This document shows, piece after piece, positions 1 to 64,000 of a stretch of 64,000 nucleotides of DNA. Below the pieces are notes generated by a model, which worked only from the letters and a program-made list of their open reading frames with translations, was not told where the DNA came from and ran no database searches. The translations under genes and the position numbers were made by a program. Numbering within the stretch: the first letter of the stretch is position 1; each line of letters opens with the position of its first letter. Source of the DNA: an uncultured Massilia sp. (lineage in GTDB: Bacteria > Pseudomonadota > Gammaproteobacteria > Burkholderiales > Burkholderiaceae_D); NCBI GenBank assembly GCA_913778765.1, contig CAJYXO010000122.1:1-64000 (forward strand), in the 5' to 3' direction.

Positions 1-49
1 GGGATGGTTCATGGCGGTTTCCTGTATTGCGTTTATTACTTGGATCGTG

Positions 50-79
50 CGGCGGCGCCAGGGTTTCCCGGCGCCGCCG
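50..79. terminator. GC-rich hairpin after the OFA carrier gene
   Basis: A perfect 10-bp stem (CGGCGGCGCC at 50-59, GGCGCCGCCG at 70-79) with a 10-nt loop lies 8 bases beyond the carrier's stop on the minus strand. No clear T-run follows on either strand, so it may only slow polymerase or protect the 3' end. Confidence 0.4.
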
Positions 80-86
80 TGATGCC

Positions 87-1784
87 TTACTTGAACAGCA
101 CGATGGCCTTCTGCAGCGTGATCCACACGCCGATCAGCAGCGGAATGCCGACCGCGGCCCAGGCCAGCAGGGTGACGAAGGCGCCGCTCGCCGCGACCGG
201 GGCCGCCGCGATGACGCCGGCGCCGGAAACGCCCGCGACCATGGCATCGCCGCCGCTCGCCGCGGCGGCGCGGCTGCCGCTTGATGCGGCGACGTCGCGC
301 TCATGCGCCTTGCGCTTCTCGTCCGCCAGTTCGGCGTCGCTCATGAAGTACTTGTCGGCCAGCGGGCGCACCAGCAGGTTGCAGACGAAGCCCAGCACCA
401 GCAGGCCGGCCATCGCGTACATCGCGGTGTCGTAGGCCTGGGACTTGGGGACGCCATGCGCGAGCTGGTATTCGCGGATGTAGTTGACCAGGGTCGGGCC
501 GAGCAGGCCGGCGGCGGCCCAGGCGGTCAGCAGGCGGCCGTGGATCGCGCCCACCATCTGGGTGCCGAACAGGTCGGCCAGGTAGGCCGGCACGGTGGCG
601 AAGCCGCCGCCGTACATCGACAGGATGATGCAGAAGGCCAGCACGAACAGCGCCAGGTGGCCGCCATGCGCGAAGGACGGGATCGCCGAGTACAGCACGA
701 AGCCCAGCACCAGGAACACGAAGTAGGTCATCTTGCGGCCGATGTAGTCGGAGCAGGTGGCCCAGGCGAAGCGGCCGCCGATGTTAAACAGCGACAGCAG
801 GCCGGTGAAGCCGGCGGCGATGGTGGCGATCTGCGCCTTCTGCGCGGCGTCCAGTTCGTTGAAGGTGGCAGTCACACCGATCAGGCGGCCGCCGAACACT
901 TCCTGCAGCAGCGGCGAGGCCATCGCCAGGATGCCGATGCCGGCCGAGACGTTCAAGAACAGCACCAGCCACACCAGCCAGAACTGCGGGATGCCCCACA
1001 CGCGGCTCACGTGCACGTGGCGGCTGGTGATCATGGTGTTGCCGCTCCTGGCGGCCGGCGCGGTCCAGCCTTCCGGCTTCCAGCCGGTTGCGGGAACGCG
1101 GTAGGCCAGCGCGCCCGCCATCATGAACACGAAGTAGATCGCGGCCAGGACCAGGAAGGTTTCCCACACGCCCACCGAGGCCGGGGTGGCGAAATGCTTC
1201 ATCAGCTTGTCGGCCAGCGGCGCGCCGATCATGGCGCCGCCGCCGAAGCCCATGATGGCCATGCCGGTCGCCATGCCGCGCCGGTCGGGGAACCATTTGA
1301 TCAGGGTGGAGACCGGCGAGATGTAGCCGAGACCGAGGCCGATGCCGCCGATCACGCCGGAACCCAGCCACATCAGCCAGATCTGGTGCTTGTAGATGCC
1401 CAGGGCGGAGATCACCAGGCCGCCGCACCAGCAGATCGCCGAGACGACGCCGGCCTTGCGCGGGCCCGCGTGCTCGAGCCAGCCGCCGAACAGCGCGGTC
1501 GACAGGCCGAGGAACAGGAAGAACAGGCTGACCAGCCAGCCCAGCATCGAGATCTTCCAGTCGCAGGTGGTGGACGTGATGACGTCGAAGAATCCCATGT
1601 CGGCCGGACAGGCAAGCGATTCCTTGATGCCGATCGCTTTCGACAGCGGCAGCCAGAACACCGAGAACCCGTACGCCATGCCGATGCACAGGTGGATCGC
1701 CAATGCCGCCGGCGGCACCAGCCAGCGGTTGAATCCGGGGCCGGCGATGGTGTGCTCCTTGTCCAGCTTATCCAGTAAAGCCAT
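87..1784 (-). CDS. OFA-family MFS transporter (oxalate/formate antiporter-like)
   Basis: An inner-membrane major facilitator carrier of 565 residues, probably moving a small carboxylate such as oxalate or formate. Membrane helices begin around residue 23. The motif WFPDRRGMATGMAIMGFGGG near residue 165 is typical of the OxlT/OFA branch. OFA carriers usually have about 430 residues. This one is longer, mostly because of a hydrophilic C-terminal stretch (about residues 480-520) followed by one more hydrophobic helix (near AWAAVGIPLLIGVW). That helix resembles the separate small-subunit peptides annotated beside some OFA carriers, so it may be a natural fusion (inference). The gene diverges from a PBP-domain regulator across 128 bases holding paired repeats. 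Substrate cannot be read from sequence; the acyl-CoA synthetase next door suggests an organic acid. Confidence 0.85.
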   Translation of the reverse strand: MALLDKLDKEHTIAGPGFNRWLVPPAALAIHLCIGMAYGFSVFWLPLSKAIGIKESLACPADMGFFDVITSTTCDWKISMLGWLVSLFFLFLGLSTALFGGWLEHAGPRKAGVVSAICWCGGLVISALGIYKHQIWLMWLGSGVIGGIGLGLGYISPVSTLIKWFPDRRGMATGMAIMGFGGGAMIGAPLADKLMKHFATPASVGVWETFLVLAAIYFVFMMAGALAYRVPATGWKPEGWTAPAARSGNTMITSRHVHVSRVWGIPQFWLVWLVLFLNVSAGIGILAMASPLLQEVFGGRLIGVTATFNELDAAQKAQIATIAAGFTGLLSLFNIGGRFAWATCSDYIGRKMTYFVFLVLGFVLYSAIPSFAHGGHLALFVLAFCIILSMYGGGFATVPAYLADLFGTQMVGAIHGRLLTAWAAAGLLGPTLVNYIREYQLAHGVPKSQAYDTAMYAMAGLLVLGFVCNLLVRPLADKYFMSDAELADEKRKAHERDVAASSGSRAAAASGGDAMVAGVSGAGVIAAAPVAASGAFVTLLAWAAVGIPLLIGVWITLQKAIVLFK

Positions 1785-1823
1785 GTCTCCTCCGTTTTTT
1801 GCTCGAATTAATATGTTTTAAAA

Positions 1824-1908
1824 AGCATATACTTCTGGCTTACATCTACTGCAATGCCGAGCGTATCATGGTGTCCTCTTGCCAGAAATAGGCTTTATTA
1901 AGCATATA
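1824..1908. promoter_or_regulatory. Divergent promoter region with paired repeats
   Basis: Between the carrier and the regulator, AGCATATA occurs twice in the same orientation (1824-1831 and 1901-1908). Between these copies, TTCTGGC (1833-1839) faces GCCAGAA (1881-1887) as an inverted repeat about 41 bases apart. The symmetry suggests paired operator sites bound by the divergently encoded regulator. The binding protein is inferred from position only. Confidence 0.4.
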
Positions 1909-1912
1909 AGCC

Positions 1913-2998
1913 ATGCTCAAGGTCCACATCCGCCCGCACTGGGAAATAAGTTTCAATAATGACGCGCCGCTCGACACGGCCACGCTGCTGGCCCTGCTGC
2001 TGGCGATCCAGGACCAGGGCTCGATCGCCGCCGCGGCCAAGGCGGCCGGCCTGTCCTACCGCTACGCCTGGGGCGTGCTGCGCGAAGCCGAGGAACTGTT
2101 CGGCGAGCCGCTGCTGGAAACCGGGCGCGGACGCGGCACCCGCCTGACCCTGCTGGCGCTGAAGCTGGTGTGGGCCGACCGCCGCATCGCCGCGCGCCTG
2201 TCGCCGACCCTGGACAGCCTGGCCTCCGAACTCGAGGCCGAGCTGGGGAAGGTGCGCCTGCGCGGCATCGGCCTGCGCACGATCCGCATGGACGCCAGCC
2301 ACGGCTTCGCGGTGGCCGCCCTCACCGGCTACCTCGACAAGCTGGAACTGCCGGTCGAGCTGCGCTACCGCACCAGCCTCGATGCGGTGGCCGCGCTGGC
2401 GCGGCGCGACTGCGACCTGGCCGGCTTCCACGTGCCGGAAGGCGCATTCGAAGCGGCGACGGCGCGCCGCTACCTGCGCTGGCTGGACCCGGAGCGCCAC
2501 TGCCTGGTGCACATCTGCGGCCGCCAGCAGGGCCTGCTGGTCGCGCCGGGCAATCCGCTCGGCATCCAGACCCTGGCCGACCTGGTGCGTCCGCGGGTGC
2601 GCTTCGTGAACCGCCAGGCCGGCTCCGGCACCCGCATGCTGCTCGAGATGATGCTCGATCGCGACGGCATCGACCGCGAAGCCATCAACGGCTGGAACAG
2701 CGCCGAATTCACGCACTCGGCGGTGGCGGCCTATATCGCCAGCGGCATGGCCGACGTCGGCATCGGCATGCGCACCGCGGCCGAGCAGTTCAAGCTCGGC
2801 TTCATCCCGCTGCTGCGCGAACGCTATTTTTTCGCCCTGCATGTGGACGCTTTGGAGGACAGCCTGATGGCCCAGCTGCTGGCGGTGCTGCGCCAGCCCG
2901 GCTATCATCGGCTGGTCGACGCCCTGCCCGGCTACGACGCCGCGCGCACCGGCGCGATCGAATCGATCCAGGAAGCCTTCCCCGAAAGACCCGCATGA
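1913..2998 (+). CDS. Regulator: LysR/ModE-like HTH plus PBP-like domain
   Basis: A 361-residue one-component regulator. Residues about 20-85 form a winged HTH of the LysR/ModE type (GSIAAAAKAAGLSYRYAWG). Residues about 130-330 look like a periplasmic-binding-protein fold of the PBP_like type, with LLVAPGNPLGIQTLADL and the ligand-loop text NRQAGSGTRMLLE. This differs from standard LysR proteins, whose effector domain is another family. It diverges from the OFA carrier, and its stop overlaps the next start as ATGA, so it is translationally coupled to the acyl-CoA genes. It probably senses a small anion or acid and controls the carrier and its own operon. No strong ribosome site precedes the ATG at 1913. 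Similar proteins stand beside formate dehydrogenase operons in related bacteria, but no such operon is visible here. Confidence 0.75.
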   Translation: MLKVHIRPHWEISFNNDAPLDTATLLALLLAIQDQGSIAAAAKAAGLSYRYAWGVLREAEELFGEPLLETGRGRGTRLTLLALKLVWADRRIAARLSPTLDSLASELEAELGKVRLRGIGLRTIRMDASHGFAVAALTGYLDKLELPVELRYRTSLDAVAALARRDCDLAGFHVPEGAFEAATARRYLRWLDPERHCLVHICGRQQGLLVAPGNPLGIQTLADLVRPRVRFVNRQAGSGTRMLLEMMLDRDGIDREAINGWNSAEFTHSAVAAYIASGMADVGIGMRTAAEQFKLGFIPLLRERYFFALHVDALEDSLMAQLLAVLRQPGYHRLVDALPGYDAARTGAIESIQEAFPERPA

Positions 2999-3878
2999 TC
3001 CGCGACCAGGAAACCCTCCATCTGCTGAAGGACAGCATCGCCCGCTTCGTGCGCGAGGTGCTGATCCCGCATGAAGACATCGTCGCCGAGCTCGATGCGA
3101 TCCCGGACGCCATCGTCGCGCAGATGCGCGAGCTCGGCCTGTTCGGCCTGTGCATCCCCGAGGAATACGGCGGCCTCGCCTTGACCATGGAAGAAGAAGT
3201 GCTGGTGGCGATGGAGCTGGCCTATGCCTCGCCCGCCTTCCGCTCGCTGGTCGGCACCAATAACGGCATCGGCGCCCAGGGCATCGTCATCGACGGCACG
3301 CCCGAACAGAAGGCGGCCTGGCTGCCGCGCCTCGCAGCGGGCGAGATCATCGGCTCGTTCGCGCTGACGGAACCGGACAGCGGCTCGGATGCGGCCTCGC
3401 TGCGCACCACCGCCGTGCGCGATGGCGATGCCTATGTGATCGACGGCGTGAAGCGCTTCATCACCAACGCGCCCGAAGCCGGCGTGTTCACGGTGATGGC
3501 CCGTACCGACGCCACGCGCAGGGATGCCGGCGCGATCTCCGCCTTCCTGGTCGAACGCGGCGCGCCCGGCCTTTCGCTGGGACGCATCGCCAGGCCGAAC
3601 TCTATGCCGCGCGCAGCATGGTGATCGATGCGGCGCGCCAGCGCGACGACGGCCGCGACGTCACGCTGGAAGCTTCATGCTGCAAGCTGTTCGCGTCCGA
3701 GCTGTGCGGCCGCGTGGCCGACCGCGCGGTGCAGATCCATGGCGGCGCGGGCTATGTGTCGGATTACGCGGCCGAGCGCTTCTACCGCGACGTGCGCCTT
3801 TTCCGCATCTACGAAGGGACCTCGCAGATCCAGCAGCTGGTCATCGCCCGCAACATGGTCAAGAGGGCCGGCGCATGA
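2995..3878 (+). pseudogene. Acyl-CoA dehydrogenase, broken by an internal deletion
   Basis: The reading frame from ATG 2995 matches an acyl-CoA dehydrogenase from its N-terminus through the FAD-contact region (FALTEPDSGSDAASLRTTAV) to LSLGRIA near 3590. It then runs into a stop at 3624. In another frame the family resumes at QAELYAARSMVIDAARQ (from 3591) and continues through QIHGGAGYVSDYAAERFYRD and the catalytic-Glu motif YEGTSQIQ to the stop at 3878. The two parts give about 198 plus 95 residues, whereas the family has about 380. Roughly 90 residues are missing at the junction, including the region that carries the Arg-Gln-Phe-Gly FAD motif. The junction lies near 3585-3595. No single frame gives a whole enzyme. 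Both neighbours overlap it by ATGA, so it was once the middle gene of a coupled operon. An assembly collapse is the alternative. Confidence 0.85.
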
Positions 3879-5413
3879 TAGCCGTGGCGGCTTTGCTGGC
3901 GGGGCTGCCGGCGCGCATCGATGCGATCGTGCGCGGGCATGCGCGCGCCACGCCGTGCGCGCCGGCCTTGCGCGAAGACGGCCGCGCGATCAGCTACGGC
4001 GAACTGGAAAGCGAAGTAGATGCCTGCGCGGCCTGGCTGCGCAGCCTCGGCGTGCAGGCCGGCGAACGGGTGATGCTGGTGAGCGAGAACTGCATCGCCC
4101 AGGTGACCGCGCTGTTCGCCATCGCCAGCCTGGATGCCTGGGCGGTCAACGTGAATGCGCGCCTGACGGCGCCGGAGCTGGATGCGATCCGCGGCCACTG
4201 CGGCGCGCGCGTGCTGCTGTACACGGCAGCGTGTTCGCCCGATGCCGCGGCCCATGCGGACCGCGCGCGCAATGCGGGACCGGCACATGGCGAACTGCGC
4301 GCCAGCCTGCATGGGGACGGCATCGTGCCCGAGCCGCTGCGCGCGGCGCCGGTCGCAGCCGGGTCGCCGGCCGCCGGATCGCCGGCCGCCGGATCGCCGG
4401 GCGCCCTGATCTACACCACCGGCACCACCGGCCAGCCGAAAGGCGTGATGCTCAGCCACCGCAACCTGCTGTTCGTGGCCGCCGTCTCGAGCCGCCTGCG
4501 CGGCCTGGCGCCGGGCGACCTGGCGTATGGCGTGCTGCCGGTCTCGCATGTGTATGGCCTGACCTCGGTGCTGCTGGGGACCCTGTACGCCGGCGCCTGC
4601 CTGCGCCTGTGCCCGCGCTTCACGCCGCGCGCCATGCTGGATGCGATCCGCGGCGAAGGCTTGAGCATCGTGCAGGGCGTGCCGGCCATGTATGCGCGGC
4701 TGCTGGAACTCTGCGCGCGCGACGGCGTGCAGGCGCCGATCTCGTCGACGCTACGCTTCGCCTACGCCGGCGGCTCGCCGCTCGATCCCGGCCTCAAGGC
4801 CGAGGTGGAGCGCCTGCTCGGCATCCCCCTGCACAACGGCTACGGCCTGACCGAAGCCGCGCCCACGGTCAGCCAGACCCGTCTCGATGCGCCTCGCGCC
4901 GACACCTCGGTCGGTCATCCGATACCGGGCGTCGAGGTGCGCGTCGATCGTGACGGCAAGCTGTTCGTGCGCGGCCCGAACGTGATGCTGGGCTACTACC
5001 GCGATCCCGCAGGCACGGCCGCGGTGCTGCGGGAAGACGGCTGGCTCGACACCGGCGACCTGGCGCGCCAGGCCGCGGACGGCGCCCTGTTCATCGACGG
5101 CCGCAGCAAGGAGCTGATCATCCGCTCCGGCTTCAAGGTCTATCCGCTCGAAGTCGAGACGGTGCTGAACGCGCATCCGTCGGTGACGCAGTCGGCCGTG
5201 GTCGGGCGCGCCCTCGCGGATGGCAACGAGGAAGTGGTGGCCTTCGTCCAGCCGGTGGCGGGCAAGGCGCCGGAACCGGATGCGTTGGGAGACTGGGCCG
5301 CCGCCCGCCTGGCCCCTTATAAACGCCCGGCGCGGATCGTCTTCATGGAACAGCTGCCGGCGGCGCCCAGCGGCAAGGTGCTGAAGCACCGGCTGGTTTC
5401 CAAAAGCGTCTAA
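3875..5413 (+). CDS. Acyl-CoA synthetase (AMP-forming, class I)
   Basis: A 512-residue ATP-dependent acid:CoA ligase of the ANL superfamily. The ATG at 3875 overlaps the preceding stop (ATGA), and upstream in-frame sequence reads through the dehydrogenase in a wrong frame, so this start is preferred. Seen: the P-loop YTTGTTGQPKGVMLSHRN near residue 178, the adenylate motif GYGLTEAAP near 322, GWLDTGDLA, the hinge motif GRSKELIIRSGFKVYP, and the C-terminal catalytic lysine in PSGKVLK near 501. All expected catalytic parts are present. Just before the P-loop a three-copy Ala-Gly-Ser-Pro repeat occurs. With a dehydrogenase partner and an organic-acid carrier nearby, it probably activates a carboxylic acid for degradation; which acid is unknown. 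Confidence 0.9.
   Translation: MIAVAALLAGLPARIDAIVRGHARATPCAPALREDGRAISYGELESEVDACAAWLRSLGVQAGERVMLVSENCIAQVTALFAIASLDAWAVNVNARLTAPELDAIRGHCGARVLLYTAACSPDAAAHADRARNAGPAHGELRASLHGDGIVPEPLRAAPVAAGSPAAGSPAAGSPGALIYTTGTTGQPKGVMLSHRNLLFVAAVSSRLRGLAPGDLAYGVLPVSHVYGLTSVLLGTLYAGACLRLCPRFTPRAMLDAIRGEGLSIVQGVPAMYARLLELCARDGVQAPISSTLRFAYAGGSPLDPGLKAEVERLLGIPLHNGYGLTEAAPTVSQTRLDAPRADTSVGHPIPGVEVRVDRDGKLFVRGPNVMLGYYRDPAGTAAVLREDGWLDTGDLARQAADGALFIDGRSKELIIRSGFKVYPLEVETVLNAHPSVTQSAVVGRALADGNEEVVAFVQPVAGKAPEPDALGDWAAARLAPYKRPARIVFMEQLPAAPSGKVLKHRLVSKSV
4356..4402 (+). repeat. Three tandem 15-bp units inside the acyl-CoA synthetase
   Basis: About three copies of the unit GCCGGATCGCCGGCC encode Ala-Ala-Gly-Ser-Pro repeated in frame, just ahead of the P-loop. 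The unit length is a multiple of three, so copy-number change by slippage would lengthen or shorten the linker without breaking the gene. Confidence 0.75.
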
Positions 5414-5467
5414 AAGCCCTCAGGGCAAGGCGCATCGAGACGAATGCAACGCCGCCATGAGGGCTTT
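5413..5467. terminator. Candidate bidirectional terminator, long loop
   Basis: AAAGCCCTCA (5413-5422) and TGAGGGCTTT (5458-5467) form a perfect 10-bp stem with a 35-nt loop between two convergent genes. The A/T ends on both sides would favour termination in both directions, but the large loop weakens the case. Confidence 0.4.
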
Positions 5468-5477
5468 CAGGCGCTTT

Positions 5478-5714
5478 TTAGCGGCGGCGTTTTTTCCAGT
5501 TGTAATCAGGGCCGGTCACATCGACACCCGGATGGCCGACCACGTCCGGGTGCTCCGAACACATGGTGATGAAACGCACCGCCTCGCCGGCCCGCTGGCG
5601 CGCCCGCAGCGCTTCCATGAACTTCATCGCGGCGACCATTTCGCTGGTGTCGAAGGCTTCCGCATGCGGGACGCCGGCCTCGTCCTCGATGGTGGTCCAA
5701 TACACCATGTACAT
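5478..5714 (-). CDS. Conserved small protein of unknown function
   Basis: A 78-residue soluble protein with no signal peptide and no membrane segment. It opens MYMVYWTTIEDEAGVPHAEA and ends in a basic tail (NWKKRRR). A good ribosome site (AGGAG at 5721-5725, 6 bases from the ATG) supports it as a real gene. Its text looks like a small family I have seen in other betaproteobacteria without an assigned role, including a central FITMCSEHPDVVG motif. Nothing in the neighbourhood explains it. Confidence 0.75.
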   Translation of the reverse strand: MYMVYWTTIEDEAGVPHAEAFDTSEMVAAMKFMEALRARQRAGEAVRFITMCSEHPDVVGHPGVDVTGPDYNWKKRRR

Positions 5715-5781
5715 CGTATTCTCCTGTTTCCTCGTCTAACTTTCGGCATTTTCGCATGTCTTGGATAATACCCACCCTGCG

Positions 5782-5795
5782 TAGGACTTGTCCTA
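5782..5795. promoter_or_regulatory. 14-bp palindrome in a divergent intergenic region
   Basis: TAGGACTTGTCCTA is a perfect inverted repeat of two 6-bp halves around TT. It sits about 88 bases before the glycosidase fusion start and 68 bases before the small minus-strand gene. Its size and symmetry suit a dimeric HTH regulator, perhaps of the LuxR/NarL type (inference). Confidence 0.45.
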
Positions 5796-5882
5796 AATCC
5801 GAGTTATATGTTCGCTGGCTCACACAAGAAGCCGGGTCTGCCGACTAGGCTAACTATTTGGTTCACTACGCAGGAAAAGTCC

Positions 5883-8135
5883 ATGAATCTGAATAGTCAT
5901 ATCCAGCCCGCAAGTTCGCCGCTTCAGCTCTGGGGCGGCCTCGAATGCACCGTCAACCGCGTACGCGATAACTACTTCTCCCAGATGGAACGCAATGGTC
6001 ATGCAGCACGCCTGCAGGACCTGGAGCGCTTTGCCTCCCTCGGCATCCGCGCGATCCGCTATCCGGTCCTGTGGGAACGCACCGCGCCGGACGGCATCGA
6101 CTCGGCAGACTGGTCATGGCCGGACGAGCGCCTGCCCGTGTTGCAGCAACTGGGCGTCACGCCCATCGTCGGCCTGGTCCACCACGGCAGCGGCCCGCGC
6201 CACACCAGCCTGGTCTCCGGGGACTTCCCTGAAAAGCTGGCGGAATATGCCGGCGCCGTCGCGCGCCGTTATCCCTGGGTCGAGTACTACACCCCGGTCA
6301 ACGAGATTTGCACCACGGCCCGCTTCTCGGGCCTGAACGGCGTGTGGTACCCGCACGGCTCCAGCGAAGCGACCTTCGTGCGCGCCCTGGTCAATCAGTG
6401 CCGCGCCACCGTGCTGGCGATGCGCGAAATTCGCAAGGTCACCCCGGACGCCAAACTGGTGCAGACCGACGACTTGTCGCGCACCTACGGCACGCCGGAA
6501 ATGGCGGAGATCGCGAACTTCTTCAACGAGCGCCGCTGGCTCGGCTGGGACATGCTGTGCGGCCGCATCGACGAGCACCACGCGCTGTGGGACTACCTGC
6601 TCGCCGCCGACGCGACGCCGGAAGAACTGCTGTGGTTCAAGGAGAACCCCTGCCCGCCCGACATCATGGGCGTCAATTACTACATCACCAGCGAGCGCTG
6701 GCTCGACCATCGCCTGGAGCGCTATCCGGAAAGCCACCGCACCCAGTACCGCGGCGTGCCCCACGCCGACATGGAATGCCCGCGCGTGCTGGCCACGCCG
6801 ACGCCCGGCATCGGCCCGCTGCTGCAGGAAACCTGGGACCGCTACGGCCTGCCGATCGCGATCACCGAAGCCCACATCGACGCCAACCGCGAAGACCAGC
6901 TGCGCTGGCTGGTCGAGATCTGGAACGCCGCCAAGAAGGTGCAGCAGAACGGCGCCGACATCCGCGCGGTGACGGTCTGGGCCCTGCTCGGCTCCTACGA
7001 CTGGAACTGCCTGGTGACGGAATGCCGCGGCTATTACGAACCGGGCCCCTTCGACGTGCGCGGTCCGCAACCGCGCCCGACCGCGGTGGCCGGGCTGATG
7101 CGCGAACTGGCCACCGGCCGGCCGCTGTCGGCGCCGGTGCTGCAGGGCCAGGGCTGGTGGCGCCGTCCGGGCCGCTTCTGGACCAAGCCGGTGGCGACCC
7201 GCACGGCCGTCGCCGACATCAACGACCGCGGCGCCTTCCGCTCGACCTTCCCGCAGCCGATCCTGATCACCGGCGCCACCGGCACCCTGGGCCGCGCCTT
7301 TGCCCGCATCTGCGAGCGGCGCAACCTGGCCTGCCAGGTGCTGGGCCGCCAGGAGATGGACATCACCGACCCGGCCTCGGTCGAGGCGGCGATCGTGCGC
7401 TACAAGCCATGGGCGATCGTGAATGCCAGCGGCTATGTGCGGGTCGACGATGCCGAGCGGGAGCTCGAGCGCTGCATGCGCGAGAACGCGATGGGACCGA
7501 CCGTGCTGGCGCTGGCGGCGATCCGCCATGCGGTGCGCTTCATGACCTTCTCCAGCGACCTGGTATTCGACGGCGGCGCAGGCCGGGCGTATGTCGAGTC
7601 GGACCGCGTGGCGCCGCTGAATGCCTACGGCCGCAGCAAGGCGGAGGCCGAGCGCCGCGTACTGGATTCCGATCCGCAGGCGCTGGTCATCCGCACCAGC
7701 GCCTTCTTCGGCCCCTGGGACGGACGCAACTTCGTGACCCAGGCCTTGGCCGCGCTGGGCGAAGGCCGGCCGTTCGCGGCGGCGGACGACATGACGGTAT
7801 CGCCGACCTATGTGCCGGACCTGGTGAATGCCTGCCTCGACCTGCTGATCGACAAGGAGTCCGGCATCTGGCACCTGACCAATGGCGCCGCCATGAGCTG
7901 GGCCGAGCTGGCGCGCCGCGCCTGCGCCGCTGCCGGGATCGACCCGGCCGGCATGGAAGCGCGTCCGGCCGGCGAGCTGGGCATGGCGGCGGCGCGCCCG
8001 CTCAACAGCGCGCTCACCAGCGAGCGCGGCCTGATCCTGCCGTCCTTCGACGACGCCCTGGCGCGCTACCTGCGCGAACGCGAGCTGGGCGAAGTCCGGA
8101 GCGGCACCGAAGAAACGGCGCATTACGCCAGCTGA
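5883..8135 (+). CDS. Fusion: GH1-like glycosidase plus RmlD-like sugar-nucleotide reductase
   Basis: A 750-residue two-domain protein. Residues about 10-430 form a glycoside-hydrolase family 1-like barrel. E141 in YTPVNEI is the expected acid/base and E329 in IAITEAH the expected nucleophile. Residues about 455-740 form an RmlD-type extended short-chain dehydrogenase: Rossmann motif LITGATGTLGRAF near 460, then the catalytic pair Y582 and K586 in YGRSK. The linker (about 430-455) is basic and carries Trp. The ATG at 5883 is chosen for its ribosome site (AGGAAA, about 6 bases away); an upstream in-frame ATG at 5808 has none. No signal peptide is seen, so it should act in the cytoplasm. RmlD enzymes make dTDP-L-rhamnose by reduction of a 4-keto sugar. 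A glycosidase fused to one suggests linked handling of a glycan and a nucleotide sugar, but the substrate is unknown. Confidence 0.85.
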   Translation: MNLNSHIQPASSPLQLWGGLECTVNRVRDNYFSQMERNGHAARLQDLERFASLGIRAIRYPVLWERTAPDGIDSADWSWPDERLPVLQQLGVTPIVGLVHHGSGPRHTSLVSGDFPEKLAEYAGAVARRYPWVEYYTPVNEICTTARFSGLNGVWYPHGSSEATFVRALVNQCRATVLAMREIRKVTPDAKLVQTDDLSRTYGTPEMAEIANFFNERRWLGWDMLCGRIDEHHALWDYLLAADATPEELLWFKENPCPPDIMGVNYYITSERWLDHRLERYPESHRTQYRGVPHADMECPRVLATPTPGIGPLLQETWDRYGLPIAITEAHIDANREDQLRWLVEIWNAAKKVQQNGADIRAVTVWALLGSYDWNCLVTECRGYYEPGPFDVRGPQPRPTAVAGLMRELATGRPLSAPVLQGQGWWRRPGRFWTKPVATRTAVADINDRGAFRSTFPQPILITGATGTLGRAFARICERRNLACQVLGRQEMDITDPASVEAAIVRYKPWAIVNASGYVRVDDAERELERCMRENAMGPTVLALAAIRHAVRFMTFSSDLVFDGGAGRAYVESDRVAPLNAYGRSKAEAERRVLDSDPQALVIRTSAFFGPWDGRNFVTQALAALGEGRPFAAADDMTVSPTYVPDLVNACLDLLIDKESGIWHLTNGAAMSWAELARRACAAAGIDPAGMEARPAGELGMAAARPLNSALTSERGLILPSFDDALARYLRERELGEVRSGTEETAHYAS

Positions 8136-8148
8136 CAAACCGCAAACC

Positions 8149-8157
8149 GGGGTCAGA
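8149..8157 (+). repeat. GGGGTCAGA repeat, copy 1
   Basis: A single copy of the GGGGTCAGA core just after the glycosidase fusion. The same core recurs at 8198-8206 (with an inverted partner), 9295-9303, 9310-9318 and, inverted, 9451-9459. Confidence 0.7.
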
Positions 8158-8193
8158 CTCCCATTTTTGGCATGAGCCCGGCGGCAACAACCT

Positions 8194-8231
8194 AATCGGG
8201 GTCAGATCCGGATCTGACCCCGATTTTTTTT
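8194..8231 (+). terminator. Perfect 32-bp palindrome followed by T8
   Basis: Bases 8194-8225 read identically on both strands with no mismatch. Each half is one copy of the AATCGGGGTCAGATC unit. A run of eight T follows at 8224-8231. It is a strong intrinsic-terminator shape for the upstream glycosidase gene and at the same time two head-to-head copies of the repeat. Confidence 0.75.
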
Positions 8232-8344
8232 CGCTTCCATTGTCGTTTATATGCTTTACGAATAGCATTATATTTACGCGATGCATTTCCTTGGTTACAC
8301 TACGTTACATGGCGTTACTTTACGCAATTTAGTGTGATCTGATC

Positions 8345-9289
8345 ATGAAGCTGTATCGCGAAGAATTTGGCTGGGCCGAGCGGCTGGTCGCTGCCGCCAC
8401 CCCGTCGATCACGCTGGACTCGGCGGTGCCCTCCCACCTGTCACGCCTGCCGCTGCTGCGCGAACGGCTCAAGATCCGCGTGCGCGCCCTGCTGCATCCG
8501 CAGCAGACGCCGGCCTGGCTGCATCTGCTGAATTCCCATCCGGCGTTTTCGGACTACGTGCGCAATTGTCCGCGCTTCCTTTACAAGGTCTACCGGCCCT
8601 ACATCAGCCATGTCATGCGCCCGGCAGACAGGCTGGCGGCGATCCAGGCCCATTACGAGTTCATCTTCCACCGCGGCCTCGGCCAGATGGTGGCGCGCGC
8701 CAGCCTGGGGCCGGTGCTGCTGGCATCCACCCTGGGCAAGAGCGGCCTGCCCTACGAAATCCAGCTGCGCACGGTAAACATGTTCGACCGCGAAGGCGAG
8801 CTGGTGCTCCAGTTGGCGCAGGACGGCAAGGTGATCTATACGGTCGCCTTCACAGTGGCGCCGCGCGCCGGCCGGCCCGCCGTCAGTATCGGCTGCGTCC
8901 AGGGCGGCAAGACGGCGGACGCGCGCGAAGCGATCCGCCTGGCCACCCGCGATTTGCACGGCCTGCGCCCGAAGCAGCTGATGGTGAGCCTGGTGCGCCA
9001 GCTCGGCTTCGAATACGGCTGCGAACGCCTGCACCTGGTATCGAACCGCAACCGCGTGATCTACAAGGCGATCCGCCACGGCCGCGTGCTGGCCGACTAC
9101 GACCTGCTGTGGGAAGAACTGGGCGCGCAAAAGAACGCCGGCGGCGACTACGAACTCGACTGCGCACCGGTGCCGGCGCCGGACCTGGAAGCGATCCCCT
9201 CGAAAAAGCGCTCGGAAGCCAGGAAGCGCCATGAACTGCTGCAGGCGCTGGCGGCGGATGTGTGCATCAACCTGCGCGCCCGCGACTAA
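8345..9289 (+). CDS. VirK/YbjX family protein (DUF535)
   Basis: A 314-residue protein of the VirK/YbjX (DUF535) family. The family is linked in enterobacteria to envelope stress and antimicrobial-peptide resistance, and to virulence-factor handling in Shigella; its biochemical action is not settled. Seen here: the family's central text ending in VSIGCVQGGKTADAREAIR and the block LHGLRPKQLMVSLVRQLG, then YDLLWEELGA near the C-terminus. There is no signal peptide or membrane segment, so it is probably cytoplasmic. The gene stands alone between two groups of GGGGTCAGA repeats, and the LPS genes downstream run in the opposite direction. The upstream 110 bases are AT-rich compared with the surroundings. 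Confidence 0.85.
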   Translation: MKLYREEFGWAERLVAAATPSITLDSAVPSHLSRLPLLRERLKIRVRALLHPQQTPAWLHLLNSHPAFSDYVRNCPRFLYKVYRPYISHVMRPADRLAAIQAHYEFIFHRGLGQMVARASLGPVLLASTLGKSGLPYEIQLRTVNMFDREGELVLQLAQDGKVIYTVAFTVAPRAGRPAVSIGCVQGGKTADAREAIRLATRDLHGLRPKQLMVSLVRQLGFEYGCERLHLVSNRNRVIYKAIRHGRVLADYDLLWEELGAQKNAGGDYELDCAPVPAPDLEAIPSKKRSEARKRHELLQALAADVCINLRARD

Positions 9290-9290
9290 A

Positions 9291-9463
9291 AATCGGGGTC
9301 AGAAAAATCGGGGTCAGAGCACTTTTTGTGGCAATAGCCCGATGGTATTCCCGCGTGCTGCGCTTTTCCCGACAGGGTGTCAGGCTTCGACGAGAAGATG
9401 TGCGTAGCAAGACGTTGGGTTTGCCAGCAGGACCATGCCCAAAAAAGTGATCTGACCCCGAAT
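9291..9463. repeat. GGGGTCAGA repeats, tandem and inverted
   Basis: AATCGGGGTCAGA occurs twice in tandem with a 15-base period (9291-9303 and 9306-9318), immediately after the VirK stop. The inverted form TCTGACCCCGAAT follows at 9451-9463. The 130 bases between them hold no credible gene. The arrangement resembles REP-type or transposase-end repeats; no transposase is present in the window. Confidence 0.65.
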
Positions 9464-9465
9464 TT

Positions 9466-10512
9466 TCATCGACGCGCCAGGATCGGCGCCAGTTCGCTCC
9501 ATACCCTGTCCACGCTCATCTTGTTCATGCAGTCGTGGTGTCCCAGCGGGCATTCGCGCTTGCGGCAGGGCGAGCATTCGAGGCGCAGCGAGACGGTGCG
9601 GGCCACTTCCGACAGCGGCGGCGCGTAGTTCGGGTCGGTCGAGCCGTACAGAGCCACCACCGGGCGGTTCAGGGCCGAGGCGATGTGCAGAAGGCCGGAG
9701 TCGTTCGAGACCACGGCGCGCGCCTGCGCCAGCAGGGCGATGGCGTCGTCGAGCGAGGTCTGGCCGGCCAGGTTGTGGATGACGCCGGCGGCCGGGCCGG
9801 CCTCGGACTGCACCACGTCGCAGGTCTCACGGTCGTTCGGCGATCCCAGCAGCGCGATCTGCACGCCCGGCAGGGTCTCGGCCACGCGCGCGGCCAGCTG
9901 GGCGTAGTGGGCCGGCGGCCAGCGCTTGGCGATGCCGAACTCGGCGCCCGGGGCGAAGGCCACCAGCGGGCGCTCGAGATGGATGCCGAGGCGGTCGGCG
10001 ACGGCTTCGGTTTCCTCGCCGGCGACCACCAGCGACGGCCGCGTCAGCTGGCCCGGCAGCGGCAGCTCGGGCTCGCGCGCCAGCGCCGCATAGAACGGCA
10101 CCATCGAGCGCGGCGGCGTGTCGTCGTGGTGCATCACGTTGACCATCCCGTAGCGCATTTCGCCCTTGTAGCCGACCCGGCGCGGAATCCGCGCCAGCCA
10201 CGGGATCAGCGCGTACTTCAGGGTGTTCGGCAGCACGTAGGCGTCGCGGTAGCCGCGCTGGCGCAGCACGCTGGCCGTCTTCAGGCGCTCGCCCAGCTGC
10301 AGGGCGCGATGCCGGAACGGCGTCACCATGATGTGGTCGGCTTCGCGGATGCGCTTCCACACCGGCACCACCTGCGGCGGCGCCAGCACGTCGATCGGGC
10401 GCTCCGGATGGGCCTGCTTGAGCAGGCGCAGCAGGGGCTGGGCCATCACCGCGTCGCCGATCCAGTTCGGCGAAATGACGAGGGTACGGTCCTGGAGGTT
10501 CATCTCGCTCAT
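9466..10512 (-). CDS. waaF: LPS heptosyltransferase II
   Basis: A 348-residue cytoplasmic, membrane-associated GT9 enzyme that adds the second heptose of the LPS inner core from ADP-heptose. Seen: N-terminal LVISPNWIGDAVMAQPLLR, the acceptor-side PNTLKYALIPW, AFAPGAEFGIAKRWP, and the donor-site stretch VVSNDSGLLHIASALNRP, with the Cys-rich tail SPCRKRECPLGHHDCM typical of WaaF. The ATG at 10512 overlaps the stop of msbA as ATGA, so the two are coupled. Upstream in-frame sequence is a shadow of msbA. The gene ends next to the REP-like repeats. Heptosyltransferase I and III are closest alternatives, but the tail and size favour WaaF. Confidence 0.93.
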   Translation of the reverse strand: MSEMNLQDRTLVISPNWIGDAVMAQPLLRLLKQAHPERPIDVLAPPQVVPVWKRIREADHIMVTPFRHRALQLGERLKTASVLRQRGYRDAYVLPNTLKYALIPWLARIPRRVGYKGEMRYGMVNVMHHDDTPPRSMVPFYAALAREPELPLPGQLTRPSLVVAGEETEAVADRLGIHLERPLVAFAPGAEFGIAKRWPPAHYAQLAARVAETLPGVQIALLGSPNDRETCDVVQSEAGPAAGVIHNLAGQTSLDDAIALLAQARAVVSNDSGLLHIASALNRPVVALYGSTDPNYAPPLSEVARTVSLRLECSPCRKRECPLGHHDCMNKMSVDRVWSELAPILARR

Positions 10513-12254
10513 ACCGTTTCCGCCGGCGCCGTGAACTGCAGCCGGTACAGGTTGGCGTAAGGGCCGCCCTGGGCCAGCAGTTCCTCGTGGGTGCCCTGCT
10601 CGACGATGCGGCCGCGCTCCATCACGACGATGCGGTCGGCGCGTTCGATGGTCGACAGGCGGTGCGCGACCACGAAGGTGGTGCGGCCCGCCATCAGGGT
10701 GTCGAGCGCGGCCTGCACCGCGCGCTCGGATTCGTTGTCGAGGGCGGAGGTCGCTTCGTCGAGGATCAGGATCGGCGCATCCTTGTAGATGGCGCGCGCG
10801 ATCGCCACGCGCTGGCGCTGGCCGCCGGACAGGCGCATGCCGTTCTCGCCGATCATGGTCTCGACGCCTTCCGGCAGGCGCGCCACGACGTCGTCCAGGT
10901 GCGCCGCCTTGATCGCCGCGGCCAGGCGCGCGTAGTCGACTTCCTCGACGCCATAGGCGATGTTGGCCTTCAGGGTGTCGTCGAACAGCACCACGTTCTG
11001 GCTCACCAGCGCCATCTGGGCGCGCAGGCTGGGCAGCTGGATGTCCTGGTAGGGCACGCCGTCCAGCAGGATGCGTCCGCTTTCCGGCTCGTAGAAACGG
11101 GTGACGAGGTTGACGAAGGTCGACTTGCCGCCGCCCGACATGCCGACCAGGGCCACGGTCTGGCCCGGTTTGGCCTCGAGCGAGACGCCGTCCAGCGCCG
11201 GCGCCATCGCGTTCGGGTAACGGAACACCACGTTCTCGAAGCGCACCTGGCCTTGCGTACGGGCCAATACCTTCGTGCCCGGATCGTGCTCGACCGGTTC
11301 GTCGATCAGCTGGAACACGGTCTCGGCGGCGGCGATCCCGCGCTGCATCGGACCGTTCACTTCGGCCAGCGCCTTCAGCGGTGTCAGCAGCATCAGCATC
11401 ATGGCGACGAACTTGGTGAAGTCCCCGGCCGACATGTTGGCCTGCAGCGCGAGCACCACCACCACCGACAGCGACAGCGAGGTGGCGATCTGGGTCACCG
11501 GCGTCGTGGCGGCGAAGGCCACCGTCATGCGCTGCGAGAAGCCGCGCAGGGCTTCGCTGCGCTGGAAGAAGCGGCGGTTTTCGTAGCGTTCGCCGGAGAA
11601 CACGCGGATCACCTGGTGGCCGCGCGCGGCTTCCTCGACCACCTGGGTCATCTCGGCGGTGACGCGCTGGTTCTCGCGGTTCAGGTGGCGCAGGCGCTTG
11701 CTGGTCGTGCGGACGATCACGGCGGTCAGCGGCACCACGACGACCGCCACCAGGGTCAGCTGCCAGTTCGTGTACAGCAGCGAAGCCAGCAGGCCAATCA
11801 CGACCAGGGTGTCGCGCACGAAGGCGATGAACACGGACTGGATCATGTCGACCACCTGGCGCACGTCGCCCACCACGGTGTTGATCACCTTGCCGGTCGA
11901 CTCCTCGTGGAAGCGCGCCACCGGCAAGCGCAGCAGGCGCTCGAAGGCCTGCGCGCGCAGGTCGTTCGTGACCCGGCTCAGCACCCAGTTGTTGTAATAG
12001 GCGGTGGCGAAGGTGCCGATGCCGCGCAGGACGAAGATCGACACCAGCACGCCCGGGATCCACCACAGGCTGAACGGCACCTTGTTGTTGAAGCCCTTGT
12101 CCATCAGCAGCTTGAGTGCTTCGCCCAGCAGCGGCTGGGTCGCGGCGGTCAGCGCCATCGCCAGCAGCGACAGGAAGGCCCGCCCGCGATAGGGTTTCAG
12201 GATCGCCCAGAGGCGCTTGATGATGATACGGTTATCCAATTTTATCTTTCGCAT
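10509..12254 (-). CDS. msbA: Lipid A flippase MsbA (ABC transporter)
   Basis: A 581-residue half-transporter that, as a dimer, flips lipid A-core across the inner membrane using ATP. Residues about 20-315 hold six membrane helices. The ATPase domain follows: Walker A GMSGGGKST near 370, the Q-loop, signature LSGGQRQRVAIARA near 475, Walker B ILILDEATSALD, and the switch histidine in VAHRLSTIERADRI. Length and order match MsbA. It starts within the 3' end of waaL (23-bp overlap) and overlaps waaF by 4 bp, giving a waaL-msbA-waaF operon that puts flipping, core assembly and O-antigen ligation together. Confidence 0.93.
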   Translation of the reverse strand: MRKIKLDNRIIIKRLWAILKPYRGRAFLSLLAMALTAATQPLLGEALKLLMDKGFNNKVPFSLWWIPGVLVSIFVLRGIGTFATAYYNNWVLSRVTNDLRAQAFERLLRLPVARFHEESTGKVINTVVGDVRQVVDMIQSVFIAFVRDTLVVIGLLASLLYTNWQLTLVAVVVVPLTAVIVRTTSKRLRHLNRENQRVTAEMTQVVEEAARGHQVIRVFSGERYENRRFFQRSEALRGFSQRMTVAFAATTPVTQIATSLSLSVVVVLALQANMSAGDFTKFVAMMLMLLTPLKALAEVNGPMQRGIAAAETVFQLIDEPVEHDPGTKVLARTQGQVRFENVVFRYPNAMAPALDGVSLEAKPGQTVALVGMSGGGKSTFVNLVTRFYEPESGRILLDGVPYQDIQLPSLRAQMALVSQNVVLFDDTLKANIAYGVEEVDYARLAAAIKAAHLDDVVARLPEGVETMIGENGMRLSGGQRQRVAIARAIYKDAPILILDEATSALDNESERAVQAALDTLMAGRTTFVVAHRLSTIERADRIVVMERGRIVEQGTHEELLAQGGPYANLYRLQFTAPAETV

Positions 12255-13473
12255 TCAGGCAGAAGCCCATGAGCACGAACACCATGAGCGCGTAGAACAG
12301 ACTGCCTTTCATCGACCAGAAAATCACCTCGGTCAATCCGAAGCACACATAACTGGCCACTACCAATATGCCTGCCAGCGCGAGCGCCGCCTGCGGCGTG
12401 CCCGTGCCGGCGCGCAGCGCGCGCGCGAAGAACAGCAGCGGCGCCGCCAGGATCGCAACCCACAAGGCGAAACCGACCACGCCGCCCTTCACCAATTCCT
12501 GCAAACCATCATTATGCAGGTGCGGCAGCGTCAATACCACCGGGTCGAGCCTGCCTTCATGCGCAAATTCGGCCAGACGCACCCGCGCAGCCTGGAAATC
12601 CATCCCCAGCAGCGGGTGTTCGGCGACCAGCATGGCCGCCCCCTTCCACAGTTCGAGCCGGGTGCCGACCCGGGTGCCGACGAAGCCGCCGTCGAACCAG
12701 GCGCGGACGTCGCTCACGCCTTCGTCGAAGCGCGCCTGCATGCCGGTGGCCGGCGTGAACCAGACCGCCAGCAGCACCACCGCGCCCACCGCCAGCAGGG
12801 CGCGCACGCCCCTCGCCCGGATGCCGCGCGTATGGCGCAGGAACAGCGGCGCGGCGACCAGCAGCGCCAGCCAGCCGCCGCGGGAACCGGTCAGCAGCGA
12901 GGCGCCCAGCCCGGCCAGCGCGCCGACCGCCGCCAGCGCGGCCTGGCGCGGATTGCTGCGCATGTCGATCGCGGCCGTCACCGACAGCAGCGCCAGCAGC
13001 AAGGCCAGGTCGCCGAAGGTGATCGCATTGATCAGGCCGCCCGGACGCTCGATGCCCAGCGCCAGCCGCTGCCAGGCCACGAAGGGCAAGGCCGCCAGCG
13101 CGCCGCCGATCACGCCCCACCACAGCATGCGCCGGGGCGGACGCGCGGCCAGGATCACGGCCAGGGCAGTGACCGCGAAGAACATGCGTGCAGGCTTTTC
13201 TACCGTGTTCATTTTCGCCCCGCGCACCAAAGCGCAGCCCAGCACGAACAGGAAGTACAGAAGAAAGGCTAGCACGACCCAGCGCACCTGCGGCCAGTGG
13301 TGCACCAGCGCGTCCCGGCACGGCTTGAACGAGATCAAAGCAGTGGCCAGGAACAGGAAACTACCAAGACTGACGCCGAACAGGGTGACGAGGCTTAGAA
13401 ATGGAAACAGGAAGGCCAGGGATCCGGTCCAGAGCTGCACCGGATCCCGCGTGTTCGTCAGATTACTGTTCAT
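12232..13473 (-). CDS. waaL: O-antigen ligase family protein (WaaL-like)
   Basis: A 413-residue polytopic inner-membrane protein with about 10-12 hydrophobic helices and a larger periplasmic stretch (about residues 230-330). That stretch has the ligase-type text HPLLGMDFQAARVRLAEFA and HNDGLQELVKGG; the HN-x-x-LQ region is the conserved end of the Wzy_C/WaaL domain. It should join undecaprenyl-linked O-antigen to lipid A-core at the periplasmic face. The ATG at 13473 is preferred because the longer frame (to 13566) would run into the divergent glycosyltransferase. The Wzy polymerase family is similar; the LPS context favours a ligase. Confidence 0.8.
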   Translation of the reverse strand: MNSNLTNTRDPVQLWTGSLAFLFPFLSLVTLFGVSLGSFLFLATALISFKPCRDALVHHWPQVRWVVLAFLLYFLFVLGCALVRGAKMNTVEKPARMFFAVTALAVILAARPPRRMLWWGVIGGALAALPFVAWQRLALGIERPGGLINAITFGDLALLLALLSVTAAIDMRSNPRQAALAAVGALAGLGASLLTGSRGGWLALLVAAPLFLRHTRGIRARGVRALLAVGAVVLLAVWFTPATGMQARFDEGVSDVRAWFDGGFVGTRVGTRLELWKGAAMLVAEHPLLGMDFQAARVRLAEFAHEGRLDPVVLTLPHLHNDGLQELVKGGVVGFALWVAILAAPLLFFARALRAGTGTPQAALALAGILVVASYVCFGLTEVIFWSMKGSLFYALMVFVLMGFCLNAKDKIG

Positions 13474-13528
13474 TCGTGTTCTTGTGGGATACTCATGCCC
13501 CTGAATACAGCAGTGTACATCGGACCCT

Positions 13529-14353
13529 ATGCGGCATGCACAGACAATCTCGGTCGTGATCACCACCTACAACCGGCCGGACGCGCTGGAGGCGGTGGTG
13601 CGGGCATGTTTCATGCAGAGCGACAAAAATTTCGAAATCATTATCGCTGATGATGGCTCGACTGCCAACACACGCGACTGTGTGGAAAGGCTTTCAGAGG
13701 GCGCGCCGATGCCGGTTCGCCACGTCTGGCAGCCCGACCAGGGCTTCCGCGCGGCGATGGCGCGCAACCGCGGCACCCTCGCGGCGCGCGGCGACTACAT
13801 CGTTTTCCTGGACGGCGACTGCATTCCGCAGCGCGATTTCATCGCCCGTCACCGCGCCTTGTCCGAGCCCGGCTGCCTGGTATCCGGCAGCCGCATCCTG
13901 ATGAGCGAGCGCCTGACCCGGCGAGTTCTTGAACAGGGCATCGCGCTCCCGGCCACCGGCGCCGCCACCCGCCTGGCCTGGCGCCTGCGCGGCGACCTGA
14001 ACAAGACTTTGCAACTGGGCCTGCGCTGGCCCGACCTGGGGCGCATACGCAACAGTTTCTCCTGGCGCCGCATCAAGAGCTGCAATCTGGCGGTCTGGCG
14101 CAGCGACCTGGAAAGGGTGAACGGCTTCGACGAAAGCTTCACGGGCTGGGGCCACGAGGATTCCGACCTGGTGGTCCGCCTGTTCCACGCCGGCGTCAAG
14201 CGCAAGGACGGCGCCTTCGCCACCGAGGTCTTCCATCTGTGGCACCGGGAGGCGCAGCGGGACCAGGAATCGAGCAACCGAAAAGTCGTATTGGAACGCG
14301 CCGAGGCAAAAGTCACGCAGGCAACGATCGGATTACGGGAGCATATGGCCTAG
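13529..14353 (+). CDS. Glycosyltransferase family 2
   Basis: A 274-residue cytoplasmic GT-A transferase. The N-terminus has SVVITTYNRPDALEAVV, then DDGSTANT and the metal-binding DxD as FLDGDCIPQ near residue 94. The C-terminal part contains the acceptor motif FTGWGHEDSDLVVRLFHAG, a Glyco_transf_7C-type segment. It diverges from waaL across 55 bases, so it probably adds an LPS core or O-antigen sugar. Sugar and acceptor cannot be read from sequence. Confidence 0.88.
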   Translation: MRHAQTISVVITTYNRPDALEAVVRACFMQSDKNFEIIIADDGSTANTRDCVERLSEGAPMPVRHVWQPDQGFRAAMARNRGTLAARGDYIVFLDGDCIPQRDFIARHRALSEPGCLVSGSRILMSERLTRRVLEQGIALPATGAATRLAWRLRGDLNKTLQLGLRWPDLGRIRNSFSWRRIKSCNLAVWRSDLERVNGFDESFTGWGHEDSDLVVRLFHAGVKRKDGAFATEVFHLWHREAQRDQESSNRKVVLERAEAKVTQATIGLREHMA

Positions 14354-14376
14354 GGTGGGCTCCCCGAGCCCACCCT
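14352..14376. terminator. Hairpin between convergent GT2 and porin genes
   Basis: AGGGTGGGCT (14352-14361) pairs perfectly with AGCCCACCCT (14367-14376) around the loop CCCCG. It starts inside the GT2 stop codon and ends 8 bases before the porin gene's stop on the other strand. There is no T-run; it could serve both genes as a bidirectional block. Confidence 0.55.
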
Positions 14377-14384
14377 GCGAACAT

Positions 14385-15239
14385 TCAAAAGGTGTACGAC
14401 GCCGCCACCCCGATGGTCCACTGGTTCTCGTTGCCATGCCGGTCGACCACCGGGCTGTCCTTGGCGTCGCCCAGCAGCTTCTCGTAGCGGCCGGCCAGGC
14501 TGATCAGCCAGTTCGGATCGACCTGGGAGCTGAGCGAGAACGGGATCTTGATCGAGGTGAGCCCGCTCGACGCGGTGTAGGGGACGCCGTTCCGCTCCGG
14601 ATACAGCAGCAAGTCGCTGCCGTGGACGCCGAAATAGCGGTCGTTGAAGTGGTCGCTGGCCCAGAACAGGCCGAAGCCGATCGTGCCCAGCAACGGCTTG
14701 CCGCCCAGCCCCGAGGCGAAAGGATGGAAATAGGTCGCCCGGACGTTGCCGGTGGCGCCGTCGTAGACGCCGTTGGTATTCCAGGTCAGGTCGCCCTGGA
14801 ACACCACCTTGTGCAGCGGGTTGGCGTCGAGCGGCATGTGGTAGGCCACGAAGGCGCCGAGCTCGGTGGCGCTGGCGACCGGCTGCATGCGCTTGACGGT
14901 CTCGTTGTCGACGTCGTCGTCGCGCCGCTGGCGCCAGCGCAGCAGCGGGCCGGCCCGCCATTCCTTCACCGGCGAGACGTTCAGCCGGATCTCGGGGCCG
15001 ATCACCTGCACGTACATCGGATAGCCCCAGGCGTCGAAGTTATAGTGGACCAATGGTGCGGCGCGGGCTTCGTTCTTGTCGGAACCGTAGAAGTCGGGGA
15101 CCGAGAATACCCCGAGGCCGATCAGGTTGGTCTCGCCGCTGAACTGCATGGGATAGAGTTCCTGCGCCGCGGCGCCGTGACTGAACATCATCGCGGCCGT
15201 TGCTGCAAGGCCCGCGCCCACTAGCTTGGATTTGCTCAT
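14385..15239 (-). CDS. MipA/OmpV family outer-membrane protein
   Basis: A 284-residue outer-membrane barrel. It has a cleavable signal peptide (ATAAMMFSHGAAAQ, cut about residue 23-25) and then the family hallmark FSVPDFYGSDKNEARAAPLV. Alternating strands follow, ending with a terminal aromatic residue (AASYTF), as expected for BamA-dependent insertion. MipA/OmpV proteins include an MltA-interacting scaffold of murein synthesis and small porins; the exact role here is open. The ATG at 15239 has a perfect AGGAGG ribosome site, so an upstream in-frame ATG is rejected. Confidence 0.9.
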   Translation of the reverse strand: MSKSKLVGAGLAATAAMMFSHGAAAQELYPMQFSGETNLIGLGVFSVPDFYGSDKNEARAAPLVHYNFDAWGYPMYVQVIGPEIRLNVSPVKEWRAGPLLRWRQRRDDDVDNETVKRMQPVASATELGAFVAYHMPLDANPLHKVVFQGDLTWNTNGVYDGATGNVRATYFHPFASGLGGKPLLGTIGFGLFWASDHFNDRYFGVHGSDLLLYPERNGVPYTASSGLTSIKIPFSLSSQVDPNWLISLAGRYEKLLGDAKDSPVVDRHGNENQWTIGVAASYTF

Positions 15240-15456
15240 GCTCGCCTCCTGGTAAGTTGTGACGTGACGGCTCGTATGCGTGCTGGGTCGATGCAAGCCA
15301 TCCTACGGGGAGAGGTCGCTAAAGCTGTTTGCGCCGTCTCAATAGCGCGGGATGAACTTTATGCAGCTTCAGCGGTACACGACGCTGCCCAGAGGGAGGA
15401 CATGGCGCGCCGGCGTGGAGAAAGCCGGCCCCATGTGCAGGCGGGAATGTGGCGAT

Positions 15457-15484
15457 GCCGCCACAGGCTCGCGCCTGCGGCGGC
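15457..15484 (-). terminator. Hairpin downstream of dnaE
   Basis: GCCGCCACAGGC (15457-15468) and GCCTGCGGCGGC (15473-15484) form a 12-bp stem with one mismatch and a 4-nt loop, 15 bases past the dnaE stop. No T-run follows, so its terminator role is tentative. Confidence 0.4.
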
Positions 15485-15498
15485 TCGAACCGGCAAAG

Positions 15499-18400
15499 TC
15501 AATATTCGACGGCCACTGCCGATGCGCCAAGCTGGAGCTCGAGCGCGTACTTCAGCTCGTCGGACGGGGCCACCCGCCAGTCGTCGCCGAGCTGCACCAC
15601 GCAGGGAATGCCCTGCGGCGTGACGCGCAGGCTGACCGGCAGGCCCCCTTCCTGGCGGTAGGGCTGCAGGATCTCGGCCAGTTTGCCCGGCTGGACGGTG
15701 CACGCCATGTCCATTTCCAGCTTGTGGCCGTACTGGATGCGCGCCTCGGCGATGCCGAAGGCCTTTTCGGCGGTAATGCGCAGGCCGCCGTTGAAGCGGT
15801 CTTCCGACACCTTGCCGACCACCAGCAGGAACTCGTCTTCGCGGAAGATGTTCTTGTTGGTTTCGAACAGCTCGTTGTAGATCGTCACCTCGACCACCGA
15901 GGTCTTGTCATCCAGGGTCACGATCAGGATCTTGCCGCGCTGGGTCAGCTGGGTGCGCACGCCGGTGATCACGCCGCACAGCATGCGCGGGTCGCGCGAC
16001 GGCTCCAGGTCCTTCAGCTTGGTCTTGGCGAACCGCCGCACTTCAGCTTGGTAGGAGTCGAACATGTGGCCCGACAGGTAGTAGCCGAGCGCGGTCTTTT
16101 CTTCCGACAGTTTCTGGCGGTCGGTCCAGGGCGTCGCCTTGACGTACTCGGGCGGGGCCACGAGGTCGGAATCGTCGCCGCCGAACAGGCTGACCTGGTT
16201 GGCGGCGGCCGCGGCCTGGCCGGCCGCTTCCATCGCGAAGCCGACCGTGGCCAGCAGCACCGCGCGGTCGACGCCGAAGCAATCCATCGCGCCGGCGCGG
16301 ATCAGCGACTCGATGGTGCGGCGGTTGATCTGCTTGCGGTCCACGCGCAGGCAGAAGTCGAACAGGTCCTTGAACTTGCCGCCGCCGCTCCGCGCCGCGA
16401 TGATGGCTTCGATCGCGCCCTGGCCGGCGCCCTTCACGCCGCCCAGGCCGTAGCGGATGTTCGACACCTGCTTGCCCGTCACGGAGCGCGGCGGACCTTC
16501 CGGCGTGAAGCGGAACTGCGATTCGTTGACGTCCGGCGGCAGGATGGTCAGCTTGCAGACGTCGATCGCATCCTCGACCAGGATCTTGATCTTGTCCGTG
16601 TCTTCCATCGCCAGCGACATGTTGGCTGCCATGAACGCGGCGGTGTGGTGCACCTTCAGGTAGGCCGTGTGATACGACAGCAGCGCATAGGCGGCGGCGT
16701 GCGACTTGTTGAAGCCGTAGCCCGCGAACTTTTCCATCAGGTCGAAGATCTCGTCGGCCTTTTCGGTGCTGAGGCCGTCCTTGGCGGCGCCGGCGCGGAA
16801 GATCTCGCGGTGCTCCGCCATTTCCTCGGCCTTCTTCTTGCCCATCGCGCGGCGCAGCATGTCCGCGCCGCCCAGCGAGTAGCCGCCGACGATCTGCGCC
16901 ATCTGCATCACCTGCTCCTGGTAGACCATGATGCCGTAGGTCTCGGACAGGATGGACTCGGTGCGCGGGTCCGGGTAGTCGAATTTCTCGCCGTGCTTGC
17001 GTTTGCAGAAGTCCGGGATCAGGTCCATCGGGCCCGGCCGGTACAGCGCCACCAGCGCGATGATGTCCTCGAAGCGGTCGGGACGCGCATCCTTCAGCAT
17101 GCCCTGCATGCCGCGCGATTCGAGCTGGAACACGGCGACGGTTTTCGCTTCCGTCAGCAGCTTGTACGAAGGCCGGTCGGTCAGCGGCAGCGATTCGAGG
17201 TTGAAGCCGGCATCCTGCGGATCGAGCGCGCGGATGTAGTTCACGGCGCGGTCGAGAATGGTCAGCGTGGTCAGGCCCAAGAAGTCGAACTTCACCAGGC
17301 CGGCGGCTTCGACGTCGTCCTTGTCGTACTGCGACACCACGCCGGCGTCGCCGCCCTGGGTGTACAGCGGGCAGAAGTCGGTCAGCTTGCCGGGGGCGAT
17401 CAGCACGCCGCCGGCGTGCATGCCGATGTTACGGGTGATGCCCTCGACCTGCTGGGCAAGATCCAGCAGCTGCTTCACTTCTTCCTCGTTCTCGAGGCGC
17501 TCCTTGAGCATCGGTTCTTCTTCGATCGCTTCGGCGATCGACACCGGCTTGCCCGGCTTGAACGGGATCAGTTTCGAGATGCCGTCGCAGAAGGTGTAGC
17601 CGAAGTCCATCACGCGGCCGACGTCGCGGATCGCGCCTTTCGCCGCCATGGTGCCGAAGGTGGCGATCTGCGAGACCGCGTCGCGGCCGTACAGGTCCTT
17701 CACGTGCTGGATGACGAGTTCGCGCTTTTCCTGGCAGAAGTCGATGTCGAAGTCGGGCATCGAGACGCGTTCCGGGTTCAGGAAGCGCTCGAACAGCAGG
17801 TTGTACTTCAGCGGATCGAGGTCCGTGATCTTCAGCGCGTAGGCGACCAGCGAGCCGGCGCCCGAGCCGCGGCCCGGGCCGATCGGCACGCCGTTGTTCT
17901 TGCCCCACTGGATGAACTCCGCCACGATCAGGAAGTAGCCCGGGAACTTCATCTTGATGATGGTGTTGTTCTCGAACTCCAGGCGCGCCTCGTAGCGCGG
18001 GCGCTCCTTTTCGCGTTGTTCCGGATCCGGGAACAGCTGGAGCAGGCGCTCTTCCAGGCCCTTTTTCGTTTCCGCGACCAGGAATTCGTCGATGGTCATG
18101 CCCGGGGTCGGGAAGTTCGGCAGCTGCGGCTTGCCCAGCGTCAGGGTGACGTTGCAGCGCTTGGCGATTTCGACGGAGTTGGCGAGCGCGCCCGGCAGGT
18201 CCTTGAACAGCTCGGCCATCTCGTCCTGGGACTTGAAGCACATGTTCTCGTTGAAGCGGCGCACGCGCTTGGCGTTGGCCAGCATCTCGCCCTCGGCGAT
18301 ACAGACGCGCGCTTCGTGGGCGATGAATTCGTCCTTGCTGATGAACTGCACCGGGTGGGTCGCCACCACCGGCAGGCCCAGACGGCCGGCCAGCGCCACC

Positions 18401-18993
18401 GAATGGCGCACCTGCTGCTCCTGGTTGGGCTGGCCGGCGCGCTGGATCTCGACGTAGAAGTGGCCCGGGAACAGCTTCGACCAGCGCCGCGCGCAGGCTT
18501 CGGCCTTCTCGATGTCGCCGTTGTCGATGGCCTGGCCGATGTCGCCGAACTGGGCGCCCGACAGCACGATCAGGGCGTTCGCCTGCGGCACATCCGGCTC
18601 CAGCGTCGACACCGAGCTTGCCAGCGCTTCCAGCCACTCGACGCGGATCTCCGCCCTGCCCTTGTACTGGTTGGTGAGCCAGGCCTTCGACAGCAGCTCG
18701 CACAGCTGCAGGTAGCCGGTCCTGTTCTTGCAGAGGATCAGCAGGCGGAACGGCTTGTCGCGGTTCTCGTCGTTGGTGATCCAGGCATCGACCCCGACGA
18801 TCGGCTTGATGCCCTTGCCGCGCGCGGCCTTGTAGAAACGGACCAGGGCGAAGGCGTTCGCCAGGTCGGTCACCGCCAGGGCCGGCTGCTGGTCCTTGAC
18901 GGCAGCCGCCACCAGGTCGTCGATGCGGACCAGGCCGTCGACGATGGAGTACTCGGAGTGAACGCGCAGGTGGGTAAAAGTCGGGGCAGTCAT
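15499..18993 (-). CDS. dnaE: DNA polymerase III alpha subunit
   Basis: The 1164-residue catalytic subunit of the replicative polymerase, in the usual DnaE1 size range. The N-terminal PHP domain begins FTHLRVHSEYSIVDG. The polymerase palm carries the catalytic aspartates in PDFDIDFCQEKR (about residue 412) and VKFDFLGLTTL (about 567). The fingers follow, then the helix-hairpin-helix region (FNKSHAAAYALLSYHTAYLK) and an OB-fold (about 980-1080, ILIVTLDDKTSVVEVTIYN). It stands alone with 97 bases to the next gene upstream. The ATG at 18993 gives the standard N-terminus. Confidence 0.97.
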   Translation of the reverse strand: MTAPTFTHLRVHSEYSIVDGLVRIDDLVAAAVKDQQPALAVTDLANAFALVRFYKAARGKGIKPIVGVDAWITNDENRDKPFRLLILCKNRTGYLQLCELLSKAWLTNQYKGRAEIRVEWLEALASSVSTLEPDVPQANALIVLSGAQFGDIGQAIDNGDIEKAEACARRWSKLFPGHFYVEIQRAGQPNQEQQVRHSVALAGRLGLPVVATHPVQFISKDEFIAHEARVCIAEGEMLANAKRVRRFNENMCFKSQDEMAELFKDLPGALANSVEIAKRCNVTLTLGKPQLPNFPTPGMTIDEFLVAETKKGLEERLLQLFPDPEQREKERPRYEARLEFENNTIIKMKFPGYFLIVAEFIQWGKNNGVPIGPGRGSGAGSLVAYALKITDLDPLKYNLLFERFLNPERVSMPDFDIDFCQEKRELVIQHVKDLYGRDAVSQIATFGTMAAKGAIRDVGRVMDFGYTFCDGISKLIPFKPGKPVSIAEAIEEEPMLKERLENEEEVKQLLDLAQQVEGITRNIGMHAGGVLIAPGKLTDFCPLYTQGGDAGVVSQYDKDDVEAAGLVKFDFLGLTTLTILDRAVNYIRALDPQDAGFNLESLPLTDRPSYKLLTEAKTVAVFQLESRGMQGMLKDARPDRFEDIIALVALYRPGPMDLIPDFCKRKHGEKFDYPDPRTESILSETYGIMVYQEQVMQMAQIVGGYSLGGADMLRRAMGKKKAEEMAEHREIFRAGAAKDGLSTEKADEIFDLMEKFAGYGFNKSHAAAYALLSYHTAYLKVHHTAAFMAANMSLAMEDTDKIKILVEDAIDVCKLTILPPDVNESQFRFTPEGPPRSVTGKQVSNIRYGLGGVKGAGQGAIEAIIAARSGGGKFKDLFDFCLRVDRKQINRRTIESLIRAGAMDCFGVDRAVLLATVGFAMEAAGQAAAAANQVSLFGGDDSDLVAPPEYVKATPWTDRQKLSEEKTALGYYLSGHMFDSYQAEVRRFAKTKLKDLEPSRDPRMLCGVITGVRTQLTQRGKILIVTLDDKTSVVEVTIYNELFETNKNIFREDEFLLVVGKVSEDRFNGGLRITAEKAFGIAEARIQYGHKLEMDMACTVQPGKLAEILQPYRQEGGLPVSLRVTPQGIPCVVQLGDDWRVAPSDELKYALELQLGASAVAVEY

Positions 18994-19090
18994 CCCGGCA
19001 TTTTACCGCGCCCGGGCCCGGCATGGGATTGCCGGACTGCATTCAAACGGCCGGGCGTGGCGGTTTTACCAACGCCCGGCAGCCATCCGA

Positions 19091-20203
19091 TTATTGACTG
19101 ACGGGCTCAAGACGTGCTGTCTTTTCCGCGCCATAGCGGCGCCGCATGCGCAGGAAAGGTTCCTCGATGGTGTTGTAACTGAGCGTGGCAAGACCCCAGG
19201 TCAGCGCATACGCCACCGCGATCATGATCGCCGCGTCGAGCCAGCCGTTGCCGGTCGGACGCACCAGGCCGACGCGCTGGGCCAGCAGGTGAAGCAGGCC
19301 CATGTGCAGCAGGTAGAAGGAAAAACTGATCTTGCCGCCGTGGCAGAGCACGCGGTCCACCAGGCCAGGCAGGCGCGGCAGGAAAGACACCCAGGCCACG
19401 ATGAACAGCGCCCAGCCGCTGCTCTCGACCAGCGACCACCAGATCCACAACTGGTGGCGGGGCGTGGCGCCGAAGGGCGCGATCCGGTGCATCGCGGCCG
19501 TGTCGCAGACCACCAGCGCGCCGGCGAGCAGCAGCAGCAAGGGCGCCAGCGCCTGCAGCCGCGTGCGATGCGCCTGGATCAGCATCGCCGCCAGCATGCC
19601 GACCAGGAACTGGTCGAAGCGGCCGACGAAGGTGCAGAACAGCATCAGGGTGCTGTTTTCGTTGACGGTGTAGGCGGCCAGCTTGAAGAACACCATCAGC
19701 ACCAGCAGATTGACCAGGTAACGCGGTCCGCGCTCCATGGCGAAGCGCGCCAGGAAGGGGAACACCATATAGAACAGGAATTCCAGCGAAATGGTCCAGG
19801 CCGCCCCGGTGACCGGCGTGCCGGAGGTCGGCGCGTGGCCGAGGTTGGTGGCGAACACGTACAGCAGGTCCTGGGGCTGGAAGGTATCGCGGCCGATCGA
19901 GGTGGCGACCAGGAAGATCGTCAGGAACAGCGGCAGGATGCGCAGCACGCGGTTGCGCAGGAAATCGCGGTAGACGATGGCCTTCTGGTGCAGGGCGATC
20001 TGCATGAACAGGAAGCCGGACAGCGTGAAGAACAGGCCGACGCCGGTATGCCCTTCCGTGATCAGGGCTGCCCATTGGGTCTGGATGCCGGGTCCGCCCA
20101 GTCCGCGGTATTCGAGCTGGAAATGGAACAGGAAGACGATGGTGGCGGCCAGCCAGCGCAGCTGGTCGATGCGCGGGTTGTATTGCAAATTCAGAGATTG
20201 CAT
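19091..20203 (-). CDS. Membrane acyltransferase family 3 (OafA/YrhL-like)
   Basis: A 370-residue polytopic inner-membrane O-acyltransferase. It begins with the family's YNPRIDQLRWLAATIVFLFH block, where the first histidine is the conserved active-site one. GHTGVGLFFTLSGFLF and RNRVLRILPLF follow, then about eight more helices. Such enzymes add acetyl or similar groups to O-antigen, exopolysaccharide or peptidoglycan sugars. There is no C-terminal SGNH domain, so it is the short form. It stands alone, divergent from trhO. The substrate is unknown; the many polysaccharide genes in the window are plausible customers. Confidence 0.88.
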   Translation of the reverse strand: MQSLNLQYNPRIDQLRWLAATIVFLFHFQLEYRGLGGPGIQTQWAALITEGHTGVGLFFTLSGFLFMQIALHQKAIVYRDFLRNRVLRILPLFLTIFLVATSIGRDTFQPQDLLYVFATNLGHAPTSGTPVTGAAWTISLEFLFYMVFPFLARFAMERGPRYLVNLLVLMVFFKLAAYTVNENSTLMLFCTFVGRFDQFLVGMLAAMLIQAHRTRLQALAPLLLLLAGALVVCDTAAMHRIAPFGATPRHQLWIWWSLVESSGWALFIVAWVSFLPRLPGLVDRVLCHGGKISFSFYLLHMGLLHLLAQRVGLVRPTGNGWLDAAIMIAVAYALTWGLATLSYNTIEEPFLRMRRRYGAEKTARLEPVSQ

Positions 20204-20316
20204 GGGTGTCCGGTTTCCGCCATCGGTGACTTGTAAGAAAACAATTGTAATCCTACAAGCGCCTCAAATGCCACGGTAGTCCGGCCCCGGCGGCATCATT
20301 CCGGCTGGCCCTGATT

Positions 20317-20322
20317 TATAAT
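20317..20322 (+). promoter_or_regulatory. -10 element of the trhO promoter
   Basis: A perfect TATAAT sits 37 bases before the trhO ATG. A matching -35 is not clear. Further upstream CTTGTA (20230-20235) and TACAAG (20254-20259) form a weak inverted repeat near the divergent acyltransferase gene. Confidence 0.45.
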
Positions 20323-20358
20323 AGCCGGCTGTCTTCCCAGCATTCGATCCGGACTACC

Positions 20359-21198
20359 ATGCACGTCAACATCGCCGCCTACAAATTCGTCACCCTCGAG
20401 AACCTCGAAGAGATGCGCCAGCAATACCAGGCGCTGTGCACCGAACTCGCCCTGAAGGGCACGGTCCTGCTGACGCCGGAAGGCATCAACATGTTCGTCT
20501 CGGGCCCACGCGAAGCGATCGACCGGTACCTGGCCTGGGTGCGCAGCGACGCCCGCCTGGCCGACCTGGAATGGAAGGAAAGCCTGTCGGAAGAACAGTC
20601 GCACCGCCGCATGCTGGTGCGCATCAAGAAGGAAATCATCACGATGCGCATGCCCCTCATCAAGCCGGAACTGGGCCGCGCGCCGTCCGTTGCGCCGAAG
20701 ACGCTCAAGCGCTGGCTCGACCAGGGCCATGACGACGACGGCGTGCCGGTCGTGATGATGGAAACCCGCAACGCCTTCGAAGTGGACGTCGGCACCTTCG
20801 AGAACACCCTCGACTACCGCATCGACAAGTTCAGCGAGTTCCCGGACGTGGTGGCCCAGCACAAGGACGCGCTGCAGGGCAAGACCGTGGTGACCTTCTG
20901 CACCGGCGGCATCCGTTGCGAAAAAGCCGCAATCCACATGCAGAACATCGGCTACGAACGCGTCTACCAGCTCGACGGCGGCATCCTCAAATACTTCGAA
21001 GAAGTCGGCGGCGACCATTACAAGGGCGACTGCTTCGTGTTCGACTACCGCACCGCCCTCAATCCGAAGCTGGAGCCGACCGAGACCGTGCAATGCTTCG
21101 CCTGCCGCGCGGTCGTGACGCCGCGCCAGCAGCTGGCGCCGGAATACGTGGTGGGCGTATCCTGCCCGCACTGCGTCCCCGCGGACACCCCGCAATAA
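20359..21198 (+). CDS. trhO: tRNA uridine 5-hydroxylase, rhodanese type
   Basis: A 279-residue cytoplasmic protein of the YceA/TrhO family, which makes 5-hydroxyuridine at the wobble position of certain tRNAs. The N-terminal acylphosphatase-like domain carries [16 protein letters not shown]. The rhodanese domain follows with the active-site loop [10 protein letters not shown] (first Cys at residue 181) and [10 protein letters not shown]. The C-terminal Cys pairs (CFACRA, CPHC) suit a metal site. Length and motif order match the family closely. Confidence 0.93.
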
Positions 21199-21202
21199 AG
21201 AC

Positions 21203-21229
21203 AAACCGCCGGGCTGGACCGGCGGTTTT
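21203..21229. terminator. Rho-independent terminator of trhO
   Basis: AAACCGCCGG (21203-21212) and CCGGCGGTTT (21219-21228) form a perfect stem around GCTGGA, followed by TTCGTTTTATTT. A second, AT-rich hairpin (TTCACGC/GCGTGAA core, about 21231-21268) follows and would serve the convergent DUF4214 gene. Confidence 0.85.
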
Positions 21230-21295
21230 CGTTTTATTTCATTCACGCGGCTTGCGTGAAATAAAATTTCACATCCCTGCGATGGTCGATGGACC

Positions 21296-21907
21296 TCAGC
21301 CCCACAGCGGCGGATGCGGATCGGCAACGCCGACCAGGCCGGTCTGGTGCTCGATGCCCATCCCCGCAGCCTTCACCATGTTGTCGATCGTGATGTCGAC
21401 ATTGCCCGGGTCGACAGCGGCGGCGCCCGATGCCAGATCGTGCACGCTGGCGAGATAGTCGAAACCCGCCTTCAGGCCGACCGCGGTCTTGTACGCCGCC
21501 TGTTCGTTGGCCAGGTCCATGTGGGCCGTGAACACGCTGGCGACCGAGACCTTGCCATTGTAGGCGACCTGGTCGGTGCCCTGTGCGCCGGCGGCAATCT
21601 GGGTCACGACGTTGTCGATGGTGATGGCTTTCTGGTCCAGCAGGTTGGCCCAGTAATTCACGCCGGCGGCTTCGGCGGCGCGTCCGAACAGGTGCTGGTA
21701 GACGGCACTGACGACGGCGCTATTGCTCATGCCGGCATACATGGTCTGGTATTCGCTCGACGCGGCGAAGTTCGCCGACGCCGTCTGATAGCCGGTCGGG
21801 TAGGTATTCAGGATATTGGTCCAGTAAGCAAGGCCGGCGACGTCCGCCGGGCGGCTGAAATATGCAACGTAGAGTTTCTGCACTTCTGTTTCGGTCGTGG
21901 TCGCCAT
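21296..21907 (-). CDS. Short DUF4214 protein
   Basis: A 203-residue protein made almost entirely of the DUF4214 region. Its N-terminus (VQKLYVAYFSRPADVAGLAY) and later IAAGAQGTDQVAYNGKVSVA match the first 180 or so residues of the large DUF4214 protein at 26892-28985. It lacks the large protein's long Ala/Thr-rich body and C-terminal end, so it probably lacks that protein's secretion signal. There is no N-terminal signal peptide. The second of two adjacent ATGs (21907) is preferred because AAGGAGG lies 5 bases away and the other is only 2 bases away. It lies just past the end of the type I secretion operon on the same strand. It may be a companion, chaperone or minor substrate of that system (inference). 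Confidence 0.8.
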   Translation of the reverse strand: MATTTETEVQKLYVAYFSRPADVAGLAYWTNILNTYPTGYQTASANFAASSEYQTMYAGMSNSAVVSAVYQHLFGRAAEAAGVNYWANLLDQKAITIDNVVTQIAAGAQGTDQVAYNGKVSVASVFTAHMDLANEQAAYKTAVGLKAGFDYLASVHDLASGAAAVDPGNVDITIDNMVKAAGMGIEHQTGLVGVADPHPPLWG

Positions 21908-22089
21908 CATGGCCTCCTTTGGAATAAGTGTAAAAAAATATACCCCATTCCTTTTTTCGGAGGCGCACTCAACCGTGCTAAAATTATCGTAAGTTCTTGA
22001 AAGAAAAAGATTTTTTCAAAGAAATTCAGCAGGCATCAGCCAGAGTGTTAAATGGATGACGCAAGCCGGCTATTTCGTCGATTGATAAA

Positions 22090-22119
22090 AAAAACCCACC
22101 GCCGAAGCAGTGGGTTTTT
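22090..22119 (-). terminator. Terminator of the type I secretion operon
   Basis: AAAAACCCAC (22090-22099) and GTGGGTTTTT (22110-22119) form a 10-bp stem with a 10-nt loop, just past the TolC-family stop. On the minus strand the stem leads into a long T-run, a textbook intrinsic terminator. Confidence 0.88.
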
Positions 22120-22136
22120 ATTGAAGCGCTATAAAC

Positions 22137-23495
22137 TCAATGGAAATACGCCGTCACTTCGCGCACGCTGGACTGGTCTAGCGTACCGGCCGCGGCGCGC
22201 AAACGCAGCAGGCCGATCAGGTAGGAATAGCGGGCCTGGGCCAGGTCGCGCTGGCTGGTGTAGAGCTGCTGCTGGGCATTCAGCAGATCCAGGTTGATGC
22301 GCACGCCGCCCTTGATGCTCTGCTCGGTGGCCTTCATCAGTTCCTGGCCAGACGCGACCGCCTTTTCCAGCGCCTCGATCTTGTGCACGCTGGACAGCAC
22401 GATGCTGTGGGCTTTGCGCAGTTCGACCATGACCTTGCTGGTGCGCACGTCCAGGTCGGACTGGGCGCGTCCATAGGCGTCGCCGGCCTGGCGGACCGTC
22501 GCGCTGATGGCGCCGCCCTGGTAGATGGGCAGGCTCACCTGGACACCAATCGCGCGGTTCACCGAGTTCTGCTGGTAGGTATTGATCGATGCGGAATCAT
22601 CCTTGCTATACGTGGCAATGAAGTCGGCGCGCGGATAGTGGCCAGCCTTGGTGCGCTGGATGTCCAGACGCGCGTTCTCGACCGCCAGGCGGGCCGCCGC
22701 CAGCTCGTTGTTGTGTTCGCGGGCGATCTTTTCCCACTCTGCGAAGGTGCCGGTGGTAAGGACAGCTGGCTTGAAACCCTCGCCAAGCTTGTCGAGCGAA
22801 CCCGGATCCATGCCGATGATGCCGGCCAGCGTTTCGCGCGCGGCGACGACGTTGTCCTGTGCTTCGGTCACCTGGGCTTCGGCAATATCGAGGCGGGCCT
22901 GGGTTTCCAGCATGTCGGTCTTGGTGCCCTCGCCTTTTTCGAACAGGCGATTGTTGACATGCATCTGCTCCTTGTACATGTCACGCGATACTTGGGAGAG
23001 ACGCAACTGGTCCTCGGCGAACAGCACGTCCAGATAGGTGCTGACGACGCGCACCGCGACCTCGTCGCCGGCGGCGGCAAACATTGCTTCACCCTGGCGC
23101 GCCTGGACCTTGCCCTGGCGATAACGGGCGATGCCGTCCAGGTTCAGGATCGGCTGGCGCAACTGCACCGCGGAAGAACGGCTGATGTAGCGTGGCCACG
23201 ACTGCGTACGTTGGATGCCAGAATAACCGGCAATTGTCACGTTCTGGAACGTTTCGAGGTCCGCCACGTTGCGGCTGGCAGAGTAGCTGGCCGACACGCT
23301 CGGCAGCAGATAGGAGCGGCCGATGATGCGGTTTTCCTGCGCCGACTCCTTGTCGTAGTAGCTCATGCGGTACTGCGGATCGTTCTTCAGCGCGGCCTCG
23401 TAGGCCTGCTGCAGGGTGACGGCGCCGGCCTGGCCGGCCACCATGGCGCCGAAAGCGGCGAACAACGCCAGACGAAGTGTTCCCTTCACGTTCAC
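22137..23495 (-). CDS. TolC-family outer-membrane channel of the T1SS
   Basis: A 452-residue outer-membrane efflux/secretion duct. A signal peptide (LALFAAFGAMVAGQAGAVTL) is followed by two OEP repeats rich in long helices with periodic Gln/Ala, such as NRLFEKGEGTKTDMLETQAR and TEQSIKGGVRINLDLLNAQQ; the latter is the helix-turn found in type I secretion TolC proteins. Its ATG overlaps the HlyD stop by 4 bp. It completes the ABC-HlyD-TolC set as a dedicated outer-membrane exit. Confidence 0.92.
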   Translation of the reverse strand: MNVKGTLRLALFAAFGAMVAGQAGAVTLQQAYEAALKNDPQYRMSYYDKESAQENRIIGRSYLLPSVSASYSASRNVADLETFQNVTIAGYSGIQRTQSWPRYISRSSAVQLRQPILNLDGIARYRQGKVQARQGEAMFAAAGDEVAVRVVSTYLDVLFAEDQLRLSQVSRDMYKEQMHVNNRLFEKGEGTKTDMLETQARLDIAEAQVTEAQDNVVAARETLAGIIGMDPGSLDKLGEGFKPAVLTTGTFAEWEKIAREHNNELAAARLAVENARLDIQRTKAGHYPRADFIATYSKDDSASINTYQQNSVNRAIGVQVSLPIYQGGAISATVRQAGDAYGRAQSDLDVRTSKVMVELRKAHSIVLSSVHKIEALEKAVASGQELMKATEQSIKGGVRINLDLLNAQQQLYTSQRDLAQARYSYLIGLLRLRAAAGTLDQSSVREVTAYFH

Positions 23496-24844
23496 TCCTC
23501 CGTCAGCGACGATTTCGCACGATCGAAGATCGGCTTCAGCAGGTAATTCATCATGGTGCGCTCGCCCGTCTTCACGAACAGTTCGACCGGCATGCCGGGG
23601 CGCACATCCAGCTTGTGCTGGGCGATCATCTTCTGGCCTGCCGGCGTCACGCGCACGCGCACCCGGTAGAACGGCGCACCGGTGCGCTCGTCGAGGCTGC
23701 GGTCGGCCGCCACCTGTTCGACCTCGCCCGGAATATGCGGGGTCTTGTTGGCGTTGAAGGCAGAGAAGATCAGCTCGGTCTTCAGGCCCGGATGCACACG
23801 GTCGACCAAGTTGACCGCCAGGTTGCCTTCGACAACCATCGGGTCGTCGGTCGGCACGATTTCCATCATCTTGAAGCCGGCCGGCACCACGCCGCCCTGG
23901 GTGAACACTGCGAGGCTGGTCACGGTACCGCTCACCGGCGATTTGACTTCGATGCTGTCGACATCGAACTTCTGACCTTCGAGGCGCGCGGCGAGGGCTT
24001 CCGCTTCGCGCTCGACGTCGGACAGCTGGGTCCGCACTTCCTTCTGGTAATCCTGCATGCGCTGGGCCTTGCGCAGGCCCATCTCCAGCACCTGGCGGCG
24101 CGCACGCGCAATGTTGCCGATGTCTTCCGACACGGCGCCGCTCAGTTGGGCATAGGTACGCTCCAGGTCCAGCAGGCGGTTGCGCGCCACATAGCCTTCC
24201 TTGGCCAGGTCGCGCATGCCGCCAAGCTGCTCCTTCAGGAAGCCCATCTGGGTCTTCTTGCTGTCTCGCGACTCTTCCAATCCGCGGATCTGTTCCTTCA
24301 GGCCGGCGATGTTTTCATCCACGCTGCCCAGCTCATTCTGCAGCGACATCTGGCGCGAAGTCAGCAGCTGGCGTTGCAGTGCCATCAGGTCTGCCACGCG
24401 TGGGTCGTTGCGACGCTGCTCCAGGTCGGCCGGAAACTTGATCGACTTGAGGCCGTCCCGTTCCGCCGTCAGGCGCGCCTCGTTGGCGCGGGCGGTCAGA
24501 TACTGGGCATCGGTGGTCTCGTAGGCGGATTTCGCCTGGATACCGTTCATGCGCACCAGCACCTGGCCTTCCTTTACCAGATCGCCGTCCTTGACCAGGA
24601 TCTCCTTGACGGTGCCACCGGTCTGGTGCTGGATCGCTTTGCGGTTCGATTCCTTGGCCACGGTGCCCTGTAGCGGCACGCCCTTGTCCAAAGGTGCGAA
24701 CAGGCCCCACAGCAGGAAGCCGCCGAAGCCCAGTACCACGATCAGCCAGCCGACGCGGCTGAACTTGCGCGCGTCCGTATTCACTTCCAGCGGCGTCACG
24801 TCGTGCGAGATGACTTCCGCCACATCGTTCTTCAACAATTTCAT
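23492..24844 (-). CDS. HlyD-family periplasmic adaptor of the T1SS
   Basis: A 450-residue membrane-fusion protein. One N-terminal membrane helix (VGWLIVVLGFGGFLLWGLFA, near residue 32) is followed by a lipoyl half-motif. A long coiled-coil hairpin spans about residues 110-290, and a beta-barrel closes with the family ending RVRVTPAGQKMIAQHKLDV and RPGMPVELFVKTGERTMMNY. It links the inner-membrane ABC exporter to the TolC channel. The gene abuts the ABC gene and overlaps the TolC gene by 4 bp, so the three subunits are co-translated. Confidence 0.93.
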   Translation of the reverse strand: MKLLKNDVAEVISHDVTPLEVNTDARKFSRVGWLIVVLGFGGFLLWGLFAPLDKGVPLQGTVAKESNRKAIQHQTGGTVKEILVKDGDLVKEGQVLVRMNGIQAKSAYETTDAQYLTARANEARLTAERDGLKSIKFPADLEQRRNDPRVADLMALQRQLLTSRQMSLQNELGSVDENIAGLKEQIRGLEESRDSKKTQMGFLKEQLGGMRDLAKEGYVARNRLLDLERTYAQLSGAVSEDIGNIARARRQVLEMGLRKAQRMQDYQKEVRTQLSDVEREAEALAARLEGQKFDVDSIEVKSPVSGTVTSLAVFTQGGVVPAGFKMMEIVPTDDPMVVEGNLAVNLVDRVHPGLKTELIFSAFNANKTPHIPGEVEQVAADRSLDERTGAPFYRVRVRVTPAGQKMIAQHKLDVRPGMPVELFVKTGERTMMNYLLKPIFDRAKSSLTEE

Positions 24845-26653
24845 TTATTTACCTTCTTCGGTAGTAGCCGTTGCGGCGGCGGCCGGGGCGGAAGCTGCGC
24901 CTGGTGCGGCGCCAGCCTGGCCCGCAGCAGCAGCGGCTGCGGCTGCGCGCTGGGCCGCCAGTGCCTTCTGGTTGGCTTCGTTCATCGCCGCGATGACGTC
25001 CTTGGTCGGGCCGAACAACTGCACGCTGCCCTCGTTCATCACCAGCAGCTTGGTGGTGATGCCGAGTGCGCTGGGACGGTGGGTAATCAGGACGATCGTC
25101 TTGCCGCGCTGACGCAGGTCGAGGACCGCATTCACCAACGCCAGTTCGCCCTGGTCGTCCAGGTTCGAATTCGGCTCGTCCAGCACGATCAGGGCCGGAT
25201 CGCCGTACAAGGCGCGCGCCAGGCCGAGTCGCTGCTTCTGGCCGCCCGACAGGCCTGCACCGCCATCGCCGAGTTTGGTGTCGTAGCCCTCCGGCAGGCG
25301 CAGAATCATGTCGTGCACGCCGGCGTGCTTGGCGGCCGTGACCACTTTTTCCGAATCGATCTCGCCGAAGCGGGCGATGTTCTCGGCCACGGTGCCGCTG
25401 AACAGTTCGATATCCTGCGGCAGGTAGCCGAGGTGCGGGCCGAGCTGGTCCTTGTTCCAGGCGTAGATATCGGCGCCGTCCAGACGCACTTTACCCATCA
25501 TCGTCGGCCAGACGCCCACCAGCAGGCGCGCCAGGGTCGACTTGCCCGAGCCGCTCGGGCCAATCACGCCGAGCACGTCGCCCGGCTGGATCGCGAACGA
25601 AACGCCCTTGACGACCGGGTTGCGCGCGGTCGGGGGCGCGGCATGCACGCCCTCAACGCTCAGGATGCCTTGCGGTTTCGGTAGCGCCATGCCCGCTTCG
25701 CGCGCCGGGTTCTTCTCGAGCAGCAGGCTCAGGCGGTCGAACGCGCTGCGGGTGCTGCTCCAGCTCTTCCACACGCCAATCAGCTGCTGCACCGGGGCCA
25801 GGGTACGGCCGAGCAGGATCGACGCGGCAATCATCATGCCGGCCGTGATCTTGTTGTCGAGCACCAGCAGCGCGCCCAGGCCGAGCACGGACGACGACAG
25901 GGCCATCTGGAAGAACTTGGTGACGGCGGTGATCGTGCCGGCTTTCTGGCTCGCCTGGGCCTGCAGGCTCAGGAAGCGGCCATGGGTCTTGAACCAGCGC
26001 GCCATCAGGTTCGGCAGCATGCCCATCGATTCGATCACTTCGGCATTGCGCAGGTTGTTGGTCGCCAGGGTGCTGGAAGCGATCGACATCGTATTGGCTT
26101 CCTTCAGCGGCTCGTAGGTCACGCGCTCGTTGACAATCGCCAGGATCACCAGGACGACCACGCCGCACAACGCGAACAGACCCAGCCAGGGCTCGAAGAA
26201 GAAGATCACAATCAGGTACACCGGGAACCAGGGCGCGTCGAAGAAGGCGAACAGCGCGTTACCGGTCAGGAACTGACGTAGTGTGGTCAGGTCGTTCAAG
26301 GCCTGCCCCGCGTTGGTGCCGGCCAGCTTGAGATTCTGCTCGAAAGCGGCTGTGTACAAACGGCGGTTCAGCTTCATGTCGAACTGCGCGCCCACCCGCA
26401 CAAGCACGAAAGAACGGATGAGTTCCAGCGCAGACGAAAACATGAATGCGCCAAGCATCAGCAGGGTGAGCATCAGCAAGGTGATCTCGTTCCGGCTCGA
26501 CAGCACCCGGTCGTATACCTGCAACATGTAGATCGACGGCACCAGCGCCAGCAGGTTGACGATCGCGCTGAACGTCGCAACGGTATAGAACGTTCCTTTG
26601 AAGCTGAGCAGGACGCGCCCGATCTCGGTTTGTGGATTCAAGAATTTTTTCAT
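24845..26653 (-). CDS. Type I secretion ABC permease/ATPase (PrtD type)
   Basis: A 602-residue inner-membrane exporter. Residues about 20-300 form six helices, with the PrtD-type VNLLALVPSIYMLQVYDRVL near the start. The ATPase domain has Walker A GPSGSGKST near residue 362, signature LSGGQKQRLGLARA near 471, Walker B and THRPSALGITTK. There is no N-terminal C39-like domain, so it is of the protease/lipase exporter kind. The C-terminus ends in an Ala-rich tail of about 35 residues. The ATG at 26653 gives the family-like start MKKFLNPQTEIGRVL; a longer frame begins at 26719 inside the promoter region. A consensus-like CRP box lies about 100 bases upstream. Confidence 0.92.
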   Translation of the reverse strand: MKKFLNPQTEIGRVLLSFKGTFYTVATFSAIVNLLALVPSIYMLQVYDRVLSSRNEITLLMLTLLMLGAFMFSSALELIRSFVLVRVGAQFDMKLNRRLYTAAFEQNLKLAGTNAGQALNDLTTLRQFLTGNALFAFFDAPWFPVYLIVIFFFEPWLGLFALCGVVVLVILAIVNERVTYEPLKEANTMSIASSTLATNNLRNAEVIESMGMLPNLMARWFKTHGRFLSLQAQASQKAGTITAVTKFFQMALSSSVLGLGALLVLDNKITAGMMIAASILLGRTLAPVQQLIGVWKSWSSTRSAFDRLSLLLEKNPAREAGMALPKPQGILSVEGVHAAPPTARNPVVKGVSFAIQPGDVLGVIGPSGSGKSTLARLLVGVWPTMMGKVRLDGADIYAWNKDQLGPHLGYLPQDIELFSGTVAENIARFGEIDSEKVVTAAKHAGVHDMILRLPEGYDTKLGDGGAGLSGGQKQRLGLARALYGDPALIVLDEPNSNLDDQGELALVNAVLDLRQRGKTIVLITHRPSALGITTKLLVMNEGSVQLFGPTKDVIAAMNEANQKALAAQRAAAAAAAAGQAGAAPGAASAPAAAATATTEEGK

Positions 26654-26719
26654 GTGTCTCGCGTGAGAGGTCAGATGAAGCGCCCCGGCATGTGCTGTGG
26701 AGAAATCGCTTCCGCGCAC

Positions 26720-26763
26720 ATTATCTACGAAAACACAAAAAAAATGTGATCTGCGTCACATTT
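26720..26763 (-). promoter_or_regulatory. CRP-type box and -10 of the T1SS operon
   Basis: TGTGATCTGCGTCACA (26745-26760) is an exact TGTGA-N6-TCACA site. With its flanking AAA and TTT it is close to the full 22-bp Escherichia coli CRP consensus. On the minus strand a -10-like GATAAT lies at 26720-26725. The box centre is then about 40 bases before the predicted start point, close to class II CRP spacing (-41.5). Confidence 0.75.
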
Positions 26764-26825
26764 TTTAAATTGGAACGACCATAAGGGTCGCTTTCTCACG
26801 ACAAGTGCCGAACCAACAAGAAAAA

Positions 26826-26851
26826 ACCCCGCCTCTTTGCAGAGACGGGGT
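26826..26851 (-). terminator. Terminator of the large DUF4214 gene
   Basis: ACCCCG(C)CTCT pairs with AGAG(A)CGGGGT around TTGC, with one internal mismatch. On the minus strand it leads into a T-run (complement of 26821-26826 and beyond). It separates the DUF4214 transcript from the secretion operon, which has its own promoter. Confidence 0.8.
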
Positions 26852-26891
26852 CCTCAGTTTAAAGGCCCAAATTACAGGCCCGGGACTGATA

Positions 26892-28985
26892 TTAAGCGTG
26901 CGGCGCGGTGATGATGCCGGTGCTGTCCAGCTTGATGGTCGAAGCGTCCACACCGGTCAGGGTGATGGTGACGATTTCGCCGGTGCCGGTGCCGGTCACA
27001 GCCGAGCTGTAAGCGTGGGTTTCGATCTGCAGGACGGTATCGCCGTTGTTGTTGCTGACGAAGATTTCCATTGCAGCGTCGTTGCCCTTCACGCCGGTCG
27101 CGCCGATTGCGCCCTGAACCAGGGTGTAGCCGGTGCCGACGTACAGCTGGTCGGCGCCTTGCAGGCCGAATGCAGCGATCGACGCATCCTTGTTGCTGAC
27201 AACGTAGACGTCCGAGGTGGCGCCAGCGAAGTTGGTGGTGTGCGATGCATCCAGGGTCACCACGGTGTAGCCCTTGTCGACCAGGACCTTGTTGTAGGCG
27301 TCCACGGTTGCTTTCAGGCCGTTCAGGGTGTCGACGTTCGCGCTGGCGGTCTGCAGAGCAGACACGTCTTTCGTCAGATCAGCGATCTTGTCGTTAGCAG
27401 CGCTCACTGCGTCCGAAGCGTTCTTCTGAGCGCTGACCAGCGGATTGAAGGCGGCGCTGCTAGCAGCGGCTTCAGCGTCAACCAGAGCCTTGAAGTCCAG
27501 GTAAGGAGCGCTGGCTGCACCACCGGCCTTCAGAACAGCCAGTTCGGTCTGGATCTGTGCCAGGGTCGGGTTCGCGCCAGCAGCGACGGTACCAGGGGTG
27601 GTGGTGTTGATGACAGTAGCGATCTTGGCGATCAGGTCAGCTTCGGTGTAGGTGCCAGCATAAGCGCCGCTACCAGCAACGGTGATGTCGCCAGCAGCGT
27701 CCGGAGCCACGTCCAGCAGGTTGGCGCCCAGCTGTGCGGTCACGACGTTGTCGTTCGCCTTGGTGACGTTGGTGAAGGTGGTCGCTTCTGCATTGAATGC
27801 AGCGATCAGCTCGGTCAGGCCGACATAGTCGCTGGCGCTCACGCCGGTAGCGATGGTTGCCTTGCCGTTAGCGATGTTAGCCAGCACCTTCTGGGAGCCG
27901 CCGGCCGGGGTGTACACCAGGGTGGTGCCCGACACGGTGACGGCGCTGCTTGCAGTGCCGCTGACCGGGTTGTTGATGCCGAACGAAGCTTCTTTGGCGG
28001 TCAGATCAGCCAGAGCAGCGGTTTCAGCGGTGTTGGCTGCTTTCAGAGCGGCCTTGGCGGCAGCCAGGGTCGACACTGCGTCGCCCAGGCCGGTCACGTC
28101 AGCGACGTCGGCGTTGGCATCAGCCAGGTTGCTTTGAGCGGTGCTCAGGATCTTGGCGTTGATGGTCTGCTGGTTTGCGACCAGGGCAGCGCGCACGTCG
28201 GCCGAAGTGGTGCTGCTGTACAGGGTGGAAGCAGCGGTGTCGGCGACGCCGTTGACGTCGGTGAAGTCAGCAGCGATATCAGCCACAGCCTTGGTCTTGG
28301 CAGCAGTGATGTCGGCAGCGTCTTTGGTGCCGCTCAGGTCAACGTCCTTGGTCGCGGTCGCGGTCACGTAGGCGTTGTAGGCCTTGGTGGCAGCGCTGGC
28401 TTGTGCCAGGGCGCCGGTCACCGAGAACGGGGTGCCAGCGGCAACGGCGTTAGCGACGGTGGTGTTCAGGGCGGCCGGCGAGGTAGCCGATGCCAGGGTC
28501 AGCGAGTCGGTCACGCCAGCCAGGAAGGTCTTGCCGACCTTGTTGGCTGCGTCGCCGCTGTAACCAGCTTTTTCTGCGTCGGTGTCGATGGCAGCGGTGA
28601 AGGCTGCAGCAGCGGTCACCTTGCTGTTGTAGGCGATCAGGTCGGTGCCTTGTGCGCCCTTGGCGACTTCTTGCACGACGTTGGCGACGGTGACTTTGCC
28701 GGCGTCCAGATTGCCAGCGTAGAAAGCGTTACCAGCAGCGTCAGCAGCGTGGCCGAAGATGTTCTGGTAAATGATGTCGACGATCTGCGCGTTGGTCTTG
28801 CCGCTGAAGGCAGCGGTGTACTCGGACGACTTGGCGAAGTCAGCCGAAATCTGGGCCATCACGGTTGCGCTGCCGTTAGCAGCTTCCAGAACGCCTTCGT
28901 AGTATGCCAGGCCAGCAGCATCTGCCGGACGGTTGAAGTAAGCGACGTACAGTTTCTGAATGTCGTTGTAATAGGTCGTTGCCAT
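26892..28985 (-). CDS. Large DUF4214 protein, probable T1SS substrate
   Basis: A 697-residue protein without an N-terminal signal peptide. Residues 1-180 are DUF4214 (IQKLYVAYFNRPADAAGLAY), shared with the short protein at 21296-21907. Residues about 180-580 are extremely rich in Ala, Thr, Val and Asp and poor in aromatic residues. The last 110 residues form a distinct beta-rich block (VYVVSNKDASIAAFGLQGAD through EIVTITLTGVDASTIKL). There are no RTX nonapeptides. Its composition, lack of Cys and position directly before an ABC-HlyD-TolC operon suggest a secreted surface, S-layer-like or matrix protein, with the uncleaved signal in the C-terminal block (inference). Its DNA is visibly less GC-rich and more uniform in codon use than its neighbours, as in highly expressed genes. 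GGAG lies 5 bases before the ATG. Confidence 0.85.
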   Translation of the reverse strand: MATTYYNDIQKLYVAYFNRPADAAGLAYYEGVLEAANGSATVMAQISADFAKSSEYTAAFSGKTNAQIVDIIYQNIFGHAADAAGNAFYAGNLDAGKVTVANVVQEVAKGAQGTDLIAYNSKVTAAAAFTAAIDTDAEKAGYSGDAANKVGKTFLAGVTDSLTLASATSPAALNTTVANAVAAGTPFSVTGALAQASAATKAYNAYVTATATKDVDLSGTKDAADITAAKTKAVADIAADFTDVNGVADTAASTLYSSTTSADVRAALVANQQTINAKILSTAQSNLADANADVADVTGLGDAVSTLAAAKAALKAANTAETAALADLTAKEASFGINNPVSGTASSAVTVSGTTLVYTPAGGSQKVLANIANGKATIATGVSASDYVGLTELIAAFNAEATTFTNVTKANDNVVTAQLGANLLDVAPDAAGDITVAGSGAYAGTYTEADLIAKIATVINTTTPGTVAAGANPTLAQIQTELAVLKAGGAASAPYLDFKALVDAEAAASSAAFNPLVSAQKNASDAVSAANDKIADLTKDVSALQTASANVDTLNGLKATVDAYNKVLVDKGYTVVTLDASHTTNFAGATSDVYVVSNKDASIAAFGLQGADQLYVGTGYTLVQGAIGATGVKGNDAAMEIFVSNNNGDTVLQIETHAYSSAVTGTGTGEIVTITLTGVDASTIKLDSTGIITAPHA

Positions 28986-29097
28986 TATTGCTCCAAAATA
29001 GATCGATCGATCAGTGAGTTATATCAAACAGCAGGTGAGACAAGTTTGTCCTGCCGCCCAACGTTCCGCATCATGACAGATGCCAGTTCACCAAAGA

Positions 29098-29113
29098 TGT
29101 GACCGTCATCACA
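29098..29113 (-). promoter_or_regulatory. CRP-type box upstream of the large DUF4214 gene
   Basis: TGTGACCGTCATCACA is an exact TGTGA-N6-TCACA site. It is centred about 94 bases before the start point predicted from the extended -10 at 29018-29023, near the -93.5 class I position known for CRP. Confidence 0.7.
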
Positions 29114-29360
29114 TTCGCGGAAGATTTCTTGTCTGGAATTTGTAAATTGCAGACAGCTAATCGGGCGTCATTATCGAAGAGTATTTGCACAGATGCAAGG
29201 AATGCGTTTAACGATCCTTATTAGCGCCCCAAATCGCCATGGAAATCTCTCCAATAATCACAATTTTTCGCTTAAGCACCTGTTTCTATTGCAAAAAATT
29301 TCACTTACTCAAGGAAAGTAACGAAACAATTAGATACAATATTTTATCGAACTACGAATA

Positions 29361-29389
29361 AAAAGACCCCAGACTTGCTGGGGTCTTTT
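29361..29389. terminator. Terminator of the FecR-domain gene
   Basis: AAAAGACCCCAG (29361-29372) and CTGGGGTCTTTT (29378-29389) form a perfect 12-bp stem around ACTTG, directly after the fecR stop on the minus strand. A/T tails on both sides allow termination in both directions. Confidence 0.9.
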
Positions 29390-29404
29390 CATATATTGAA
29401 TCTG

Positions 29405-30811
29405 TTAACGTGAACTTTGCTGCCAATACGTTACGCCATTCGCCGTACGCTTATCATCCAAGCGGCTATCGAAGATATACGCAGCCGAACCGCCGTTTTG
29501 CTTGCTCAGCAATCCTTGCAAGTTCAAGACCCCTTGCTGGCTGCTGCCAACGCTGCCGTTCAAGCGCCCATCCGCCCCAACGGTTCCCTCGCCCTGTAGT
29601 TTGAACGCTTCGGCTCCACTCGTCAGATCGAAGCTGGTAGCAAAACTCTTGCTGCCGAAATTCACCGTCAGGGCGCCGTTCGACAACGAGGCCGGCGTCT
29701 CAACGCGAAAGGTCGGTGTATAGTCCGTATAAATAAAGGCTTCGCTCGCCTTGAGCTGAAAGCCGACGCTACCGTTGTTCGGCATTACAAACGTATCAGG
29801 TCCCATACTGCGCAATAAGGCGTAGTTACCATTCAGCGCCAGGATTTCGTTCTGCTCCGCCGCCTGAGGAAGATTGAACGTCGGCGCCCGGCCAGCCACC
29901 ACCTGCCAGCGCCCCCAGACGACATCGCGGTCCGGCAACACGATGGCCGCCACGACCGGCGGCGCCGGCGGCGGCGTCACCGGCGGCTCCGACGGCACCG
30001 GGGCCGGCACCGGATCGGGCACCGTCACCACCGGATCAGGCACCTGCACCGGGGGCGGCGCCGGCTTCTCGACCGCCTTGACCAGGTCCACCGTCTTTTG
30101 CGCATCCAGGTTCGGCTGGCCGCCAACCGCGGCGCCCCCGCCCACGCCCACGCCATGCGCCAGCGGCTCATCCGCGCGCGGCGGCGACACCTGGTCCGGC
30201 GACAGCGGGCTGCCCTGCATCAGCTGGGGCGCGACCTGGCCGCGCTGCACCTGCAGCAGCTGGCCGCGCTGGGCCGCGCTCAGTTCACGGCTGGTGCTGC
30301 CCTCGCAGGGACCGGCGCCGCCCGGATTGCAGGCGCCGCCGAAGCCGCTCATCACGATGGCGCCGGACAGCACCGCGACGCGCGAGGTGTCGTGGTCGGT
30401 GAACACCGTGAAGTCGGTGCCGCGCACGCCGATCGCCGCGACCGGGGTGTTGAAACGGAAGTTCTGGCGCGCCTTCTTGACGGCGTCGCCGGATTTGCTG
30501 CGTGCAACGCCGCTCAGCAGTTCGAACTTGACGCGGGTGTTGGCCGGATTCTTCGCGTCGATCTGGTAGGTGTCGATCCGCGCCTGGCTGTTCGGGCGCA
30601 GGATGAACAGGCCGTTGTCGGCCGTCTTGATGTACATGAAGCCGTCCGGGCCGGTGCTGAGCATCTGGCCTTCCTGGACGAAGCCGCCTTCGACGGCGGC
30701 TTGGCCGGCCACATTGGCCTTGCCCGCAACAAAAATGATCTTGCCAGCCTCAGCTGCCTGAGCGGTCTGGACGACGCACGCGAATGCGATAACGATGAGT
30801 GAACGCCACAT
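29405..30811 (-). CDS. Secreted FecR-domain protein with a C-terminal small barrel
   Basis: A 468-residue exported protein. A signal peptide (SLIVIAFACVVQTAQAAEA, cut after AQA) is followed by a FecR domain at about residues 45-170 (NGLFILRPNSQARIDTYQID, then AAIGVRGTDFTVFTDHDTS). Gln-rich and Pro-rich linkers (about 195-330, PVTPPPAPPVV) lead to a C-terminal beta-rich domain (FGSKSFATSFDLTSGAEAFK, then GVLNLQGLLSKQNGGSAAYI). The last part resembles the small handle barrel of TbpB-like proteins (inference). Classical FecR is an anti-sigma factor in the inner membrane; here there is no membrane helix and no ECF sigma gene, so that role is unlikely. ATG 30811 has AAGGGG upstream and follows a class II-like CRP box. 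It diverges from the cyclase operon and is probably its periplasmic or surface partner. Confidence 0.82.
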   Translation of the reverse strand: MWRSLIVIAFACVVQTAQAAEAGKIIFVAGKANVAGQAAVEGGFVQEGQMLSTGPDGFMYIKTADNGLFILRPNSQARIDTYQIDAKNPANTRVKFELLSGVARSKSGDAVKKARQNFRFNTPVAAIGVRGTDFTVFTDHDTSRVAVLSGAIVMSGFGGACNPGGAGPCEGSTSRELSAAQRGQLLQVQRGQVAPQLMQGSPLSPDQVSPPRADEPLAHGVGVGGGAAVGGQPNLDAQKTVDLVKAVEKPAPPPVQVPDPVVTVPDPVPAPVPSEPPVTPPPAPPVVAAIVLPDRDVVWGRWQVVAGRAPTFNLPQAAEQNEILALNGNYALLRSMGPDTFVMPNNGSVGFQLKASEAFIYTDYTPTFRVETPASLSNGALTVNFGSKSFATSFDLTSGAEAFKLQGEGTVGADGRLNGSVGSSQQGVLNLQGLLSKQNGGSAAYIFDSRLDDKRTANGVTYWQQSSR

Positions 30812-30831
30812 GGATTTCCCCTTTTCGCCCG

Positions 30832-30875
30832 AATGTACCTTGCTTGGCGAAACTAGCTCTGTGATAAGCATCACA
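30832..30875 (-). promoter_or_regulatory. CRP-type box and -10 upstream of fecR
   Basis: TGTGATAAGCATCACA (30860-30875) is an exact TGTGA-N6-TCACA palindrome. On the minus strand TACATT (30832-30837) is a plausible -10. The box centre lies 35.5 bases from its downstream end, essentially class II CRP spacing. The site is shared with the divergent cyclase promoter region. Confidence 0.75.
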
Positions 30876-30959
30876 TTGTAATCCCGATGAGCGATGGGCG
30901 GAGGAATCAATAAATACCGAACATATCAAAATAATAATGTCTGAGAGCAACAAACTCGT

Positions 30960-30965
30960 TATACT
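30960..30965 (+). promoter_or_regulatory. -10 element of the cyclase operon
   Basis: TATACT lies 41 bases before the GTG start of the cyclase in an AT-rich stretch. No good -35 is seen. The CRP-type box at 30860-30875 is about 104 bases before the predicted start point. Confidence 0.4.
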
Positions 30966-31005
30966 CTGTCGTTGAAAAGAATGACAACAAGATAAAAGAG
31001 CAGGC

Positions 31006-32865
31006 GTGGCACTTCTTCCTTCCATTTCTTCGGCGGCCTTGCGCTGGCTGATCGCACTCGCCGCCGTGCTGTTGTGCGCATGGATGCAATGGGGCCCGCT
31101 GCCCCGCAACGCCTTCCTGCCCGACGAATGGCTGCGCGATGCCTACCTGCGTCTGCAGGTCAGTACGGCGGAAGAGCCGCGTGTGCTGGTCGTCGACATC
31201 GACGAGGCCAGCCTGGCCCGGCTCGGCCCCTGGCCATGGCCGCGCGAGCGGATCGCCGACCTGGTCGAGATGCTGCTGACCCGTTACGAAGCGCGCGGCG
31301 TAGCGCTCGACATCATGTTGCCCGAAAGCGAAAAAACCGTCGGCGATACGCGCCTGGCGTTGTTGGCGCGCCACGGTCCGGTGGTGCCGCTGCAGGCTTT
31401 CGACTTCAACCGCACGCGCGAACTGCAGGTGCGCGTGGGTGCGCTCGGCGGCGCCGTCGCCTCGCCGCTGCGCGGCGTGAAGGCCACCGGCTATATCGGC
31501 AACTACCCTGCCCTGGCGGCGGCACCGCATGTCGGCGCGGCCGCCTACATCACGGACCCCGACGGCGTCCTGCGGCGCGTGCCCCTGCTGACCGAATTCG
31601 AAGGGAAGCAGTATCCGGCGCTGGCGCTGGCCCTGCTCGAATGCTGCTCCGGCAAGCCGGCGCCGCGGCTCGACACCAACGCGATCCGGGTCGGCTTCGA
31701 CCGCGACTGGAATGCCTACACCGTGGTCAGCGCCGCCGACATCCTCGACGGCGCCATCGATCCGCCCAGCGCCGCGCGGCGCCTGGTGGTGGTCGGCTCG
31801 TCCTCGCTGGGCATGGCGGACCGCGTGACCACGCCGCTGGGCGCCGATCGTCCCGGGCTCGGGGTCCAGGCCAACATGCTGACCACCCTGCTCGACCGCC
31901 AGGCCGGGCGGGCGCCCGCGCCGTGGCCGGGACGCCTGATCGCCTGCGCCTTCGCGCTGCTGACCGCCGTGGTGGCGACGCTCGCCTTCCCGCGCCTGTC
32001 CGCCGTCGCCAGCATGGGCCTGCTGGCCGCCGGTTCGGCGCTGTGGCTGGTCCTCGCCGGCCTTGCCAGCCGCCACGATCCGGCGTTCTCGCCGGTCGGG
32101 CCGCTGGCGACCAGCCTGTTCCTGCTGGCGGTGGCCGTGCCCTGGCAGTGGCAGCTTGCCCAGCGCCGCTCGCGCCATCTGCTGTCGACCCTGCGCCAGT
32201 ATGTCGCGCCGTCCGTGGTCGAGGAACTGCTGCGCAGCGAAGCCGAGGATCCGCTGGCGCCGCGCCAGCTCGACGTCACCACCCTGATCGCCGACATGGA
32301 AGGCTATACCAGCCAGGTCGAGGCGCTGCCGGTGGCGGAAGCGTCGCGCCTGACGCGCGACTTCCTGGCCTGCCTGACCGGCCCCGTCATCGACACCATG
32401 GGCACGCTGGACAAATACACCGGCGACGGCCTGGTCGCGTTCTGGGGCGCGCCGCTGCCGATCGCGGAGCATGCCGACCTCGCGCTCGACGCCGCCCGCG
32501 AGATCCTGCGCCGCGTCGAGGCGCTGAGCCTGCGCCACCAGGCCGCCGGCCACGCGCCGCTGCGGGTCCGGATCGGCATCGAAAGCGGGCCGGCGATGGC
32601 AGGCGACTTCGGCACTTCCTTCCGCAGCATATATACTGCGGTCGGCGACAGCGTGAACACCGCCTCGCGCCTGGAACAGGTGGCGCGCGATTTCCCCCAC
32701 GACGTCATCATCGGCGCCGGCACGGTCGAACGTGCGCGGCGCCATACATTCATCCTGCTGGGCGAGCGCCGGCTGCGCGGCAAGGAAAACCCGACCATTC
32801 TTTACACTTTGACATCCAGCATGAAGCAGGAAGGCAGCACCGTTCTCCGCGAGTCCACCCGATGA
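31006..32865 (+). CDS. CHASE2-domain class III adenylate cyclase
   Basis: A 619-residue membrane enzyme that should make cAMP from ATP. One N-terminal helix (WLIALAAVLLCAW) precedes an extracytoplasmic CHASE2 sensor (about residues 30-300, including VLVVDIDEASLARLGPWPWP). Three helices follow (about 306-385), then a cytoplasmic catalytic domain. Catalytic residues are complete: metal aspartates D430 (IADMEGYT) and D474 (YTGDG), adenine-selecting K470, and transition-state N551 and R555 (VNTASRLE). The start is GTG at 31006, the first in-frame start that keeps the N-terminal helix. It overlaps the next gene by ATGA and heads a cyclase/TPR-barrel/CRP operon, divergent from fecR. The lysine favours cAMP over cGMP. 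Confidence 0.9.
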   Translation: MALLPSISSAALRWLIALAAVLLCAWMQWGPLPRNAFLPDEWLRDAYLRLQVSTAEEPRVLVVDIDEASLARLGPWPWPRERIADLVEMLLTRYEARGVALDIMLPESEKTVGDTRLALLARHGPVVPLQAFDFNRTRELQVRVGALGGAVASPLRGVKATGYIGNYPALAAAPHVGAAAYITDPDGVLRRVPLLTEFEGKQYPALALALLECCSGKPAPRLDTNAIRVGFDRDWNAYTVVSAADILDGAIDPPSAARRLVVVGSSSLGMADRVTTPLGADRPGLGVQANMLTTLLDRQAGRAPAPWPGRLIACAFALLTAVVATLAFPRLSAVASMGLLAAGSALWLVLAGLASRHDPAFSPVGPLATSLFLLAVAVPWQWQLAQRRSRHLLSTLRQYVAPSVVEELLRSEAEDPLAPRQLDVTTLIADMEGYTSQVEALPVAEASRLTRDFLACLTGPVIDTMGTLDKYTGDGLVAFWGAPLPIAEHADLALDAAREILRRVEALSLRHQAAGHAPLRVRIGIESGPAMAGDFGTSFRSIYTAVGDSVNTASRLEQVARDFPHDVIIGAGTVERARRHTFILLGERRLRGKENPTILYTLTSSMKQEGSTVLRESTR

Positions 32866-34139
32866 GCCGGCGTCTGCTTGCGGCCGCGCTGCCGGCCGCG
32901 TTGGCGTTCATGGCCGCCCTGGCGCCCGCCTGCGCGCGCGCCGCCGAGGACGCGTCCTTGCCGGCGGCAGCCGCACCGGACACCGCGGCGGGCGCGCCGG
33001 ACCAGCAGGAAGCCCTGTACCAGGAAGCCCTGCTGGCCCTGTCCGAAGGCCGCCGCACGGATGCCTCGCGGATCCTGCGGCGCCTGGTCGAACTGGCGCC
33101 GCGCCACGCCGGCGCCTGGCTCGAACTGGCCCTGACCCAGTGCGGCCTCGGCAACGCCGACGAAGCCGAGCGCCTGTTCGCCACCGTCGAAACCCGTTTC
33201 AATCCGTCGCGCGACATCCTCGAAGTGATCTCGCAGACGCGCGAGGAAGGCTGCCGTCCGTGGACCCCGAACAGCGCGCTGTCGGTGTCCTTCGGCCGCG
33301 GCTTCGACCACAACGTCAACCAGGGCGCCAGCACCTCCACGCCCACGCTGGGCGGCGTTTCGGTAGAACTGCTGGACGACTTCCTGCCGAAGAAGGATGC
33401 CTACGTGACCGCCGGCGTCGACTACCTGCGCGACCTGACGCCGAACGGCACGATCGGCTTCGCGCAGTTGCAGTCGCGCCGCAACGACAGCCTGCGCCAG
33501 TTCGATTCCAGCGCGCTGTTCGGCGGCGTCGAATCGCCCTGGCGCTTCGGCAAGTGGGCCCTGCGCTCGACGCTGGTGGCCGGCATGGTCAGCCTGGGCG
33601 GGCACCTGTACCAGCGCCAGGCCCAGGCCCAGCTGCGGGTGGCGCCGCCGCTGTCGCTGTCGAACAACACCACCTTCAACCTGATGGGCGGCTGGACCTG
33701 GACCGATTATCAGCGCCTGACGAACTTCGACGCCCGCACGCTGGAGCTGCGCCCGGAGCTGTCGCACCGCACCGGCAGCCTGTACCTGGCCACCAGCCTC
33801 GGCCTGCTGAGCGACCGCGGCAACGCCCTGCGGCCGGGCGGCAACCGCCATGGCCAGCTGCTGAACCTGCTGCTGCGCAGCCCCTTGTGGGCCGGCCTGA
33901 CAGGCGAACTCGGCTACACCCGCCAGACCTGGCGCAGCGCCCAGGCCTACGCGCCGGATCTCCTGATTCCGGAGGTCCGCAACCAGGAAACGCATGTGCT
34001 GCGCGCCACCCTGACTTATCCGATCGACAAGAACCACAGCCTGATGCTCGAAGCGCGTGGCGTACTGAATCGGGAAAACATCGAGATCTTTCAGTACAAT
34101 AACCGCCAGTTCCAGTTGAGCTGGCGTTGGCAACCCTGA
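32862..34139 (+). CDS. TPR plus outer-membrane beta-barrel protein
   Basis: A 425-residue exported protein. A signal peptide (LPAALAFMAALAPACARAAE) is followed by a short TPR region (about residues 45-125, EALLALSEGRRTDASRILRR) and a barrel of about 14 strands from residue 145, which begins LSVSFGRGFDHNVNQG and ends with the aromatic-rich FQLSWRWQP. This two-part plan, periplasmic TPR plus barrel, is that of Slam/DUF560 (type XI) translocons and of several porin-like proteins. Family membership cannot be settled by eye. It sits between the cyclase and the CRP-type regulator with an ATGA overlap upstream. It may export or display the FecR-domain protein or pass a surface signal (inference). 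Confidence 0.72.
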   Translation: MSRRLLAAALPAALAFMAALAPACARAAEDASLPAAAAPDTAAGAPDQQEALYQEALLALSEGRRTDASRILRRLVELAPRHAGAWLELALTQCGLGNADEAERLFATVETRFNPSRDILEVISQTREEGCRPWTPNSALSVSFGRGFDHNVNQGASTSTPTLGGVSVELLDDFLPKKDAYVTAGVDYLRDLTPNGTIGFAQLQSRRNDSLRQFDSSALFGGVESPWRFGKWALRSTLVAGMVSLGGHLYQRQAQAQLRVAPPLSLSNNTTFNLMGGWTWTDYQRLTNFDARTLELRPELSHRTGSLYLATSLGLLSDRGNALRPGGNRHGQLLNLLLRSPLWAGLTGELGYTRQTWRSAQAYAPDLLIPEVRNQETHVLRATLTYPIDKNHSLMLEARGVLNRENIEIFQYNNRQFQLSWRWQP

Positions 34140-34156
34140 TCGATATTGATGTCCAC

Positions 34157-34894
34157 ATGACCGCTCTCAGCAAGGCTTTCTCTTCCGAACCCGTGCCCGC
34201 ACTGCAGGAAGTGCAGATCCAGGTCCACCTGCGCAAGATTCCGCTGCTGGCCGACCTGACCCAGGACGAGATCGCCGCGATCCGGCCCGAGTTGCGCTTC
34301 CGCCACTACAACAAGCGCGAAGTCGTGCTGCACAAGGGCGGCAGCGGCGACGGCCTGCTGTTCCTGCTGTCCGGCCAGCTGCAGGTGGTCGACATCACCG
34401 AGGATGGCCGCGCGATCGGCCTGCGCATGCTGGCGCCGGGCGACTTCTTCGGCGAAATCGCGCTGATCAACAATTCCACCCGCTCGGCCTCGGTGGTGGC
34501 GATCAGCGACGTGCTGGTGGCCTTCCTGCCGGCGGCCACCGCCCTGCACCTGTTCTCGCATTCGCCCAGCGTGGCCAAGCAGATGCTCAAGCACCTGGCG
34601 CAGAAGATCCAGCGCGATTCGGAATTCCGCGCGGTCCTGAGCATCAACAACACCGCGCGCCGCATCTACACTTATTTGTCGCTGCTGCAGAAACAGACCG
34701 ACGACGGCAGCGACCAGGCGGTCGTGGAAAACCTGCCGACCCACCAGGACATCGCCAACATGATCAACACCAGCCGCGAGACCGTGACCCGCGCGCTGCT
34801 GACCCTGGTACAGCAGGGGATCGTGCAGAAGGAAGCGAACCGCCTGGTCATTCTCGATCCCGAGGCGCTTCAGAAGCTCGTCCAGGGTCCCTGA
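34157..34894 (+). CDS. CRP/FNR-family regulator, CRP-like
   Basis: A 245-residue cyclic-nucleotide-responsive regulator. The cNMP-binding domain spans about residues 25-145. Its phosphate cassette FGEIALINNSTRSAS keeps the key E100, R109 and S110. A dimer helix follows, then a winged HTH with HQDIANMINTSRETVTRALL. R207, E208 and R212 match the three CRP residues that read TGTGA (RExxxR). There are no FNR-type N-terminal cysteines. ATG 34157 is the first ATG in frame; a TTG at 34127 would overlap the barrel gene. It is the last gene of the cyclase operon. Three exact TGTGA-N6-TCACA boxes lie nearby, so local autoregulatory cAMP control is likely. It could be the organism's only CRP or a local paralogue. 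Confidence 0.88.
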   Translation: MTALSKAFSSEPVPALQEVQIQVHLRKIPLLADLTQDEIAAIRPELRFRHYNKREVVLHKGGSGDGLLFLLSGQLQVVDITEDGRAIGLRMLAPGDFFGEIALINNSTRSASVVAISDVLVAFLPAATALHLFSHSPSVAKQMLKHLAQKIQRDSEFRAVLSINNTARRIYTYLSLLQKQTDDGSDQAVVENLPTHQDIANMINTSRETVTRALLTLVQQGIVQKEANRLVILDPEALQKLVQGP

Positions 34895-35023
34895 TCGGGC
34901 CGATTTGCGGACATTTGTTCCGCATTTCGTTACATTTGTCGTAATTGTGCGGCAGTACCGTAGAGTATAATTTCGCGCTCTGATGGATTGCCAAATGATG
35001 AAGACTTACCCGACGCTCCTGCC
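34895..35023 (+). promoter_or_regulatory. Promoter region of the polysaccharide export cluster
   Basis: A perfect -10 TATAAT lies at 34966-34971, with a weak -35 (TTGTGC, 34945-34950, 15-base spacing). A small inverted repeat (TGCGGA 34906-34911, TCCGCA 34919-34924) could end the CRP transcript. No CRP-type box is seen here. Confidence 0.5.
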
Positions 35024-35830
35024 ATGATCTCTCCTTCGATGCTGCGCGGCCTGTGGGCCTATCGCGGCTTTGTGCTGGGCAGCGTCAAGCGCGAATTCCA
35101 GGCGAAGTACATGAACGCGATGCTGGGCGCCCTGTGGTCGCTGCTGTCGCCGCTCGCCATGATCGTGGTGTACACCGTGATCTTTTCCGAAGTCATGCAC
35201 AACAAGCTGCCCGGCGCCGGCGGCAACGCGCCCTTCGCCTACAGCATCTACCTGTGCGCCGGCATCCTGACCTGGGGCCTGTTCGCCGAGATCGTCGCGC
35301 GCGCCCAGAACATGTTCATCGAACAGGCCAACCTGATCAAGAAGATCAGCTTCCCGCGCATCTGCCTGCCGCTGATCGTGGTGCTCAACGCGCTGGTCAA
35401 CTTCGGCATCATCTTCGGCCTGTTCGTCCTGTTCCTGATCGGTTCCGGCACCTTTCCGGGCCCGGTCTTCCTCGCCCTCGTGCCGGTGCTGCTGATCCAG
35501 CTGCTGCTGTCGATCGGCATCGGCATGGTCGCCGGCGTGCTGAACGTGTTCTTCCGCGACGTCGGCCAGTTCGTGACGATCGCGATGCAGTTCTGGTTCT
35601 GGTTCACGCCGGTGGTGTACCCGGTCACGATCCTGCCGCAGCAGGTGCGCGAGCTGCTTTCCTGGAATCCGATGGCGCGCCTGGTCGAAGCCTACCAGCA
35701 GATCCTCGTCAAGGGCCTGGCGCCGGACTGGCTGGGGCTGCTGCCGGTGCTGGTGCTGGCACTGCTGCTGTGCGCGCTGGGGCTGCGCCTGTTCCGCCGC
35801 CGCGCCGGCGAGATGGTGGACGAACTCTGA
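35024..35830 (+). CDS. wzm: Polysaccharide ABC exporter permease (Wzm/KpsM type)
   Basis: A 268-residue inner-membrane ABC-2 permease with six helices. It begins with the amphipathic YRGFVLGSVKREFQAKYMNA segment typical of O-antigen and capsule exporters, followed by LGALWSLLSPLAMIVVYTVI and the late WFWFTPVVYPVTILP block. With the next gene it forms an ABC transporter that moves an undecaprenyl-linked polysaccharide across the inner membrane. ATG 35024 is preferred over a TTG 12 codons upstream; neither has a strong ribosome site. The stop and the next start overlap by one base (TGATG). Confidence 0.9.
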   Translation: MISPSMLRGLWAYRGFVLGSVKREFQAKYMNAMLGALWSLLSPLAMIVVYTVIFSEVMHNKLPGAGGNAPFAYSIYLCAGILTWGLFAEIVARAQNMFIEQANLIKKISFPRICLPLIVVLNALVNFGIIFGLFVLFLIGSGTFPGPVFLALVPVLLIQLLLSIGIGMVAGVLNVFFRDVGQFVTIAMQFWFWFTPVVYPVTILPQQVRELLSWNPMARLVEAYQQILVKGLAPDWLGLLPVLVLALLLCALGLRLFRRRAGEMVDEL

Positions 35831-37053
35831 TGGGCCGCATCGTCGTTTCCAACCTGGGCAAGGCCTACCGCCAGTACCCGACGCGCTGGTCGCGCCTGGC
35901 CGAATGGGTGCTGCCCGGCCACAAGCCGCGCCACAAGCTCACCTGGGTGCTGCGCGAGATCGGCTTCACCGTGGAGCCGGGCCAGGCCGTCGGCCTGATC
36001 GGCATCAACGGCGCCGGCAAGAGCACCCTGCTCAAGCTGATCACCGGCACCACCCTGCCGACCACCGGCACCGTCTGGATGGAAGGCCGCGTGGCCGCCC
36101 TGCTGGAACTGGGCATGGGCTTCCACCCGGACTTCACGGGACGCCAGAACGTGTTCATGGCCGGCCAGCTGCTCGGCATGACGGTCGAGGAAATCGAGCG
36201 CCTGATGCCGGAGATCGAAGCCTTCGCCGAGATCGGCGACTACATGGACCAGCCGGTGCGCGTGTACTCCAGCGGCATGCAGATGCGGGTCGCGTTCAGC
36301 GTCGCCACCGCGCGCCGCCCGGACATCCTGATCGTCGACGAAGCCCTGTCGGTGGGCGACGCCTATTTCCAGCACAAGAGCTTCGACCGCATCCGCAGCT
36401 TCCGCCGCCACGGCACCACCCTGCTGCTGGTCTCGCACGACAAGCAGGCGGTCCAGTCGCTGTGCGACCGCGCCATCCTGCTCGACGGCGGCCGCCTGGC
36501 CAAGGAAGGTCCGCCGGAAGAGATCATGGACTATTACAACGCCCTGATCGCCGAGCGCGAGAACGCGACCGTACGCCTGAACGCGACCCCGGAAGGCAAG
36601 ATGCAGACCGTGTCCGGCACCGGCGAAGCCACCGTCAGCGACATCGCCCTGCTCGACGAAACCGGCCAGCGCGTCGAAGTGGTCGACGTCGGCGCCGAGG
36701 TCACCCTCGAGGTGAAGGTAACGGCCAAGGCGCACATCCCGCGCATGGTGCTGGGCTACATGATCAAGGACCGGCTCGGCCAGCCGATGTACGGCACCAA
36801 CACCCACCTGAAGGAACTGCCGCTGGCGGACGTGGCGGCCGGCGAAGAGGTCGTCTACCGCTTCCGCTTCCCGATGAACCTCGGGGCCGGCACCTATTCC
36901 GTCGCCACCGCGATCGTCAGCACCGAGACCCATCTCGTCAACAACTATGAATGGCGCGACCTGGCGCTGGTGTTTACCGTGATGAACATGCGCCGGCCGC
37001 ACTTCGAGGGTTCCGCCTGGCTCGACCCCGTCATCGACATCGAACGCACATAA
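35830..37053 (+). CDS. wzt: Polysaccharide ABC exporter ATPase with Wzt C-terminal domain
   Basis: A 407-residue ATPase. The nucleotide-binding domain (about residues 1-250) has Walker A GINGAGKSTLLKLI, the export-type signature YSSGMQMRVAFSVA, Walker B ILIVDEALSVGD and the switch VSHDKQAVQ. Residues about 275-400 form a beta-sandwich Wzt_C domain (VTLEVKVTAKAHIP through GTYSVATAIV). In O8/O9a-type systems that domain binds the capped end of the finished O-polysaccharide. Its presence predicts that the glycan carries a terminal modification recognised before export; the FkbM methyltransferase directly downstream is the obvious candidate. Confidence 0.92.
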   Translation: MGRIVVSNLGKAYRQYPTRWSRLAEWVLPGHKPRHKLTWVLREIGFTVEPGQAVGLIGINGAGKSTLLKLITGTTLPTTGTVWMEGRVAALLELGMGFHPDFTGRQNVFMAGQLLGMTVEEIERLMPEIEAFAEIGDYMDQPVRVYSSGMQMRVAFSVATARRPDILIVDEALSVGDAYFQHKSFDRIRSFRRHGTTLLLVSHDKQAVQSLCDRAILLDGGRLAKEGPPEEIMDYYNALIAERENATVRLNATPEGKMQTVSGTGEATVSDIALLDETGQRVEVVDVGAEVTLEVKVTAKAHIPRMVLGYMIKDRLGQPMYGTNTHLKELPLADVAAGEEVVYRFRFPMNLGAGTYSVATAIVSTETHLVNNYEWRDLALVFTVMNMRRPHFEGSAWLDPVIDIERT

Positions 37054-37062
37054 CGAGCGCCC

Positions 37063-38460
37063 ATGAGATTCATTTCCTACGCCCAGAACAACGAAGACGT
37101 GCTGCTGTGGCGCGCGCTCGGCCACGTGCAGGGCGGCTTCTACATCGACGTCGGCGCCAACGACCCGGTCGAGCATTCGGTCACCAAGGCCTTCTACGAC
37201 GCCGGCTGGCACGGCATCAACATCGAACCGCTGCCGGCGCACATCGCCGCCTTCGACGAGCAGCGCGCGCGCGACCGCAACCTGGCGCTCGCCGCCGGCA
37301 GCCGCGACGGCGAGCTGACCCTGTACGACGTGCCGGCCGTGCGCGGCTGGGCCTCGCCGGAAGCGTCGGTGGCGGCGCTGCACCGCGCGGAAGGCCATGC
37401 AGTCGCGGAGATCACGGTGCCGGTGCGGACCCTGGCCTCGGTGTGCGAGGAATACGTCACCGGCGAGATCCACTTCCTCAAGATCGACGTCGAAGGCTTC
37501 GAGGGCGAAGTGCTGCGCGGGATGGATTTCGCGCGCTGGCGCCCGTGGGTGCTGGTGGTCGAGGCGACCGTGCCCGGCAGCCGCGAGACCAACCACGAGA
37601 GCTGGGAGCAGCTGGTGACCAGCCAGCGCTACCGCTACGCCTGGTTCGATGGCCTGAACCGCTACTACGTGGCCGAGGAACACCAGGAACTGATGCGGCA
37701 TTTCGGCATCCAGCCGAACGTGTTCGACGACTACATCCCGCAGCACCTGGACAGCGCCTGGCGCCAGATCGGGGCGCTGCAGGAGAACGCCGGCCGGCTC
37801 GAAGCGACGCTCGGCACCGTGGAGGCGCACGCCGCCGACGTGGAACGCCGCGCCGCCGAGATGGAACGCAGCGCCGCCGAGATGGAGCGCAGCGCGCTCG
37901 CGCACCGCGCCATGTATCAGGAGGCGACGCAGCAGGCCGGCCTGCTGGCGCAAAAGGCCGACGCGCTGGCCCGCCAGGGTGAACAGCTGCACCTGGAGAA
38001 GCAGAACCTGGCGCTGCAGTGCGAGCAGCTGCGCCTGGAAAAGCAGACCATCGAGGCGCAGCTGCACCAGAGCGCGGCCTGGGGCCAGGACCTGGAGCAG
38101 CGCCTGCTGGCGGTCCTGAACAGCACCTCGTGGAAGATCACCGCGCCGATGCGCTTCGTCATGCGCCGCGGCGAGAACAGCATGGCCAGCATCGCGCGCC
38201 GCAAGGCCAGGGGCGCCGCGCGCCGCGGCCTGCGCTGGCTGACCTCGCGCGAATGGCTGCGCCGCGCGGTGCTGCCGCTGGTCATGCGCTCCCCACGACT
38301 GCAGGCCCTGACCGCGCGCACCCTGGCCGCCGCCAAGCAGGCCACCGCCGAACACGCCGCCCCCGCCGCCGACGTGCCCTACCTGCTGCGCGAACTGCCG
38401 CAATCCGCACGCGAAGCGCTGGACCAGCTGCGCCACGCCTACGCACCGCATAAAGAGTAA
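37063..38460 (+). CDS. FkbM methyltransferase with C-terminal coiled coil
   Basis: A 465-residue protein. Residues about 1-230 form an FkbM-type SAM-dependent methyltransferase: GGFYIDVGANDPVEHSVT is the SAM site and HFLKIDVEGFEGEVLRGMDF the FkbM hallmark. Residues about 240-350 are a coiled coil with heptad Glu/Arg/Ala and the near repeat AAEMERSAAEMERS. A basic membrane-seeking tail follows (STSWKITAPMRFVMRRGENS), a pattern also seen at the ends of large O-antigen enzymes. The coiled coil may act as a molecular ruler or anchor, as in WbdD (established for WbdD, inferred here). It lies between wzt and the triple glycosyltransferase, consistent with chain-terminating methylation. Confidence 0.88.
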   Translation: MRFISYAQNNEDVLLWRALGHVQGGFYIDVGANDPVEHSVTKAFYDAGWHGINIEPLPAHIAAFDEQRARDRNLALAAGSRDGELTLYDVPAVRGWASPEASVAALHRAEGHAVAEITVPVRTLASVCEEYVTGEIHFLKIDVEGFEGEVLRGMDFARWRPWVLVVEATVPGSRETNHESWEQLVTSQRYRYAWFDGLNRYYVAEEHQELMRHFGIQPNVFDDYIPQHLDSAWRQIGALQENAGRLEATLGTVEAHAADVERRAAEMERSAAEMERSALAHRAMYQEATQQAGLLAQKADALARQGEQLHLEKQNLALQCEQLRLEKQTIEAQLHQSAAWGQDLEQRLLAVLNSTSWKITAPMRFVMRRGENSMASIARRKARGAARRGLRWLTSREWLRRAVLPLVMRSPRLQALTARTLAAAKQATAEHAAPAADVPYLLRELPQSAREALDQLRHAYAPHKE

Positions 38461-38462
38461 GC

Positions 38463-41400
38463 ATGCGCCTGATTATCGATTTCCGCGCCGCGCAAGCGGC
38501 GTCCTCGCCCGACACCGCCGCGCTGCTCGCGCTGGCCAGGACCCTGCTGCGCGCGCGCGGCGAGCATGACGTGCACGTGACCGCCGCCGGCGGCCATCCG
38601 GCCGACATCGAGGCGCTGCGGCATGCGCTGGACGGCCTGCTGGCGCCGGACCGCTTCCACGTCTACGCCCAGCCCGGCGGCGCCGATCCCTGGCGCCGCC
38701 ACGCCGCCGACGCGCTGCGCGCCGGTTTCCTGGCCGCGCTGGCGGCCGACCTGGTGCTCGATACAACACAAGCCGCCGGCCTGCAAGCCGACGATGCCGC
38801 CGCCCTGTGGCGCAAACTGGAAACGCTGCGCGCGCTGGCCGTGGCGCAAGCCGCACCCGCAAAGACCAGGCCGACGCTGGCGCTGGTCTCGCCGCTGCCG
38901 CCCGAGCATTCGGGCATCGCCGACTACAGCGCCGAGCTGCTGCTCGAGCTGGAGCGCCATTACGCCGTCGAGCTGGTGCTGACCCCGGGCGCGACGCCCG
39001 ACGCCGCCCTGCAGCGCTTCCCGCAGCGCGACGCCGACTACTTCATGCGCCATGGCGCGTCCTACGACCGGGTGCTCTACCACTTCGGCAATTCGAACGT
39101 GCACAAGCACATGTTCGCGCTGCTGCGGCGTCATCCCGGCACCGTGGTGCTGCACGACTTCTTCCTCAGCGGCGTGCTGGACAACATGGAGCGCGACGGC
39201 GACGTGCCCGAGGCCTTCTTGCAGGCGCTGTACACCTCGCACGGCTACACCGGCCTGCGCGACCACCGCGAACAGGGCCGCAATCCCACGATCTGGCAGT
39301 ACCCCTGCAACAAGGAAGTGCTGGACCGCGCCGCCGGCGTGATCGTCCACAGCGACTTTTCGCGCCGCCTTGCCGAGCAATGGTACGGCCCCGGCAGCGC
39401 CGAGGGCTGGCGCACCATCCCGCTGCTGCGCGGCCAGGTGGCGCCGGACGCCGATGCCGCGGCCGCACGCCGCGCCGCGCGCGAGCGCCTCGGCATCGGG
39501 GCCGGCGACTACATCGTCAGCAGCTTCGGCATGCTGGGCGCGACCAAGCTGAATCACCGCCTGCTGGACGCCTGGCTGGCGTCGCCGCTGGCGGACGATC
39601 CGCGCTGCCGGCTGGTGTTCGTCGGCGCCAACGACCCTGGCCCCTACGGCATCGAGCTGTCGCGCAGGATCGCCGCCAGCGCGGCGGCCGGCCGGATCCG
39701 CATCACCGGTTTCGTCAGCGCCGCCGATTACCAGGACTGGCTGGCCGCGAGCGACTGCGCGGTGCAGCTGCGCGCCCAGACCCGCGGCGAAACCTCGGCC
39801 TCGGTGCTCGACGGCCTGATGCACGGCCTGCCGGCCATCGTGAACGCCCACGGCGCCGCCGCCGACCTGCCGCGCGCCGCGCTGTGGATGCTGGACGACG
39901 AATTCGGCGACGCCGCCCTGACCGAGGCCCTGGCCGCCCTGCACGCCGACCCGGCGCGCCGCGCGGCGCTGGCGCGGGCCGGCCGCGCCCATGTCGCCGA
40001 ACACCATGCGCCGGCAGCCGTCGGCACGCTCTACGTTGACGCGATCGAAGCCTTTGCCCGCGACAGCGCGCCGGCGCTGCGGCGCCAGCTGGTATCGGCG
40101 CTCAGCGCGCCCGGCACGCCGCGCCCGCCGGACGAGGCGGCGCTGGTCGAAACCGCCACCATGATGGCGTCGAACACGCTCCCGAGCGCGCCGCGCCAGC
40201 TGCTGGTCGATATCTCGGCGCTGGTCCAGGCCGACTACAAGACCGGCATCCAGCGCGTGGTGCGCAGCATCGTGCTGGCGCTGATCAAGGAACCGCCGCC
40301 AGGCTACCGGATCGAGCCGGTCTACAGCGAAGGCGGCAACCACTGCTACCGCTACGCGCGCCGCTTCACCTGCGGCATGCTCGGGGTCGCGCCGCTGGCG
40401 CTCGAGGATGCGCCGATCGAGGCGCGCGCCGGAGACGTGTTCCTGGGCCTGGACCTGGCCAGCAACCTGACCACCCAGAACCAGCCGCAGCTGCTGGCCC
40501 TGCGCAGCAAGGGCGTCAGGATCTGGTTCACGGTGTACGACCTGCTGCCGCTGCTGCGGCCGGACTGGTTCACCTTCGGCTCCCAGAAATACTACGGCGA
40601 TTTCATCGACACCATCTCGCTGGTGGCGGACGGCATCGTCGCCATTTCGCGCTCGGTGGCGGACGAGCTGGCCGAATGGCTGGCGCAGCGCCCGAACCGC
40701 CGCCTGGCGCCGCTCGAACTGGCCTGGTTCCACCTGGGCGCGGACATCGACGCCAGCGCGCCGAGCCGCGGCCTGCCCGACAACGCCGCGCATGCGCTGC
40801 AGGCCCTGGATGCCGCGCCGACGCTGCTGATGGTCGGCACGCTCGAGCCGCGCAAGGGCCAGGCCCAGGCGCTGGCCGCCTGCGAACTGCTGTGGGCCAA
40901 GGGCGTGGCGCTGAATCTGGTCATCGTCGGCAAGAACGGCTGGCTGGTCGATGCGCTGGCCAGCCGCCTGCAGTCGCATCCCGAGCGCGAGAAGCAGCTG
41001 TTCTGGTTCAACGGCGTCTCCGACGAGATGCTGCTGCAGCTTTACGAGCACAGCTCGGCGCTGCTGGCGGCGTCCGAAGGCGAAGGCTTCGGCCTGCCGC
41101 TGATCGAAGCGGCCCAGAAGGGCCTGCCGATCATCGCGCGCGGCATTCCGGTGTTCCGCGAAGTGGCCGGCGAACACGCCTTCTATTTCGACGGCGCCGC
41201 GCCGGAAGACCTGGCCGCCGCCATCGAAGCGTGGCTCGGACTGCACGCGGCCGGCAAGGCGCCGGTTTCCAGCGGCATGCCGTGGCTGACCTGGCAGCAA
41301 AGCGCGGACCAGCTGATGGACGCCGTGCTGCATGGCCGCCACCACACCAGCGTGGCCGCCGGCCGGGTCGCGCGCCAGCTCCTGGTGGACATCTCGGCGA

Positions 41401-42557
41401 TGGTCCGCGAGGACCTCAAGACCGGCATCCAGCGCGTGGTGCGGGCCCAGCTCCTCGCGCTGCTGGCCCTGCAGAACAAGCATCGCCAGGTGCTGCCGGT
41501 CTACCTCAGCGACGAAGGCGGCCGCTGGCATTACCGCTACGCGCGCCGCTACCTGCACGAACTGGGAGGCACGGACAGCTTCGGCGTACACGACGACGAG
41601 GTCCGCGTTGCCGAAGGCGACGTGTTCTACTGCCCCGACCTGTTCCCGGGCGCGGTGAACGAGGCCGCACGGGTCGGCCTGTACGCCGGCTGGCGCGATG
41701 CCGGCGTGCGCATCTGCTTCATGGTGCATGACATCCTGCCGGTGCTGCGCCCCGACTTCTTCCCGCCGCGCGTCCAGAAGGTGTTCGGCGAGTTCCTGCG
41801 CACCGTCGGCCGCGAAGCCGATTGCCTGGTCTGCATCAGCGCCGCCGTCGCCGACGAAACCCGCACCTGGCTGGCAGGCGAAAGCCGCGGCCGCGCGCTG
41901 CCGCGGTTCGCGGTGCTGCACCATGGCGCCGACATCGACGCCTCGCTCCCGAGCACCGGCCTGCCGCCCGACGCCGAAGACGTGCTGGCCGCGATCGCCG
42001 CCGTCCCGACCTTCGCCATGGTCGGCACCATCGAACCCCGCAAGGGCCACGCCCAGGCGCTCGACGCCTTCGAGAAGCTGTGGGCGCAGGGCCTGGACGT
42101 GCGCCTGGCGATCGTCGGCGGCGAAGGCTGGAAGGGCTTGCCGGACAGCGAGCGCCGCACCATTCCGGCGCTGATGGCGCGGCTGCGCGAGCACCCGGAA
42201 CTCGGCCGCCGCCTGTTCGTGCTGCACGGCGCCAGCGACGAGTACCTGGACCGGATCTACGCCGCCAGCAGCTGCCTGCTGGTGGCCAGCGAAGGCGAAG
42301 GCTTCGGCCTGCCGCTGATCGAAGCCGCGCGCCATGGCGTACCGCTGCTGGTGCGCGACCTGGCGGTGTTCCGCGAAGTCGCCGGCGACCACGCCAGCTA
42401 CTTCAGCGGCGCCGGCGGCGACGCGCTGGCCGCGGCCGTGCAGGACTGGCTGCGCCTGCACGCATCCGGCCAGGCGCCGTGCTCGACCGGCATCCCGTCG
42501 CGCACCTGGTCCGACAATGCCGCGGAGCTGGTCGACATCCTCTTTCCGGCGGACTGA
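38463..42557 (+). CDS. Triple-module glycosyltransferase (three GT4-like units)
   Basis: A 1364-residue cytoplasmic enzyme with three GT-B modules in one chain. Module 1 (about residues 130-540) has LALVSPLPPEHSGIADYSAE and ASVLDGLMHGLPAIVN. Module 2 (about 575-960) starts LLVDISALVQADYKTGIQRV and ends with the donor-site EGEGFGLPLIEAAQKGLPII. Module 3 (about 970-1364) starts LLVDISAMVREDLKTGIQRV and has EGEGFGLPLIEAARHGVPLL. Modules 2 and 3 are clearly internal duplicates. Each keeps a GTLEPRKG- or GTIEPRKG-type donor loop and the E-x7-E motif. Multi-module GT4 proteins such as WbdA polymerise O-antigen repeats with several linkages. This one probably builds the glycan exported by Wzm/Wzt. 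Sugars and linkages are unknown. Confidence 0.9.
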   Translation: MRLIIDFRAAQAASSPDTAALLALARTLLRARGEHDVHVTAAGGHPADIEALRHALDGLLAPDRFHVYAQPGGADPWRRHAADALRAGFLAALAADLVLDTTQAAGLQADDAAALWRKLETLRALAVAQAAPAKTRPTLALVSPLPPEHSGIADYSAELLLELERHYAVELVLTPGATPDAALQRFPQRDADYFMRHGASYDRVLYHFGNSNVHKHMFALLRRHPGTVVLHDFFLSGVLDNMERDGDVPEAFLQALYTSHGYTGLRDHREQGRNPTIWQYPCNKEVLDRAAGVIVHSDFSRRLAEQWYGPGSAEGWRTIPLLRGQVAPDADAAAARRAARERLGIGAGDYIVSSFGMLGATKLNHRLLDAWLASPLADDPRCRLVFVGANDPGPYGIELSRRIAASAAAGRIRITGFVSAADYQDWLAASDCAVQLRAQTRGETSASVLDGLMHGLPAIVNAHGAAADLPRAALWMLDDEFGDAALTEALAALHADPARRAALARAGRAHVAEHHAPAAVGTLYVDAIEAFARDSAPALRRQLVSALSAPGTPRPPDEAALVETATMMASNTLPSAPRQLLVDISALVQADYKTGIQRVVRSIVLALIKEPPPGYRIEPVYSEGGNHCYRYARRFTCGMLGVAPLALEDAPIEARAGDVFLGLDLASNLTTQNQPQLLALRSKGVRIWFTVYDLLPLLRPDWFTFGSQKYYGDFIDTISLVADGIVAISRSVADELAEWLAQRPNRRLAPLELAWFHLGADIDASAPSRGLPDNAAHALQALDAAPTLLMVGTLEPRKGQAQALAACELLWAKGVALNLVIVGKNGWLVDALASRLQSHPEREKQLFWFNGVSDEMLLQLYEHSSALLAASEGEGFGLPLIEAAQKGLPIIARGIPVFREVAGEHAFYFDGAAPEDLAAAIEAWLGLHAAGKAPVSSGMPWLTWQQSADQLMDAVLHGRHHTSVAAGRVARQLLVDISAMVREDLKTGIQRVVRAQLLALLALQNKHRQVLPVYLSDEGGRWHYRYARRYLHELGGTDSFGVHDDEVRVAEGDVFYCPDLFPGAVNEAARVGLYAGWRDAGVRICFMVHDILPVLRPDFFPPRVQKVFGEFLRTVGREADCLVCISAAVADETRTWLAGESRGRALPRFAVLHHGADIDASLPSTGLPPDAEDVLAAIAAVPTFAMVGTIEPRKGHAQALDAFEKLWAQGLDVRLAIVGGEGWKGLPDSERRTIPALMARLREHPELGRRLFVLHGASDEYLDRIYAASSCLLVASEGEGFGLPLIEAARHGVPLLVRDLAVFREVAGDHASYFSGAGGDALAAAVQDWLRLHASGQAPCSTGIPSRTWSDNAAELVDILFPAD

Positions 42558-42569
42558 GTGCAGGGCCGC

Positions 42570-43985
42570 ATGGACAGCCAGGCCATTCCGCTGGTCGTCG
42601 ACCTCGACGGCACCCTGATCCTGTCCGACCTGCTGTGGGAATCGGTGGTCCTGAACCTCAGGCACGACCTCGGCGGCGCCTGGCGCCTGCCGCTGTGGCT
42701 GGCGCGCGGCAAGGCCGGCTTCAAGGAGCTCGCCGCCGCCGGCATCGAGATGGATCCGGCCGCCCTGCCCTACGACCCCGCGCTGCTGGCCTTCATCGAA
42801 CAGGAACGCCGGCGCGGCCGCCGCATCGTGCTGGCGACCGGCGCGCAGCGGCGCCTGGCCGAGCAGGTGGCGGGCCACCTCGGCCTGTTCGACAGCGTGG
42901 TCGCCACCGGCGACGGCATCAACCTGACCTCGCACAACAAGGCCGGCCACCTGGAACAGGTGTACGGCAAGGGCGGCTACGACTACATCGGCAATTCGCG
43001 CGCCGACCTGCCGGTGTGGCTGGGCGCGCGCCACGCGTATTCGGTCACGCACCGCCCGTTCCGCCTGGCGGACGGCCGCGACACCGAGTTCCTCGGCACG
43101 CGCCGCCCCGGCCTGGCGGGCGCCCTGCTGAAGGCGATGCGTCCGCGCCAGTGGCTGAAGAACCTGCTGGTGTTCCTGCCGATGCTGGCCGGCCATCGGC
43201 TCGACGGCGCCACCTTCGCGGCCTCGCTGGTGGCCTTCCTGGCGTTCTCCCTGTGCGCGTCCAGCGCCTACCTGCTGAACGACGCCCTCGACGCCCAGGA
43301 CGACCGCGCGCACCCGGTCAAGCAGCGGCGCCCGATCGCCAGCGGCGCGCTGCCGCTCGGCCTGGCGCTGTTCGCCAGTCCGCTGCTGGCGGCGGCGGCG
43401 CTGGCGCTGTGCGCGTGGTTCGATCCGGTGCTGCTGGTGGCGGTGGTCGCCTACTTCGCCACCACGGTGGCCTATTCGCTGCACCTGAAGCGCCTGCTGA
43501 TGGTCGACATCGTCACGCTGGCCATCCTGTACACGCTGCGGGTGCTGGGCGGCAGCGCCGCCACCGGCATCGTCCCCTCGTTCTGGCTGCTGGCCTTCTC
43601 CTTCTTCATCTTCCTGAGCCTGGCGCTGCTGAAGCGCCACAGCGAGCTGACCAACCTGCAGAAGGCCGGCAAGGAAAAGACCCGCGGCCGCGGCTACACC
43701 ATCGCCGACCGCACCCCGGTCGGCATCATGGGCGTGAACGCGGCCTTCATCGCCGTCATGGTGGTCATGCTCTACTTTAATTCGGACAACGTGCTGGTGC
43801 TGTACGAGAACCCGAACTGGCTGCTCGGCATCCTGCCGCTGCTGGTGTTCTGGCTGGGGCGCCTGTGGATCCTGTCCTTCCGCGGCCAGGTCAACGAAGA
43901 CCCGGTCCTGTACGTCAGCAAGGACATGACCAGCCTGGCCGTGCTGGCCCTGTGCGGCGCGCTGGTCGTGGCCGCAACGCGCTGA
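42570..43985 (+). CDS. Fusion: HAD phosphatase plus UbiA prenyltransferase
   Basis: A 471-residue fusion. Residues about 1-180 form a HAD phosphatase (nucleophile motif VVDLDGTLI, then VLATGAQRRLAEQV and DYIGNSRADLPVW). Residues about 195-470 form a polytopic UbiA-type prenyltransferase: RPRQWLKNLLVFLPML, the first metal site AYLLNDALDAQDDRAHPVKQ, and the later SLHLKRLLMVDIVTLAILYT. UbiA proteins of this branch include decaprenyl-phosphate phosphoribose synthase. A fused phosphatase would remove the 5-phosphate to give a lipid-linked pentose, as two proteins do in mycobacteria (inference). The ATG at 42570 is preferred to a GTG four codons earlier that abuts the previous stop. Confidence 0.88.
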   Translation: MDSQAIPLVVDLDGTLILSDLLWESVVLNLRHDLGGAWRLPLWLARGKAGFKELAAAGIEMDPAALPYDPALLAFIEQERRRGRRIVLATGAQRRLAEQVAGHLGLFDSVVATGDGINLTSHNKAGHLEQVYGKGGYDYIGNSRADLPVWLGARHAYSVTHRPFRLADGRDTEFLGTRRPGLAGALLKAMRPRQWLKNLLVFLPMLAGHRLDGATFAASLVAFLAFSLCASSAYLLNDALDAQDDRAHPVKQRRPIASGALPLGLALFASPLLAAAALALCAWFDPVLLVAVVAYFATTVAYSLHLKRLLMVDIVTLAILYTLRVLGGSAATGIVPSFWLLAFSFFIFLSLALLKRHSELTNLQKAGKEKTRGRGYTIADRTPVGIMGVNAAFIAVMVVMLYFNSDNVLVLYENPNWLLGILPLLVFWLGRLWILSFRGQVNEDPVLYVSKDMTSLAVLALCGALVVAATR

Positions 43986-43992
43986 GCCATTC

Positions 43993-45552
43993 ATGCACCA
44001 TCCCATGCGAGACACCTTGACCTTGCCGACTACCCGCAATGCCACCGCCTGGCGCTTTCCACTGGCCCTGCTGGCCGTCCTGCTGGCGCTGCTGGCCCTG
44101 AGCCGGCCTTACTTTGGCGGCGACGTGGTCGAATATGCGCTCGAGACGGTGGCCTTTGCCGACCACGGCAGCGCCGACATCCGCCTGGACGACATCGCCC
44201 GCGGCCACCGCCTGGCGCCGCAGATCTCCGGCACCTTCCAGCTGCTCGAGGACGACATGCGCGCGGGCAAGCAGGATGTGTACGCGGCCTTCGTGCGCGG
44301 ACGCGGCGGCGACGTCTATTCGGTGCATTTCCCCGGCTACCCGGCGCTGGCGGCCTTGCCGTTCAAGGTGCTCGAAAAGCTCGGGGCCCCACCCTTCAAG
44401 GCCTTCCAGGTGGTGAACTACGCGGCCGTGTTCGTGCTGGGCCTGGCGCTGCTGCGGTTCTTCGGCAGCGCCAGGCGCGCCGCCTTCGGCCTGCTGCTGT
44501 TCCTGCTGTGCGGCGGCGCGCTGTACCTGAACTGGACCAGCCCGGAATGCGTCACCGGTGCCTGCCTGCTGGCCGGCCTGCTGTTCTACCTGAGCGGCGC
44601 GCCGCTCGCGGGCGGCCTGCTGGCCGGCCTGGCCGCGCAGCAGAACCCGACCATCGTGTTCTTCTTCGTCTTCGCGCCGCTGCTCAAGCTCCATCTGGAA
44701 TGGCGCGCCGGCGCCGGCCTGGCGGCCAACCTGCGGACCCAGCTGACCCGCGCCAACCTGGGCGGACTGGCGCTGGGCGCGCTGGTGTTCGCGCTGCCGC
44801 CGCTGTTCAACCTCTACCAGTTCGGGGTCCCGAACATCATCGCCAAGAAATTTTCCAATGCGGGGCTGATCAGCGGCACCCGCCTGGTGTCCTTCTTTTT
44901 CGACCTCAACCAGGGCATGATCCTGATCCTGCCCGGCGTACTGGGCGCGCTCGCGCTGTGGCGTGGCGCCGCGCAGACCGCGCCGCGGCGCGCGCCCGGC
45001 CTGTTCGCCCTCTGCCTGCTGTTCGTGCTGGCCATGATCGTGCCGGCGCTGGCGGTCTACAACTGGAACTCCGGCGCCCAGGGCGTGATGCGCTACGGCT
45101 TCTGGGCCGCGATGCCCCTGCTGCTGGTGCTGCTGTGGCGTTTGCGCGGGGCCGTGCGCTGGCCTGCCGCCCTGGTCGCCGGCCTGGCCCTGGTCCAGGT
45201 CCTCGCCACCGCGCATGCGTTCAGCTATCCGTATGTCAAGTTCTCGCCGCTGGCCCGGCTCGCGCTGACCCATGCCAACCGCTGGTACCACCCGGAGCCG
45301 GAGATTTTCGCCGAGCGCATGGCGAATAACGACGACTACATCTGGCCCGACAAGGTCTATGTGTCGGAAAAATGGCATAAAGCCCTGGTCAATCCGGCCG
45401 GCGGGCATGTCGACGAACTGCTGTGCGGCGCCGGCCGCCGCCTGGCCCCCGGCACCCGCCTGGTCCCGAGCTCGCAAGGCTGGTACTACATCGACGGCGC
45501 GATCGATTGCCGTCCCGGCGCCGCGCCGCGCGGCGCCGGCAGTGGCGGATGA
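43993..45552 (+). CDS. Polytopic membrane protein, GT-C-like
   Basis: A 519-residue protein with about ten hydrophobic helices. There is an early extracytoplasmic loop (about residues 40-110) containing GGDVYSVHFPGYPALAALPF, and a soluble C-terminal part (about 420-519). The plan and the acidic residues in the first loop (YFGGDVVEYALE) suit a GT-C glycosyltransferase that uses polyprenyl-phosphate sugars at the periplasmic face. I do not recognise a named family. It lies between the HAD-UbiA fusion and a polyprenyl-phosphate-type GT2, and its stop overlaps the latter by ATGA, which supports a shared lipid-linked sugar pathway. Confidence 0.72.
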   Translation: MHHPMRDTLTLPTTRNATAWRFPLALLAVLLALLALSRPYFGGDVVEYALETVAFADHGSADIRLDDIARGHRLAPQISGTFQLLEDDMRAGKQDVYAAFVRGRGGDVYSVHFPGYPALAALPFKVLEKLGAPPFKAFQVVNYAAVFVLGLALLRFFGSARRAAFGLLLFLLCGGALYLNWTSPECVTGACLLAGLLFYLSGAPLAGGLLAGLAAQQNPTIVFFFVFAPLLKLHLEWRAGAGLAANLRTQLTRANLGGLALGALVFALPPLFNLYQFGVPNIIAKKFSNAGLISGTRLVSFFFDLNQGMILILPGVLGALALWRGAAQTAPRRAPGLFALCLLFVLAMIVPALAVYNWNSGAQGVMRYGFWAAMPLLLVLLWRLRGAVRWPAALVAGLALVQVLATAHAFSYPYVKFSPLARLALTHANRWYHPEPEIFAERMANNDDYIWPDKVYVSEKWHKALVNPAGGHVDELLCGAGRRLAPGTRLVPSSQGWYYIDGAIDCRPGAAPRGAGSGG

Positions 45553-46601
45553 CGGGCACTTGGGTTACCATTTATGATTGCAAATTATCAACCTTGATTC
45601 CCTTGACGAACACTCCATCCATTTCCAGCGCGGGGACCGTCGCCGTCGTCATTCCCAGTTACAAGGTGACGCGCCACATCCTCGGCGTCATCGCCGGCAT
45701 CGGTCCGGAGGTGGCCCGCATCTACGTCGTGGACGACAAATGTCCTGACGGCTCGGGCGCGTTCGTGCGCGAGAACTGCCGCGATCCGCGCGTGGTCGTC
45801 ATCGAGCATGCCCAGAACCAGGGCGTGGGCGGGGCCGTCATGACCGGCTACCTGGCCGCCATCGAGGACGGCGCCGCCGTCATCGTCAAGGTCGACGGCG
45901 ACGGCCAGATGGACGCCAGCCTGATCCCGTTGTTCATCGCGCCGATCCTGGCCGGCGAGGCCGACTACACCAAGGGCAACCGCTTCTTCAACCTGGAACG
46001 GATCGGCTCGATGCCGCCGATGCGCCTGTTCGGCAACGCGATGCTGTCCTTCCTCACCAAGCTGTCGTCCGGCTACTGGGACCTGTTCGATCCGACCAAC
46101 GGCTACACCGCGATCCACGCCGATGCTGCCCGGTTTTTGCCGATTGGCAAAATCAGCCGCCGATATTTCTTCGAGACCGACATGCTGTTCCGCCTGAACA
46201 CCCTGGGCGCGGTGGTGGTGGACGTGCCGATGGACGCCGTGTATGCCGATGAAGTCAGCAACCTGAAGATCTCGCGCATCGTCACGGAATTCGCGGCCAA
46301 GCACGTGCGCAATTTCTTCAAGCGCCTGTTCTACAACTACTACCTGCGCAACATGTCGCTCGCCTCGATCGAGCTTCCGCTGGGCGTCCTGTTGCTGCTG
46401 TTCGGTTCGGTCTTCGGCATCGCCCACTGGATCGAAGCCAGCCGCGAGGGCCTGGCCACGCCGGCCGGCACCGTGATGGTGGCCGCCCTGCCGGTGATCA
46501 TGGGCGTGCAGCTGATCCTGGCCTTCCTTGCCTACGACATCGCCTCGGTGCCGCGCCGTCCGCTGCACAAGAAGATCCTGTTCCGCAAACCGCATGCGTA
46601 A
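45549..46601 (+). CDS. GT2 of the polyprenyl-phosphate sugar synthase type
   Basis: A 350-residue GT-A enzyme with two C-terminal membrane helices (about residues 275-345). Seen: VAVVIPSYKVTRHILGVI, VVDDKCPDGSGAFV, the metal motif VKVDGDGQMD, and YTKGNRFFNLERIGSMP. This is close to dolichol/polyprenol-phosphate mannose- or glucose-synthase-like proteins and to GtrB-like bactoprenol glucosyltransferases. It probably charges a polyprenyl phosphate with a sugar for the GT-C proteins. The ATG at 45549 overlaps the previous stop; the longer in-frame extension to 45423 is an overlap shadow. It is followed by a GtrA flippase, the usual partner. Confidence 0.88.
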   Translation: MTGTWVTIYDCKLSTLIPLTNTPSISSAGTVAVVIPSYKVTRHILGVIAGIGPEVARIYVVDDKCPDGSGAFVRENCRDPRVVVIEHAQNQGVGGAVMTGYLAAIEDGAAVIVKVDGDGQMDASLIPLFIAPILAGEADYTKGNRFFNLERIGSMPPMRLFGNAMLSFLTKLSSGYWDLFDPTNGYTAIHADAARFLPIGKISRRYFFETDMLFRLNTLGAVVVDVPMDAVYADEVSNLKISRIVTEFAAKHVRNFFKRLFYNYYLRNMSLASIELPLGVLLLLFGSVFGIAHWIEASREGLATPAGTVMVAALPVIMGVQLILAFLAYDIASVPRRPLHKKILFRKPHA

Positions 46602-46983
46602 GCTCATGAACCATTCGCGCCAGTTCGGCACCTTCATCGCCGGCGGCCTGCTGTGCGCGCTCGTCGACATCGGCGTGATGCAGATCCTGCTGCACAGCGG
46701 CGCGCACTTCACCGCCGCCACCACCGCCGGCTTCGTGGCCGGCCTGCTGGTCAACTATGCCTTCCACAGCCGCGTGACCTTCGAAGCGGGCGCCAGCGCG
46801 TCCAGCTTCGCGCGCTACCTGTGCGTGGTCGGCCTGAACTACCTGCTGACCATGGGCTGCGTGGCGCTGGCGGTGGCGCTCGCGGGGCAGCCGCTGCTGG
46901 GCAAGATCCTGTCCCTGCCGCTGGTGTCGGTCAACGGTTATTTGTTGAGCAAATTCTGGATCTTCAGGAAGAACGCCCCATGA
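46594..46983 (+). CDS. GtrA-family membrane protein
   Basis: A 129-residue protein with four membrane helices and the GtrA signature (FGTFIAGGLLCALVDIGVMQ, then GFVAGLLVNYAFHSRVTFE and the end NGYLLSKFWIFRKNAP). GtrA proteins are thought to flip polyprenyl-phosphate sugars to the periplasm, pairing with the GtrB-like enzyme just upstream. It overlaps both neighbours (8 and 4 bases). An ATG at 46606 is an alternative start. Confidence 0.9.
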   Translation: MRKLMNHSRQFGTFIAGGLLCALVDIGVMQILLHSGAHFTAATTAGFVAGLLVNYAFHSRVTFEAGASASSFARYLCVVGLNYLLTMGCVALAVALAGQPLLGKILSLPLVSVNGYLLSKFWIFRKNAP

Positions 46984-47846
46984 ACAAGCCCGAACTCGTT
47001 TTCGCCCCTGTCCGCACCGACGCCGCCGCGCTGGCCCTGTACGGCGCGCTGTTCAAGGCCTGCTTCCCGATGACGGACAAGTTCACGCCGCGCTACCTCG
47101 AGTGGCTGTACGTCGACAATCCGGACGGCAAGGCGGTCGGCTACGATGCCTGGGACGGCGAGCGCCTGGCCGCCCATTACGTGTGCATTCCGGCGCGCGC
47201 CTGGGTCGAGGGCCGCGACGTGCCGGTGCTGCTGTCGCTGAACACCGCGACCCACCCGGACTACCAGGGCAAGGGCCTGTTCACGAAGCTCGCCAGCATG
47301 ACCTTCGAGGCCGGCGCCAGCCAGGGCTTCGACGGCGTCTACGGCGTGGCGAACGCCAACAGCACCCCCGGCTTCGTGCGCAAGCTGGGCTTCCAGCTGG
47401 TGCGCCCGCTGGAGGCGCGCATCGGCGTGGGCGGGCTGCGGCATGGCCGCAAGGCGCCCGCCGCCGGGCTGTCGTTCGAACGCAGCTGGAGCGCCGCCGC
47501 CCTGCAGTGGCGCTGCGCCAATCCGCACAACCCGGTGTTCATGCGGCCCGGCGCCGGCAAACTGCGCTTCCACGCGGCGGCCAGCGGCAACAAGCTGCCG
47601 GCCTATGCCGAGCTGGACGCCGCGGATGCCGTCTTGCCGGCGCGTCCCGGACCGCTGCTGTCGCCGCTGCGCCTGTTCATCGGCCTGGCGCCGGATGCGT
47701 CCAGCAATTACTGGAACTACGCCAGCATCCCGATGTCGCTGCGCCCGTCGCCGCTGAACCTGATCTATCGCTCGTTCGTGCCGCGCGTGGCCGCGCTGGA
47801 CCCGTCGCGGATCGCGTTTTCCTTCCTCGACTTCGACGCCTACTGA
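46980..47846 (+). CDS. GNAT-family acyltransferase
   Basis: A 288-residue cytoplasmic protein. The N-terminal half has the GNAT acetyl-CoA loop as LNTATHPDYQGKGLFTKLAS (about residues 79-98), preceded by CIPARAWVEGRDVPVL and followed by GVANANSTPGFVRKLGFQLV. The C-terminal half (about 160-288) is not a recognised domain. Similar proteins in polysaccharide clusters N-acylate amino sugars. The PIG-L deacetylase starts directly after its stop, so acyl-group editing of one sugar is a reasonable guess. It overlaps the gtrA-like gene by ATGA. Confidence 0.82.
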   Translation: MNKPELVFAPVRTDAAALALYGALFKACFPMTDKFTPRYLEWLYVDNPDGKAVGYDAWDGERLAAHYVCIPARAWVEGRDVPVLLSLNTATHPDYQGKGLFTKLASMTFEAGASQGFDGVYGVANANSTPGFVRKLGFQLVRPLEARIGVGGLRHGRKAPAAGLSFERSWSAAALQWRCANPHNPVFMRPGAGKLRFHAAASGNKLPAYAELDAADAVLPARPGPLLSPLRLFIGLAPDASSNYWNYASIPMSLRPSPLNLIYRSFVPRVAALDPSRIAFSFLDFDAY

Positions 47847-48632
47847 ATGTCCGACGCGATGTCCGCCGACCGCCCCGCCGCCCTTTTCCTGTTCGCCCAC
47901 CAGGACGACGAATTCGGGGTTTTCCAGCGTATCGCCGACTGCCGCGCGCAGGGGCTGCGGGTGGCCTGCGCCTACTTGACGGACGGCGCCACGCCGGGCG
48001 CGACGGCCGCCCGGCGCAACCAGGAGTCGCTGGCGGTGCTGGCCCGCTTCGGCGTCGCGGCCGACGCGGTGTACTTCGCGGGCCAGCAGCTCGGCATCGG
48101 CGATGGACGGCTGCCGCAGCACCTGCGGCAGGCCGCGGACTGGCTGGACGGCTGGCTGGACGGCTTCGGGCAGATCGATTCGCTGCACGTCACCGCCTGG
48201 GAGGGCGGCCACCACGACCACGACGCCCTGCACGCGCTGGCGGTGACGATCGCGGCGCGGCGCGGCCTGCTGGAACGCACCTGGCAGTATTCGCTGTACC
48301 AGGCCGCCGGCCTGCCCGGTCCGCTGTTTCGCGTGATGACGCCGCTGCCGCAGAATGGCCCGGTGCGCGAGCGCGCCATTCCGTGGCGCGCTCGCCTGGC
48401 CTATCTGCGTCATTGCCTGTCCTATCCGTCGCAACGCGGCACCTGGATCGGCCTGTTCCCCTTCGTGCTGCTGCACTACCTGACGCGCGGCGCCCAGTTG
48501 CTGCAGCCGGTCGATCCGGCCCGGCTGAACCAGCGCCCGCATCCGGGCGCTCTCTATTATGAAAAGCGGCGCTTCTTCAGCTGGGACCGGATGGCCCGGG
48601 CACTCGAAGACTGGCGTATTACCCGTTCCTGA
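47847..48632 (+). CDS. PIG-L family deacetylase
   Basis: A 261-residue zinc-dependent N-deacetylase of the LmbE/PIG-L family. The metal motif appears as FLFAHQDDEFG (Gln replaces the usual Pro of AHPDDE) near residue 12. The third zinc ligand motif is EGGHHDHDALH near 118. Such enzymes remove an acetyl group from N-acetylglucosamine-type sugars. The C-terminal third is unusually long and basic, ending KRRFFSWDRMARALEDWR. It abuts the GNAT gene without a gap. Confidence 0.88.
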   Translation: MSDAMSADRPAALFLFAHQDDEFGVFQRIADCRAQGLRVACAYLTDGATPGATAARRNQESLAVLARFGVAADAVYFAGQQLGIGDGRLPQHLRQAADWLDGWLDGFGQIDSLHVTAWEGGHHDHDALHALAVTIAARRGLLERTWQYSLYQAAGLPGPLFRVMTPLPQNGPVRERAIPWRARLAYLRHCLSYPSQRGTWIGLFPFVLLHYLTRGAQLLQPVDPARLNQRPHPGALYYEKRRFFSWDRMARALEDWRITRS

Positions 48633-48642
48633 GGACCATAGA

Positions 48643-50724
48643 ATGAAACGAGAAGAAATCGGCGCGATGACGCCGCATGGCCTGCGCCGGCACCTGTTCC
48701 CCCTGGCTTCGTTCGCGGTGCTTGCCGCCATCTTCGCCTGGCTAGTGATGCGCAGCTACGGCATCAACCCGACCGTGTTTGCCGATGAGTGGTACTACAG
48801 CAAGATGGCGCGCCTGCAGCCGCTGTCCGAGGCCATCGTGCCTTCCTATCTCTACCTGTGGCTGTTCGGCGCCGCGAATGCCTGCGGCGACGGTTTCCTC
48901 GAGTGCGCCCGCGGCGCGAACACCCTGCTGTTCGTGGCCGGCGCGCCCTTCCTGTACCTGACCGCGCGCAGCGTCACCGGACGCGCCACCGCCGCCGCCA
49001 TCGCGCTGATGGCGACGCTGGCGCCGCTGAACCTGTACACCGCCTACTTCATGCCGGAATCCGTGTATTACCTCGGCTTCTGCATCCTGAGCTGGGTCGC
49101 GCTGACGCGCCGCCACTGGCACTGGGCATTGCATGCGCTGGCCTGCGGCGTCCTGCTCGGCCTGATGAGCCTGTTGAAGGTCCACGGCGTGTTCCTGTTG
49201 CCGTCGCTGCTGCTGTTCCTGGCCTATTCGCGCTGGCTAGCCGGCCCCGGCTGGATCGGCAGCGCCCTGCTGTCGATGGCGATCGGCGGCGCCAGCCTGT
49301 TCGCGGTCAAGTTCGGCCTCGGCTACCTGCTGGCCGGTGAGGCCGGGCTCAGCCTGTTCGGCCCGTTCTATGGCGGCGGCGCGAATGCCGCCAGCGCCGG
49401 CGACAAGCTGCGCCTGCTGAAGCCGGCCTTCGTCATCGCCCGCGCCCACCTGATGCTGCTGGCGCTCGCCTTCGGGGTGCCGATGGCGCTGCTGCTCCAG
49501 GGCCTGCTGCGTCCCGCCAGACGGGCCGATGCCGGGCAGGCCGACCTGGTCGGCATCTACACGCTGCTGATGCTCGGCGCGGCCGCCGGCATGACCATCC
49601 TCTACACCGCCACCCTGGCCTACCCCGGCACCTACGAGGGGCTGCGCATGCACGTCCGCTACTACAGCTTCGTGTTCCCGCTGCTGTGGGTGGTGGCCGC
49701 GGCCGCGGTCGAAGGTCGCGGCCAGGCATCGCGGGGCCTGCGCTGGACCATCGCACTGCTCCTGAGCGCCGTGCTGGCGATCGCCGTCGTCAAGCTGCCG
49801 ACCTACGCCGTCCTGCCGGTCGACAGCCCGGAAGCCTTCGCCCTGCGCTTCGAACTGCACTGGAACTATGTCATCCTGGCCTTGCAGATCGGCGCCCTGC
49901 TGCTGTGGGCTGCCGGCCGCGCGTCGGCGCAGCGCCTGTTCCTGTTCGTCGTCACGCCGCTGTTCATTATCAGCGGCATCCAGGCGACCAATATCCAGTT
50001 GCATCTCCTGGCGCCGGACCAGGCGGCCGACATGGCCGGCAAGGCGGCGCACCGCCTGGTGCCGCCGGCGGAGCGCGGCAAGATCACGGTGGCGGGCACG
50101 GATATCGGCCAGGTCATGCGCGCCCAGTTCCACATCGACGACAAGGATTCGGCGATGCTGATGCTCCCGCAGGATGCGCCGATCGAGCCTTACCAAATTC
50201 CCGTGCGCAACAAATGGCTGCTGGTATTCGGCAAGCATGCGCTGCCGCAGGGCCTGACGCCGGTCGCATCGAACGAGCACTACGCCCTGGTGCACCTGGA
50301 CGCCGAGCGCCGCATTCTCGGCAGCGCGCGCCTGAACGAGGAATTCGGCCCGGCCGGCCTGCTGGCCGGCGGCGAGGGCCTGTCCCATATCGAAGGCTTC
50401 GGGCGCTGGTCGGACGCCAAGCAGGTCGTCCTGCATTTCAACGCCCCGCTGCCGAAACATGCCTTCATCGTGTTCAAGGCCTGGTCCTACGGCGACAACA
50501 GCGAGCTGCCGTTCACGCTGCGGGTCGGCGACAGCAGCGCCCAGTTCCGCATCAGCGGGGCGCCGCAAGAGGTCGGCCTGCGCCTGGAAACCGACGGCCA
50601 GCAGCGCAGCCTGGTGATCGAGGTGCCGCACCCGACCTCGCCGGCGGAAAACGGCGACCCGCGCGACACCCGCAAACTGGGCATTGCACTGGCGGAAATC
50701 GAGATCTCGACGCCCGTGAATTGA
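48643..50724 (+). CDS. Large membrane glycosyltransferase-like protein (GT39-like)
   Basis: A 693-residue protein. About eleven helices span residues 20-450; the first extracytoplasmic loop holds FADEWYYSKMARLQPLSEAI, with acidic residues placed as in GT39/GT-C enzymes. A soluble periplasmic C-terminal domain covers about 560-690 (GLSHIEGFGRWSDAKQVVLH, then HAFIVFKAWSYGDNSELPFT). A similar beta-sandwich ends some phosphoglycerol-transferase-like and membrane glycosyltransferase proteins (DUF7024-like, from memory). ATG 48643 is chosen for GAGG nine bases upstream. It is the last gene of the + strand polysaccharide cluster. The substrate is unknown. Confidence 0.78.
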   Translation: MKREEIGAMTPHGLRRHLFPLASFAVLAAIFAWLVMRSYGINPTVFADEWYYSKMARLQPLSEAIVPSYLYLWLFGAANACGDGFLECARGANTLLFVAGAPFLYLTARSVTGRATAAAIALMATLAPLNLYTAYFMPESVYYLGFCILSWVALTRRHWHWALHALACGVLLGLMSLLKVHGVFLLPSLLLFLAYSRWLAGPGWIGSALLSMAIGGASLFAVKFGLGYLLAGEAGLSLFGPFYGGGANAASAGDKLRLLKPAFVIARAHLMLLALAFGVPMALLLQGLLRPARRADAGQADLVGIYTLLMLGAAAGMTILYTATLAYPGTYEGLRMHVRYYSFVFPLLWVVAAAAVEGRGQASRGLRWTIALLLSAVLAIAVVKLPTYAVLPVDSPEAFALRFELHWNYVILALQIGALLLWAAGRASAQRLFLFVVTPLFIISGIQATNIQLHLLAPDQAADMAGKAAHRLVPPAERGKITVAGTDIGQVMRAQFHIDDKDSAMLMLPQDAPIEPYQIPVRNKWLLVFGKHALPQGLTPVASNEHYALVHLDAERRILGSARLNEEFGPAGLLAGGEGLSHIEGFGRWSDAKQVVLHFNAPLPKHAFIVFKAWSYGDNSELPFTLRVGDSSAQFRISGAPQEVGLRLETDGQQRSLVIEVPHPTSPAENGDPRDTRKLGIALAEIEISTPVN

Positions 50725-50807
50725 AACGCCTCCGTGCGTCCGCTAACAGTGGCCGCACGCCTCTCGCCATAAAATAATCCCCGACATGTCGATGGAGAGA
50801 GTCTGCA

Positions 50808-52505
50808 ATGGCAACCGGGAGCAGCAAGGAAGAAGGGCTGGCGACGCCGCTCGACGAAGAGTCCGGCCAGGGCAAGAGCGCCGGCGTGCCGGCTTCCGGT
50901 CAGGTCGAGGGCAATGCCGAGACCCCGATGGGCGGGCCGGGCATCAAGCACTGGCAGACCAGCTTCATCACCGAGGACGGCCTGCAGGACCGCGGCAACA
51001 TCTTCTTTGCCGCCGTCGAAATGACGCGCATGCCGATGATCGTCACCGACCCGCGCCAGCCCGACAACCCGATCGTGTTTGCCAACGGCGCCTTCTTCGA
51101 CCTCACCGGCTATACCAACGAGGAAACCGTGGGCCGCAACTGCCGTTTCCTGCAGGGGCCGCAAACCGACCGCCGTACGGTGGACGAGGTGCGCAATGCG
51201 ATCAGGGAGGAACGCGCGGTCGCGGTCGACATCCTGAACTACAAGAAGGACGGCAAGCCGTTCTGGAACGCCTTGTTCCTGGGCCCCATCTTCGACCAGG
51301 ACGGCAAACTGCTGTACTTCTTCGCCTCGCAGATGGACATCACCGAGCGCCGCACCAATCAGGACGCCTACCTGCAGGCGCAGAAGATGGAGGCGATCGG
51401 CCAGCTGACGGCCGGCATGGCGCATGACTTCAACAACCTGCTGCAGGTCATCAACGGTAACCTGGAGGTCGCCGTGCTCAGCCTGGACCGGCCGGACCTC
51501 GCGCGCCAGCAGCTCGAACGCGCCCAGCGCGCCGCCCTGCGCGCCGGCAAGCTCACCCAGCAATTGCTGACCTTCGCCCGCAAGCAGCGCCTCGAACCGA
51601 AGACCGTCAACATCAACAACCTGGTGTTCGATTTTTCGGAGATGCTGGCGCGGACCCTGGGCGGCAAGGTCGAGCTGCGCCTCGACCTGAAGCCCGGCCT
51701 GCCGGTTTGCACGCTGGACCCGACCCAGCTCGAGATGGCCCTGCTGAATGTGCTGATCAATGCGCGCGACGCCATGACGGACGGCGGCGAAGTCACCGTC
51801 GCCACTTCGATCGTGCGCGGCGAGGAACGCTTGAAGCGGCACGGCCTGGCGCCCGGGACTTACGTGTCGCTGTGCGTGATCGACCATGGCCAGGGCATGT
51901 CCGCCGAAGTGCTGCGCCGCGCGACCGAACCCTTCTTCACCACCAAGGGCCCCGGCACCGGGCTCGGACTGGCGATGGTGCACGGCTTCGTGCAGCAGTC
52001 GCAGGGCCGCCTGGAGCTCGAAAGCAAGCCTGGCGAGGGCACCAAGGTCACGATGCTGTTCCCGATCGCCGACAACGCCCCGGGCCACGGCGACGCACCG
52101 GCAGCCGATGCGGCGCCGGCCGCCGCGCCGGCGAACGAAAGCAAGCCGCGCGTACTGGTGGTCGAGGACAACGACGACGTGCGCGAACTGGCCGAACAGG
52201 TGCTGGAGATGGAAGGCTATGCGGTGCAGGCGGCAGCCAGCGGCGAGCAGGCCATCGATCTGCTGCGCGAGGGCGCCGGCGCCGACCTGCTGTTCACCGA
52301 CGTGATCATGCCGGGCGGGATGACGGGCCTGGAGCTGGCGGAACAAGTGCGCGCATTGCGGCCAGGCCTGCCGGTGCTGGTCACCACCGGCTACATGGAC
52401 GAACTGCCGCAGGGCGGCCGCAGCGGCGGGCTGAGCGTGCTGGCGAAGCCCTACCGGCAGGAGGAGTTGCTGGCAAGGGTGAAGAAGGCGCTGGAGAAGA
52501 AATAG
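50808..52505 (+). CDS. LOV-domain hybrid sensor histidine kinase
   Basis: A 565-residue cytoplasmic blue-light sensor kinase. The LOV domain spans about residues 65-185, with the photoactive C112 in GRNCRFLQGPQTD. Then comes a HisKA dimer domain with H206 in GMAHDFNNLLQVI and a HATPase (LLNVLINARDAM, GTGLGLAMVHGFV). After an Ala/Pro linker comes a receiver domain with acceptor D498 (LLFTDVIMPGG) and switch lysine in LAKPYRQEELL. There are no membrane helices. GGAGAGAG precedes the ATG, and TAAAAT at 50770-50775 may be a -10. LOV chemistry (flavin-cysteinyl adduct) is established for this motif; the output pathway is unknown. Confidence 0.93.
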   Translation: MATGSSKEEGLATPLDEESGQGKSAGVPASGQVEGNAETPMGGPGIKHWQTSFITEDGLQDRGNIFFAAVEMTRMPMIVTDPRQPDNPIVFANGAFFDLTGYTNEETVGRNCRFLQGPQTDRRTVDEVRNAIREERAVAVDILNYKKDGKPFWNALFLGPIFDQDGKLLYFFASQMDITERRTNQDAYLQAQKMEAIGQLTAGMAHDFNNLLQVINGNLEVAVLSLDRPDLARQQLERAQRAALRAGKLTQQLLTFARKQRLEPKTVNINNLVFDFSEMLARTLGGKVELRLDLKPGLPVCTLDPTQLEMALLNVLINARDAMTDGGEVTVATSIVRGEERLKRHGLAPGTYVSLCVIDHGQGMSAEVLRRATEPFFTTKGPGTGLGLAMVHGFVQQSQGRLELESKPGEGTKVTMLFPIADNAPGHGDAPAADAAPAAAPANESKPRVLVVEDNDDVRELAEQVLEMEGYAVQAAASGEQAIDLLREGAGADLLFTDVIMPGGMTGLELAEQVRALRPGLPVLVTTGYMDELPQGGRSGGLSVLAKPYRQEELLARVKKALEKK

Positions 52506-52528
52506 AAGCGTCGTGTCCGCGCTCTTAC

Positions 52529-52616
52529 CGTCGCCCCCGCGCAGGCGGGGGCCCAAGTTCTGCGTGAGCTAACGAAACGCCGACCAACTTGGGTCCCCGC
52601 CTGCGCGGGGACGACG
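52529..52616. repeat. BIME-like inverted repeat pair
   Basis: Two 31-base arms (52529-52559 and 52586-52616) are inverted copies with 29 of 31 positions complementary. Each arm contains its own small hairpin (CCCCGC-GCAG-GCGGGG). This is the layout of a bacterial interspersed mosaic element made of two REP units. It lies between the convergent kinase and helicase genes and could also act as a terminator. Confidence 0.8.
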
Positions 52617-52659
52617 TTGACAAGCAGCGGGCTCTCGTTACCGACCCGCTCGTCAATGC

Positions 52660-54120
52660 TTACTGCTTCGGCAACCCACCCAGCAGCGCCGCCAGCTTCT
52701 GCTTCGGCTTGGCCGATACCACCGGCACGGCTTCCGCCGGATCCTTGCGCGGCGCGGCCGACGGTTCGTAAGGTTTCAGGAACCACGGGTCGATCTTCTC
52801 GCGGCGCGGTGCGCCCGGGCCGCGCGGACCGCGTTCGCCGCCACGATCGCCGCGCTCGAAGCTGCGCGTACCGTCGCTCTGACGGCGTCCGCTGCTGCCG
52901 CGGTCGCCGGAACGCTCGCTGCCGCCCGAACGGCCCGGCGCGAAGCCGGTCAGCTCGCCGCGCGTGATGGTCTGCTTGATCAGCTTCTCGATATCGACCA
53001 GCAGGCGCTCGTCCTTGTCCGAGTAGACCGACAGCGCATCGCCGGTGGCGCCGGCGCGGCCGGTGCGGCCGATGCGGTGCACGTAGTCCTCGGCGTTGTA
53101 CGGCAGGTCGTAGTTGATCACGCAAGGCAGGTCGGTGATGTCGAGGCCGCGCGCGGCGACGTCGGTGGCGACCAGCACGTCGATCTGGCCGTTCTTGAAG
53201 GCGTCGAGTGCGGCGATGCGCTCCTGCTGGGTCTTGTCGCCGTGGATCGCGGAAGCCTTGATGCCGGCCTGCTCCAGGTAGCGCGACAGGCGCGAGGCGC
53301 CGATCTTGGTATTCGAGAACACCAGCACCTGCTTCAGGTCGCGCGAGCGGATCAGGTGCTCGACCACGTCGCGCTTCTGCTCTTCCGCCACCTTGTACAG
53401 CACCTGGGTGATCGAGGTGTTGGTGGCGTTGCTGCGCGCGACTTCGATGGTCAGCGGGTCGGTCAGGAAGCTGGACGCCAGCTTCTTGATCTCGGGCGAG
53501 AAGGTGGCCGAGAACATCAGGTTCTGGCGCTTCTTCGGCAGCAGGTTGATGATGCGCTGCAGGTCGGGCAGGAAGCCCATGTCGAGCATGCGGTCGGCTT
53601 CGTCCATCACCAGCATCTGCACCTGCGCCAGGCTGATGTTTTTCTGTTCGACGTGGTCCAGCAGGCGGCCCGGGGTCGCGATCACGATCTCGACGCCGCG
53701 GCGCAATATTTCGGTCTGCGGCTTCATGTCCATGCCACCGAAGACGACGGTGGAGCGCAGCGGCGTGTGCTGGGCGTAGTTCTTGACGTTGTCGGCGACC
53801 TGGATCGCCAGTTCGCGGGTCGGGCACAGGACCAGGGCGCGCACGGCGTGGCGCGCCGGCGACATGCTGGTGTTCGCATGCGGCAGCAGGTTCTGGATGA
53901 TCGGCAGCGAGAAGCTGGCGGTCTTGCCGGTGCCGGTCTGGGCCGCGCCCATGACGTCGCGGCCCTGCAGCACCACGGGAATGGCCTTGGCCTGGATCGG
54001 GGTCGGATGGACATAGCCCTGGTCCGACAGTGCGCGCTGGATCTCAGGCGCCAGACCGAAATCGGCAAAGCGCACGGTCGGCGCGCCGCCAGCATCATTG
54101 GTGGTCGGGGTTTCTGACAT
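52660..54120 (-). CDS. rhlE: DEAD-box RNA helicase, RhlE type
   Basis: A 486-residue ATP-dependent RNA helicase. The Q motif (FADFGLAPEIQRAL and PTPIQAKAIP) is followed by motif I AQTGTGKT, PTRELAIQV, TPGRLLDHV, DEAD, SAT, and the C-terminal RecA motifs VATDVAARGLDI and HRIGRTGR. The tail (from about residue 385) is rich in Gly, Arg and Ser and lacks a DbpA-type RNA-binding domain, which fits RhlE. ATG 54120 gives the standard N-terminus. Such helicases help ribosome assembly and RNA turnover in the cold. Confidence 0.9.
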   Translation of the reverse strand: MSETPTTNDAGGAPTVRFADFGLAPEIQRALSDQGYVHPTPIQAKAIPVVLQGRDVMGAAQTGTGKTASFSLPIIQNLLPHANTSMSPARHAVRALVLCPTRELAIQVADNVKNYAQHTPLRSTVVFGGMDMKPQTEILRRGVEIVIATPGRLLDHVEQKNISLAQVQMLVMDEADRMLDMGFLPDLQRIINLLPKKRQNLMFSATFSPEIKKLASSFLTDPLTIEVARSNATNTSITQVLYKVAEEQKRDVVEHLIRSRDLKQVLVFSNTKIGASRLSRYLEQAGIKASAIHGDKTQQERIAALDAFKNGQIDVLVATDVAARGLDITDLPCVINYDLPYNAEDYVHRIGRTGRAGATGDALSVYSDKDERLLVDIEKLIKQTITRGELTGFAPGRSGGSERSGDRGSSGRRQSDGTRSFERGDRGGERGPRGPGAPRREKIDPWFLKPYEPSAAPRKDPAEAVPVVSAKPKQKLAALLGGLPKQ

Positions 54121-54312
54121 TTCTTCTTTCGGGCGTAATAAGAGTTGCGTTCTACGGCCAAGCGGCCCTGGCATGGCCAACGCGGGAACTTCCGAAGGTA
54201 AGTGACGCGCCTCGCGGCGTGCGCTGCGGCGGCGGCTTGGACGGACGTAGAGATACTAAACCGCGCTCAATTTACCTCAAATCCACCCCTCTGTATATGA
54301 ATTCCTGCACTT

Positions 54313-54588
54313 TTGGGCCTGCTTGCCCGGGTTTTGCGCGCTTTTCTCTTTACATTCCTTTACGCGGCTTTACGCTTTCCGCCCTCGCCCGGCGCCGGCG
54401 GCGCCGTCAGCGATGCCGAGCAGGCGGCCTACGAAAAGAAACAAGCGAGCGATTCGACATCCGGCACGCAAAAGCCGGCGCACCAGAAAGACCCGATGCA
54501 CAAACTGGCCCACGCCCTGCACCTGCTGAAGGCCTATGCGGACAACGGCAATGACACGGACAGCGTCAGCGTCAGCGTCGAAGCCTAA
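54313..54588 (+). CDS. Possible small protein of unknown function
   Basis: A weak candidate of 91 residues starting at TTG, with a hydrophobic start (LLARVLRAFLFTFLYAALRF) that could be a signal or anchor. A polar, charged rest ends DNGNDTDSVSVSVEA. No good ribosome site is seen. The 190 bases before it hold only the helicase promoter region (complement) and no other credible gene, so the 470-base gap is otherwise empty. If it is not a gene, I see nothing else coding here. Confidence 0.3.
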   Translation: MGLLARVLRAFLFTFLYAALRFPPSPGAGGAVSDAEQAAYEKKQASDSTSGTQKPAHQKDPMHKLAHALHLLKAYADNGNDTDSVSVSVEA

Positions 54589-54589
54589 C

Positions 54590-55207
54590 TCAGGACGTAA
54601 TCAGCCCATGCTCATCGAGCACGTCGTGCAGCAGCTCGAGCCGGATCATCGGGTTGTCCAGCATGAGCATGTTCTGCTTCTGCTGGTTCGGCAGCGGCAA
54701 TAGTTCGCACCAGCGGTTGGCGACCCAGCCGCAATCGTCCAGGCGGAATGGCGGCTGCACCGGCCAGCGGCTCTGCGGCACGTCGTGCAGCGAGCCCAGC
54801 ACACGGTCGAGGGCGTCGGCCGCACCTTTCAGGTCGGATGGAATGCGCACCGCGTGGTCGTCTTCCAGCAGTTCGGCTTCGGCCATCCACAAGCCGTTGC
54901 TGCGGCGTTCGCTGCCGGTCACCTGGAAGCGCGAGCCGCCGCGGCACACCACCTGCAGCAGGCCCGGCGTGGACGCCGTGGTGTCCTGCACCGACGCCAG
55001 CGTGCCCGATCCGGCAAAGCGCTCCAGCCCTTCGGGCGTACGGACTTCCTGGCCATGCGTCAGCAGCACCACGCCGAACGGCGCGTCCTCGGTCAGGCAA
55101 TGGCTGATCATGTCCAGGTAGCGGACCTCGAAGATCTGCAGCGGCAACACGCCATCCGGAAACAGGACCGTGCTGAGCGGGAACAGAGGTAGGGAGATCG
55201 TGGCCAT
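54590..55207 (-). CDS. Lon N-terminal (substrate-binding) domain protein
   Basis: A 205-residue protein consisting of the LON substrate-binding domain only, without ATPase or protease parts. Seen: ISLPLFPLSTVLFPDGVLPL and QIFEVRYLDMISHCL, the domain's opening strand and helix, then FGVVLLTHGQEV. Stand-alone versions are widespread in proteobacteria and their role is not well established. ATG 55207 is preferred over the longer in-frame start because MATISLPLF matches the family start. Confidence 0.85.
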   Translation of the reverse strand: MATISLPLFPLSTVLFPDGVLPLQIFEVRYLDMISHCLTEDAPFGVVLLTHGQEVRTPEGLERFAGSGTLASVQDTTASTPGLLQVVCRGGSRFQVTGSERRSNGLWMAEAELLEDDHAVRIPSDLKGAADALDRVLGSLHDVPQSRWPVQPPFRLDDCGWVANRWCELLPLPNQQKQNMLMLDNPMIRLELLHDVLDEHGLITS

Positions 55208-55249
55208 GCGCGCATCATGACAGATTCGCCGCGCGGGACGGAGCACGAT

Positions 55250-55726
55250 TCAATCGTCCGGGCCCTGTATCGGCAAGCCCCGAACGGCCTCGACGAACGC
55301 CGTGAAACGCCAGCGCAATCGGGCCCATCCGGGGTCGGGCTGGGGCAGCACCTGCACCGTCACTGTCGAGGCCGGCGCCAGGTCGGAGGCGTAGGGAAAA
55401 TCGCCGGCCTGCTCGAAGGGCAGGCGCACCGTGTGGCCCGGCAGCACCAGCACCTGGCCGAACACGTGCGGCACGACGTCGCGGTTCCGCAGCAGCAGCA
55501 CGTCGCGCACGCCCAGCGTCAGGCGGACCGCGGCCGGCACCGGCGTGGCCCCGGCCCGGTCGCGCAGCACTTGCGACCCATGCGGAAATTCAAGCAGGCG
55601 TTCGCGCGTGGGATAGTGCAGCGGCGCCACGGCGGCCCACAGCAGCGCGGCGCACAGGATCGCCGCCAGCGTCCATTGCAGGCGGCGCAGCAGGCTGACA
55701 CTGTGGGTGGGTTCGGAGGCGTGCAT
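55250..55726 (-). CDS. Anchored periplasmic protein, cupredoxin-like (uncertain)
   Basis: A 158-residue protein with one N-terminal membrane helix (WTLAAILCAALLWAAVAPL) and a periplasmic beta-rich domain. The text VLLLRNRDVVPHVFGQVLVL, then FEQAGDFPYASD, resembles a cupredoxin fold around the copper loop. The usual loop cysteine is absent, so a copper role is doubtful. The ATG at 55726 is chosen because the longer frame adds a non-conserved stretch; neither start has a strong ribosome site. It faces away from the CHASE kinase across about 150 bases. Confidence 0.55.
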   Translation of the reverse strand: MHASEPTHSVSLLRRLQWTLAAILCAALLWAAVAPLHYPTRERLLEFPHGSQVLRDRAGATPVPAAVRLTLGVRDVLLLRNRDVVPHVFGQVLVLPGHTVRLPFEQAGDFPYASDLAPASTVTVQVLPQPDPGWARLRWRFTAFVEAVRGLPIQGPDD

Positions 55727-55874
55727 GGGAATAAGGTGGCGAGTGCCATAATTGTAGCTGGAGCAACACCGGCCCGCCAACGGCACGACATGTTGTGCGC
55801 CTTGCAATGCCATGCACGGGTATGCTACGCCGGACACCACGCCCTTGTGCGTGCCCTTGCCGCGCTCACCCTAC

Positions 55875-58151
55875 ATGCCGCTTTCCGACCAGTCCACCCA
55901 GCCCGAGTCCCCCCGCCGCCAGGCCGCCATTCCCCTGCTGATGGCGGCGCTGGTGTTCCTGGGGGCCATGATCGTGACCTACATGGTGGCGGACAACGTC
56001 GAAAGGAATGCCGAGAGCGATCTCGAAAGCACGTTCAACTACCGTGCGCGCGACCTCTCGGCGGCGCTGGTGCGGCGCATGGCCGTCTACGAACAGGTGC
56101 TGCAGGGCGCGCGCGGCTTCCTGCGCGGCTCGGTCGACGTCAGCCAGCGCGACTTCGCCGAGTATTACGGCGTGCTGCGCCTGGACCAGCGCTTCCCCGG
56201 CATCGAGGCGATCGGCATCGCCACCATCATCCCGCCGGCGCGGCTGCCCGCCCACATCGCCGCGATGCGCGCCGCCGGCTTCCCGGACTACGAGGTCAAG
56301 CCGCCCGGCCCGCGCGACCTCTACACGTCGATCACCCATATCCAGCCTTTCGAGGGCCGCAACCTGCGCGCCTTCGGCTACGACATGTACAGCGAACCGG
56401 TACGGCGCGCGGCGATGGAAACGGCGCGCGACAGCGGCGCGGCGGCCGCCACCGGCCGCGTCACGCTGGTGCAGGAAGGCGCGCAGAACGTGCAGCCGGG
56501 CTTCCTGATGTACGTCCCGGTCTACCGCCACGACCTGCCGCACGACACCGTGGCGGAGCGCCGCAGCGCCATCGCCGGCTGGGTCTATGCGCCCTTCCGC
56601 ATGCACGACCTGATGCGCGGACTGGGGGGCACGCAGGCCGCCGACCTCGAGGTCGAGATCTACGACGGCGCCCGGCCGACGGATGCCAGCCTGCTGTACC
56701 GCTCGCCCGGCGCGCGTCCGCACGGCGCCAGGTCGATGTTCTCGTACAGTGAGGTGCTCACGCCGGCCGGCCGCACCTGGACCCTGGCGATCCGCTCCGC
56801 GCCACGTTTCGACGCCGCGCTCGACAAGCGCCCTACCGCCCTGATCGCCGCGACGGGTCTCGGCCTCGGCCTGCTGCTCAGTCTCGTGGTGTGGCTGCTG
56901 GCCACCGAACGCCGCCGCGCCCTGCAGGTGGCGGACGGCATGACGCTCGAGCTGCGCAAATCGCGCGACCGCATCGACACCGAGCGCCAGCGCATCCGCC
57001 TGATCCTGCAGAACGCCTACGACGCCTTCCTCGCGATCGGCCCGGACGGCCGCGTCACCGACTGGAATGCCCAGGCCACCACCCTGTTCGGCTGGCAGGA
57101 GGAAGAAGCGCTGGGGCGCGAAGCCATCGAGCTGATCACCGCGCCCGAATGGCGCGAGCGCTGGCGCAGCCATTTCACGGCCTTCATGGCGCGCGGCGAA
57201 TGCGCGCTGCTGGCCGCGCCGACGGAAATCAAGCTGGCCGACCGCCACGGCCGCGAGCTCGCGGTCGAGATCGCGGTCACCGCCCTGCCCCAGCCCGGGG
57301 GCTTCGCCGCCGTCGCCTTCGTGCGCGACATCCGGCCGCGCAAGGAAGCGGAAGAACGCGAGCGCCAGCGCCAGCAGCGCCTCGACGAAGCGCGCCTCGC
57401 CCTCAACCGCTCGCAGAAGCTGGAAGCGGTGGGCAAGCTGACCGGCGGCGTCGCGCACGACTTCAACAATATCCTGCACATCATCAGCGCCAACGTGCAG
57501 CTCATGATGCGCAACGAAGAGAGCAGCCGCAAGCGCCTGCTCAGCATCATGGATGCGGTCGAACGCGGAAAGAAGCTGGCCGCGCAGCTGCTGGCCTTCG
57601 CACGCCGCCAGCCGCTGCACCCCAGCGTGGTCAGCCCGGCGCAACTGATCGAGCGCATGGACAGCCTGCTGCACCGCGCGGCCGGCGACGCCATCCAGAT
57701 CCGCTTCGCGATCCCGGACACGCTGTGGAACATCCTGGTCGACCCGAACCAGCTCGAGAACGTGCTGCTCAACCTGGTGATCAATGCGCGCGACGCCATG
57801 CACAACGAAGGCCGCATCACGATCGCCCTCGACAACGTCCGCGTCGACGACGACAGCGACCTGGCGAACGCCAACATCCGGCCGGGCGAGTACGTGAAGA
57901 TCGCGGTCAGCGACACCGGCAGCGGGATGCCGCCGGAAGTCATGGAACGCGCCTTCGAGCCGTTCTACACGACCAAGCCCGAAGGCAAGGGCACCGGCCT
58001 GGGGCTGTCGATGGCGCACGGCTTCGTCAAGCAGAGCGGCGGCCATATCCGCCTGGCCAGCGCGCTGGGCGAAGGCACCACGGTCATCATCTACCTGCCG
58101 CGCGCGCTGCAGGCCGTGCCCGACCCGCTGTACCTCCCGACCCCGCACTGA
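55875..58151 (+). CDS. CHASE-domain sensor histidine kinase with PAS
   Basis: A 758-residue membrane sensor kinase. A first helix (LLMAALVFLGAMIVTYMVAD, near residue 17) precedes an extracytoplasmic CHASE domain (about 45-290, with LDQRFPGIEAIGIATIIPPA and FLMYVPVYRHD). A second helix follows (near 320-345), then a PAS domain (about 375-500) and HisKA with H528 in GGVAHDFNNILHIISANVQL. The HATPase ends the protein (NLVINARDAMH, GTGLGLSMAHGFV). There is no receiver domain and no response-regulator gene adjacent. CHASE domains sense small ligands; the ligand is unknown. An in-frame ATG at 55812 would add 21 residues. The kinase core resembles that of the LOV kinase 3 kb upstream. Confidence 0.9.
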   Translation: MPLSDQSTQPESPRRQAAIPLLMAALVFLGAMIVTYMVADNVERNAESDLESTFNYRARDLSAALVRRMAVYEQVLQGARGFLRGSVDVSQRDFAEYYGVLRLDQRFPGIEAIGIATIIPPARLPAHIAAMRAAGFPDYEVKPPGPRDLYTSITHIQPFEGRNLRAFGYDMYSEPVRRAAMETARDSGAAAATGRVTLVQEGAQNVQPGFLMYVPVYRHDLPHDTVAERRSAIAGWVYAPFRMHDLMRGLGGTQAADLEVEIYDGARPTDASLLYRSPGARPHGARSMFSYSEVLTPAGRTWTLAIRSAPRFDAALDKRPTALIAATGLGLGLLLSLVVWLLATERRRALQVADGMTLELRKSRDRIDTERQRIRLILQNAYDAFLAIGPDGRVTDWNAQATTLFGWQEEEALGREAIELITAPEWRERWRSHFTAFMARGECALLAAPTEIKLADRHGRELAVEIAVTALPQPGGFAAVAFVRDIRPRKEAEERERQRQQRLDEARLALNRSQKLEAVGKLTGGVAHDFNNILHIISANVQLMMRNEESSRKRLLSIMDAVERGKKLAAQLLAFARRQPLHPSVVSPAQLIERMDSLLHRAAGDAIQIRFAIPDTLWNILVDPNQLENVLLNLVINARDAMHNEGRITIALDNVRVDDDSDLANANIRPGEYVKIAVSDTGSGMPPEVMERAFEPFYTTKPEGKGTGLGLSMAHGFVKQSGGHIRLASALGEGTTVIIYLPRALQAVPDPLYLPTPH

Positions 58152-58190
58152 AAGGCGACCCCGTGACGCAGCGCACCGTCCCGGCGGAAG

Positions 58191-58220
58191 GCGGCTTCGA
58201 CCACACGCTGGCGAAGCCGC
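58191..58220. terminator. Hairpin between convergent kinase and zipper genes
   Basis: GCGGCTTCG (58191-58199) pairs perfectly with CGAAGCCGC (58212-58220) around a 12-nt loop. It lies between two stop codons of convergent genes. No T-run follows. Confidence 0.45.
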
Positions 58221-58232
58221 GAAGCTGGAACC

Positions 58233-58676
58233 TTAGTTGCGCACCAGGCGGCCTTGCAGCACGCGCACGTGCTCGCCGTTGCCGAAGCGCGGACGGCCCT
58301 GCTCGGTGAAGGTGCGGTAGCCGCCTTTCGCCATCCTCACGCGCACGTCGGTATAAGTCACCGCGTGCATGTTGCGCTCGACGCGGTTGCCGGCATAGGC
58401 GCCGCCGACGGCGCCGGCGATGGTAGCCAGGGTGCGGCCGTTGCCGCTGCCGATCTGGTTGCCCAGCAGGCCGCCGACCACGGCGCCGCCGCCGGCGCCC
58501 AGGCCGCTGGCGCGCTCGGCGGCGCGTTCATAGGTGTGGTTCGACACCACGGTGCCGCAGTTGGCGCATTGCGGCGCACGGTGGCCCTGGGGTGCGGCCT
58601 GGGCCGCCAGCGGCGCGGCGCCGGCAATGGCGGCAGCGAGGGCGAGACGGCTGGCGATGGTCGAGAATGCTTTCAT
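58233..58676 (-). CDS. Glycine-zipper 2TM outer-membrane protein
   Basis: A 147-residue exported protein. A signal peptide (LALAAAIAGAAPLAAQAAPQ) is followed by a short Cys pair (CANCG) and the glycine-zipper 2TM domain (GAGGGAVVGGLLGNQIGSGN, then AGAVGGAYAGNRVE). A C-terminal beta part ends with TEQGRPRFGNGEHVRVLQGR. This is the Rickettsia 17-kDa surface antigen-like layout. Here the cysteine after the signal is not in a clear lipobox, so lipidation is doubtful. Role: probably envelope structure or stress. Confidence 0.85.
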   Translation of the reverse strand: MKAFSTIASRLALAAAIAGAAPLAAQAAPQGHRAPQCANCGTVVSNHTYERAAERASGLGAGGGAVVGGLLGNQIGSGNGRTLATIAGAVGGAYAGNRVERNMHAVTYTDVRVRMAKGGYRTFTEQGRPRFGNGEHVRVLQGRLVRN

Positions 58677-58894
58677 GATGTTCCCCTTCGGTATTGGTTT
58701 ATTGATCCTGTTGGGAACAGCCTAACGGCAACAGCCTGTTCCGGAAACACTAAAAGCGTATCAAATGCAAGTGCTTGTAACCGTGCCATTGCTCACATAT
58801 AAACACTCATGCCAAACGGGCTAGCCGGGTCGACAATTGTGTCGTCGAATCGGCGTGCCTCGCAACAGTTAGTGGCTGAATCGGGGGCATTTCC

Positions 58895-58923
58895 TTGACC
58901 CTGCACGGGGCTTCCACTAAGGT
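58895..58923 (+). promoter_or_regulatory. Sigma-70-like promoter before the triple fusion
   Basis: TTGACC (58895-58900) and TAAGGT (58918-58923) are spaced by exactly 17 bases, about 52 bases before the start codon at 58976. The rest of the 299-base gap (58677-58975) shows the minus-strand zipper gene's upstream region and nothing else I can name. Confidence 0.5.
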
Positions 58924-58975
58924 AGCGAGATGATCCAGGGAAACATCCCTCAAGCATTAACACTCTGAAAATCTC

Positions 58976-61900
58976 ATGCCAGACACCACGGTTGCACCGC
59001 TCAGCGAAGAGATCCAGCAGGTTGCCGGACAAGCCATGCAGCTGGCCCTCCAGCACATCGACGCCGGCCAGTTCGAGCAGGCCGCCACACTGTGCCGGGC
59101 CATCCTCGACATGCATCCCGGCCACGCCCAGGCGGCGTACCAGCTGGGCCTGCTGGAATGGCAGGCCGGCCGCCTGCCGGAAGCGGCAGCCCACCTGTCC
59201 GGCGCGATCCAGGCCGACCCCGCCGAAGCGGCGTACTGGCTGGCGTATATCGAAGTCCTGCTGAACGGCGTCGAACTGGCGGCCGCGCGCGAGACCATCG
59301 ACCTCGGCCGCCGCCATGGCCTGCGCGGCGCGGCCCTCGACGGCCTGTCGCAGCGCCTGACGCGGGCCGAGAACGGCATGCCCTCGCGCCAGGACGTCGA
59401 CGCGCTCAGCGCCCTGATCAAGCAGCGCCGCCTCGACGAGGCCGAGCACATGGCCCACGCCCTGACCGTCGACTGCCCGCGCCATCCCTACGGCTGGAAA
59501 ACGCTGGGCGTGATCCACCACATACGCGGCCACATCGAGCCGGCGGTGAAGGCGATGGCGAAGGCCGCGGAATGCGACCATGAGAACGCCGAGACCTACA
59601 GCAACCTCGGCCTGCTGCTGAAGGAAGCGCGCCGCCACGACGACGCCATCGTCTGCCTGCAGCGCGCGCTGGAACTGGACCCGAAGCGGGCCGACGCGCA
59701 CAACAACCTGGCCGTCACCCTGCTCGACATGAACCGCCTGGCCGAAGCCGAAGCCAGCGCGCGCGCCGCGGTCGCGATCGACCCGAAGAACGTGCTGGCC
59801 TGGAACACCATCGGCGTGGCCCTGATGGGCCAGAGCCGCATGGCCGGCGCCGTCGACGCCTACCGCCGCGTGCTCAAACTGCAGCCGGACAACGCGGGCG
59901 TGCACAGCAACATGCTGTTCGCGATGAGCCAGATGGAGACCATCGACGCCCGGGAACTGTTCAAGGAGCACCTGCGTTTCGCCGAGCGCGTCGAAGCGCC
60001 GCTGCGCAAGAAGTGGCGCGCCCACGCCAACGGCCGCGATCCGCAGCGCCCGCTGCGCGTCGGCTTCGTCTCGGGCGACCTGCGCCACCATGCGGTCGCC
60101 TCCTTCATCGAACCGATCTTCGAACGCCTGGCGGGCCGTCCCGGCGTGGCGATGTTCGCCTATCACAACCACGTCATCCTCGACGCCGTCAGCGCGCGCT
60201 TCAAGGGTTACATGGCGCAGTGGCTCGACGTCGTGGGCCTGGACGACGACGCGCTGGCGCAGCGCATCCGTGACGACGGCATCGACATCCTGGTCGACCT
60301 GTCCGGCCACACCGCGCACAACCGCCTGCCGGTATTCGCGCGCAAGCCGGCCCCGATCCAGCTCACCTGGATCGGCTATCCCGGCACCACCGGCCTGCAG
60401 GCCATGGATTACTACCTGACCGACCGTCACATCCTGCCACCGGGCCGGTTCGACCACCAGTTCACCGAGAAGCTGGCCTACCTGCCGGTGTCCGCGCCCT
60501 TCCAGCCGGAGCTGGATGCGGCCCCGATCAACGCGCTGCCGGCGCTGACCAATGGCTATATTACCTTCGGCAGCTTCAACCGCATCAGCAAGATCGGCCG
60601 CAACGTGGTCGCCACCTGGGGCAAGCTGCTGCGCGCGCTGCCGGATTCGAAGCTACTGCTGGGCGGCGTGCCGCCGGGCGACATCACCGAGCAGATGCTC
60701 GGCTGGCTTGCGGAAGAAGGCGTGGACGCCGCGCGCGTGCGCACCCATCCGCGCTGCCAGCTGAAGGACTACCTGGCTCTGCACAACCAGGTCGACATCA
60801 ACCTGGACGCCTTCCCCTACTCGGGCGGCACCACCACCCTGCATGCGCTGTGGATGGGCGTGCAGACCCTGACGCTGGCCGGCGATACCGCGGCCGGGCG
60901 CCAGACCGCCTGCATTCTCGAGCATATGCAGCTGCCGGAATACATCGCTCATGACCCCGAAGACTTCGTGCGCAAGGGCCTGGCCGCCTGCGCCGACCTG
61001 GCAAAGCTGGCGAACGAGCGCATCGGGATGCGCCTGCGCTTCGGTATGCCCTCGTCCGATTTCATGGGCCAGGTGGCAGACGGTGTCGAGCAGGCCATGC
61101 GCATGATGTGGCAGCGCTGGTGCGAGGGCCTGCCCGCCGCATCGATCGAGGTGCCGGGTGCGCAGCCGGAAGCCGCACAGCCGGAGGCCGCGCCCGAGCC
61201 GGCCCAGCCAGCCATCTACGTGACCCAGCCGGCCATGCCGCCGCTGCAGGACTTCGTCGCCTCGCTCGAACAGATCTGGGACAGCAAGTACCTGACCAAC
61301 GGCGGCCAGTTCCACCAACGCCTCGAGCAGCGCCTGTGCGAGCACCTCGGCGTCGAGCACATCTCCCTGTTCGCCAACGGCACGCTGGCGCTGATGACGG
61401 CGCTGCAGGCGCTCGGCATCGAGGGCGAAGTCATCACCACGCCCTACTCCTTCGTCGCCACCAGCCACGCGCTGCTGTGGAACGGTTTGAAGCCGGTGTT
61501 CGCGGACATCGATCCCGTCACCTTCAACCTCGATCCGGCCAAGATCGAAGCGGCGATCACCCCAAGCACGCGCGCGATCATGCCGGTGCACTGCTACGGC
61601 ACGCCCTGCGACGTCGAGCGCATCGACGCCATCGCGCGCAAGCACAACTTGAAAGTGATCTACGACGCCGCCCATGCCTTCGGCGTGCGCCAGGACGGCC
61701 GCAGCATCCTGCGCCACGGCGATCTGTCGGTGCTGAGCTTCCATGCGACCAAGGTGTTCAACACCTTCGAAGGCGGCGCCATCGTCTGCCGCGACGCCGC
61801 CATGAAGCGGCACATCGACCACCTGAAGAACTTCGGCATCGCCGACGAGGTGACGGTGGTGGCCGCCGGCATCAACGGCAAGATGCACGAGGTCAGCGCC

Positions 61901-62305
61901 GCCTTCGGCCTGCTGCAGCTCGACGGCATCGATGCCGCGATCGGCAGGCGCAAGGAAGTCGCGGCCCGGTACCGCCGCCTGCTGGACGGCGTGCCCGGCA
62001 TCCGCTGCATGGCCGAGATGGGCCATGCAGCGAACTTCGGCTACTTCCCGATCCTGGTGGGCGACGACTACCCGCTCGGCCGCGACGGCCTGTACCAGAA
62101 GCTGCGCGACGCCGGCATCCACGCGCGCCGCTATTTCTACCCGCTGATCAGCGAGTTCCCGATGTACCAGGGCCTGCCTTCGGCCGCCCCGGCGAATCTG
62201 CCGGAGGCCGCCGTCGCCGCGCGCCAGGTGCTGTGCCTGCCGATCTACCCGGCGCTGGACACGGCGGACATCGAACGTATCGCCACCCTGATCAAGTCCT
62301 CCTGA
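58976..62305 (+). CDS. Triple fusion: TPR, O-GlcNAc-transferase-like (GT41), DegT aminotransferase
   Basis: A 1109-residue protein with three parts. Residues about 10-320 are tetratricopeptide repeats (such as AETYSNLGLLLKEARRHDDA). Residues about 345-710 form a GT41/SPINDLY-type catalytic region: LRVGFVSGDLRHHAVASFIE, LTWIGYPGTTGLQAMDYYLT, and DAFPYSGGTTTLHALWMGVQ. After a Pro/Ala/Glu linker (about 720-745), residues 750-1105 are a DegT/DnrJ/EryC1 PLP aminotransferase with FANGTLALMTALQALGI, YDAAHAFGVRQDG and the PLP lysine K926 in SFHATKVFNTFEGG. GT41 enzymes glycosylate proteins on Ser/Thr; DegT enzymes make amino sugars. Having both in one chain suggests that the enzyme making the amino sugar is tied to the one attaching it (inference). 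An FkbM gene follows 11 bases later. Confidence 0.92.
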   Translation: MPDTTVAPLSEEIQQVAGQAMQLALQHIDAGQFEQAATLCRAILDMHPGHAQAAYQLGLLEWQAGRLPEAAAHLSGAIQADPAEAAYWLAYIEVLLNGVELAAARETIDLGRRHGLRGAALDGLSQRLTRAENGMPSRQDVDALSALIKQRRLDEAEHMAHALTVDCPRHPYGWKTLGVIHHIRGHIEPAVKAMAKAAECDHENAETYSNLGLLLKEARRHDDAIVCLQRALELDPKRADAHNNLAVTLLDMNRLAEAEASARAAVAIDPKNVLAWNTIGVALMGQSRMAGAVDAYRRVLKLQPDNAGVHSNMLFAMSQMETIDARELFKEHLRFAERVEAPLRKKWRAHANGRDPQRPLRVGFVSGDLRHHAVASFIEPIFERLAGRPGVAMFAYHNHVILDAVSARFKGYMAQWLDVVGLDDDALAQRIRDDGIDILVDLSGHTAHNRLPVFARKPAPIQLTWIGYPGTTGLQAMDYYLTDRHILPPGRFDHQFTEKLAYLPVSAPFQPELDAAPINALPALTNGYITFGSFNRISKIGRNVVATWGKLLRALPDSKLLLGGVPPGDITEQMLGWLAEEGVDAARVRTHPRCQLKDYLALHNQVDINLDAFPYSGGTTTLHALWMGVQTLTLAGDTAAGRQTACILEHMQLPEYIAHDPEDFVRKGLAACADLAKLANERIGMRLRFGMPSSDFMGQVADGVEQAMRMMWQRWCEGLPAASIEVPGAQPEAAQPEAAPEPAQPAIYVTQPAMPPLQDFVASLEQIWDSKYLTNGGQFHQRLEQRLCEHLGVEHISLFANGTLALMTALQALGIEGEVITTPYSFVATSHALLWNGLKPVFADIDPVTFNLDPAKIEAAITPSTRAIMPVHCYGTPCDVERIDAIARKHNLKVIYDAAHAFGVRQDGRSILRHGDLSVLSFHATKVFNTFEGGAIVCRDAAMKRHIDHLKNFGIADEVTVVAAGINGKMHEVSAAFGLLQLDGIDAAIGRRKEVAARYRRLLDGVPGIRCMAEMGHAANFGYFPILVGDDYPLGRDGLYQKLRDAGIHARRYFYPLISEFPMYQGLPSAAPANLPEAAVAARQVLCLPIYPALDTADIERIATLIKSS

Positions 62306-62316
62306 AAGAAACAACC

Positions 62317-63552
62317 ATGCAATCGTTCACCCCCGACTCCGTCCTGACCCGCCTCGCGCTCGGCGCCTTCGATCCGAGGGATGCCTTCCTGGCAGCCGTC
62401 GACCTGTACCGCAAGGACCCGCTGTTCTGCGTTCCGGCACGGGCCCGTGAAATCCTCGCGCGCCGTGGCGCAGATATGCCGATCGTGATGCTGGGCCGTA
62501 GCGACTTCGGCGCGAATTTCATGACCGCGCTCGGCAAGCGCGCCCGCCTGGTGAGCGTGGTGGACGATTTCCGCTCGCATCGCGGCGAACAGTTCCACGG
62601 CGTCGACATCGTCTCCACCGACCGCTTCCTGGAGATGGTCAAACAGGACCCGGACATCGTCGCCGTCAACGCCTGCCGCTACGACTTTTCAAAGCGCTTC
62701 TTCGATGACCTGTGCCGCAACCACGGCATTCCCTGCATGAACTTCGAACAGGGCGTGCGTGCGCTCGGGCTCAACGACACTCTGGACCATCGGGTTGCCG
62801 ACTGGGGCGAAGTGATCGCCGCGCGCTGCGAAGCGTACCTGAAGCTGGAACGCCGCATGGCCGACCCGTATTCGGTCGAGACCCTGTACGCGGTGCTGAC
62901 CTTCCACCTGACTTGCAATCCGGAGTGGTACCTGAACGTCGCGCGTCCGTATTCGACGCTGTACTTCCGCACCGGCCTGTTCTCGTTCAGCGAACACGAA
63001 AAGATGGTCGACTGCGGCGCCTCGATCGCGGAATCGACCACCGCCCTGATCGGCGTCACGCAGGGCCGCTACGACCGCTCCTGGATGATCGAGCCGGACA
63101 AGATCAACGTCGCGACCCTGCAGGGCTTCCTGCGCAAGTACGCCGGCACCGCGCATGAGAAGAAACTGTCGCTGCACCCGGTCGCGGTGGGCGAGCATCC
63201 CGCCGAAGTGCCGTTCCAGCATCTGGGCACCCACGGCGGCTCGGTGCTGCCGCCCGCCAGGGCCCAGATCTGCCCGCCGGCCGACTACGTGCGTATCCAG
63301 CGCATCGACGACATCGTCGACGACCAGCCGACCATCATCAAGATGGACGTCGAGGGATTCGAGATGCCGGCCCTGAAAGGCGCGACCGGCGTGATCCGCG
63401 CCGGTCGTCCGAAGCTGATGGTATCGGCCTATCACCGCTCCTCCGACCTGCTCGATATTCCGGCCCTGGTCGACAGCATCGCGCCGGACTACAAAATCGG
63501 CCTGCGCCACCACACGGAAGACCGCTGGGACACCTGCCTGTACTTCTTCTGA
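62317..63552 (+). CDS. FkbM methyltransferase with an N-terminal Rossmann-like domain
   Basis: A 411-residue protein. Residues about 45-150 look like a nucleotide- or sugar-binding Rossmann-type domain (PIVMLGRSDFGANFMTALGK, then FHGVDIVSTDRFLEMVKQDP), similar in style to the N-terminal domain of PglD-like proteins. The FkbM methyltransferase follows: MVDCGASIAESTTALIGVTQ as the SAM site near 230 and IIKMDVEGFEMPALKGATGV near 345. It probably methylates a sugar or glycan made by the upstream fusion protein. There is no strong ribosome site, but the 11-base gap implies coupling. Confidence 0.85.
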   Translation: MQSFTPDSVLTRLALGAFDPRDAFLAAVDLYRKDPLFCVPARAREILARRGADMPIVMLGRSDFGANFMTALGKRARLVSVVDDFRSHRGEQFHGVDIVSTDRFLEMVKQDPDIVAVNACRYDFSKRFFDDLCRNHGIPCMNFEQGVRALGLNDTLDHRVADWGEVIAARCEAYLKLERRMADPYSVETLYAVLTFHLTCNPEWYLNVARPYSTLYFRTGLFSFSEHEKMVDCGASIAESTTALIGVTQGRYDRSWMIEPDKINVATLQGFLRKYAGTAHEKKLSLHPVAVGEHPAEVPFQHLGTHGGSVLPPARAQICPPADYVRIQRIDDIVDDQPTIIKMDVEGFEMPALKGATGVIRAGRPKLMVSAYHRSSDLLDIPALVDSIAPDYKIGLRHHTEDRWDTCLYFF

Positions 63553-63556
63553 AGCC

Positions 63557-64000
63557 TCAGGCGCCGACGATGACCATCGGGTGCGCGTGCGAAGCGTGGA
63601 TGAAGGTCTTCGCCGCGACGTCGGCGTCGATCCGGCCCGGCTTGTCGATCACGCACAGCTTGCCGACCGCGACGCCGCTGCCGACCAGCACGCCGCTGCC
63701 CAGCGTGACGTGGGCGCCGATGCCGGCGCCGCGCCCGACCACGACGCCATCCTCGATCCAGCACGAGTTGCCGATGCTGCTGCCGTCGCCGATCCTGGCG
63801 CCGGCGCCGATCACGGTGTTGAAGCCGACCTTGCAGCCCTGGCCGACGATGGCGCCGGCGCCGACGTAACTGTTCTCGCCGATCTTCGCGCCGGCGCTGA
63901 CGATCGCCCCGCGGCAGACCAGCGGCGGCATGCCCAGTCCGCGCATGCGGAACAATCCCATGCGCTCGAGGCGGGCGAAATTCAGGTAGCGCGCATCGGC
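63557..64000 (-). CDS. Left-handed beta-helix acyltransferase (partial)
   Basis: The C-terminal 147 residues of a sugar O/N-acyltransferase of the PglD/NeuD/WbbJ hexapeptide type; the frame stays open to the window end, so the start lies outside. Successive hexapeptide turns run from LVCRGAIVSAGAKIGENSYV through GAGAIVGQGCKVGFNTVIGA to GSGVLVGSGVAVGKLCVID. They form a left-handed helix that trimerises and binds acetyl-CoA or another acyl-CoA. It is convergent with the FkbM gene; the stops are 4 bases apart. Probably part of the same glycan-modifying group. Confidence 0.85.
   Translation of the reverse strand, partial: ADARYLNFARLERMGLFRMRGLGMPPLVCRGAIVSAGAKIGENSYVGAGAIVGQGCKVGFNTVIGAGARIGDGSSIGNSCWIEDGVVVGRGAGIGAHVTLGSGVLVGSGVAVGKLCVIDKPGRIDADVAAKTFIHASHAHPMVIVGA

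Follow-up and report, generated by a model that had tools for sequence, protein, structure and literature searches.

A FecR protein, a CHASE2 adenylate cyclase and a TPR-barrel protein form a conserved unit with a possible role in surface signalling in Massilia

The genes for a FecR protein, a CHASE2 adenylate cyclase and a TPR-barrel protein of an uncultured Massilia sp., a member of a mostly environmental genus, form a real and widespread unit. The balance of evidence leans towards these genes encoding one trans-envelope cAMP circuit, and they look like the means by which a soil bacterium monitors its cell surface and regulates secretion of a surface protein. Sensing of the outer membrane and control of a private cAMP-Crp regulon are the probable functions of the unit, because its proteins bear likenesses to Slam and to Slam cargo and the only perfect CRP palindromes of the assembly lie in this locus.

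Organization of the locus

The features identified in the window, that is, the whole stretch of 64,000 nucleotides that was analysed (contig CAJYXO010000122.1), are collected in Table 1. The first-pass annotation had recognized the trio, and all three genes are indeed at that place, with small corrections. The best start of fecR is the ATG at 30811, which yields a protein of 468 aa, and the TTG of a 501-aa frame is disfavoured. The cyclase gene is divergent from fecR and overlaps the TPR-barrel gene by 4 bases. Beyond that annotation, the locus includes the crp gene downstream, the three CRP palindromes and, towards fecR, the DUF4214 gene with the type I secretion operon. Genes for Wzm/Wzt and glycosyltransferases follow downstream of crp.

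Table 1. Features of the locus in window coordinates
Feature	Position	Strand	Basis and remarks
Second, short DUF4214 protein	21296..21910	-	PF13946 E 5.9e-17; behind secretion operon, same strand
TolC-family outer-membrane protein	22137..23495	-	TIGR01844
HlyD-family adaptor	23492..24844	-	TIGR01843
Type I secretion ABC transporter, PrtD class	24845..26719	-	TIGR01842
Perfect CRP palindrome	26745..26760	.	Upstream of type I secretion operon
DUF4214 protein, 697 aa, acidic, no Cys or Trp	26892..28985	-	PF13946, composition
Perfect CRP palindrome	29098..29113	.	Upstream of DUF4214 gene
fecR	29405..30811	-	Signal peptide; FecR/CSS-like domain ~20-213; disordered Pro-rich linker ~215-290; C-terminal Slam-cargo-like beta barrel ~291-468
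Perfect CRP palindrome	30860..30875	.	Between fecR and cyclase
CHASE2 adenylate cyclase, class III	31006..32865	+	GTG start; PF05226, PF00211
TPR-barrel protein, TPR + 14-stranded outer-membrane barrel, Slam/SlipAM-like	32862..34139	+	Predicted structure, barrel profile match to SlipAM
Crp/Fnr regulator, predicted cAMP-binding	34157..34894	+	PF00027, PF13545; directly downstream of TPR-barrel gene

Conservation among cyclase relatives

That the trio constitutes one conserved unit, as had been proposed, was borne out by a gene-neighbourhood survey of 80 cyclase loci. FecR is present in 73 of them, and FecR, TPR-barrel and Crp all occur within the examined stretch in 70. The order TolC-HlyD-PrtD-DUF4214-fecR / cyclase-TPR-barrel-crp is recurrent across Oxalobacteraceae. 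FecR is absent from the other 7/80 loci, including L141 and L142, for which 10 kb of either flank were covered. The 5.5-Mb assembly holds two CHASE2 and two FecR genes in total, paired on two contigs, and this, together with the 70/80 loci, implies that the pairing of fecR with the cyclase is not due to chance. The second pair (contig C77, L148), in which a CHASE2 cyclase and FecR accompany apparent two-partner secretion genes (read by eye), was rejected as an equivalent of the unit, the cargo-tail profile described below finding nothing on its FecR.

The cyclase displays a CHASE2 domain (E 2.8e-42) and a Guanylate_cyc domain (E 1.2e-9), with one N-terminal membrane stretch and about three more. 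The catalytic residues D430, K470, D474, T544, N551 and R555 are identical in 79/79 aligned cyclases, and the enzyme is predicted to make cAMP because it retains this complete set as well as adenine-type specificity residues.

FecR carries a cargo-like barrel

FecR had been described as exported and devoid of a membrane helix. In agreement with this, residues 1-22 resemble a signal peptide as judged by eye, the model opens with a short signal-like helix followed by the FecR domain, and there is neither a hydrophobic stretch of membrane-helix strength nor an inner-membrane helix joined to a cytoplasmic anti-sigma part. The FecR domain (PF04773) spans residues 51-152 (E 2e-12) and is present in 69/69 aligned FecR sequences, across which a WGR motif is invariant. 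Just 19 of these 69 proteins have a Cys within residues 9-30, so there is no conserved lipobox. A WGxW motif was discarded as diagnostic, since it appears in 9/16 class-level FecR loci and 1/30 control FecR proteins yet in only 2/23 phylum loci and is thus not general.

In the predicted structure (pLDDT 85, pTM 0.50), the small beta-rich domain noted earlier at the C-terminus is a barrel comprising residues 291-468. In structure comparison the FecR domain matches PupR best, in its cell-surface-signalling domain (Z 15.1). The tail matches NHBA (Z 11.9, rmsd 3.7 over 139), TbpB (Z 9.7, rmsd 4.8 over 149; Foldseek E 2.3e-5) and fHbp (Z 9.6), and as modelled it has the fold of the C-terminal eight-stranded, TbpB/NHBA-type barrels of Slam (type XI secretion) cargo. 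This barrel is visible by structure and hardly by Pfam, given that PF01298 (TbpB_B_D) is found in 2/69 sequences, weakly (best E 0.043), and not in the window FecR; searched against PDB sequences, the FecR alignment found no match at E 10. The earlier interpretation, in which FecR is a ligand or surface sensor for the cyclase, is partly supported: the trio does form a conserved unit, but with its PupR-like domain and cargo-like tail FecR is unlikely to be just a ligand.

The TPR-barrel protein may be a remote relative of Slam

The model of the TPR-barrel protein (pLDDT 92.5) consists of a TPR domain followed by a 14-stranded barrel. Its barrel-only profile matches SlipAM proteins at 99.2-99.7%, and these intermediates match Slam at 98.5-99.9%. 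Direct comparison with the strongest Slam proteins is not convincing, reaching 0.6-0.8% with the barrel only and 30-65% with the TPRs included. PF04575 does not match the window protein (E up to 0.01; up to 0.001 in a search of its own genome), and it is likewise missing from the 25 families listed out of 44. Judged by these profiles, the TPR-barrel protein would be a remote relative of the Slam family, linked through intermediates. A PDB sequence search with its alignment gave mostly TPR- and repeat-type matches. In the structure search with the barrel there is no Slam structure among the matches listed, which carries no weight either way.

Slam-like barrels were also found beside FecR elsewhere, in 16/20 places in a search by PF04575 alone (21 places found, 20 examined) and in 23/34 loci in a wider search, so the random association in other genomes that might have undone the unit was not encountered; no FecR lies close to the Slam-like gene in 4/20 and 11/34. 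A CHASE2 protein accompanies the pair in 6/20 and 13/34 loci, with two kinds of output, cyclase and hybrid kinase. FecR, SlipAM (PF04575 E 3.6e-18) and a CHASE2 cyclase are contiguous in L245, and FecR and a Slam-like gene adjoin CHASE2 hybrid kinases in L231, L233 and L240. The cargo-tail profile recognizes the FecR of L131 (98.7%), L176 (93-94%) and L225 (94%) in other families, the rest tested falling below 40%. Of the 24 FecR proteins that accompany Slam-like barrels in the phylum set, about 15, judged by eye, have Pro-rich or other tails and no barrel, among them those next to three confirmed hybrid kinases and one next to a CHASE2 cyclase (L236). Export of FecR as cargo therefore cannot be general.

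A probable private Crp regulon

The pattern TGTGA-N6-TCACA occurs without mismatch only three times in the 5.5-Mb assembly, always in this locus (reversed control 0), whereas sites with one mismatch are at background level (18 vs 16). Allowing up to one mismatch, the fecR-side site is found in 66/67 orthologous fecR-cyclase intergenic regions and in 68/70 regions upstream of fecR, and the other sites in 39/39 orthologous regions tested upstream of DUF4214 and 54/54 upstream of PrtD; the reversed control was 0 for the sets upstream of fecR, DUF4214 and PrtD. Among the perfect sites listed, 52/75 (24 of 28 cyclase-bearing genomes) lie within 15 kb of the cyclase. The cAMP-pocket and recognition-helix positions of Crp are conserved across 73 aligned sequences, with S or T at one of these positions, and from these sequence features Crp would be expected to bind the three palindromes.

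The DUF4214 protein is probably a substrate of the type I exporter and a surface protein. A look for RTX repeats in its sequence found none, and its comparison with PDB sequences gave nothing at E 10. A resemblance to Caulobacter RsaA was expected, yet no PDB sequence match supports it, so an S-layer role is a guess.

Proposed circuit and alternative readings

In the circuit that we favour, FecR would be exported by Sec, and the Slam-like TPR-barrel in the outer membrane would take charge of its C-terminal barrel, which would let FecR report on some condition at the outer membrane or the cell surface. The TPR-barrel may be the outer-membrane carrier or receptor of FecR, since FecR resembles both the PupR domain and Slam cargo barrels. 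The circuit also draws support from L122 and L131, where the TPR-barrel gene directly follows fecR and not the cyclase gene. Contact with the periplasmic CHASE2 domain would then be made by the FecR domain, alone or together with the TPR domain, and would set cyclase activity. The subsequent steps draw on the sequence features above: the cyclase would produce cAMP, and the adjacent Crp, on binding cAMP and the three palindromes, would control fecR together with the DUF4214 gene and its type I exporter; the cyclase operon, which shares the fecR promoter region, may be a further target. The output would be the amount of secreted DUF4214 surface protein, with FecR itself inside a feedback loop.

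A narrower version, which we think less likely than not, makes FecR a secretion-checkpoint messenger. FecR would be a type XI cargo, and the CHASE2 cyclase would read whether it stays in the periplasm or leaves through the Slam-like barrel, after which cAMP-Crp would adjust expression of fecR, the type I exporter and DUF4214. If so, the bacterium would use a count of an exported protein to gauge its outer surface, either the capacity or the coverage, in a way comparable to the counting of exported FlgM in flagellar assembly. Type XI secretion would then gain a role in signalling through the FecR/Slam-like barrel/CHASE2 module, which elsewhere in the proteobacteria would drive cyclases or hybrid kinases.

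It is possible, though we doubt it, that the TPR-barrel is instead a receptor or channel that senses an external ligand itself, with FecR as a periplasmic adaptor that relays to CHASE2, is never exported and merely docks its barrel on the outer-membrane protein. Such an arrangement would resemble that of S. meliloti, where the outer-membrane beta-barrel NsrA is, in the available accounts, required for signalling via CHASE2 cyclases (PMC13001267, PMC7529298). It would suit the many FecR proteins that stand beside Slam-like barrels without a C-terminal barrel, and the best solved structural matches of the window barrel are channels, CymA (Z 21.5) and OmpG (Z 19.4). Against it, the tail in the window FecR family folds like exported Slam cargo, and the barrel profile leads to Slam proteins via intermediates.

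An improbable alternative is that FecR and the TPR-barrel are an ordinary type XI secretion pair, FecR being exported for an unrelated surface task, and that cyclase and Crp adjoin them merely as regulators of the whole surface island. The TPR-barrel gene does lie directly behind fecR, outside the cyclase operon, in L122 and L131, and type I secretion genes still adjoin the FecR-less cyclase loci L140 and L142. However, FecR with a Slam-like barrel recurs in other families next to CHASE2 proteins of both outputs, and what those loci have in common is the periplasmic CHASE2 sensor.

We hold it very unlikely that the TPR-barrel is a BcsC/PgaA-type polysaccharide secretin whose export for the neighbouring surface-polysaccharide cluster is tuned by cAMP. 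The Wzm/Wzt and glycosyltransferase genes after crp would fit, BcsC ranked second in Foldseek (E 4.7e-9), and the polysaccharide secretin barrel of PgaA (4y25) reached Z 14.8; but the BcsC alignment has an rmsd of 15.9, the model has 14 strands and lies nearer to 14-strand barrels (Z 18-21) than to 4y25, the profile link runs to SlipAM, and the match to the PgaA family model TIGR03939 (14.4 bits, E 0.008) is far below its cut-off of 366.65. That FecR is a normal anti-sigma partner of a sigma factor encoded elsewhere is scarcely credible, PupR being the best match of its domain but FecR having no membrane part, its conserved linkage being with the cyclase, and no sigma factor gene, as already noted in the first-pass annotation, being present among the 19 scanned proteins of the region, trio included, nor any ECF sigma gene alongside fecR.

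Relation to known systems

In the FecA-FecR-FecI and PupB-PupR-PupI systems, too, a periplasmic FecR domain stands between a protein of the outer membrane and an output at the inner membrane, whereas here the output is a cyclase and no sigma factor was found nearby.

A CHASE2 cyclase, FecR and a TPR protein have been associated in print before. Campylobacterota possess a cluster of a CHASE2 adenylate cyclase, a FecR outer-membrane protein, a TPR protein and a phosphodiesterase, for which one pathway has been proposed (PMC9239204). The same three kinds of protein are clustered in both; in the available part of that account, however, nothing presents the TPR protein as a Slam-like barrel, neither a cargo fold nor a Crp regulon is given, and no phosphodiesterase was seen here among the 19 proteins scanned. 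The BiofilmReg operon of Burkholderiales also sets a FecR protein beside a CHASE2 sensor, but that protein is a LysM-FecR protein, the output is a histidine kinase, and the description available includes no Slam-like barrel (PMC5192318). With S. meliloti NsrA and the cyclases CyaD1, CyaD2 and CyaK, the likeness lies in an outer-membrane barrel needed by CHASE2 cyclases and in a CRP-family output (Clr), although NsrA is much larger (barrel portion residues 600-1200) and is set beside the TPR-barrel by its available description, not by sequence (PMC7529298, PMC13001267). Slam translocons, as far as the available text describes them, combine a 14-strand barrel with a TPR domain and handle cargo, soluble cargo included, that ends in an eight-stranded barrel (PMC8406197, PMC12282271); the architecture and the cargo-type tail are shared, while the window barrel would be a remote relative. 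FecR does not occur in the main text of those two papers, and our literature search found no paper with the Slam link, the cargo fold or the Crp regulon.

In the available text of PMC5192318 the signals of CHASE2 domains are called unknown, and in that of PMC8406197 9/10 clusters of environmental Slam-like proteins are without a characterised member. The recurring FecR/Slam-like barrel/CHASE2 module offers a testable partner for both, and the three-site Crp regulon a ready reporter of what the cyclase senses.

Conservation and Organization of the Locus

In the first-pass annotation, fecR, the CHASE2 cyclase gene and the TPR-barrel gene had been proposed to constitute one signalling unit. Their status as a conserved unit was borne out by a gene-neighbourhood survey of 80 named loci carrying a relative of the cyclase, in which genes were counted inside the fetched stretch: FecR is kept in 73 of these loci, the TPR-barrel in 71 and Crp in 74; 70 loci have the complete set. 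FecR is absent from L103, L106, L125, L134, L140, L141 and L142, where a family profile search was also empty; the contigs of L106 and L125 are short, whereas 10 kb is covered on either side at L141 and L142. fecR diverges from the cyclase gene across a gap of less than 900 bases in 67 loci and is more distant in L075, L078 and L131. Since the TPR-barrel gene stands directly behind fecR, instead of behind the cyclase gene, in L122 and L131, these two genes appear to be tied together.

The closest named relatives of the window's cyclase belong to Massilia, so the genome is Massilia-like. The coordinates initially assigned to the trio stood, except for the start of fecR, which was shifted to the ATG listed in the table.

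Coordinates and strands of the features in and around the trio
Feature	Coordinates	Strand	Remarks
TolC, type I secretion operon	22137-23495	-	
HlyD, type I secretion operon	23492-24844	-	
PrtD-type ABC, type I secretion operon	24845-26719	-	
DUF4214 protein	26892-28985	-	
fecR	29405-30811	-	start at ATG 30811
CHASE2 cyclase	31006-32865	+	divergent from fecR
TPR-barrel gene	32862-34139	+	
Crp/Fnr gene	34157-34894	+	
Wzm/Wzt-type polysaccharide exporter with glycosyltransferases	34988-45552	+	after Crp gene

The exporter region behind the Crp gene also encodes an FkbM methyltransferase and a 1364-aa multi-glycosyltransferase, and 55 of the 80 cyclase loci have a relative of the ABC-2 permease. 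A probable type I secreted protein adjoining a surface polysaccharide cluster resembles the S-layer arrangement of Caulobacter. A strong terminator-like hairpin (26822-26855) lies 3' of the DUF4214 gene and parts it from the secretion operon; each of the two has one CRP palindrome.

The Cyclase and the FecR Protein

The six catalytic and specificity positions of the cyclase are identical in 79/79 aligned relatives and align with those of adenylate cyclase 1wc1. In class III cyclases a Lys/Thr pair denotes ATP as substrate, and the presence of this pair indicates that the predicted substrate is ATP. The position of the membrane stretches, one N-terminal and about three later, places the CHASE2 domain in the periplasm.

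The structure model of FecR (pLDDT 85, pTM 0.50, from 69 sequences) has a FecR domain that is joined to a C-terminal barrel by a disordered, Pro-rich linker. The FecR domain matches PupR (6ovk; Z 15.1, rmsd 3.0, 141 aligned), and the tail matches NHBA (6cuj; Z 11.9, rmsd 3.7, 139 aligned), TbpB (Z 9.7, rmsd 4.8, 149 aligned), fHbp (Z 9.6, rmsd 5.5, 143 aligned), the haemophore HphA (Z 8.9, rmsd 4.1, 134 aligned) and also the membrane barrel Ail (Z 10.4). Because these tail values, NHBA apart, are near one another and little above the tool's middling level, the likeness rests on a consistent family and not on one score. In Foldseek the tail retrieves TbpB (E 2.3e-5), with lipocalins lower in the ranking, and the Pfam TbpB_B_D model matches 2 of the 69 FecR sequences, weakly. 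Residues 161 and 169 form an invariant Cys pair in these 69 sequences, likely a disulfide of the exported protein.

The TPR-Barrel Protein and Its Possible Link to Slam

The TPR-barrel model (pLDDT 92.5) displays five TPR helices and 14 strands. Its nearest structures are two 14-strand channels, CymA (Z 21.5, rmsd 3.5, 277 aligned) followed by OmpG (Z 19.4); CymA also leads the Foldseek ranking, where the polysaccharide secretin BcsC comes next (rmsd 15.9). Cys94 and Cys131, invariant in 66 aligned sequences, are likely to form a disulfide of an exported protein.

The window's protein does not match PF04575, the Pfam family of the type XI secretion protein Slam. A PF04575 search over 185 class genomes gave matches in 20 genomes, 14 above the family cut-off. 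G293 aside, whose Slam copies are strong, the list comprises 21 places, of which 20 were fetched, and in 16 of these 20 a FecR gene lies within 0.8 kb of the match; the exceptions are L189-L192, of which L190 and L191 are apparently false or broken matches. A CHASE2 cyclase lies within about 9 kb in 6 of the 20 places, two of the six being in one genome. Barrel-only profile comparisons gave 99.7% and 99.2% for the window family against the Slam-like (SlipAM) proteins of these places and 98.5% for SlipAM against strong Slam proteins, with reversed controls at 0.5-6%; the direct comparison of the window family with strong Slam is not significant (0.6-0.8% for the barrel only, 30-65% with TPRs). 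These profiles suggest that the TPR-barrel is linked to Slam via SlipAM intermediates, a link rather than proof of function because outer-membrane barrels may share ancestry generally.

With an alignment bridging the window family and the SlipAM group, 105 of 299 genomes of the phylum matched at 1e-8, many in the TPR part only; as the alignment includes FecR-linked members, this survey is only partly independent. The 40 best rows supplied 34 loci, of which 23 have FecR no further than 1.5 kb away, 11 have none in the region, and 13 have a CHASE2 protein in the region; as a control, the 1.5-kb flanks were free of Slam-like genes in all 30 loci around other family FecR genes. Cyclases account for six of the 13 CHASE2 proteins, and three scanned among the other seven are hybrid histidine kinases. 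The gene order of L245 is FecR, SlipAM (PF04575 E 3.6e-18) and CHASE2 cyclase, and L246, L249 and L250 likewise have FecR, a Slam-like gene and a CHASE2 cyclase as neighbours; the FecR tails of these four loci are, by eye, Slam-cargo-like, with FFGP-type motifs. Among 24 phylum FecR tails judged by eye, about 15 are Pro-rich or other without a barrel, 7 barrel-like and 2 ambiguous; therefore, FecR is commonly paired with a Slam-like protein and the cargo-type tail is not general. In L231, L233 and L240, a Slam-like barrel protein and a FecR protein whose C-terminus is Pro-rich adjoin a hybrid histidine kinase with CHASE2 (domains HisKA, HATPase, receiver and Hpt).

A Predicted Private Crp Regulon

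Three copies of the perfect palindrome TGTGA-N6-TCACA are present in the assembly, all at the window's locus (reversed control 0): one upstream of the secretion operon, one upstream of the DUF4214 gene and one upstream of fecR; one-mismatch palindromes elsewhere are at background level (18 vs 16 in the control). In the orthologous loci, the regions tested upstream of PrtD (54/54), DUF4214 (39/39) and fecR (68/70) have sites with at most one mismatch, with a reversed control of 0 throughout. In the fecR-cyclase gap (n=67) the site is perfect in 33 loci, has one mismatch in 33 and three in L122. The cyclase is present at E 1e-80 in 28 of 145 family genomes, which average 3.1 perfect sites (reversed control 0.5) vs 1.2 in the other 117 (control 0.6), so that some sites serve other systems. 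Among the 75 sites listed, from 24 of the 28 cyclase genomes, 52 are no more than 15 kb from the cyclase, and at least one perfect site is that close in 23 of those 24 genomes. The Crp positions equivalent to Glu72, Arg82, Ser83, Arg180, Glu181 and Arg185, in E. coli CRP numbering, are kept in 73 aligned sequences, with Thr for Ser83 in 6. We infer that the Crp of the locus would bind these palindromes.

A Possible Envelope Relay

The simplest account would be a relay from the outer to the inner membrane feeding a local cAMP-Crp circuit that would control a secreted surface protein; here the circuit parts have sequence support and the relay steps are inferred. The FecR-CHASE2 pairing is known in print: a cluster of CHASE2 cyclase, FecR and TPR has been described in Campylobacterota (PMC9239204), as has a FecR and CHASE2-kinase pair in Burkholderiales (PMC5192318). 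No connection of FecR to Slam proteins was found among the papers listed by the literature searches, which covered mainly open-access main texts, and the main texts of the type XI works PMC8406197 and PMC12282271 contain 0 mentions of FecR. A precedent from experiment is NsrA of S. meliloti, an outer-membrane barrel placed upstream of CHASE2 cyclases (PMC13001267, PMC7529298).

The whole assembly (96% complete, 297 contigs, 5.53 Mb) holds only two CHASE2, two class III cyclase and two FecR domains, all on the window's contig and on contig C77, which, with the neighbourhood kept in the 80 loci, speaks against a chance association. The other CHASE2 adenylate cyclase of the genome and its other FecR gene are on C77, at 7784-10051 and 15044-16006 (locus L148), and between them lies, by eye, a two-partner secretion gene pair, a different combination of FecR, CHASE2 and secretion.
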